From a virus, in the IMG/VR virus record IMGVR_UViG_3300010885_006034, positions 1 to 27,311 of that record: 27,311 nt of DNA; one strand, 5' to 3'. The notes below the pieces were generated by a model that saw only the letters and a list, made by a program, of their open reading frames with translations, did not search any database and was not told the DNA's origin. How positions within the stretch are numbered: the stretch's first letter is position 1; the number at the start of each line of letters is the position of its first letter. Positions 1-27,311 of this stretch are shown piece after piece. The translations under genes were made by a program, and so were the position numbers.

Positions 1-444
1 ATGAGAAGTTCTGGAGGATTCGGGAACTTTGTTTTCTGCGGCAGCGTTGAGCAACTCGATAGCACCAGTATTGATACTACACTTAGCATCAGATTCTTTG
101 GTAATATATTCAGGAACTTTCTTAATAATAACATGAGTTTTGCCTTCTACAATTTTGACTTTTTCTACGTACTCAGTAACAACCTTTGTTGTCACTTCAG
201 ATGACTGTGCTTCTAATTGAGCAATCTGTATTTGCATTTCCTTGACTTTTACTTGCCAGTTTGCTTCGTTTACAGAAACTCCTATAGCAAATGAATTCAG
301 ACAAAGCAACATACCTAATCCAGAATACAGAGCCATCTTGTAATGAGCAGGAATTGGTATCAATACACCTAGAACAAGTCCTAAGAATGAGATGCCACTA
401 AGAAGGTAGGTTAACCACTCAGGAATTAGATTCAGTAGGAACAT
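1..444 (-). CDS. Putative inner-membrane spanin (Rz-like), partial
   Basis: The reading frame is open from an ATG at 444 to the left window edge, 148 codons without a stop, so the C-terminal end is missing. Residues about 10-32 and 37-58 are hydrophobic and predicted to be two membrane helices. A charged helical stretch rich in E, Q and K follows (about 60-110), with repeated VTEYVEKVKIVEG-like pattern, then DAKCSINTGAIELLNAAA. The membrane anchor, periplasmic coiled coil and C-G-x-x-L-x-x-A ending resemble phage Rz-like i-spanins, which join the inner and outer membranes during lysis. The start lies inside the 3' end of the upstream gene (about 26 bases of overlap) behind AAGAGAAAAG. The family call is inference; an unrelated two-helix membrane protein is possible. 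Confidence 0.6.
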   Translation of the reverse strand, partial: MFLLNLIPEWLTYLLSGISFLGLVLGVLIPIPAHYKMALYSGLGMLLCLNSFAIGVSVNEANWQVKVKEMQIQIAQLEAQSSEVTTKVVTEYVEKVKIVEGKTHVIIKKVPEYITKESDAKCSINTGAIELLNAAAENKVPESSRTSH

Positions 445-925
445 TAGCTTTTCTCTTAATGACTTTCTTTTGGCCTAATTTGAATTCGGGATTAGCAACA
501 CCTGAAGTATTATTAGCAGGAAGTACTCCACCTTCTTCATCGAGGAATTTATTAACGAGTATTTCTTCCTCGACCAATATGATATTCTTTTGGTCGATGG
601 TTTCAAGTAATGTAGTAAATCTTGATTCTAAATTTGAATCGTCATTATGTTGATACGATTCTTTGATTAGAAAATAAGCAGCAATAAGATTCTTGGTGTA
701 TTTGTCTCCACCAGGTAACTTATTGAGTAATCTTTTAAGATTGAATACTAGACGTTGAAGATACGTGTAAGCATCCTTTTCTTCTGGAGTAATAAGTTGG
801 TTTTGCTTTTTGAGGATTTTACCATCAGCATCTATAATACCTAGTTTGTATGCTTCAGATTTATCAAATGGAGTGACTAACATTGAAAGTATTCTATAGG
901 CTAGTAGATTGTCAATAATTCTCAT
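419..925 (-). CDS. Conserved T4-like phage protein of unknown function
   Basis: A 168-residue soluble protein. The N-terminal two thirds looks helical (DNLLAYRILSMLVTPF, then AYTYLQRLVFNLKRLLNKLPGG), and the C-terminal 45 residues are low-complexity and basic. The pattern resembles small proteins I associate with marine T4-like myophages, but no function is known to me. Its ATG overlaps the stop of the upstream 115-residue gene (TAATG), implying translational coupling, and its own 3' end overlaps the start of the spanin-like gene. It belongs to the same leftward late transcription unit as the virion genes, so a structural or assembly role is possible but not shown. Confidence 0.75.
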   Translation of the reverse strand: MRIIDNLLAYRILSMLVTPFDKSEAYKLGIIDADGKILKKQNQLITPEEKDAYTYLQRLVFNLKRLLNKLPGGDKYTKNLIAAYFLIKESYQHNDDSNLESRFTTLLETIDQKNIILVEEEILVNKFLDEEGGVLPANNTSGVANPEFKLGQKKVIKRKANVPTESNS

Positions 926-1272
926 TATAGTTTCCGAAGGACAGATATTATAGTTGGATCCAGACGACCTAAGTCTTGTTCTGGTATTCTATTCAGGTAA
1001 AGAAGGAATGGTAAAAGCATATCACCATAACTTTCATCTATTTTAAAAAGTAACATTTTGGTAGCATTATCACCAAACACATTGTACAGAACAATTATAT
1101 GATTCAGAATCAATCGTTCTCTCAGTGTATCTTGTTCCACGTACCGCTTGAATAATTTATTTATATAATCGAATCTACACAGGTCAGATTCAAATTCTTT
1201 AAGGGAAAAGCACTGAGGATTTTCATAACTATTCATTGCAAATTGTATAAAATTCTCAGTGCTTAATTTCAT
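925..1272 (-). CDS. Conserved phage protein of unknown function (115 aa)
   Basis: A 115-residue protein that appears all-helical, with the motif CRFDYINKLFKRYVEQDTLR and a hydrophobic helix ILNHIIVLYNVFG, ending in RLDPTIISVLRKL. I recognise the general pattern from T4-like myophages infecting marine and soil bacteria but know no role. The start codon follows the stop of the Ig-like protein gene by one base and has no clear Shine-Dalgarno sequence, so it is probably translated by coupling. It ends in a TAATG overlap with the next gene. The tight packing suggests a co-expressed pair with the 168-residue protein. Confidence 0.7.
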   Translation of the reverse strand: MKLSTENFIQFAMNSYENPQCFSLKEFESDLCRFDYINKLFKRYVEQDTLRERLILNHIIVLYNVFGDNATKMLLFKIDESYGDMLLPFLLYLNRIPEQDLGRLDPTIISVLRKL

Positions 1273-1273
1273 C

Positions 1274-1858
1274 TTATAATACTGTCAATTTAACTGCAGG
1301 TGATGTTTCACTTACTGCGTTAGTAGCTGAAACGATAACACGATATTTGAATCCGTTTAAACCTGTTGTTGCACTGATTGCTAATGTAGCAGTAGTAGCA
1401 CCAGTGTAAACACCAGTATTAGTTACGTTAGCATAAACATTACCATTAGCAACTGTTGATTTTTGCCATTGGTAAGACAATGCACCGCCACCAGAACTAA
1501 TTGCAGCAACAACTGCAAATGTAGTAGCAGCAGGAGCTGTTACAGAACGTGCAACTGGTTTAGTTGTCAATGTAATATCATAAGTTCCGGCAGTATCAAT
1601 ACCAGCATCATTAACACGGTCGCCAGCAGCAACGGCAGAAACTTTCATTGGAATTAAGCATTCTGCTTTATGACGCATTGCACCAGCCGCATTTTTATAC
1701 TGTTCGTACAACCACCAACCTGGACCAGTAATGCCTTTTGCTTTTGTATCTACATCAGCGGCTTCAGTATTATCAATGAAGATTGCTTTTGCACGTTGTT
1801 CTTCGTTTAAATATTTTGGGACACTGGCATCAGCATCCGTTTTTCCCCATAAACTCAT
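1274..1858 (-). CDS. Ig-like domain virion protein
   Basis: A 194-residue protein in two parts. Residues 1-95 begin MSLWGKTDADASVPKYL and contain KGITGPGWWLYEQYKNAAG, resembling a structural protein of T4-like cyanophages. Residues about 105-194 form an immunoglobulin-like beta-sandwich of the kind common on phage surfaces: LSYQWQKS, then VYTGATTATLAIS, GLNGFKYRVIVSATNA and VKLTV. Ig-like domains on tailed phages are usually displayed on the capsid or tail and may bind carbohydrate weakly. The ATG follows an AAGGAG ribosome site, and an AT-rich late-promoter-like element (AATAAATA, 1885-1892) lies about 30 bases upstream. Decoration-protein status is inferred from domain type and neighbours. 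Confidence 0.75.
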   Translation of the reverse strand: MSLWGKTDADASVPKYLNEEQRAKAIFIDNTEAADVDTKAKGITGPGWWLYEQYKNAAGAMRHKAECLIPMKVSAVAAGDRVNDAGIDTAGTYDITLTTKPVARSVTAPAATTFAVVAAISSGGGALSYQWQKSTVANGNVYANVTNTGVYTGATTATLAISATTGLNGFKYRVIVSATNAVSETSPAVKLTVL

Positions 1859-1899
1859 TGTTATCTCCTTATTGATTGTAGATATATTTATTTAATATA

Positions 1900-2517
1900 T
1901 TAAGTTAGTTCTTTAACTGTAAATGCAAACCAAACATCTAATTTAGTGGCATTATCAACCCGTCTAATGCAAAGTGTTAACATATTTGGACTTCCTCCAC
2001 CATGCATGCTTGCTGGACCTTCATCACCTGAAGTATTCTTTCCAATAATAACTCCACTGTGTCTCATATAGGTTCCATTTCCATTTGGTACAGTAAATGT
2101 ATTACCTTGGTTACTAGAATAAACATCCTGATACACTCGGTATTGACTATGGATTCCAAATGTAGTCCAAGCTGGTACAGTTGTACCAGCAATATTCAAC
2201 GGACCTTCATACCACTCATAGATAATAGTAGATTGATTAGCATTATTATTACCAATTTCGTATTCCATAATTTTAATTATATCAGCAGAATTAGCACTAC
2301 CATTTTGAAAACTAATCAATGGTCTCATAGTATTATCCATAGTCCAGCCACGATTAGCATTCGTAGCATGATTATTAAATGCATACAACTCACCAGCTTC
2401 TTCAGAAGTAACAACTGTTATAATATTACCAACATTTGCTGTTACTGTGCCCGATACTGGTATAGGATTACCAACATCATTTTTAATTTCTTGATTGTTT
2501 GTAAAAAGGTAACTCAC
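1900..2517 (-). CDS. Putative virion structural protein
   Basis: A 205-residue protein rich in N, T, S, G and aromatic residues, with no predicted membrane segment and a beta-strand pattern typical of phage surface proteins. I see no catalytic motif. The start is GTG at 2517, overlapping the TGA of the upstream fibre-like gene (GTGTGA), with GGAG just upstream inside that gene; this indicates translational coupling. It sits between a fibre-like protein and an Ig-like protein, so a tail or capsid component is the simplest reading. Receptor-binding or fibre-associated roles are possible but not shown by the sequence. Confidence 0.65.
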   Translation of the reverse strand: MSYLFTNNQEIKNDVGNPIPVSGTVTANVGNIITVVTSEEAGELYAFNNHATNANRGWTMDNTMRPLISFQNGSANSADIIKIMEYEIGNNNANQSTIIYEWYEGPLNIAGTTVPAWTTFGIHSQYRVYQDVYSSNQGNTFTVPNGNGTYMRHSGVIIGKNTSGDEGPASMHGGGSPNMLTLCIRRVDNATKLDVWFAFTVKELT

Positions 2518-3254
2518 ACTATTCTCCAGCCATTTCTATAAAGTAATTGAATTGCACCATTGTCTAATTGAATAATAAAACCCGTTGGATCATTATCAAC
2601 AGTTCCTAAAACAGTTATTGGATTAACTGAAGCATTACCGGATTCATCTTTGATTATCAACATCCGACCAGAACTTGGATTACTAGGTAAAGTAATAGTA
2701 GTTGGTCCGTTATATGTAACACCAATATAGTAATCTTCTGACGAGACTATATAGGTAGAAGTTGTTACATTGTTGGTAGTATAAACTATATCATGAGGAT
2801 TAACTTCAGCAAACTCAAATTTCTTTAAGGTTGCATTGTATCTCAGATATCTACCATCATAGATTGAACTTCTTACAATATCATCAAGATAACGAAGATT
2901 GACTTCACCACCACCAGGACCAGCAAGAGAAATCTTACCCATCCATTGCTCTATGAATTTTAACTTATCTCTAATCTGTCTAACGTCATTATCAACAGGA
3001 CCGACTTCTGGTTGTTGATAAGATTGTTCGTTGAATAATTTAGTTAGTTCCGGCGTTAAAACAGATTCTGGTGATTCCTCCATAACAAGCTCTGGTTCAA
3101 TATAAACTTCTTCAAGTGTATGAAACTTGAATGGATTTGATTCCTTTACCCGTTCTGATATTTCAGTCAATCTATTTTCTTTTTCAGATTGGTCTTGTAC
3201 CTTTGCCAATTTGGCATCAGATATCAATTTTAGGAAATCACCAAATTCTGCCAT
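2514..3254 (-). CDS. Fibre-like virion protein
   Basis: A 246-residue protein. Residues 1-45 form a charged helix (FLKLISDAKLAKVQDQSEKE). Residues about 92-112 form another helix (RQIRDKLKFIEQWMGKIS) that precedes a glycine hinge, AGPGGGEVNLRYLDD. The rest is beta-rich: RYLRYNATLKKFEFAE, then YYIGVTYNGPTTITLPSNPSSG and IQLLYRNGWRIV, a pattern seen in C-terminal domains of tail-fibre and neck-fibre proteins of T4-like phages. It starts behind AAGGAT and ends in a GTGTGA overlap with the next gene. A trimeric fibre or whisker component is likely; which appendage is unknown. Confidence 0.65.
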   Translation of the reverse strand: MAEFGDFLKLISDAKLAKVQDQSEKENRLTEISERVKESNPFKFHTLEEVYIEPELVMEESPESVLTPELTKLFNEQSYQQPEVGPVDNDVRQIRDKLKFIEQWMGKISLAGPGGGEVNLRYLDDIVRSSIYDGRYLRYNATLKKFEFAEVNPHDIVYTTNNVTTSTYIVSSEDYYIGVTYNGPTTITLPSNPSSGRMLIIKDESGNASVNPITVLGTVDNDPTGFIIQLDNGAIQLLYRNGWRIV

Positions 3255-3272
3255 AAGAATATCCTTTTGGAT

Positions 3273-3800
3273 TTATTGTTTCTTTTTTGCAGCTAAAAAT
3301 GCCGCAATTCCCATCTGAGTTCTTTTTTCTTTAGATTTACCGGCAAATTGAGGTGCATCTGATTTTTGGAAATCTTTTACATATTCTCCAGCACCTTTGT
3401 CTGGAGATAATACTTCATCAAGATCTTCTAATGATTCTTTAAACTCTTTAAAGTTTTTGATGCCTTTCTTCTTAGCACGAAGTAATGCAAAATCTTGAGC
3501 ATCTAATTTGCCATTGCCATTAGCATCCAATTTCTTATGATTAGGATGTGCAAACTTTTCATCCATTACATCTTCTTGAACTTTAATACCACGTTTCTTG
3601 AGTTCCGCTGCAACTCTTTGTCTTTGGTCGTAACTACGAGTACCTTTAGGTTCTTTGGCGTGTAATGCATGAAGACTCGTCAAAGTATCTGTTTTTACAT
3701 TACTCAAATCTCGGGTAGATTCATCCAATTGTTCTGTTGAATTCATAGCAACATAAGTTTCTTGGATCGATTGTAACGCTTCTAGTTGTTCTACTAACAT
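3273..3800 (-). CDS. EF-hand-like calcium-binding phage protein
   Basis: A 175-residue highly charged protein with one recognisable motif: residues 92-103, DANGNGKLDAQD followed by F, match an EF-hand or dockerin-type calcium loop (D1, N3, N5, G6, L8, D9, D12). The rest is mostly helical and lysine-rich, ending in MGIAAFLAAKKKQ. The ATG has a strong AAGGAG site. It lies between the fibre-like gene and the Dps-like gene in the late unit, so a calcium-stabilised head or neck component is plausible. With only one loop the fold is uncertain, and no enzymatic role is visible. Confidence 0.65.
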   Translation of the reverse strand: MLVEQLEALQSIQETYVAMNSTEQLDESTRDLSNVKTDTLTSLHALHAKEPKGTRSYDQRQRVAAELKKRGIKVQEDVMDEKFAHPNHKKLDANGNGKLDAQDFALLRAKKKGIKNFKEFKESLEDLDEVLSPDKGAGEYVKDFQKSDAPQFAGKSKEKRTQMGIAAFLAAKKKQ

Positions 3801-3810
3801 TTAGTTCTCC

Positions 3811-4248
3811 TTATTTTAAAATCGATTTAAGCATCCACTGGTGCTTTTTGTGTGCTGCTAACCGGTCTGCTAAGAAATTAGCATAACCCTGTTCATTTAC
3901 TTCCTGTGATACTTGAAATGCAGATTCCAAAGATTCAATCATCAGCACATTAGCTTCATACAGATTACTCAACATAGCATTCACGTTATCTGGTTTAACC
4001 ATATCTTCATTGATTGTTTTGTATCTAGTCAATTCAGTCAAACTGATAGGAGCATAAGCATCAAAAGTTCTAATGAATTCAGCTAAAGTATCTACAGCAC
4101 CATAAGTGTCTGCATAGAAATCACCAAAGAAATCATGGAATTGTGGAAAATAGAATGACTCTACATTCCAGTGGTATGAATGTGATTTGAAGTATAGTAC
4201 AAAGTTGTTAGCAAATACTATTCTTGCTGTTGCAATTAATTTATCCAT
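3811..4248 (-). CDS. Dps-like ferritin-family protein
   Basis: A 145-residue four-helix protein matching the Dps/ferritin-like family, which stores iron, detoxifies peroxide and can coat DNA. The hallmark is SYHWNVESFYFPQFHDFFGDFY followed later by DTLAEFIRTFDAYAP. By Dps spacing the ferroxidase ligands would be H26, H38, D53 and E57. The usual aspartate four residues after the second histidine is G42 here, with D39 and D43 nearby. There is no lysine-rich DNA-binding tail at the N-terminus, which begins MDKLIATARIVFANNF. It sits three bases from the 588-residue gene in the virion region, so it may act late or even be packaged; that is inference. Confidence 0.75.
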   Translation of the reverse strand: MDKLIATARIVFANNFVLYFKSHSYHWNVESFYFPQFHDFFGDFYADTYGAVDTLAEFIRTFDAYAPISLTELTRYKTINEDMVKPDNVNAMLSNLYEANVLMIESLESAFQVSQEVNEQGYANFLADRLAAHKKHQWMLKSILK

Positions 4249-4250
4249 GT

Positions 4251-6017
4251 TTAGTCTCTATTGATTGGATGAAGGCGAGCATTTTCAATTTTTCTAATTT
4301 TAGGCACTAACTTCATTGCTGCTTTATCGATTAGTTTCTTTTTCTTTGCTACAATTCTTTCGATGCGTTCTTTTTCTTGAACAGTCAATTGACTTAAAGG
4401 TTTTCTTGCAAGTTTTGCTTTAAGTGCATTGATTGCAGCAGTACGGGCACGATGATTAATCTTTTGTGGACTAGAACGGGTATGCAAAGCAATCTTCATC
4501 TTACGCATACGTTTGCCTTCTGATTGCTTGAATCTGATAGCAGCTTTAATCCGTTCCATTCTTGATAATACTTCAGTAAGATATGATTCGTTCATTCCAT
4601 TAAGTTCTTTAACGTGAGCAACATGGTTACCTTCATCGTCAACTACATGAAGTTCATCATCGTCATATGTACTTAAGATATCTTCATCAGATACTTTATC
4701 GACCATGTCATCCAATTCATCATCTGACATTTCGGAATCATCTTCTTCAGAATCAGTGCAGGTATCACAACCATCTTCATGTAGTTTATATTTGATTTTC
4801 ATTCTGCGTAAAGAATCTTTATCGTTATTTGGTTCCATAGTACTTCCCACTCGGTTAGCACCTTTGCTTTCGCCATCAAAATCACTTTGTGTATTTTTTA
4901 CATCATCAGAATCTTGGTCTGGAGGACCGCCTCTATCATCTTCATCATTATCGTTAGGATGTACTTTGTTTGGATTAGTAATAACAGGAACTTTGTTAGC
5001 ACCAGTTAAAGGAGGTTGTTTATCTTTTGATTTAATTATTATAGGAATTTTGGTAGCACCAACAACAGAATCTTCTTTTACTAATGCTGGCATAAGTTTC
5101 TTGTCATACATGATTCCTGCTTCAGATGCAGTATTGAGCATATTTTTAAGAATCTTTAATGAATCTGATTTGAGTGGATTCTTTGAAAGTGTTTTGAGTG
5201 CCTTATTGATAAGTTCTTCTGGTGATGAAGAATCAGAATCAACACCAAGAGTACCAGCAACAATCTTGGCAATTTTTAGTTTGTCTGAACTTGAGTATGT
5301 CATTTCTTGTATTTTTCCTGCCATGTAAGAGTCGTGATGCCCATAATCAGATACGGCCATTTCCATTTTGTGATATGAATTTATAAGATAATCTTCATGA
5401 TGAGGATATACTCCAAGTCGCTTCAATATATCAACGGCTACTTGCTGAGCTCTTTGGAATGCATGAAAGTCGTCTATAGACAATGAACCTGATACGATAC
5501 TTTTTTGAATACCAAATGCCTGATCAGTTGCTTTGATAGCATTAAGGAGTGCTACAGGATCAATATTTGGTAATTGAGTTAGTTTGGTGTATTCGAAGAT
5601 TGCTTCTTTACTTATATCAAAATTCTTAGTAGTGAATCCCTTATAAGTTACCTGATTGGTAGTAACATTGCTAAAATCTTCTTTCAATGATTGTTTGGTT
5701 TGGTTGTCTACTACATTAACTTCTACAAGCCACTTGCGTTGAATATTGCCATCAGAATCTGTTACTGTGAGATAGTTGCTACCTCTACTGAGTATTTCTA
5801 GGTAAGTATTATTGGATTCGACTATGTCGCCAACATTAAAAATATCACCACGGAAGTATTGCTCACGGATACTATCAAGCTCAGTGGTTTTATCAAATTC
5901 TATGTTTGGATCGGTATGCTTTGAGAATGGGGAGTTATCCAAAGACTCTATAAGATCAACTTTACTAAAATCAATTTTACTAGTCTTTGGATTGAATAGC
6001 GATTGGTATGTTTTCAT
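4251..6017 (-). CDS. Presumed head structural protein (588 aa)
   Basis: A large modular protein. It starts MKTYQSLF, resembling the MKTYQEFI start of T4 internal head proteins. Residues about 55-100 (GDIVESNNTYLEILSRGSNYL, ending near RKWLVEV) look like a small beta-barrel found in similar myophage proteins. Residues 125-300 are helical. Residues about 320-470 are low-complexity and very acidic (many D and E, plus CDTCTDSEED). The last 100 residues are strongly basic and helical, with repeated K/R runs (KAKLARKPLSQLTVQEKERI). The acidic-then-basic tail suits a scaffold, core or DNA-contacting head protein. A late-promoter-like CATAAATAG lies about 35 bases upstream. Exact role unknown to me. 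Confidence 0.65.
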   Translation of the reverse strand: MKTYQSLFNPKTSKIDFSKVDLIESLDNSPFSKHTDPNIEFDKTTELDSIREQYFRGDIFNVGDIVESNNTYLEILSRGSNYLTVTDSDGNIQRKWLVEVNVVDNQTKQSLKEDFSNVTTNQVTYKGFTTKNFDISKEAIFEYTKLTQLPNIDPVALLNAIKATDQAFGIQKSIVSGSLSIDDFHAFQRAQQVAVDILKRLGVYPHHEDYLINSYHKMEMAVSDYGHHDSYMAGKIQEMTYSSSDKLKIAKIVAGTLGVDSDSSSPEELINKALKTLSKNPLKSDSLKILKNMLNTASEAGIMYDKKLMPALVKEDSVVGATKIPIIIKSKDKQPPLTGANKVPVITNPNKVHPNDNDEDDRGGPPDQDSDDVKNTQSDFDGESKGANRVGSTMEPNNDKDSLRRMKIKYKLHEDGCDTCTDSEEDDSEMSDDELDDMVDKVSDEDILSTYDDDELHVVDDEGNHVAHVKELNGMNESYLTEVLSRMERIKAAIRFKQSEGKRMRKMKIALHTRSSPQKINHRARTAAINALKAKLARKPLSQLTVQEKERIERIVAKKKKLIDKAAMKLVPKIRKIENARLHPINRD

Positions 6018-6047
6018 TTGGATTCCATCTATTAATAGTACATGGTA

Positions 6048-6056
6048 CTATTTATG
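6048..6056 (-). promoter_or_regulatory. Candidate T4-type late promoter for the 588-aa gene
   Basis: The minus strand reads CATAAATAG, one mismatch from the T4 late -10 element TATAAATA, about 30 bases upstream of the ATG at 6017. T4 late promoters need only this -10 element, recognised by the gp55 sigma factor. Position and neighbours support it, but such AT-rich octamers occur by chance in this genome. Confidence 0.4.
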
Positions 6057-6061
6057 AATTT

Positions 6062-6664
6062 TTAGAACCCAGAATACTCCTTGAAGGACATGAGACTTTC
6101 TTTAATATTCATACCTTTACAGGTAAGATCCCATACTTGTTTAGCATCTGCATCGGATGCTTCTTTTGGAAGAGAATGACGGAATGATTCAAAATCTCCA
6201 TCAGTAACATATTTTCTCATTGCTGTTCCAGACATAGCAGCATCCTCTCCATCTTCATCGGGATCTCTACCACCTCTGCTAAGTACACCTACTTTACTGA
6301 ATTTGAAGTAATCACGGCTATTAGCAAAATCAACAAATGATTTCTGGTAATCAGCAAATCTGTCTTCTCCACATACTAGATAAACTTCATCATACCCATG
6401 TTCATTAGCGTAATGAAGTATGTTGCCTGGTTGCTTAACTTTATTTTCAGCATCTACCTTAACCACACCTTTAGTCCACTTAGACATCATTTTAGCTTTC
6501 TCTAGGTAAGGTAATGGATTCTTTTTGTTTTCTGAATGAGACAAGAATATGGCAGGATCACCATTATGTTTCTTTGCTAGTTGTTCTACTTTATCTACTA
6601 ACAACATATGTCCACGATGGAATATATTGAATCGTCCAAACGCCGCTACTAATACTTTTTTCAT
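6062..6664 (-). CDS. HxGH cytidylyltransferase-like nucleotidyltransferase
   Basis: A 200-residue protein of the HxGH nucleotidylyltransferase superfamily. The N-terminal strand and motif are LVAAFGRFNIFHRGHMLLV with H16 and H19, and the second signature is MSGTAMRKYV (S145-R149 region), matching the ISGTxxR motif. These enzymes join a nucleotide from CTP or ATP to a phosphate acceptor, for example in NAD or lipid precursor synthesis. The acceptor cannot be told from the sequence. The ATG overlaps the stop of the ligase-like gene (ATGA), so the two are probably coupled. The C-terminus reads LMSFKEYSGF, oddly like the MKSFKEYL head of its two neighbours. Confidence 0.75.
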   Translation of the reverse strand: MKKVLVAAFGRFNIFHRGHMLLVDKVEQLAKKHNGDPAIFLSHSENKKNPLPYLEKAKMMSKWTKGVVKVDAENKVKQPGNILHYANEHGYDEVYLVCGEDRFADYQKSFVDFANSRDYFKFSKVGVLSRGGRDPDEDGEDAAMSGTAMRKYVTDGDFESFRHSLPKEASDADAKQVWDLTCKGMNIKESLMSFKEYSGF

Positions 6665-7557
6665 TTTGCTTTACTCTGTTTGAATTCGGGAGTAGTTGTT
6701 TTTAACCACTTGCCGTTAATGTTCATGATTAGTCCTTCTATATTAGGACCAAGCATATCCTTGCCTTTGATACCAGGATGATTAATAATGAATTCAGCAA
6801 GTTCGTCTTTACACTTTTGGATTACTGCTTTGATTCCTTCTTTCTCTTCTTTGTCTGCAGCTTTTCTTGATAACAACACTTGTTTAGCTTTATCATCAAT
6901 CGAATCTAATGGAGACAAGTAACCTGAAATATCAATGTCGCTAGTAGAAAGATATGGATCCAAAATCATAACATCTTTCTTGGTCATTTTGTATAGGCTA
7001 TCAAGAATAGCTTTTTCATCTGGATGAGTTTCTCCAGTAGAAGCAATCAGTACTTTATGAGGGAACAATGTCATTAATGACCCTAGTTTGGTCTTATCGT
7101 ATTTCACAGTAACAAAAGTAATCCAATCGTCTTCTTTATTAGCTAGAGGATTATAGAATACTTCCACAACAACTTTAGTATCATTGGGAAGATTCTTAGT
7201 GATTGGAGAATTCTTGAAGAACTTTAGAATATCGTCATAATGACCAGCTCGGTCAATAGAAACTTGGTCAGCCGTACCTTTAGATAATGTAAATTTACTG
7301 AAGGACCCTTCATCATAGATTGGCCCTGAACGACTAGATTCCACAAAAGTTTTTCCACTAGAATCTTTACCAACTCTAAATCCTAATCCATCAACCTTCA
7401 ATTGGACTGGAATATTTTTAAGTTTACCACCAAAATCTTTCTTGATTTTACTGAAAAAGTCTATGAACTCAATATCCTTCATCTTTTGAAGATGGTCAAT
7501 ACCTTCTCTTTTGGTTTGTTGAACATCTTCTTTTAAGTATTCTTTAAATGATTTCAT
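6661..7557 (-). CDS. Ligase-like covalent nucleotidyltransferase with capsid-targeting-like N-terminus
   Basis: A 298-residue protein with nucleotidyltransferase motifs of ATP-dependent DNA/RNA ligases: motif I LKVDGLGFRVG (K54 as the AMP-accepting lysine), a motif III-like VVVEVFYNP (E132), motif IV NIEGLIM (E274) and a motif V-like KWLKTT (K283, K286). No C-terminal OB-fold is obvious, so it may be an RNA-ligase type or a divergent member; DNA versus RNA substrate is undecided. It begins MKSFKEYLKE, resembling T4 internal-protein capsid-targeting sequences with an LxE protease site at residues 8-10, so it may be packaged in the head. The start has AAAGGA upstream and the stop overlaps the next ATG. 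Confidence 0.65.
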   Translation of the reverse strand: MKSFKEYLKEDVQQTKREGIDHLQKMKDIEFIDFFSKIKKDFGGKLKNIPVQLKVDGLGFRVGKDSSGKTFVESSRSGPIYDEGSFSKFTLSKGTADQVSIDRAGHYDDILKFFKNSPITKNLPNDTKVVVEVFYNPLANKEDDWITFVTVKYDKTKLGSLMTLFPHKVLIASTGETHPDEKAILDSLYKMTKKDVMILDPYLSTSDIDISGYLSPLDSIDDKAKQVLLSRKAADKEEKEGIKAVIQKCKDELAEFIINHPGIKGKDMLGPNIEGLIMNINGKWLKTTTPEFKQSKAK

Positions 7558-7586
7558 TTTATTCCTTTATTGACTAGTGTTGCAAT

Positions 7587-7883
7587 TTATTGAGCAAATA
7601 AATCCATCTGCATATCACGAACAGCACGAACACAAGTTCCATTACGTTTATCTGCATTATATTGATAACCACTATAGAAATTTTGCAATGTTGCTGTTCC
7701 TTCAGATTCATCATTTGACCAATAGGTTCCTTCTACAAAATCATTATCAGATTCATATATCGATTTTAGTTCTTCTATAGAAGGTAATCTCCAACCATTA
7801 CCTAATGTTTTAACGTATGATACAGCATCATTCCAATTCAATAATTGTTCAGTTGATTTATTAGCAATTTCGATAGTTTTCAT
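7587..7883 (-). CDS. DUF1566-like small protein (98 aa)
   Basis: The start is the ATG at 7883, directly behind a GAGGAA ribosome site, rather than the longer upstream frame. The 98-residue product has NGWRLPSIEELKSIYES, TYWSNDE and CVRAVRD, the W-R-L-P-x-x-x-E-L / Y-W-S-x / V-R-x-V-R series of DUF1566 (Lcl C-terminal-like) domains, often found in surface or phage proteins of unknown function. No signal peptide is present. A paralogue with the same motif order is at 25277-25657, and both share the same 20-base leader. It lies between two late enzyme genes but has its own sigma70-like promoter. Confidence 0.7.
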   Translation of the reverse strand: MKTIEIANKSTEQLLNWNDAVSYVKTLGNGWRLPSIEELKSIYESDNDFVEGTYWSNDESEGTATLQNFYSGYQYNADKRNGTCVRAVRDMQMDLFAQ

Positions 7884-7900
7884 TTTATAATTCCTCTTCA
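7881..7900 (-). repeat. 20-base leader copy 1, shared with 25655-25674
   Basis: The minus strand here reads TGAAGAGGAATTATAAAATG, containing the ribosome site and start codon. An identical 20-base copy precedes the second DUF1566-like gene. Together with matching TTGACCTTT promoters this suggests a duplicated expression cassette. Confidence 0.8.
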
Positions 7901-7936
7901 AGTTTAATTTGCTAACCCGATTGGTTAACTTACGGC

Positions 7937-7965
7937 TATTATCCATCAATTGATGGAAAGGTCAA
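7937..7965 (-). promoter_or_regulatory. Sigma70-like promoter for the DUF1566-like gene
   Basis: Minus-strand -35 TTGACC (7960-7965) and -10 ATAATA (7937-7942) are separated by 17 bases, about 55 bases upstream of the start codon. The same GTTGACCTTT block recurs upstream of the genes starting at 25657 and 26709, which argues for a real, probably early, host-polymerase promoter. Confidence 0.65.
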
Positions 7966-7977
7966 CATTTATTTTAA

Positions 7978-9072
7978 TTATTTAAACTTTTTATAATACT
8001 CAGTAATTTGAGGAGTGTATTTGTTGATATCAATTCCAATCTGAGAAGCGAACAATGCTACGCCTGGGAATTTCTCATCAAGATCGCCTTTAGGATTTCC
8101 TCGTACGATTGCTTGAGCAGCAGGACCAAAGAATCTATCAAAGAAATCTTCAAAAACCATTACTTGTTCTGTATGTGATTTGTGTCGCTTAACGATAGAA
8201 ATCAATCCTGTGAATGATTGCATTTCTTTGAGTTCAGCTGGAGTAGGTTGAGTACCAAGGAACATATTAAATATATTCTCGAGTTCAGTAATAAACACAG
8301 AATCTTTAGTATCTAATTCATCAAAGACTGGCTTACCATTCATCATGACTTGTTTGCCATTTTCCATTACAGGCATGTAACGTATACGGAGTCCTTTTTG
8401 GACACTGAATGCCAATTTAGATTTGTCAGTTTCTTTAGGAGTTCTTTTCTTGCCTGTTAAGATAACAATAGGTTCACGTTTATCTCCATGCAAACTTTGC
8501 ATTAAGTATTTGTGAGCTACTCCCTTGACACCTTTGATAACATCTTCCCAAGCAGAACTATGACTGAATTGTGCCCAGTCTGTTGGCTTACCATTCTTAT
8601 AATCAACTAATTCTAAATCAATTTGAATATTGATGCCATACTTACTGAGTTCCCACAATGATATGAATTGACCAGCAGATACTTTATAACCAATCAATTT
8701 GATAGGACCAAAAGTTTTGCCTTCACTATTATCGAGAAATTTCTTAATCATAGGTTCCATAGCAACATCGACTTGAGTATCAATATCGCCAACAGAAGGT
8801 TTCTTAGAAGTAAACAAAGCAGAAGGAATGTCGGCAAGATTAAAGAAGTGGAAAGCTGAACCGCTTAGATACTTGTTAGATTTAAACAGATCATCATTCC
8901 ATATGGGAAGACCAAATTGTGATTCGAATGCTTTAGATACAAGTTCGAGCCCTTGACGGATAACAGGTACGATTTCATCTCTCGAAATTGACTTTAAGTC
9001 TATCCGTGTAGCTTCTTGATCACCAATTTGGACATTACCGCCTTCGGTAAGATACTCTTTGAACGATTTCAT
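7978..9072 (-). CDS. Pol-beta-like nucleotidyltransferase with capsid-targeting-like N-terminus
   Basis: A 364-residue protein. After a short leader, residues 69-73 (LSGSA) and 95-98 (GDID) match the GS...DxD signature of pol-beta-fold nucleotidyltransferases, and IQIDLEL supplies a likely third carboxylate (D152). Such enzymes add nucleotides to RNA, DNA or protein; the substrate here is unknown. The rest is mixed alpha/beta with a helical C-terminus. It starts MKSFKEYLTE, nearly identical to the ligase-like neighbour and close to T4 MKTYQEFIAE, with an LxE cleavage-like site at residues 8-10. A perfect T4-type late promoter lies about 30 bases upstream and the start has AGGGAA. A packaged enzyme is the inferred role. 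Confidence 0.65.
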   Translation of the reverse strand: MKSFKEYLTEGGNVQIGDQEATRIDLKSISRDEIVPVIRQGLELVSKAFESQFGLPIWNDDLFKSNKYLSGSAFHFFNLADIPSALFTSKKPSVGDIDTQVDVAMEPMIKKFLDNSEGKTFGPIKLIGYKVSAGQFISLWELSKYGINIQIDLELVDYKNGKPTDWAQFSHSSAWEDVIKGVKGVAHKYLMQSLHGDKREPIVILTGKKRTPKETDKSKLAFSVQKGLRIRYMPVMENGKQVMMNGKPVFDELDTKDSVFITELENIFNMFLGTQPTPAELKEMQSFTGLISIVKRHKSHTEQVMVFEDFFDRFFGPAAQAIVRGNPKGDLDEKFPGVALFASQIGIDINKYTPQITEYYKKFK

Positions 9073-9100
9073 TATTTTCCCTAAATCTAATTAATAATGA

Positions 9101-9109
9101 GTATTTATA
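9101..9109 (-). promoter_or_regulatory. T4-type late promoter
   Basis: The minus strand reads TATAAATAC, an exact match to the T4 late -10 element, about 30 bases upstream of the nucleotidyltransferase ATG at 9072. It overlaps the stop codon of the denV remnant. Its position supports late expression of the capsid-tagged enzyme genes. Confidence 0.7.
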
Positions 9110-9387
9110 TTTTAAACCCATCCACGTCCATAATCGACGTCGAGTAATATTTGTACCAATGAGGTTTCATACCAATTCTTTCACGTATTCTTTCACGTAT
9201 GATAGTTAATGCATTAGGAGATGGATCGTATGACTTGAAGAAAACTGAGGGAATTCCTTCGCAGTATTCGGCAAAATTATTCCATTCTAGGTCTTTACGA
9301 AATCCTCGTAGTCGAAGCTCTTCACTCAGTAATTCATACCTGTTGATCAGCTAATTCTTTTGGATCTACTAGATTTATTCTTGTCAT
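9105..9387 (-). pseudogene. denV: denV remnant (pyrimidine-dimer DNA glycosylase) with internal deletion
   Basis: From an ATG at 9387 the minus strand encodes MTRINLVDPKELADQQ, which matches the start of T4 endonuclease V (MTRINLTLVSELADQ), then meets TGA after 17 codons. In another frame it continues YELLSEELRLRGF and ends with PHWYKYYSTSI, matching the T4 C-terminal pattern (QIELIAECLKRGF and PTWYKYYGKAI). About 55 residues in the middle are absent, including the region holding the catalytic Glu23 and neighbouring arginines of T4 DenV, and the two pieces are out of frame. The enzyme cuts at UV dimers. Here it should be dead. This explains the roughly 375-base stretch without a normal gene. 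Confidence 0.8.
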
Positions 9388-9410
9388 GATATAATTTCTC
9401 TCAAAGTAAA

Positions 9411-9436
9411 GGCGTAGATCAATTAAGACCTACGCC
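9411..9436 (-). terminator. Hairpin after the dUTPase-like gene
   Basis: GGCGTAG (9411-9417) pairs with CTACGCC (9430-9436), extended by two further pairs past one mismatch. It lies just downstream of the dUTPase-like stop at 9451 on the minus strand. The following TTTACTTT is a weak U-tract, so termination may be partial. Confidence 0.55.
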
Positions 9437-9450
9437 ATTCATATTATAAA

Positions 9451-9975
9451 TTAGGCTTGGTATTTTGTATCGTGTTCCTTGTGGTTTCCGTATGATCCAT
9501 CATACAACGAAAGTGTTTCAGCATTCCACATGACGTATTGACCAATACGAGTACCTTGTTTGATTCGGATTGTACCAGAACCAACATGCATACATGCAGC
9601 CATTACTCCACCTACTTTTTCACCAGTCGTAACATCTATACCATAACCACTATCGTATAATCCAGAAGTTAAGAATACGTCATTGCGATTCAATGTAGAT
9701 CTAGTGATTACGAATCCAGCTTCCCTATCTGAAATAGTCACTATATTCTCCATTACTACTTCGTAACCACCAGGAGCAAGTTCAAACCAACCATCAGCAT
9801 CAGGAAGAAGTTGAATTGAGCCTCTATGAACTTTGGTATCATTATCAATCTCAAATACTGTATTGTTAATTTGAAATACTTTATCCAGTCGAAGATCGGC
9901 AGCATTAGCTTGAACATCACCCTCTTGTACTCCAGTCAAAGTAGAACGGCTAGTTGGGCTCATAATATGTTTCAT
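9451..9975 (-). CDS. dUTPase / dCTP deaminase-family protein
   Basis: A 174-residue protein of the dUTPase/dCTP deaminase fold. Visible motifs are AADLRLDKVF (25-34), RSTLNR (92-97), SGLYDSGYG (104-112, D108 equivalent to the dUTPase catalytic Asp), KQGTRIGQYV (139-148) and a C-terminal YDGSYGNHKEHDTKY arm. The position that carries the deaminase catalytic Glu reads VMAACMH, so dUTP hydrolysis is more likely than dCTP deamination. It would remove dUTP and supply dUMP for dTTP synthesis. The first ATG is preferred because AGAGGAA precedes it. It overlaps the dNMP kinase stop by four bases. Confidence 0.75.
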   Translation of the reverse strand: MKHIMSPTSRSTLTGVQEGDVQANAADLRLDKVFQINNTVFEIDNDTKVHRGSIQLLPDADGWFELAPGGYEVVMENIVTISDREAGFVITRSTLNRNDVFLTSGLYDSGYGIDVTTGEKVGGVMAACMHVGSGTIRIKQGTRIGQYVMWNAETLSLYDGSYGNHKEHDTKYQA

Positions 9976-10502
9976 AGGTGTTCCTCTAAAAAGTTAATAA
10001 TTTTGTCTTTGTAATCTTGTAACGTACCATCATTATCAATGATAAAATCTACATCATCTAATTCCGACTCTGTAATATGACCATCATAATCAAGTCCTGG
10101 TCTATTGATCTTTACTATACAGCCATTAAACTTCCTTACTAATTCTACTTCATTAGGAAATCTACAATCAGTAATTATCCAAGTAGTATTATGATTGGAA
10201 TATATTGCATCTTCTACATACTCTGTAAACTGATCTTCATTATACATTCGCATAAGCATTCCAATCTCACGAACCACCCTACGACCATCTACTTGGAAAT
10301 ACTTACCACCCAAATCACCTTTCAGTTCTGATCGTTTGAATTGATCATAAGCTAACTCATCTTCCAATCCAAAGATGTTGCAAATATGATGTTTGATTGG
10401 ATCTGCAAAAGCAATCTTACTGATATCAGGATATCTTTCTTGAGCAATCTTGAAGAATTCGTCTTTACCAGAACCTTTTGCTCCATGTAATGCTATAATC
10501 AT
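9972..10502 (-). CDS. Deoxynucleoside monophosphate kinase (T4 gp1-like)
   Basis: A 176-residue P-loop kinase: Walker A is GAKGSGKD (7-14), followed by a lid and substrate region KIAFADPIKHHICNIFG, GRRVVREIGMLMRMY, and WIITDCRFPNEVELV. The ending HITESELDDVDFIIDNDGT is typical of phage dNMP kinases, which phosphorylate dGMP, dTMP and sometimes modified dCMP for phage DNA synthesis. T4 gp1 is longer (241 residues). It sits between the DpdA-like and dUTPase-like genes, overlapping the latter by ATGA, so it belongs to the nucleotide-supply operon. Substrate range cannot be read from sequence. Confidence 0.85.
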   Translation of the reverse strand: MIIALHGAKGSGKDEFFKIAQERYPDISKIAFADPIKHHICNIFGLEDELAYDQFKRSELKGDLGGKYFQVDGRRVVREIGMLMRMYNEDQFTEYVEDAIYSNHNTTWIITDCRFPNEVELVRKFNGCIVKINRPGLDYDGHITESELDDVDFIIDNDGTLQDYKDKIINFLEEHL

Positions 10503-10504
10503 AA

Positions 10505-11365
10505 TTAGGCACTCATTTTATCAATAGAATGCATATTATAGAGTATATCATTCATAATATCAACATTAAACTCGTTAGTAATACTAAAATCTACTTCAGC
10601 TTCAAATTTACCATTACGTAATCCAGTAGGAGACCCATCATACCGAATACCATTAATTCCGTGCCAAATAGGACTAGAAGAATCCCACGAGAATATGTGC
10701 TTATGAAATTGACTCAAAAGCTCGATCTCATTTGGACCATCAGTCATCCCTAAACAATGAAAACGATTACTAGCATTCTTCAACAATAATCCATTCTTAT
10801 TCAATAAACTGAAAACCTTCCATCTAGCAAGGTATCTTTGAAGTCTGTATGATTCATCTTTATGACCATCACCATAAGATTGTTCATCTAGGCCTAGAGC
10901 AATAGGACAAGCAAGAATCGATACACCAATGTAATCAATATCCTTATTACCAATAGCCCATTCGAATGATGCTAATAGGTCTTCGATTTTACCAAATTCT
11001 GATTGAGGACAGAAGAATGTTTTGAATCCTGCTTCTTTAATTTCAGGTATTAACTTAATAGCAGCATTAATGGTTTTGGTATAGTGTTCTTTAGGATAAT
11101 CAGACATCACTATCGAATCACCCCCAACCAACTTAGCCATACTAATCAGTTTAGAAGAATCGTACATTGGTTGGCCACGCTTAAACATTTCAAATGCTGA
11201 ATTATCCACATGGTAAAATACGTTTGGATTCTCTTCTTTCAATCGAATATAGAAGTTACGATATTCTTCATTCTCTTCAATCAAATGAGCCAACAACAAA
11301 TGAACAGGATATTTTTCTACGAATGGTAGATAAGATACAGGAGCAATATGTGCAAAGTTGATCAT
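10505..11365 (-). CDS. dpdA: DpdA-like DNA guanine transglycosylase (TGT family)
   Basis: A 286-residue TIM-barrel-type protein related to tRNA-guanine transglycosylase and phage DpdA, which swap guanine in DNA for a 7-deazaguanine base. Motifs in TGT order: FYHVDNSAFE (D54, like the DSGGFQ substrate Asp), DSIVMSDYP (D89), FFCPQSEFG, DYIGVSILACP (like GYAIGG), FHCLGMTDGPNEIE (like YLMGVG), and SWDSSSPIWHG (D228, the expected nucleophile, followed by an arginine). The zinc site of tRNA enzymes is absent. It shares a transcription unit with folE, queD and queE. Start at 11365 has AGAGGAA. Which DpdA subfamily it belongs to is not decided. Confidence 0.75.
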   Translation of the reverse strand: MINFAHIAPVSYLPFVEKYPVHLLLAHLIEENEEYRNFYIRLKEENPNVFYHVDNSAFEMFKRGQPMYDSSKLISMAKLVGGDSIVMSDYPKEHYTKTINAAIKLIPEIKEAGFKTFFCPQSEFGKIEDLLASFEWAIGNKDIDYIGVSILACPIALGLDEQSYGDGHKDESYRLQRYLARWKVFSLLNKNGLLLKNASNRFHCLGMTDGPNEIELLSQFHKHIFSWDSSSPIWHGINGIRYDGSPTGLRNGKFEAEVDFSITNEFNVDIMNDILYNMHSIDKMSA

Positions 11366-11367
11366 TA

Positions 11368-11742
11368 TTAAATTCCTCTATACGTTTTAGTACAACCATT
11401 CTCATTATCTTCACTGACATCAATAGTAAACTTTCTACCTGGATACTTCGAGTGGATTTCTGTAGCAAGATCATCCGCAATCATCTCACAACTTTTATAA
11501 TCTAGTTCTAACGTACCATCATACAAACTTTCCAACCATCTCTTGAATTGGATGAACTCAATGTCTCTATCATTATGAGTAACTTCAATCCATACTTTGA
11601 ACCAGAACATATGACGATGGGGATATCCTAGGAACGACACATCAGCAAGATTAGGATCTGTTAACGCAGCAGGATACTTGTGGATACCTTCTTTCTTGAA
11701 GGTAACCCAAATAGAATTTGATTCTGTGATAAGAGTAGTCAT
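11368..11742 (-). CDS. QueD/PTPS-like T-fold paralogue, candidate deazaguanine tailoring protein
   Basis: The start at 11742 is chosen because GAGG lies six bases upstream. The 124-residue product has GIHKYP (H21) and YPHRHMFWFKVWIEV (H42, H44), which could form the three-histidine zinc site of 6-pyruvoyl-tetrahydropterin-synthase-like enzymes. It then has RDIEFIQFKRWLESL, SCEMIADDL (84-92) and IDVSED (E111), in the same order as in QueD. The catalytic Cys and the Asp-His pair of true QueD are not visible. It lies between the nuclease-like and DpdA-like genes. A role in processing the deazaguanine base, perhaps decarboxylation, is inference; a fold-level resemblance only is possible. Confidence 0.5.
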   Translation of the reverse strand: MTTLITESNSIWVTFKKEGIHKYPAALTDPNLADVSFLGYPHRHMFWFKVWIEVTHNDRDIEFIQFKRWLESLYDGTLELDYKSCEMIADDLATEIHSKYPGRKFTIDVSEDNENGCTKTYRGI

Positions 11743-11743
11743 G

Positions 11744-12205
11744 TTAAACCTCAATAGTTCTTCTGGTTACGAAAGGCATATGTTGTCCCGAGACTCTATA
11801 TAATCCCTTATTTCTCATGTTATTGTCAACAATATATTTTTGCATCTCTTGTCTATCATACCATGCCATTTGACCAGTAGTAGGATTACAATGCCAGATT
11901 CTATGACTGATTTTACTAGGATTGAATAACCATCCTTTATCATCAGTTTCAATGTAGAAGGTACCATGACTATCGATGTTAGATTTTACATCTGCTGAGT
12001 AAGGTCTTTTCCATTTAGGAGATTGGAATTCAATATCAATTCCAGCAAGCTGTTTGGTTCTGTCAGCTTCATGAAGAGTAACATTCCAGCCCCAACTTTC
12101 TAATACTTGTTTAACAAAAACTTCACCTTTCAATCCTTTAGCACCAGGGGGCCCGAAGGCCCCCTCTGCTGAATCAGTCCATTCTATAGTCAATCGTTCA
12201 CTCAT
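11744..12205 (-). CDS. PD-(D/E)XK nuclease-like protein
   Basis: A 153-residue protein with features of the restriction-endonuclease fold: an early glutamate in GLKGEVFVKQVLESWGW (E28), then LAGIDIEF (D57) and YSADVKSN (D72-x-K74), with the D...DxK spacing expected for a PD-(D/E)XK site. FYIETDDKGWLF follows. DNA cleavage is inferred only. It lies inside the deazaguanine island between folE and the QueD-like paralogue, where a nuclease could act on unmodified DNA. Codons about 14-20 form a very GC-rich C(UUCG)G hairpin. The ATG at 12205 follows AGGAA. Confidence 0.6.
   Translation of the reverse strand: MSERLTIEWTDSAEGAFGPPGAKGLKGEVFVKQVLESWGWNVTLHEADRTKQLAGIDIEFQSPKWKRPYSADVKSNIDSHGTFYIETDDKGWLFNPSKISHRIWHCNPTTGQMAWYDRQEMQKYIVDNNMRNKGLYRVSGQHMPFVTRRTIEV
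12146..12165 (-). other. C(UUCG)G hairpin inside a coding sequence
   Basis: AGGGGGCC and GGCCCCCT pair perfectly over 8 bp around TTCG on the coding strand, giving an extra-stable C(UUCG)G tetraloop. It encodes part of AEGAFGPPG near the N-terminus of the nuclease-like protein. It is far more GC-rich than its surroundings and has no U-tract, so it is not a normal terminator. Confidence 0.85.
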
Positions 12206-12218
12206 AATATAATTCCTA

Positions 12219-12887
12219 TTACTGACTTAATGTGATAAATTCTGCTCTGCAAGCTGGATCATTCTTAAATATACCACCTAACTTAGAAGTCACTGTAGTA
12301 CTACCAACATCTTCTACTCCTCTTGCCTTAACACAATAATGTCTAGCATCAATCTTAACAGCAATGTTATCAGTTTTCAAGATGTACTGAAGAGCATGAT
12401 ATACTTGTTCAGTCAATCGTTCTTGAATTTGTGGACGTTTAGCAAAGTACTCTACGATTCTATTCATTTTAGATAATCCTAGAACCACTTTGTCAGGAAT
12501 GTATGCTATAGTAGCAAAACCATCAATTACTACAAAGTGATGCTCACAATTAGATTGGACATTGATATTCTTCTCAATAACCATCTCATCATAACCCATT
12601 TTGTTTAGAACTGTAGTACATTTAGGGAATGCTTCAAAGTCTAATCCCCAGAAGATTTCATTAACGAACATCTTGGCTACTCGTTTAGGAGTATCCATTA
12701 GACTATCATCCATTAAATCTAATCCTAAAGTTTCCATGATATCTCTGAACTTATCTTCAATGATATCAATTCTTTGTGAGCGGGGATTAGCAAACGGTTT
12801 CATTGGAGTCTCTACTCCATGAGCAACCAAATGTTTGTGAATTTCATATCCAAGTTTAGCATCACATTTTGTTTTATTATAAGCCAT
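12219..12887 (-). CDS. folE: GTP cyclohydrolase I
   Basis: A 222-residue enzyme converting GTP to dihydroneopterin triphosphate, the first step of 7-deazaguanine and folate synthesis. Family signatures are DTPKRVAKMF (65-74), INVQSNCEHHFVV (C114, H116, H117), PDKVVLGLSKMNRIVEYFAKRPQIQ, and ARHYCVKARGV (H183, C185, the zinc-binding set with C114). The N-terminus matches the usual bacterial length. The start at 12887 is chosen because AAGGAAGG lies directly upstream; a longer frame would run 23 residues into queD. It lies downstream of queD and queE in the same orientation, consistent with the base-modification pathway rather than folate supply. Confidence 0.93.
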   Translation of the reverse strand: MAYNKTKCDAKLGYEIHKHLVAHGVETPMKPFANPRSQRIDIIEDKFRDIMETLGLDLMDDSLMDTPKRVAKMFVNEIFWGLDFEAFPKCTTVLNKMGYDEMVIEKNINVQSNCEHHFVVIDGFATIAYIPDKVVLGLSKMNRIVEYFAKRPQIQERLTEQVYHALQYILKTDNIAVKIDARHYCVKARGVEDVGSTTVTSKLGGIFKNDPACRAEFITLSQ

Positions 12888-12918
12888 TTTACCTTCCTTA
12901 ATCGGTGAATTTAATTTA

Positions 12919-13491
12919 CTACTTTCTGTAAGAACTTCTTGATTTTGGTGTCTCAAACCAATCTATTTGAGTCGTAGTCACGTTTAACTTCGACATCTTC
13001 ACATCAACACAATCATATAACCATTTTGATAAGTTTTCTGAAGTAGGAACGAAATCTACTATAAAATACCCTTCTAATGTTTCATATGTTTCATCTTCTG
13101 GAATTCCTGACATATCCAGAACGTACCCTGCTACGTGATCTGTATTAGGAACCAATACAGGTATAGTAGCTAAATCCTTATCAGTAACTGAATTCCATAA
13201 ACTCTGAACTAATCTAGTAAACATAGGATCATTAGCATCAATAATAAATCTATGATCAACGTACGTATCTAGGAAATTCTTCAACCAACCTAAATGTTTG
13301 AAATCAATTACCATTCCTCGTTCTAACGTATCTCCTTCAAGAAACACATGAACCAATCCCTCGTGGCCATGTAAGAACCTACATTTGCAATAGGTATCAT
13401 TAGAGTCGCAAAATTCTTCTACTAACTTTTGACTCCACACTCTATGACCATAACAAAAGCTAAACTGTTTATCAATAGTCCAAGTACTCAT
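12919..13491 (-). CDS. queD: 6-carboxy-tetrahydropterin synthase
   Basis: A 190-residue QueD, converting dihydroneopterin triphosphate to 6-carboxy-5,6,7,8-tetrahydropterin. The zinc ligands are H16 in FCYGHRVW and H41/H43 in CRFLHGHEG. C35 or C37 just before the HGH motif is the probable catalytic cysteine, and VDHRF (D79, H80) is the catalytic pair. PTSENLSKWLYD (149-160) and the late WFETP are family features. It is longer than the E. coli enzyme (about 120 residues), with inserts around residues 20-35 and 105-140. AAGGGG precedes the ATG. It lies between queE and folE. Confidence 0.9.
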   Translation of the reverse strand: MSTWTIDKQFSFCYGHRVWSQKLVEEFCDSNDTYCKCRFLHGHEGLVHVFLEGDTLERGMVIDFKHLGWLKNFLDTYVDHRFIIDANDPMFTRLVQSLWNSVTDKDLATIPVLVPNTDHVAGYVLDMSGIPEDETYETLEGYFIVDFVPTSENLSKWLYDCVDVKMSKLNVTTTQIDWFETPKSRSSYRK

Positions 13492-13500
13492 TTTATCCCC

Positions 13501-14277
13501 TTATCGATTTTTTGCGTTAGACCAAACATATGTATGGCCTCTAAGTGCTATTCTAAAACCTAATTCTTGATACTTCTCGACGATAGGAGCAATCTTTAAT
13601 TGATCTTCCATTGTCTCTCCCAAAGGCATTACCCATACCTCAGAATCAATATCATTATCCACTAGAATCTTAGTTACGTCAAGCAATTCTTTCTCACATT
13701 CTTTAGAAGCATCAGCTACAAACTTAATTTGAGTACTGAACAATTCCGTAATATCAATAATGTTATCAATATCTACTGCCCCTTTCTCACCACTGACTGA
13801 CTCAAGTTTAGGACTGATAGAGAAGAATGGATAAGCATCTGATTCATAAGCCCATTTAACAAACTCATCAGTTAATCGTTGAGTACCATTAGTCTCGACG
13901 GTAAAGTGAACAAAATCGTTCTCTTCTGTAAACAAATCAATTACTTCCATAATCATGGTCTGATACTTTTTCAATAATGGCTCACCACCAGTAAACACAA
14001 TATGGATGTCGCTATTAGTAATTGGATGAACCAATGAACCTGTTGGATTATTTTCATTTGTGATAAGTGCTTTCAGAGTTTGGTGAATCTCTTCTGCCGT
14101 ATAAGTTTCATGTTGATTTTTGAACTCACCATTCCAAGAGTATTCTGTGTCACAGGGAAATCCAGGACATTTCAAGTTACATCCAAATGAACGAACCCAT
14201 AATGAAGGAGTACCAGCAAAAGTACCTTCTCCTTGCATACTAAAGAACATTTCCGACAATCTATATTTGCTACTCAT
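13501..14277 (-). CDS. queE: 7-carboxy-7-deazaguanine synthase (radical SAM)
   Basis: A 258-residue radical SAM enzyme forming 7-carboxy-7-deazaguanine. It begins YRLSEMFFSMQGEGTFAGTP, the QueE start signature. The cluster motif is GCNLKCPGFPCDT with C33, C37 and C42, spacing CX3CX4C rather than the common CX3CX2C. TGGEP (96-100) binds SAM, VETNGT (127-132), SPKLES (155-160) and MPLG (217-220) follow, and the end RGHTYVW replaces the usual QxHK-like ending. GGAG precedes the ATG. It is the first of three consecutive pathway genes (queE, queD, folE). Function is well supported; cluster spacing is unusual. Confidence 0.9.
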   Translation of the reverse strand: MSSKYRLSEMFFSMQGEGTFAGTPSLWVRSFGCNLKCPGFPCDTEYSWNGEFKNQHETYTAEEIHQTLKALITNENNPTGSLVHPITNSDIHIVFTGGEPLLKKYQTMIMEVIDLFTEENDFVHFTVETNGTQRLTDEFVKWAYESDAYPFFSISPKLESVSGEKGAVDIDNIIDITELFSTQIKFVADASKECEKELLDVTKILVDNDIDSEVWVMPLGETMEDQLKIAPIVEKYQELGFRIALRGHTYVWSNAKNR

Positions 14278-14313
14278 TTCTTTCTCCGATTAACCAAAAC
14301 ATACATCATTATA

Positions 14314-14802
14314 CTATGGGTAGATCGTATAGTCAACAAATGATTCCCACGGATACACAATCCATAATGAGGGATCAGCTTCTTTATCAATCTCTTCGTA
14401 TGCAAAATCGACTTTGATAGGGCTAGCAATGTTGTTGTGGATAGTAGCAATTCTGAACATGATACTAGTATCTTCAGTCTCCCAATCCCAATTACCAATA
14501 ATCCACTCTAGTGTTTTTCCAGAATCATTAATATCATCAACCACAAGAACTTTGATTGGATCTTTTCCCAGAAGGAATCGTAAATAATCTGCATCAATGG
14601 TTTCTTGGATTTCCCCATCTCTTAACTGAACGATAAAGGTCTTGCAAGGGATACCTGTAATTTTGCTTATAAGAGTTGCTGGAATGGAACCACCATTAGC
14701 GATACCAATAATTAAGTCAGGAACCCAATCAGCTTCTTTCATTTGCTTATCTATTGATCGAATGGCATTTTCAACATACTGCCATGTCATGTATCTTTTC
14801 AT
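14314..14802 (-). CDS. Guanine/xanthine-type phosphoribosyltransferase
   Basis: A 162-residue type I phosphoribosyltransferase. The PRPP loop is VLVVDDINDSGKTL (85-98), a GIANGG loop (33-38) supplies the PPi site, and WIVYPWES (147-154) resembles the base-site end of xanthine-guanine phosphoribosyltransferases such as Gpt. These enzymes join a free purine base to PRPP to give the nucleotide. It lies directly upstream of queE in the modification island, so recycling of guanine released by the DpdA-like exchange enzyme is an attractive but unproven job. AAAGGT precedes the ATG. Base specificity cannot be proved by reading. Confidence 0.8.
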   Translation of the reverse strand: MKRYMTWQYVENAIRSIDKQMKEADWVPDLIIGIANGGSIPATLISKITGIPCKTFIVQLRDGEIQETIDADYLRFLLGKDPIKVLVVDDINDSGKTLEWIIGNWDWETEDTSIMFRIATIHNNIASPIKVDFAYEEIDKEADPSLWIVYPWESFVDYTIYP

Positions 14803-14811
14803 GTTATACCT

Positions 14812-16182
14812 TTAGAATACAAAATCGTTAGTAGATTTCTCATGACGAGATTTAGGTGCATATGATGTTGATGGTGTATCGGATAATCCACTTTGAGCAG
14901 ATTCTTCAACATCAAAGATTCTCATTTTATTTCTATCAATTCCTACCATGAACTTCTTGTAGTAACTTAGATCGTTATACCTGTTCTTCAACTGCTTAAT
15001 CATAATTTGACCTAGCTCTTCAAGTTCTTCAGTAGATATTAATGCTAGCATGAGATCGCAAGTTTGAGGTAAACCAATAGATTCTGAAGTATTAGTTAAG
15101 TCTAAATCGGAACTATTCAATCCTTCTCTATTTGCTTGAGTAGCACTTATTAGTGGTACGTTGTACTCTACAGCAAGACCACGAAGTTCTTCTGCAATAG
15201 CTTTCACGTAAGTATAACTATTAACTCCACCACCAAACTTCATTCTCTGAGAAGCACAGATATTCAAGTAATCAACAAAGATAATGTCTGGAACAAAATT
15301 CTTCTTAGATTTTAATTCCTCAATCAATGCTCTAAAGTGTCCAGTATGAGCAGCAGAAGTAGGATACTCTTTCACAATCAACTTACCGTGAGATTTCTTC
15401 TTCAACTTATTCAAGCGAGAATTGAAGATATCTTTCTCTACAGTCTTTAGTTCATTCATACCAAGATTCAGCAAATTGGCATCAATACGTTCAGCAATTC
15501 TTTCTTCAGCCATCTCCATAGTAATATAAAGAACATTCCGACTTTGCATTAGAGCAGCAGAAGCAAAATGACACATCACTAAAGATTTACCAACACCAGT
15601 ACCAGCAAGCAATATGGTCAGAGTTTTCTTAGCAAGACCATTACTTGTAATTTTGTTTAGGATATCAATATCAAAAGGAATCTTCTCCTCTACTCGATTA
15701 TAAAAATCATATCGATCAGATGAATCATCGAAGTAATCATGACCAACATCAGTATCAAAGCAAATACTCAGAGCATCAGATAACAGAGTAGGAATTGCTT
15801 CAGGAGTGAACTTATCATTCTTGCCATCGATAATCTGCATAGAAGACAGAATAGCATTAATTACTGCTCTATGCTTACAAAACTTCTCTGTTTCGTCGAG
15901 TAACCATTCCTGAGAAGTATCTTTGTGTTCAAATGAATCGATCAAGTGAACCAATTCACTAAGAGCTTCATCAGAAACATCTGGTCGATTAGATACTTGG
16001 ATAGTCATAATCTCTTTAGTAGGAAGACTACTAAAATCATTAACAAATGACAATATAGTTTCTGCTATGATAGCTTCACTACGATCAGCAAAGTATTCCT
16101 TCTTAATGAAGGGCAATGCTTTTTGACTAAATTCAGGATTATGGATTAGATTCGATAATATAGTAGTTTCAATTCTACTCAT
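14812..16182 (-). CDS. 41: Replicative DNA helicase (DnaB family, T4 gp41-like)
   Basis: A 456-residue hexameric helicase. Residues 1-140 form the helical N-terminal domain. The RecA-like motor carries Walker A GTGVGKS (194-200), a family H1a-type TMEMAEERIAERID (221-234), Walker B IIFVDYLN (300-307), H3-type SATQANREG (346-354), and GIDRNKMR near the C-terminus. T4 gp41 is 475 residues. It unwinds DNA ahead of the phage polymerase and pairs with the primase, whose gene is not in the window. Its ATG overlaps the stop of the preceding small gene (TAATG). The order uvsX, small gene, helicase is the same as in T4 (uvsX-40-41). Confidence 0.92.
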   Translation of the reverse strand: MSRIETTILSNLIHNPEFSQKALPFIKKEYFADRSEAIIAETILSFVNDFSSLPTKEIMTIQVSNRPDVSDEALSELVHLIDSFEHKDTSQEWLLDETEKFCKHRAVINAILSSMQIIDGKNDKFTPEAIPTLLSDALSICFDTDVGHDYFDDSSDRYDFYNRVEEKIPFDIDILNKITSNGLAKKTLTILLAGTGVGKSLVMCHFASAALMQSRNVLYITMEMAEERIAERIDANLLNLGMNELKTVEKDIFNSRLNKLKKKSHGKLIVKEYPTSAAHTGHFRALIEELKSKKNFVPDIIFVDYLNICASQRMKFGGGVNSYTYVKAIAEELRGLAVEYNVPLISATQANREGLNSSDLDLTNTSESIGLPQTCDLMLALISTEELEELGQIMIKQLKNRYNDLSYYKKFMVGIDRNKMRIFDVEESAQSGLSDTPSTSYAPKSRHEKSTNDFVF

Positions 16183-16466
16183 TAAATTCCACCTTTGAAT
16201 ACAGTAGTTTTATCTTTGAGCGATTCCTCTAGGATATTCACTAGAATATCACCTAGACAATTTTTGAAGGTTTGATTGTTGTCTTCTGATACGTATCCTT
16301 GATGTAAGGTATATTCAAAACTCAGTACTGGTTCTTCTGGATCAGGAAACTCTACCTTCCCAAATGAGAATATAGTACCTTTGAATTCACCTTCTATGAT
16401 TTCTAAGGCAATAACTTCAGTTCCTGTTGAATCAAAATAGTTATACGTTTCAAATTCGGTATTCAT
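16182..16466 (-). CDS. Small protein in the gp40 position
   Basis: The start at 16466 is chosen because GGAG lies directly upstream; a longer TTG start would include the ribosome site in the coding region. The 94-residue product begins MNTEFETYNYFDSTGTEVIA and contains EGEFKGTIFSFGKVEF, an acidic beta-rich protein with no membrane helix. It lies exactly where T4 gene 40 (head vertex assembly chaperone) lies, between uvsX and helicase. Homology to gp40 is suggested by position alone. Its stop overlaps the helicase ATG, so coupling to helicase expression is likely. Confidence 0.65.
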   Translation of the reverse strand: MNTEFETYNYFDSTGTEVIALEIIEGEFKGTIFSFGKVEFPDPEEPVLSFEYTLHQGYVSEDNNQTFKNCLGDILVNILEESLKDKTTVFKGGI

Positions 16467-16486
16467 AATACACTCCAAGTTAAGAA

Positions 16487-16504
16487 GGGCATCCGAAGAT
16501 GCCC
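16487..16504 (-). terminator. C(UUCG)G hairpin between uvsX and the gp40-position gene
   Basis: GGGCATC and GATGCCC form a perfect 7-bp stem around TTCG on the minus strand, just downstream of the uvsX stop. The following TTCTTAAC is a poor U-tract, so it may protect or process mRNA, or terminate partially. T4 is known for such tetraloop hairpins between genes. Confidence 0.7.
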
Positions 16505-16511
16505 GATAATA

Positions 16512-17606
16512 TTACACTAATTCTTCTAGTTCGTCAACATCAGAATTGACTTTATCAAGTTCAGCTTCGATGTCTTTATCTGATAGCATTTCAGAAGAAG
16601 TTAGTTTATAGTTATCTGAAACCCATTGTTGGAATCCTTTTTGTGCTAGTATAGGTAACCAGAAATCCTTATTGATAGTTTCTTTTAATCTATATTTCTT
16701 ATCTTCAAGTTCTCCAGTAGTAGAATTGATTCTTGAATACCATCCATTGCTAGGTTTGATTACATGACCAGATTCTAAAGCCATCTCTAATAATCCTGAC
16801 CATTTAGATACACCACCCTCGAACGAAACACTGATTGGGATTTTAGATTTCTCTCTAACGTATCTTGATTTCTCCACATTGATAATGAAGTTATAACCAA
16901 TTACTTCAGTACCTTCTTTTTCTTGTTGACGTCCTAGAATGAAGATATTATCGGCAGACAAGTATATTCCTGTTCCACCTGAAACAATTGCTTTTGGATA
17001 TAAGCCTTGTTCCATATAAATGTGGTTCACTGCTACCATAGGAATATCAAGTCTATTCAAATATGGAGTAATCATTCTGAAGATAGACTTCATCTGTTTA
17101 GCACGAGACATATCAGCTACTGCTTTTCCATCAATAGCATCGTCGATCTCTTTCTTAGATGACATATTACCAAGAGAATCGATTACAAAGATTACTCGAT
17201 CGCCTCGTTTCAGACCTTCTAGTTGTTGAATAGCATCAAACTTAAACTCTTCCATATTCATAATAGGAACATGAAGTACTCGATTCATGTCAATGTTTAA
17301 TGAATCGAAGTAAGCGGCAGGAGTACCAAACTCACAATCATAAAAAATCATGATGGCATCTTTGTATTTGTCAAGATAAGCCTTTGCCATAATAAGAGAA
17401 AAATAACTCTTGAAATGTTTTGAAGGGCCACAAAATAATGTTAATCCAGGAACAAACCCACCATCAAGTTCTCCAGACAAAGCAACGTTCATTGCTGGAA
17501 TAGAAGTTTGAATCATGTCCTTCTTAGTAAAGAACTTTGAGTCCTGTAGGATATTAGAATCTTTGATTGTGGTATTCTTTCTTATTCTAGCTAACAATTC
17601 AGACAT
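16512..17606 (-). CDS. uvsX: RecA-like recombinase UvsX
   Basis: A 364-residue strand-exchange protein. Walker A is the T4-type GPSKHFKS (60-67), Walker B is VIFVIDS (138-144), and VAVNHIYMEQGLYPKAIVSGGTGIYLSADNI contains the polymerisation and DNA-binding loop region. The C-terminus is acidic (DKDIEAELDKVNSDVDELEELV region), as in T4 UvsX. It drives recombination-dependent replication and repair. The ATG has AAGGAA upstream, and a sigma70-like promoter precedes it (17636-17663). A C(UUCG)G hairpin follows the stop. Length is close to T4 UvsX (about 390 residues). Confidence 0.93.
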   Translation of the reverse strand: MSELLARIRKNTTIKDSNILQDSKFFTKKDMIQTSIPAMNVALSGELDGGFVPGLTLFCGPSKHFKSYFSLIMAKAYLDKYKDAIMIFYDCEFGTPAAYFDSLNIDMNRVLHVPIMNMEEFKFDAIQQLEGLKRGDRVIFVIDSLGNMSSKKEIDDAIDGKAVADMSRAKQMKSIFRMITPYLNRLDIPMVAVNHIYMEQGLYPKAIVSGGTGIYLSADNIFILGRQQEKEGTEVIGYNFIINVEKSRYVREKSKIPISVSFEGGVSKWSGLLEMALESGHVIKPSNGWYSRINSTTGELEDKKYRLKETINKDFWLPILAQKGFQQWVSDNYKLTSSEMLSDKDIEAELDKVNSDVDELEELV

Positions 17607-17635
17607 ATTGAATTCCTTTGGTTGATTAAAAGATT

Positions 17636-17663
17636 ATTATACTACATTCTACAGATTATTCAA
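17636..17663 (-). promoter_or_regulatory. Candidate promoter for uvsX
   Basis: Minus-strand TTGAAT (17658-17663) and TATAAT (17636-17641) are 16 bases apart, about 30 bases upstream of the uvsX ATG. It starts immediately after the end of the displaced gp43 tail. The -10 is perfect; the -35 is one base from consensus. Confidence 0.6.
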
Positions 17664-17665
17664 CA

Positions 17666-17752
17666 TTAGAAGAATGCATCCAACGAAGATACCTCTTCAA
17701 GTACCCATCCAATAGGCTTAACGATATTTCCTAGTGGGTTTAAGAACACCTT
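17666..17752 (-). other. In-frame C-terminal tail of gp43 beyond a TAA
   Basis: Right after the gp43 TAA (17753-17755) the same frame stays open for 28 codons to a second TAA at 17666-17668. It encodes KVFLNPLGNIVKPIGWVLEE and then VSSLDAFF. The ending resembles the C-terminal clamp-binding peptide of T4-like polymerases (a hydrophobic SL-D-x-FF type motif), and QF-E-KxFLxPL is what I expect in related polymerases, so the TAA stands where GAA is expected. The tail is translated only if the stop is read through or the TAA is a sequence error. Confidence 0.75.
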
Positions 17753-20158
17753 TTAAAATTGTGTATCATAATCAATATACTTGTTTAGATTGAATTCTTC
17801 AGGTAGATTTCCAGGAAATCCAATCACATTCTGTTTGATTGTATTAGGAAGTTTCAAAAACACATACTTCAACTTATCTCCTGAAGCTATCAAAGGATAC
17901 TTCTGAGTCAGATTATGAGCCTTGAGATTGTGGTTATACACTAATCCTGCTCGAACTTGAAGAGGACATCCTTTACTGAATATAGTCTTCTCATTATGAT
18001 AGTTGGCCATTCCATTAACAGACTTGGCAATAGCAATGTCTTCTACATTATAAGTCTTGAATTCCTTCTTAGCTTTATCAATGAACTTGAGAAGGTCTTC
18101 ATTTGTCTGATCAAAAATAATATCAAGAGTTTGTTTCAGTTTATCTTTAATAATTGGAGGAGTAGTAGCTTTCACAATATCGATACCCATAATCTTCATC
18201 TTGGGTTTCTCATATTGTACTCCTTCTGAATTATGAACTCGAAGAGCATATCGCTTCTTAGCAGTCCACAATCCTTTATCAGCCAATACTTCTCGTTTCA
18301 TTTGCATTTTCTGATCATACGAATTCAGATACTCAGCAAGCTCAGCATATGACTTTGCAATGTATGGAGTCAATACTTTAGAACAGAACGTATCCATAAA
18401 CTGAATCTTTTCAGCTGTAGTCTTATCAGGTACATTTGAATCAATCAACTTAGCCAACGAGATGTAACAACTATCTGTGTCCATCGCAATAATATAATCA
18501 TAATCAGTGGTTTTCATTGCTGAATTCATATACTTGTTGAGTTTAGCTGCAATCCACTTAATCGATAATTGACCACCAGTAGTAATACCTTCAGCCATTC
18601 TCAAATCATAATATCTGAAATACGGCATACCTAGAGCACCATAAGCAGAATTCAGAGTAATCTTCAACGCCATTTGAATATTATGAAGTCGAGTAATTTC
18701 CTTCGACAATTCTTTGTTGGATTTGTCTTTCTCATAATCTTGTTCGAGCTTGAGCATTTCTTTCTTCTTAATAGAACGATTAACGTACATCGTATCCATC
18801 AACTGAGGTAAGAATCCTCGTTTCTCTTTAGAATAACACCAGCCGTTAGCCGTAACAGCATAATCAGTTTTTGGTAGTTCCATCTTATTCAACAATCCTT
18901 CGATCGTGACATTATGACGAGTAGTTGTGATAGTCTCAGGACTAATATTACTTTGCATAATAAGATGAGGATACAATGAAGCTAAATCGAATGAAGCTAC
19001 CCAGTTATGGAATCCTACTTGAGGTGGCTTAACAAAAGCTCCTTCTAGTTCTCCCTTAACTGAACTTCTATCTTGGTTAGGAATTACAATGTGTTGAGCT
19101 AGCAAATAATGATAGATTGTAGCATCCCACAACCGAACTGGACTAAACGCTTCGCTATAATTGATCTTGGCCATATAAGCCATAGTCAAATGTAATTCGA
19201 TGAACTTTAGTTGATCATCTAGTCTATTGATTAGTTCAACGTCCTGAGCATTGTAATCGACATACGTATTCCAATCGTTGGTGTAGAATTCCTTGAAACT
19301 ATTCCACTCACTATGATCCACTTTCCGCTCACCTAATACAATATAAGCAATGTGGTCTAATTTATACGATTCTTCAGTTGACATAGAATATTTCTTATAC
19401 AAATCAAGATAATCTAAGCAGGATGTTCCTACAATATCAACAGTCAGAACTTCATCATCATTAAGTTTTTCCATACGTTCATGTACTATATTCCACACAG
19501 ACAACTTCTTAGAATACTCAGATCCGAGAACCTTATTGATTCTATTTACAATGTATGGCATATCGAAGTTGTTAATGTTCCATCCTGAAATAATATCAGG
19601 AACTCTCTCTTGCCAATGAGCAATGAACTGTTTCAACAAAGATGATTCATCTTGACACAAAACATAACATTCTGGATACTGACCAGTATAAGGTCTCGAA
19701 CCAAATATCTTCTTGGTTTTCGTTTTCATATCAGAAATACCAATCAATAGTATTTCTTCATTGGCATACTTTGGTTTTGGGAATCCTTCTTCTTCATCAG
19801 CAGTCTCGATATCGATTGACACAATCTTCAGCAGATCAGAATCAAACTTGATGTCGTTAGGATAAGTCTCAGCAACATACTGATAGGCATAATTGGTTTG
19901 ACCTAAGATATTGAATCCTTCTACATGCTCATAGCTCTTGATGAATTCTTTACAGTCGATGATGGTTCCAGGATTGATTTCATAAACAGGAATACCATAT
20001 AAGGATTTCCATTTGTCTTCTGAGGAAGGTTTCTTAGATGTAGTGAATAGAGTAGGATAAAAATCTATCTTGGTTTTTCGAGGAAGTCCATCTTGAATAT
20101 ATCGAACGAGAATCTTGTTACCATACTGAATTGCTGAAGTATAGAAGTTATTTGTCAT
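17753..20158 (-). CDS. 43: Family B DNA polymerase gp43
   Basis: The start at 20158 is preferred because GGAG lies six bases upstream; the ATG four codons earlier overlaps that site. The product has 801 residues to the TAA. In the numbering of the longer 805-residue frame, the exonuclease motifs are SIDIETA (118-124), NINNFDMPYI (198-207) and YNAQDVELI (306-314). Polymerase motif A is SFDLASLYPHL (393-403), motif B KITLNSAYGALG (503-514) and motif C AMDTDSCYI (562-570). T4 gp43 is 898 residues. The C-terminus stops at YIDYDTQF, short of a conserved-looking 28-residue clamp-binding tail that continues in frame. A strong hairpin lies just upstream of the ribosome site. Confidence 0.93.
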   Translation of the reverse strand: MTNNFYTSAIQYGNKILVRYIQDGLPRKTKIDFYPTLFTTSKKPSSEDKWKSLYGIPVYEINPGTIIDCKEFIKSYEHVEGFNILGQTNYAYQYVAETYPNDIKFDSDLLKIVSIDIETADEEEGFPKPKYANEEILLIGISDMKTKTKKIFGSRPYTGQYPECYVLCQDESSLLKQFIAHWQERVPDIISGWNINNFDMPYIVNRINKVLGSEYSKKLSVWNIVHERMEKLNDDEVLTVDIVGTSCLDYLDLYKKYSMSTEESYKLDHIAYIVLGERKVDHSEWNSFKEFYTNDWNTYVDYNAQDVELINRLDDQLKFIELHLTMAYMAKINYSEAFSPVRLWDATIYHYLLAQHIVIPNQDRSSVKGELEGAFVKPPQVGFHNWVASFDLASLYPHLIMQSNISPETITTTRHNVTIEGLLNKMELPKTDYAVTANGWCYSKEKRGFLPQLMDTMYVNRSIKKKEMLKLEQDYEKDKSNKELSKEITRLHNIQMALKITLNSAYGALGMPYFRYYDLRMAEGITTGGQLSIKWIAAKLNKYMNSAMKTTDYDYIIAMDTDSCYISLAKLIDSNVPDKTTAEKIQFMDTFCSKVLTPYIAKSYAELAEYLNSYDQKMQMKREVLADKGLWTAKKRYALRVHNSEGVQYEKPKMKIMGIDIVKATTPPIIKDKLKQTLDIIFDQTNEDLLKFIDKAKKEFKTYNVEDIAIAKSVNGMANYHNEKTIFSKGCPLQVRAGLVYNHNLKAHNLTQKYPLIASGDKLKYVFLKLPNTIKQNVIGFPGNLPEEFNLNKYIDYDTQF

Positions 20159-20186
20159 ATTGTTCTCCATAATGTAATAATATTCT

Positions 20187-20220
20187 ACTTAGGGATATTA
20201 TCCATCAAATATCCCTAAGT
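20187..20220 (-). promoter_or_regulatory. Leader hairpin upstream of gp43
   Basis: ACTTAGGGATAT (20187-20198) pairs perfectly with ATATCCCTAAGT (20209-20220) over 12 bp with a 10-base loop. It lies between the exonuclease stop and the gp43 ribosome site, about 18 bases before GGAG, and is not followed by a U-tract. In T4, gp43 represses its own mRNA at a hairpin near its ribosome site, so a translational operator is possible. Confidence 0.6.
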
Positions 20221-20234
20221 GACAACATTCAATC

Positions 20235-20798
20235 TTAGTTTGGATATAGCAGTTGCAACGCATCAAAACAAATATCATGAATTGGATTGTGCTTTTGAAC
20301 TAAGATCTTATCAAACCCTGGAAGATTAACGTCACAGTATCCACCATCTGAACTACTTGAAAGAATATCCACAGCAGTTCGGATATCACGGAATCTGCTA
20401 TGTTTGACTACATGAGGAATGTTCATAGCATTACACAAACTACAAATAACCATAAAATCAAAACCACTTCTGGCCCATACAATTGGTTGACTAGAGGTAT
20501 CGTACTTCTTGATGTAGTCCTTGATTAGTTGGATTCCTTCAGCGGCAGATACGTCATTAGGAGAAGGAAGTAAACTAACTTTACGAACTTCGTCTGATTG
20601 ATTTTGCCACCAATCCAAAGTTTCTTTTGATACCGTTCTTTTGAAGTCTCTTGTTTGTTCTTTAGCATCAAACTTCACAAACAGAGCTTTAGATAACAAC
20701 GAATCCCACGTGTCGCCTTCTGTAAATTCAACAATACTAGCAGAAAGAATTACTGCAGTAGATTCTACATCGAGGGTTTCTAAATCCAATACTAACAT
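20235..20798 (-). CDS. DEDDh 3'-5' exonuclease (DexA-like)
   Basis: A 187-residue exonuclease of the DnaQ/RNase T superfamily. The acidic residues are D5 and E7 in VLDLETLD, D114 in WARSGFDFMVI, and the H-x4-D pair H174/D179 in IHDICFDALQL, giving the DEDDh set. RFRDIRTAVD (135-144) and a tryptophan-rich DWWQNQSDE also fit. T4 DexA (227 residues) is the likely counterpart; it degrades single-stranded DNA 3' to 5'. GGAG precedes the ATG. It sits between the Sm-like gene and gp43 in the replication operon. RNA rather than DNA as substrate cannot be excluded. Confidence 0.8.
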   Translation of the reverse strand: MLVLDLETLDVESTAVILSASIVEFTEGDTWDSLLSKALFVKFDAKEQTRDFKRTVSKETLDWWQNQSDEVRKVSLLPSPNDVSAAEGIQLIKDYIKKYDTSSQPIVWARSGFDFMVICSLCNAMNIPHVVKHSRFRDIRTAVDILSSSSDGGYCDVNLPGFDKILVQKHNPIHDICFDALQLLYPN

Positions 20799-20811
20799 TT
20801 ATTTCTCCAAT

Positions 20812-21117
20812 CTAAACGATGATTTTTTGAGTAGGAGGAGTAATGATCAAAGACTCTTCAAATTTGGATTTATACTCATCAGCTAGACCTTGAGCTGGAG
20901 TGCAGATTGAGGCAATAGCATGTTTATTCAGAGTAATATTAGATTCAGCATAAGGCTGGAATGCTGCAATCATAAGACCGATCTTTCCAGATTCTGTCAT
21001 TTGAGTTGCAATTTGAGCAGGATTTTCTAATTCGTAAGTGGTATCAGTTTCTGAAGCAATGATAGAAATAACTTCATCTCCAGATAATAAACGAAATGCG
21101 AGTATTTGATTTGTCAT
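20812..21117 (-). CDS. Small Sm-like phage protein
   Basis: The start at 21117 is chosen over the upstream codon because GGAA lies just before it and the pattern is shared with neighbouring genes. The 101-residue product begins MTNQILAFRLLSGDEVISII and contains ELENPAQI, resembling small LSm/Hfq-like proteins seen in T4-like phages near gp43. Such a protein might bind RNA, but the match is weak and no binding residues can be assigned. It follows a Rho-independent terminator after hsp20, so it probably has its own promoter or partial readthrough. Confidence 0.55.
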   Translation of the reverse strand: MTNQILAFRLLSGDEVISIIASETDTTYELENPAQIATQMTESGKIGLMIAAFQPYAESNITLNKHAIASICTPAQGLADEYKSKFEESLIITPPTQKIIV

Positions 21118-21130
21118 AATATATTCCATA

Positions 21131-21165
21131 AAGAAAAAAAGAAGGGGAGATAACGAGTCTCCCCT
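21131..21165 (-). terminator. Rho-independent terminator after hsp20
   Basis: AGGGGAGA (21143-21150) pairs with TCTCCCCT (21158-21165) around a 7-base loop. On the minus strand the stem is followed by TTCTTTTTTTCTT. It lies 10 bases past the hsp20 stop at 21175. Confidence 0.85.
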
Positions 21166-21174
21166 ATAAATTGA

Positions 21175-21626
21175 TTAACCTAACAACAAATTATTAGATG
21201 TACTGATTTCAAGTTTACGAGGTTTTAATTCCTCTGGGATGATATGGTCAAGAAAGATACGCAACATGCCATCATTAAGTTTGATCTCAGATACTATCAC
21301 GTTTTCAGCAATTGTGAAGGTTCTAGTAAATGCTCTTGATGCAAGACCTTTATACAAGTATACACTATCATCTGGTTCTGCAGATTTACCAGTAACAGTC
21401 AGTGTTCTGTTATAAAGTTCAACGTCAATATCATTACGACTAAAACCAGAACAGCAATCTCAATAATAAACGAATTATCTCCAACAGTTTTGATATTGTA
21501 TGGTGGATAAGACTTTTGGTTTTTAAGATTCTCAGTTGCTTTTCTAATTGCTTCTGAATGTGTATCAAATCCTACAAAGAATTTCAAGAGTTCCTTGTCA
21601 AATTGAACTAGTTGGTTTGCTAACAT
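21175..21626 (-). pseudogene. hsp20: Small heat-shock protein Hsp20 (IbpA-like), frameshifted
   Basis: The gene reads as two pieces. The first (from the ATG at 21626) gives FFVGFDTHSEAIRKATENL, YPPYNIKTV and SFIIEIAV, matching the IbpA N-terminus and first alpha-crystallin strands, then leaves the family pattern. Adding one T near 21449-21450 gives AVSGFSRNDIDVELYNRTLT, continuing into YLYKGLASRAFTRTF, LNDGMLRIFLDHIIPE and PRKLEIS of the second piece. Restored length is 150 residues, normal for Hsp20. These chaperones hold unfolded proteins. AAGGGGAA precedes the start and a terminator follows the stop. It is a mutation or a sequence error; no slippery heptamer is seen. Confidence 0.88.
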
Positions 21627-21657
21627 AATGTTCCCCTTTTAAGCGAGATTTTAGTAA

Positions 21658-21680
21658 TGATCACTCCGAAGACATGATCA
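21658..21680 (-). other. Imperfect UUCG hairpin upstream of hsp20
   Basis: TGATCA at 21658-21663 and 21675-21680 can pair, enclosing a short TC-TTCG-GA tip on the minus strand with an internal mismatch. It lies in the 95-base gap between the small gene at 21722 and hsp20, without a U-tract. A weak processing or operator element is possible. Confidence 0.4.
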
Positions 21681-21721
21681 GTGTTTGAGAAGTTTTAGTG
21701 TTCCTCCTCAGAACAAACAAC

Positions 21722-21913
21722 TTATTCCACTGAAGCTTCTTCTGGAGGCAACAGCTCTTTAATCTGTGCTTCGCCCTGGGCATAAATTTTACCAATCAAT
21801 GCATTAATTTCATCGAATGGATACTTACCTAGAATAGCAAGTAATTTGTTCACATCAGTAATGGTGAGTGTGATATTTAGTTCAGTAGTATTTTCATCTA
21901 ATGGTTGTGTCAT
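21722..21913 (-). CDS. Small conserved phage protein (63 aa)
   Basis: The start at 21913 has GGAA upstream, while the longer frame would overlap regA. The 63-residue product reads LNITLTITDVNKLLAILGKYPFDEINALIG, a beta strand and two amphipathic helices, with an acidic tail PPEEASVE. It resembles small proteins I have seen in the gp43-regA region of myophages, but I know no function. It is immediately downstream of regA in the same operon. Confidence 0.65.
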   Translation of the reverse strand: MTQPLDENTTELNITLTITDVNKLLAILGKYPFDEINALIGKIYAQGEAQIKELLPPEEASVE

Positions 21914-21926
21914 AGTATATTCCAAT

Positions 21927-22352
21927 TTAGTGTGAAGTTTTACGAACACCGATGTTATACTTAGGCATCAATGTCCAGTTTGATTTCTCTTGGTATGTAA
22001 GAATCTTGATTGATGATAACGAAGCTCGTTTAGCAACTTTATCAGTATCAACGACTTTCAACAAATTCCAATCTTGTAACAGTACAGCAATAGCATTTCT
22101 CCGTTCGATATCATCTTGAGAGATGTTTGATTCCTTACCATCCAATGCAAACAATTCTTTGAAGTGCACCAAATAGTATCTTCCTTGCTTGTGTAGAATA
22201 TGGCATGACTGATACAGTATATTGTCTTTTTTAGAAGCAACACCAATCCGAGACAGAGTTTCTTTAATCTTTAAAAAGCTATCTGGTTCTGGAATGGTAA
22301 TTTCTAACATATTATCAGTCAAATTATCATATTGTGTAGTAGTTTCACTCAT
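21927..22352 (-). CDS. regA: Translational repressor RegA
   Basis: A 141-residue RNA-binding repressor that blocks ribosome binding on early phage mRNAs. The match to T4 RegA is direct: MLEITIPEPDSFLKIKETLS, RIGVASKKDNILYQSCHIL, YLVHFKELFALDG, RRNAIAVLLQDWNLL and WTLMPKYNIG. T4 RegA is 122 residues. Here the reading frame adds 14 residues (MSETTTQYDNLTDN) before the T4-equivalent Met, which has no ribosome site. The first ATG overlaps the gp62 stop (ATGA), so coupled translation supports the longer form. Gene order 45-44-62-regA-43 is as in T4, with six small or medium genes inserted before 43. Confidence 0.95.
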   Translation of the reverse strand: MSETTTQYDNLTDNMLEITIPEPDSFLKIKETLSRIGVASKKDNILYQSCHILHKQGRYYLVHFKELFALDGKESNISQDDIERRNAIAVLLQDWNLLKVVDTDKVAKRASLSSIKILTYQEKSNWTLMPKYNIGVRKTSH

Positions 22353-22732
22353 TTTCGACCACCCGTGTATTGTCTCTCTTTTATGTAGTTAATTTGTTCA
22401 GTAGTTAGCATATCCAAAACATCTTTACCTCTCTGTTTAGAATATCCATAATATGAACATACTGCAGCAAGGTCATCAGATTTTGATGCCTTCTCTGCCC
22501 ACTTCGAGAAACGCTTTTTCCTTGCGATCGTATTTATATAATAAGCAAATTGTTGCTTACTAGGAATAGACGAATACTGATTCATCTCGTTAGCGAACAT
22601 AACAGTATCAACAAAGTACGAAAGACTACGGTTGATCAAAAATGCATTGTAATCTTTGTCAGCCTGAGGATCCTCAAATAGATCCTCTTTCGAATAATTT
22701 ATAGCATTCACGAACTCAAATGGCTTAATCAT
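22349..22732 (-). CDS. 62: Clamp-loader small subunit gp62
   Basis: A 127-residue helical protein between gp44 and regA, the T4 position of gene 62. Helical segments NAFLINRSLSYFVDTVMFAN, KQQFAYYINTIARKKRFSKW and ICSYYGYSKQRG-like DLAAVCSYYGYS match the gp62 pattern. T4 gp62 is 187 residues, so this one is short at the C-terminus, as in many distant relatives. With four gp44 subunits it loads the sliding clamp. GGAG precedes the ATG; the stop overlaps the regA start. Confidence 0.88.
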   Translation of the reverse strand: MIKPFEFVNAINYSKEDLFEDPQADKDYNAFLINRSLSYFVDTVMFANEMNQYSSIPSKQQFAYYINTIARKKRFSKWAEKASKSDDLAAVCSYYGYSKQRGKDVLDMLTTEQINYIKERQYTGGRK

Positions 22733-22747
22733 AATATAGACTCCAAG

Positions 22748-23707
22748 TTACTTGAACTTACAAGCTGACATAATTTCAGTCATACACGCCATGATATTGA
22801 TTTCTTTATCAGCTCGGAAAGCTCCTTTGTAATCATAATCAGCAAGAATCAACACCAATTCAGGAATACTTTGTGGTTCTAAATGTTCTACTGAAGTATC
22901 ATACAACTTTCTCTCTAGTTCTACAAATTCAGTATCAACATTACTACCAACCCATTTACGTACATCAGTAAAGTTTTTGGCTTTGAGTGATGTTAACAAT
23001 ACCCCAAACTTATCATCATTGAAGTTACTCGATAAGATTCCGACATCTATTTTACCAGAAACTGAGTATCTTTGCAACTCATTTAAGATTCTTCTATAGT
23101 CTGGAAAGTGTTTGATTACTAATTCAGATACTACTTTAGGATCAAATTCAACATCTTCGTTATTGAGAATTTGAACCACTCTCTTATAGAATCCTGCCGC
23201 TATAGCAGGCTTATCTTTTGCTTCTACTTTGAAATCGATACAAGTACATCTGCTATGTAGCGGTTCAATAATTCTTTGTTTGTAGTTACAAGTAAAAATG
23301 AATCTACAGTTAGCAGAGAACTCTTCCATAAAAGAACGTAATGCTGGTTGAACACTTTGAGGATTCATATAGTCAGCTTCATCCAGAATAATAACTTTCT
23401 TAGAATCAGTCAACGAAACAGTAGAAGCAAAACTCCGAATAGTACCTCTTAGTACATCAATGGACCGACCTTCGTCAGATCCATTGATTAGTATATATTC
23501 AGCACCAATCTCATTACAAAGAGCTTTAGCAACAGTAGTCTTACCTGTACCAGCAGAACCTGAAAACATAAAGTGAGGCAATTGTCCTGATTCAATAAAT
23601 TCCTTAAAAGTAGTCTTCAACGACTCAGGAAGAATACAATCATCAATCAACTGTGGTCTGTATTTTTCTACAAACAAGAATTGGTTATTAATGCTAGAAA
23701 TTGTCAT
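22748..23707 (-). CDS. 44: Clamp-loader ATPase subunit gp44
   Basis: A 319-residue AAA+ ATPase of the RFC/gp44 family. LFVEKYRPQLIDDCILP is the N-terminal signature, Walker A is GSAGTGKT (50-57), Walker B is VIILDEAD (105-112), sensor 1 is FIFTCNYKQRIIEPL, and the SRC motif is HSRCTCIDF (151-159). T4 gp44 is also 319 residues. With gp62 it opens the clamp ring and loads it on primed DNA. AAAGGA lies ten bases before the ATG. It follows the clamp gene in the same operon. Confidence 0.95.
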   Translation of the reverse strand: MTISSINNQFLFVEKYRPQLIDDCILPESLKTTFKEFIESGQLPHFMFSGSAGTGKTTVAKALCNEIGAEYILINGSDEGRSIDVLRGTIRSFASTVSLTDSKKVIILDEADYMNPQSVQPALRSFMEEFSANCRFIFTCNYKQRIIEPLHSRCTCIDFKVEAKDKPAIAAGFYKRVVQILNNEDVEFDPKVVSELVIKHFPDYRRILNELQRYSVSGKIDVGILSSNFNDDKFGVLLTSLKAKNFTDVRKWVGSNVDTEFVELERKLYDTSVEHLEPQSIPELVLILADYDYKGAFRADKEINIMACMTEIMSACKFK

Positions 23708-23725
23708 AATATAAAGGTCCTTTAA

Positions 23726-24388
23726 TTAAGCTGAGAAAGTAGAATCTTGTTCAACACCAACATAATAAACTAAATCAGAAGAAGTAGAAGCAAATCTGGA
23801 TACTCGTTTAGATGAAATAGACACTTGGTATTCTCCTGGAATGAACTTGAGGATATCTACCTTGAAATTAACTTGGAATTCTAAATCTGTATTACCAATA
23901 GCTACTTCAAAAGAGTTAGCTGTATCATTTTTCTTATCACCAATGAACAACTTCAGTTCACCATCAACTCCAATGAATGATACATCAGATGATCTTAATA
24001 CAGAAGCAGTTTTAGTAATCAATGATAAGTGTTCTGCAGTCAATAACAATTCGATATCAGTTTCTGGAAAGTTGATGTCCTTCTTAGGAACCTCAAGAAC
24101 ATTAGATTCTGCTGAATAATATTTGATAGAATTCTTACCTTCAGAAATCTTAACAAACTTCTCGTTAAATTCCAACTCGGGACTTTGGAATAGAGCCATA
24201 ACACTAAGGAACTCGGTCAAATCATAGATACCAAATTCTTGTGGGAAGGTATCAGGAACAGTAGCAGAAGACATTAGAGTATTAGCAAGAGTTCTGGTCT
24301 TGAGAATGTTTCCTGGAGTAATCAACAGATTGGAATTGATTGAAGCATAGTTTTTCAAAATAGTAATAGTGTCTTTCGATAGTTTCAT
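23726..24388 (-). CDS. 45: Sliding clamp gp45
   Basis: A 220-residue protein matching the T4 gp45 processivity clamp in size (228), position and pattern: MKLSKDTITILKNYASINSN, LITPGNILKTRTLANTLMSSA, EFGIYDLTEFLSVMALF, and a C-terminal strand region FVEIVDILKFIPGEYQVSIS-like DILKFIPGEYQVSISSK. It forms a trimeric ring that holds the polymerase on DNA and, in T4, also activates late transcription with gp33 and gp55. GAGG precedes the start (AGGAAGTAAAATG). It begins the replication operon; an AT-rich TATAAT lies about 40 bases upstream. Confidence 0.93.
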   Translation of the reverse strand: MKLSKDTITILKNYASINSNLLITPGNILKTRTLANTLMSSATVPDTFPQEFGIYDLTEFLSVMALFQSPELEFNEKFVKISEGKNSIKYYSAESNVLEVPKKDINFPETDIELLLTAEHLSLITKTASVLRSSDVSFIGVDGELKLFIGDKKNDTANSFEVAIGNTDLEFQVNFKVDILKFIPGEYQVSISSKRVSRFASTSSDLVYYVGVEQDSTFSA

Positions 24389-24435
24389 TTTACTTCCTCA
24401 TAGTTTAGGTCAAAGATTATATTATCTAACATGAA

Positions 24436-24759
24436 TCATTTTATTACAACATTATTCTTCAACAAGTATTCACATAAGCTCATTAGACTTGCTATAGCAT
24501 GAGCAAGATGATGTAGTTGAGAGGTTTTGTCTAGTTCTTCTCCATCTCTGTATTCCCATTGATGTAGTTGAGCAGTATTAAAGAACTTTCGTTTTGCTTC
24601 AGTAGGACTCATCCAAGTATCATCACTTGTATAAGACATTACCTTTGCTACTTCTTTCAATGCAAGAGGAGGAATCCTATCATAATTTGGTTCTGTTGGC
24701 TTTGGAATGCTATACCTATTAAGCTCAGCCAAAAATAATTCGTATTCATCTTCAGTCAT
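24436..24759 (-). CDS. DUF5664-like putative dNTP pyrophosphohydrolase-family protein
   Basis: The start at 24759 is chosen because GGAG lies five bases upstream. The 107-residue product has IPPLALKEVAKVMSYTSDDTW, a short middle, then GEELDKTSQLHHLAHAIASLMSLCEYLL. The last part (E, D, then H-L-x-H-A) resembles the metal-binding helices of DUF5664 and related all-alpha NTP pyrophosphohydrolases, some of which act on dATP or dGTP in phages. The match is partial, and activity is inference. It is upstream of the clamp gene. Confidence 0.5.
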   Translation of the reverse strand: MTEDEYELFLAELNRYSIPKPTEPNYDRIPPLALKEVAKVMSYTSDDTWMSPTEAKRKFFNTAQLHQWEYRDGEELDKTSQLHHLAHAIASLMSLCEYLLKNNVVIK

Positions 24760-24830
24760 GTTATCTCCATGGATTAAATCTTTCAAGAGTAATGATTGTC
24801 AATATTATTAATCCTGCTAGTATATCTATA

Positions 24831-25277
24831 TTAGTAATCATTATGAAAATCTCCTAACTCATAATCTTCGTACACATAAAGTCGAAATGGAAAATTTACA
24901 TCACCTACATTACAAAAATTAGGTCCTAGAAACCGCTCTACTACTCCAGTCACCAATTTGATTCCATATTGCTCTTCAAACTCGTCCTTATCTTCAAACA
25001 TTACATCAGCAAAATTACCTTCGATATAGATAGGCAATTTAGCTTTGTAGTATGGCCAAGGGTCGTAGAAATCGTTAGCTGGGTAAAGTTGGAATAAATT
25101 TGACTCATTTACCAATTCATTATAGTCATCTATGTTCTTGATGGTTAAGGTATAACCATCTTTCAAGTTAACTTCTCTGTAAGTAGTATTGAGTAAAATT
25201 TTACTATGTTCAGTAAAGTGATTGCCATTCAATCTATCAGTAAATTCAATTAACTCTGGGAAATCTTCAATTCTCAT
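24831..25277 (-). CDS. Hypothetical protein (148 aa)
   Basis: An acidic, aromatic-rich 148-residue protein with no signal or membrane segment: MRIEDFPELIEFTDRLNGNH, YPANDFYDPWPYYKAK and LGPNFCNVGDVNFPFRLYVY are its most distinctive stretches. I do not recognise the family. GGAG precedes the ATG, which overlaps or abuts the stop of the upstream DUF1566-like gene, so the two are co-translated. The gene therefore likely shares the TTGACC promoter upstream. Confidence 0.7.
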   Translation of the reverse strand: MRIEDFPELIEFTDRLNGNHFTEHSKILLNTTYREVNLKDGYTLTIKNIDDYNELVNESNLFQLYPANDFYDPWPYYKAKLPIYIEGNFADVMFEDKDEFEEQYGIKLVTGVVERFLGPNFCNVGDVNFPFRLYVYEDYELGDFHNDY

Positions 25278-25657
25278 TATTCAGCTCCTAAATCAACAGT
25301 ACGAATTTTTCTAACAACACAAACAGCATCATGTTCCATCGAAATACCCATACCCATTCTTGAATACACATATTTTGTATCACGGGTAGTATATTTGGTA
25401 GAAGTCCAATACGTTTGTCTTTCGATGAATTTTTCAGGTTCAACAGTCATCATCATTTCCATTTGTTCTAGTGATGGAATGAAGTAATCGTACTGTCTTG
25501 ATTCACCTTCACCAAGAATAAGCGGTCTGTTCCATCCTTCAGAGAACGAAGCAAGATATTCTGTTTCTACTGGAGACAGAATGAGATGATATGGTTTAAC
25601 GTGTCCCGGACAGACTGTTCCAATATAAGTCTCGCCAGGTAAAAGTTGTGGTACCAT
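25277..25657 (-). CDS. DUF1566-like protein, paralogue of 7587-7883
   Basis: The start at 25657 follows GAGGAA in the same 20-base leader as its paralogue. The 126-residue product has FIPSLEQMEMMMTVEP, TYWTSTKYT and CVVRKIRTV, the P-x-x-x-E / Y-W-T-S / V-x-R-x-R series of DUF1566. It is longer at the N-terminus (LLPGETYIGTVCPGHVKPYH). No signal peptide is seen and function is unknown. It has its own TTGACC promoter and leads the next gene by direct overlap. Confidence 0.65.
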   Translation of the reverse strand: MVPQLLPGETYIGTVCPGHVKPYHLILSPVETEYLASFSEGWNRPLILGEGESRQYDYFIPSLEQMEMMMTVEPEKFIERQTYWTSTKYTTRDTKYVYSRMGMGISMEHDAVCVVRKIRTVDLGAE

Positions 25658-25674
25658 TTTATAATTCCTCTTCA
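25655..25674 (-). repeat. 20-base leader copy 2, shared with 7881-7900
   Basis: The minus strand reads TGAAGAGGAATTATAAAATG, identical to the leader of the other DUF1566-like gene about 17.8 kb to the left. Confidence 0.8.
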
Positions 25675-25694
25675 TATTTTATTAAGTTACAGCT

Positions 25695-25723
25695 ATTGTC
25701 CTACACTATTCATCAAAGGTCAA
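25695..25723 (-). promoter_or_regulatory. Sigma70-like promoter for the 25657 gene
   Basis: Minus-strand -35 TTGACC (25718-25723) and -10 GACAAT (25695-25700) are 17 bases apart. It lies inside the 3' end of the upstream gene and repeats the GTTGACCTTT block of the promoters at 7937 and 26739. Confidence 0.6.
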
Positions 25724-26005
25724 CAATTCTTTTTCAATCATGTCATAGGCCCAACTTGGCATTTCAATCTCTTCAAGTGACTCAAGTATAGCAAAGTAGC
25801 TACCTTTAGTTTTATCAATAAAATGCCGATGAGGTTGTTCGTACCTTTCTATAGCCAAACTCTTACCAAACTCTTTAGAATACAAATCATTCTTGTTAGA
25901 GAAGGCAATTCCAAATCTGGCAACATTATGAGGTTCCAGCTTGTATGCGATAGTAATAACATTAGTTCTTGCTTTGGATCTATCGCCTAAGTATATAAAT
26001 TTCAT
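25706..26005 (-). CDS. Hypothetical phage protein (99 aa)
   Basis: A 99-residue protein reading NVITIAYKLEPHNVARFGIAFSNKN and then YSKEFGKSLAIERY, a strand-strand-helix pattern I associate with small conserved myophage proteins of unknown role. The C-terminal half contains FAILESLEEIEMPSWAYDMI. AGGAG precedes the ATG. A promoter for the next gene is embedded in its 3' end. No function can be assigned. Confidence 0.7.
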   Translation of the reverse strand: MKFIYLGDRSKARTNVITIAYKLEPHNVARFGIAFSNKNDLYSKEFGKSLAIERYEQPHRHFIDKTKGSYFAILESLEEIEMPSWAYDMIEKELLTFDE

Positions 26006-26014
26006 AATAATCTC

Positions 26015-26299
26015 CTAGTTTTGGCCTGTAATTTTCAACCACAAATTGTGCACATATATTGATGACACTAATCCTAGAGCTCCTCCGACAACATAGCATA
26101 CCGATTCTGCTATACCAGCATCAGGAGTAGCCTTATACAAAAACAACTGAAGGGAACCAATCATTAGTGCTGTAATGAAAGAAGGCAACGCTTCTTTGCT
26201 CTTTACAAACTGAGACTGAATTCCTAACAACATAATCAAGAAGAACGATGAGAAGAAAAGGGTTATCATCGATACAAGTTGTTCATTCACACATAGCAT
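26015..26299 (-). CDS. Small membrane protein, three predicted helices
   Basis: The start at 26299 is chosen because GGGAA lies seven bases upstream; the longer TTG start has no ribosome site. The 94-residue product has hydrophobic segments near LVSMITLFFSSFFLIMLLGI, SFITALMIGSLQLFLY and SVCYVVGGALGLVSSIYV. It resembles small multi-pass phage inner-membrane proteins of unknown role; a holin is possible by topology but there is no lysis context at this end. It starts just after the upstream 131-residue gene. Confidence 0.65.
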   Translation of the reverse strand: MLCVNEQLVSMITLFFSSFFLIMLLGIQSQFVKSKEALPSFITALMIGSLQLFLYKATPDAGIAESVCYVVGGALGLVSSIYVHNLWLKITGQN

Positions 26300-26313
26300 A
26301 ATACTGTTCCCAC

Positions 26314-26709
26314 TCAAGATTTCTTACCAATAGTCTTGGCATCAGTCTCATCAGTAATATACTGATAGCTCCCTTTGTTGTAAGCAATTCCAATTCTTTT
26401 AGATTTACTTATAATTTGATCAGCATCATCTCCTGTTATTTGACCTCGTGTAACTTTCTCTACCATTGAATTCTTACCTAGACTAGCTTTGGAATTTCCT
26501 ATCAATGATGGTATGTTATTTTTAGGAGCCCAACTAGGTCTTCCAAAAGTCATTCCTTTATTAGATGCTTTAGGTTTAGCAGTAGTACCAAATACCCAGT
26601 TAGAATACTCTTCAAATGTCATCTTGAGCTTTGGTTGGGTTTTGTATTGTTTATTGAAATCTATCCAATCTTGTTTTAGTTTTGCTTCTTTAGTAAGTTT
26701 CTTGTTCAT
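26314..26709 (-). CDS. Conserved phage protein of unknown function (131 aa)
   Basis: A basic 131-residue protein with MTFEEYSNWVFGT, a K/S/P-rich linker, and a conserved-looking end KVTRGQITGDDADQIISKSK, RIGIAYNKGSYQYITDETD. I have seen the IGIAYNKGxYxY pattern in myophage proteins but know no function. AAGGAA precedes the ATG. It is the first minus-strand gene after the strand switch, driven by the TTGACC promoter at 26739-26767. Confidence 0.7.
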   Translation of the reverse strand: MNKKLTKEAKLKQDWIDFNKQYKTQPKLKMTFEEYSNWVFGTTAKPKASNKGMTFGRPSWAPKNNIPSLIGNSKASLGKNSMVEKVTRGQITGDDADQIISKSKRIGIAYNKGSYQYITDETDAKTIGKKS

Positions 26710-26738
26710 ATTTATTCCTTAGTGAGCTATTATAGGGT

Positions 26739-26767
26739 AATATACAGGAGTTTAATGAAAAGGTCAA
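26739..26767 (-). promoter_or_regulatory. Sigma70-like promoter for the 26709 gene
   Basis: Minus-strand -35 TTGACC (26762-26767) and -10 TATATT (26739-26744) are 17 bases apart, 30 bases before the start codon. It repeats the AATGTTGACCTTT context of the promoter at 7937. Confidence 0.65.
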
Positions 26768-26775
26768 CATTATTT

Positions 26776-26783
26776 TATAAATA
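26776..26783 (+). promoter_or_regulatory. T4-type late promoter, plus strand
   Basis: TATAAATA at 26776-26783 is an exact late -10 element, about 20 bases upstream of the ATG at 26804. It is back to back with the minus-strand TTGACC promoter, making a divergent pair. Confidence 0.65.
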
Positions 26784-26803
26784 TATTTCATTTGGAGTAT
26801 AGT

Positions 26804-27004
26804 ATGAATCTGGCAAGAGATATAAAAATAATGAAGTTTGTCGTTGGTAGACTGAAAGAACCCAGTACTCATGCTGCATTGACTGGATTATTTGCTGCAT
26901 TTGGTAACATATCTGATTCCACGTGGAATATAGTAATGAATGGACTTGCTGTGACATTTGCGGTTGCTGGAGTGTTCATTAAAGAACCAGGTGCTGAAGA
27001 TTAA
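26804..27004 (+). CDS. Small membrane protein, possible holin
   Basis: The only plus-strand gene. The start at 26804 follows GGAG and a late promoter. The 66-residue product begins with a charged helix (MNLARDIKIMKFVVGRLKEP), then STHAALTGLFAAFGNI and NIVMNGLAVTFAVAGVFIKE, two hydrophobic segments with a short acidic tail. GRLKEPSTxA followed by two helices resembles small holin-like phage proteins. Late expression and topology fit a lysis role, but the spanin-like gene lies at the far left of the window. A bidirectional terminator follows the stop. Confidence 0.65.
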   Translation: MNLARDIKIMKFVVGRLKEPSTHAALTGLFAAFGNISDSTWNIVMNGLAVTFAVAGVFIKEPGAED

Positions 27005-27011
27005 TAAAAAG

Positions 27012-27031
27012 AAAGCCCAATAAAGGGCTTT
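27012..27031. terminator. Bidirectional Rho-independent terminator
   Basis: AAAGCCC (27012-27018) pairs with GGGCTTT (27025-27031). The plus strand continues with T (TTTTAG region) after the holin-like gene, and the minus strand reads a long U-tract (TTTCTTTTTATT) after the tRNA cluster, so it can end transcription from both sides. Confidence 0.8.
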
Positions 27032-27057
27032 TAGTGTTGTCACCTTAGGAGAGTGAT

Positions 27058-27131
27058 TGGAGCGGGATAAGGGAATCAAACCCTTGCCAGGAGATTGGAA
27101 ATCTGCTGTTCTATCATTAAACTAATCCCGC
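27058..27131 (-). tRNA. tRNA-Gly (UCC)
   Basis: A 74-base cloverleaf: acceptor GCGGGAT/ATCCCGC, D-arm GTTT/GAAC, anticodon loop TTTCCAA (anticodon TCC), T-arm AAGGG/CCCTT with loop TTTGATT, discriminator T and encoded CCA. The anticodon stem GCAGA/TCTCC has one C-C mismatch. It is the last tRNA before the terminator. Confidence 0.9.
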
Positions 27132-27189
27132 AATATAAAGGGCGTATTATTTTTTTAACGTGGGCCACGCCTAGCACCATTTCTACATT

Positions 27190-27265
27190 TGGAGCCACTG
27201 AAAGGAATCGAACCCTCAACCCCCTGATTACAAGTCAGGTGCTCTACCAATTGAGCTACAGTGGC
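27190..27265 (-). tRNA. tRNA-Thr (UGU)
   Basis: A 76-base cloverleaf: acceptor GCCACTG/CAGTGGC, D-arm GCTC/GAGC, anticodon stem CCTGA/TCAGG with loop CTTGTAA (anticodon TGT), T-loop TTCGATT, discriminator T and encoded CCA. Confidence 0.95.
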
Positions 27266-27282
27266 GTTTAAAACTTATTAGG

Positions 27283-27311
27283 GGTGACTAGTGGGACTCG
27301 AACCCACAAAA
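27283..27311 (-). tRNA. Partial tRNA 3' end, probably tRNA-His
   Basis: The minus strand shows a T-arm GTGGG-TTCGAGT-CCCAC, acceptor strand TAGTCAC and a C at the discriminator position, then CCT rather than CCA. A C discriminator is typical of tRNA-His. The anticodon lies beyond the right edge, so identity is not proved. Confidence 0.5.

Follow-up and report, generated by a model that had tools for sequence, protein, structure and literature searches.

The gene 43 locus and its surroundings

The window, by which we mean the whole stretch of DNA analysed, is an IMG/VR-type virus record of 27,311 bp with a gene set typical of a T4-like phage, and INPHARED held no phage record near it at the DNA level. 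Its minus strand carries the gp45 sliding clamp, the gp44 and gp62 clamp loader, RegA, the DNA polymerase gp43, a UvsX-like recombinase and a DnaB-like helicase (Table 1). The gp43 neighbours gp45, gp44, gp62 and RegA (PHROGs 223, 168, 225 and 242, respectively) run from 24388 to 21927 on the same strand, which places gp43 in a replication-gene neighbourhood; gp45 is presumably the partner of the gp43 C-terminal tail. The PHROG 262 DNA polymerase match spans gp43 residues 3-805 (E 6.6e-293), and the Pfam domains DNA_pol_B_exo1 and DNA_pol_B are both present, as in full-length members of the family with exonuclease and polymerase domains.

The 805-aa ORF ends in NKYIDYDTQF, where it meets a TAA in the codon context TTT TAA AAG, and 28 sense codons follow in the same frame: KVFLNPLGNIVKPIGWVLEEVSSLDAFF. 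The original prediction had drawn attention to this stop, and its coordinates, residues and codon context were all correct on direct reading. Because tail and body share one reading frame, ribosomal frameshifting was set aside.

Table 1. Features of the gp43 locus and related genes in the window
Feature	Positions	Strand	Basis
gp43 DNA polymerase (B family), 805 aa before the in-frame TAA	17753..20170	-	ORF; PHROG 262; 46-53% identity to T4-like phage polymerases
In-frame TAA	17753..17755	-	GAA in near-identical contig L086; sense codon in 82/82 relatives
28 open codons past the TAA, conserved gp43 C-terminal tail	17669..17752	-	Alignment to relatives; gap-free against T4 gp43 870-897
SLDAFF, counterpart of the T4 clamp-interacting peptide 892-SLDFLF-897	17669..17686	-	Alignment; peptide and role from PMC12746103
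TAA closing the 834-aa form of the gene	17666..17668	-	Sequence; frame of contig L086
Hsp20-family gene, broken by one missing base at 21449	21175..21626	-	Intact, 150 aa, in contig L088
gp45 sliding clamp	23726..24388	-	PHROG 223 DNA polymerase processivity factor, E 4.2e-65

Other parts of the window have features of their own. A run of nucleotide-metabolism genes at 9451-14802 on the minus strand (a weak dCTP deaminase match, a dNMP kinase, a GTP cyclohydrolase, QueD-like and QueE-like proteins and a phosphoribosyl transferase) suggests synthesis of a queuosine-type precursor and, perhaps, a modified phage DNA. Next to it, positions 9073-9450 form a 378-base gap with no ORF of at least 60 aa on the coding strand, unusually long for such a tightly packed region, and with no match in Rfam. 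Contigs L089 (sample 3300046011) and L090 (sample 3300046010) match window positions 1-11510 patchily, at 88-98% identity in separate blocks with nothing matching between them, in the manner of mosaic phage genomes; gp43 was not found in the records of either contig. A stop suspected in 4251-6017 from comparison with these two contigs was an artefact of gaps in the alignment; the protein alignment has no stop there.

A conserved tail beyond the stop

We compared the frame on both sides of the stop with gp43 from 82 IMG/VR relatives, whose best segments were 44-53% identical to it. Mean identity was 46% in the tail compared to 49% in the body, and Q804, F805, K807, W822, F833 and F834 were invariant. 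Codon 806, where the window has TAA, specified E in 66 relatives, D in 5, N in 5, S in 4 and Q in 2; no stop occurred at this codon or anywhere else in the aligned gp43 of these relatives (0/82). This conservation bears out the claim, made from the window alone, that the open frame past the TAA is real polymerase sequence.

The same holds for the claim that the tail ends in a peptide for gripping the clamp. The uninterrupted gp43 of a near-identical contig (described below) aligns to T4 gp43 through residue 897 (PDB 9ea3, chain 9ea3_A), with SLDAFF over SLDFLF, and counting back without gaps from the end of this alignment puts the window stop at T4 residue 869. As described in PMC12746103, T4 residues 892-SLDFLF-897 occupy a hydrophobic pocket of gp45, and a gp43 without its last six residues cannot associate with the clamp; work on the T4 C-terminus, as presented in PMC12746103 and PMC4488733, reports that its deletion abolishes clamp binding and leaves polymerization unaffected. 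In the window the coding sequence for the clamp-interacting peptide follows the stop in frame; in the near-identical contig the frame runs into it unbroken. By analogy with T4, the tail would bind gp45, and such a clamp-binding tail would be known biology.

Near-identical contigs without the gene breaks

A search with the C-terminal region retrieved IMGVR_UViG_3300027749_002334 (L083; the whole contig, L086), which is 99.97% identical to window positions 8449-20540, with four differences in about 12.1 kb. At the gp43 stop codon it has GAA, and hence one continuous 834-aa gp43. The difference at 17755, window TAA vs GAA, is the very G-to-T change that the original prediction had put forward as the source of the stop; an origin from CAA, considered on account of the glutamine found there in L009 and L005, was rejected in view of the GAA of this twin contig. 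The tail sequence is the same in window and twin, with no decay after the stop. The remaining three differences are an extra T in a run of Ts immediately preceding the GTP cyclohydrolase gene (12887), residue 62 of QueD (13307; I in the window, T in the twin) and a silent change in the UvsX-like gene (16671). The original prediction had named reads with GAA at 17753-17755 as the finding that would count against it, and in substance that GAA has been found, in the twin contig, though not in the sequencing reads behind this record. No further contig came back when the collection was queried with a pattern across this site that accepted any base at the first codon position, a search from which the window's closest neighbours may be missing. 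Looking through the whole collection for gp43 genes with a stop at the corresponding position turned up only L082, which, judging by its ORFs and local sequence, is a chance match and not gp43.

The adjoining stretch of the window has a twin with the same sample id, IMGVR_UViG_3300027749_001555 (L088), which matches 20536-27311 with two differences. One breaks a second gene: L088 has an intact Hsp20-family gene (PF00011, E 1.2e-13) that is matched by relatives, whereas the corresponding stretch of the window splits into two short ORFs, neither with a Pfam match. The other, at 22914, falls in gp44, where residue 265 is E in the window as against A in the twin, and L, M or F in relatives (15, 5 and 4, respectively). 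Two of the six differences from the twins are therefore gene-breaking, both in the window, and for each defect there is a near-identical sequence that lacks it, L086 for gp43 and L088 for Hsp20.

All four substitutions are coding, a single one of them silent. Had these genes changed at random, a silent share of 17-21% would be expected, whereas about 70% of the codons that differ from L089 and L090, which are natural relatives, differ silently; the set thus looks unfiltered by selection, as would be expected of errors or very recent mutations, a pointer that is weak by itself with n = 4. At each of the four, a G:C pair of the twin is A:T in the window, a direction compatible with either origin.

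Origin of the stop

In the explanation that we consider best, the locus would be an ordinary T4-like gene 43 whose sole product is an 834-aa polymerase ending in the clamp-interacting peptide, and the TAA at 17755-17753 would be a one-base difference private to this record and devoid of programmed function, introduced into the contig consensus by sequencing, by DNA damage or amplification, or by low-coverage assembly. That this private change is a contig error seems to us a good deal better than an even bet, the choice of error over true mutation being drawn from sequence comparison. Since a 99.97% identical contig has the glutamate codon, an error or a stray mutation is the most likely origin, and not a device for making two polymerases; the phage itself most probably has no such stop. 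The Hsp20 break bears on the quality of the record. In T4, gp43 is an essential replication protein, and two gene breaks in one record, one of them in such a protein, make an error likelier than a real mutation. On the other side, six differences make a small set that either kind of cause could yield; both twin contigs carry a single sample id and may share an assembly; and the direction of the change at QueD residue 62 is unsettled, with I in the window and T in both the twin and the solved homologue 3jyg.

The main competitor, which we regard as possible but distinctly the less likely, is a genuine nonsense mutation, with GAA and TAA genomes coexisting among the phages sampled. The polymerase made by the TAA form would lack its last 29 residues and could not hold the clamp, and the form would be a deleterious variant or defective genome, perhaps carried by intact phages in the same cell; such a polymerase would be predicted to keep catalysis and lose clamp tethering. 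The records do differ by real-looking single changes within the same population, all four substitutions run from G:C to A:T (twin to window), a direction that mutation also favours, and a tail that is undecayed and identical in window and twin fits a very recent change. However, given the need for the C-terminus in T4 clamp binding reported in the work cited above, such an allele should be strongly disfavoured, and a second broken gene in the same record is unexpected in a viable genome. Programmed readthrough of the TAA, giving polymerases with and without the clamp-binding tail, would account for a tail that continues in frame and undamaged past the stop, and two forms are conceivable in view of the reported separability of polymerization and clamp binding in T4. 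It predicts, however, that the stop be kept in near relatives, and is contradicted by its absence from the near-identical contig and from 82/82 relatives; nor does the RNA at and beyond the stop show more structure than its shuffled counterparts (z -0.73 over 131 nt, with pseudoknots outside the model). We consider it very improbable, as we do a variant in which one lineage of this phage population has lately acquired a stop ahead of the tail, so that most of its polymerase is clamp-free and leaky readthrough supplies some full-length protein. Reading of TAA as an amino acid, through a suppressor tRNA or a changed code, has precedents in the stop reassignment described for other phages (TAG to Gln in crAss-like phages; PMC9523058), but TAA ends 27 of the 40 genes counted in the window and is hence the ordinary stop here, and the twin has GAA. 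The window encodes just two tRNAs, Gly-TCC and Thr-TGT, which were also all that Rfam gave, and no suppressor tRNA was found in the 27,311-bp window or in the 28 related loci scanned. We give this reading next to no credence. Of the three alternatives first proposed for the stop, programmed readthrough therefore falls away, and sequence error and nonsense mutation remain, with the Hsp20 break favouring error.

Had the stop been programmed, a single phage gene would have yielded both clamp-bound and free polymerase. One near-identical contig settled most of the case, and comparison with such contigs should come before any function is assigned to a lone stop or frameshift in a phage contig derived from metagenomes.

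Comparison with known systems

In-frame stops kept in prokaryotic genes, for which readthrough has been proposed (PMC7918605), likewise lie inside a well-kept coding frame, but the argument presented there is from evolutionary conservation, whereas the window stop occurs in one record and is absent from its near-identical twin. T4 gp43 belongs to the same family over its whole length, with a gap-free tail in which the window's SLDAFF lies over SLDFLF; in contrast to it, the window frame meets a stop where T4 has residue 869, a stop that the twin contig lacks. The gp43 proteins of T4-like cyanophages (for example, Synechococcus phages S-T4 and S-SM2) and of uncultivated relatives are 46-53% identical over nearly the whole protein, and their tails are of the same type, ending in -FF or in -FF plus one residue, with a sense codon in the relatives compared where the window gp43 has its stop.
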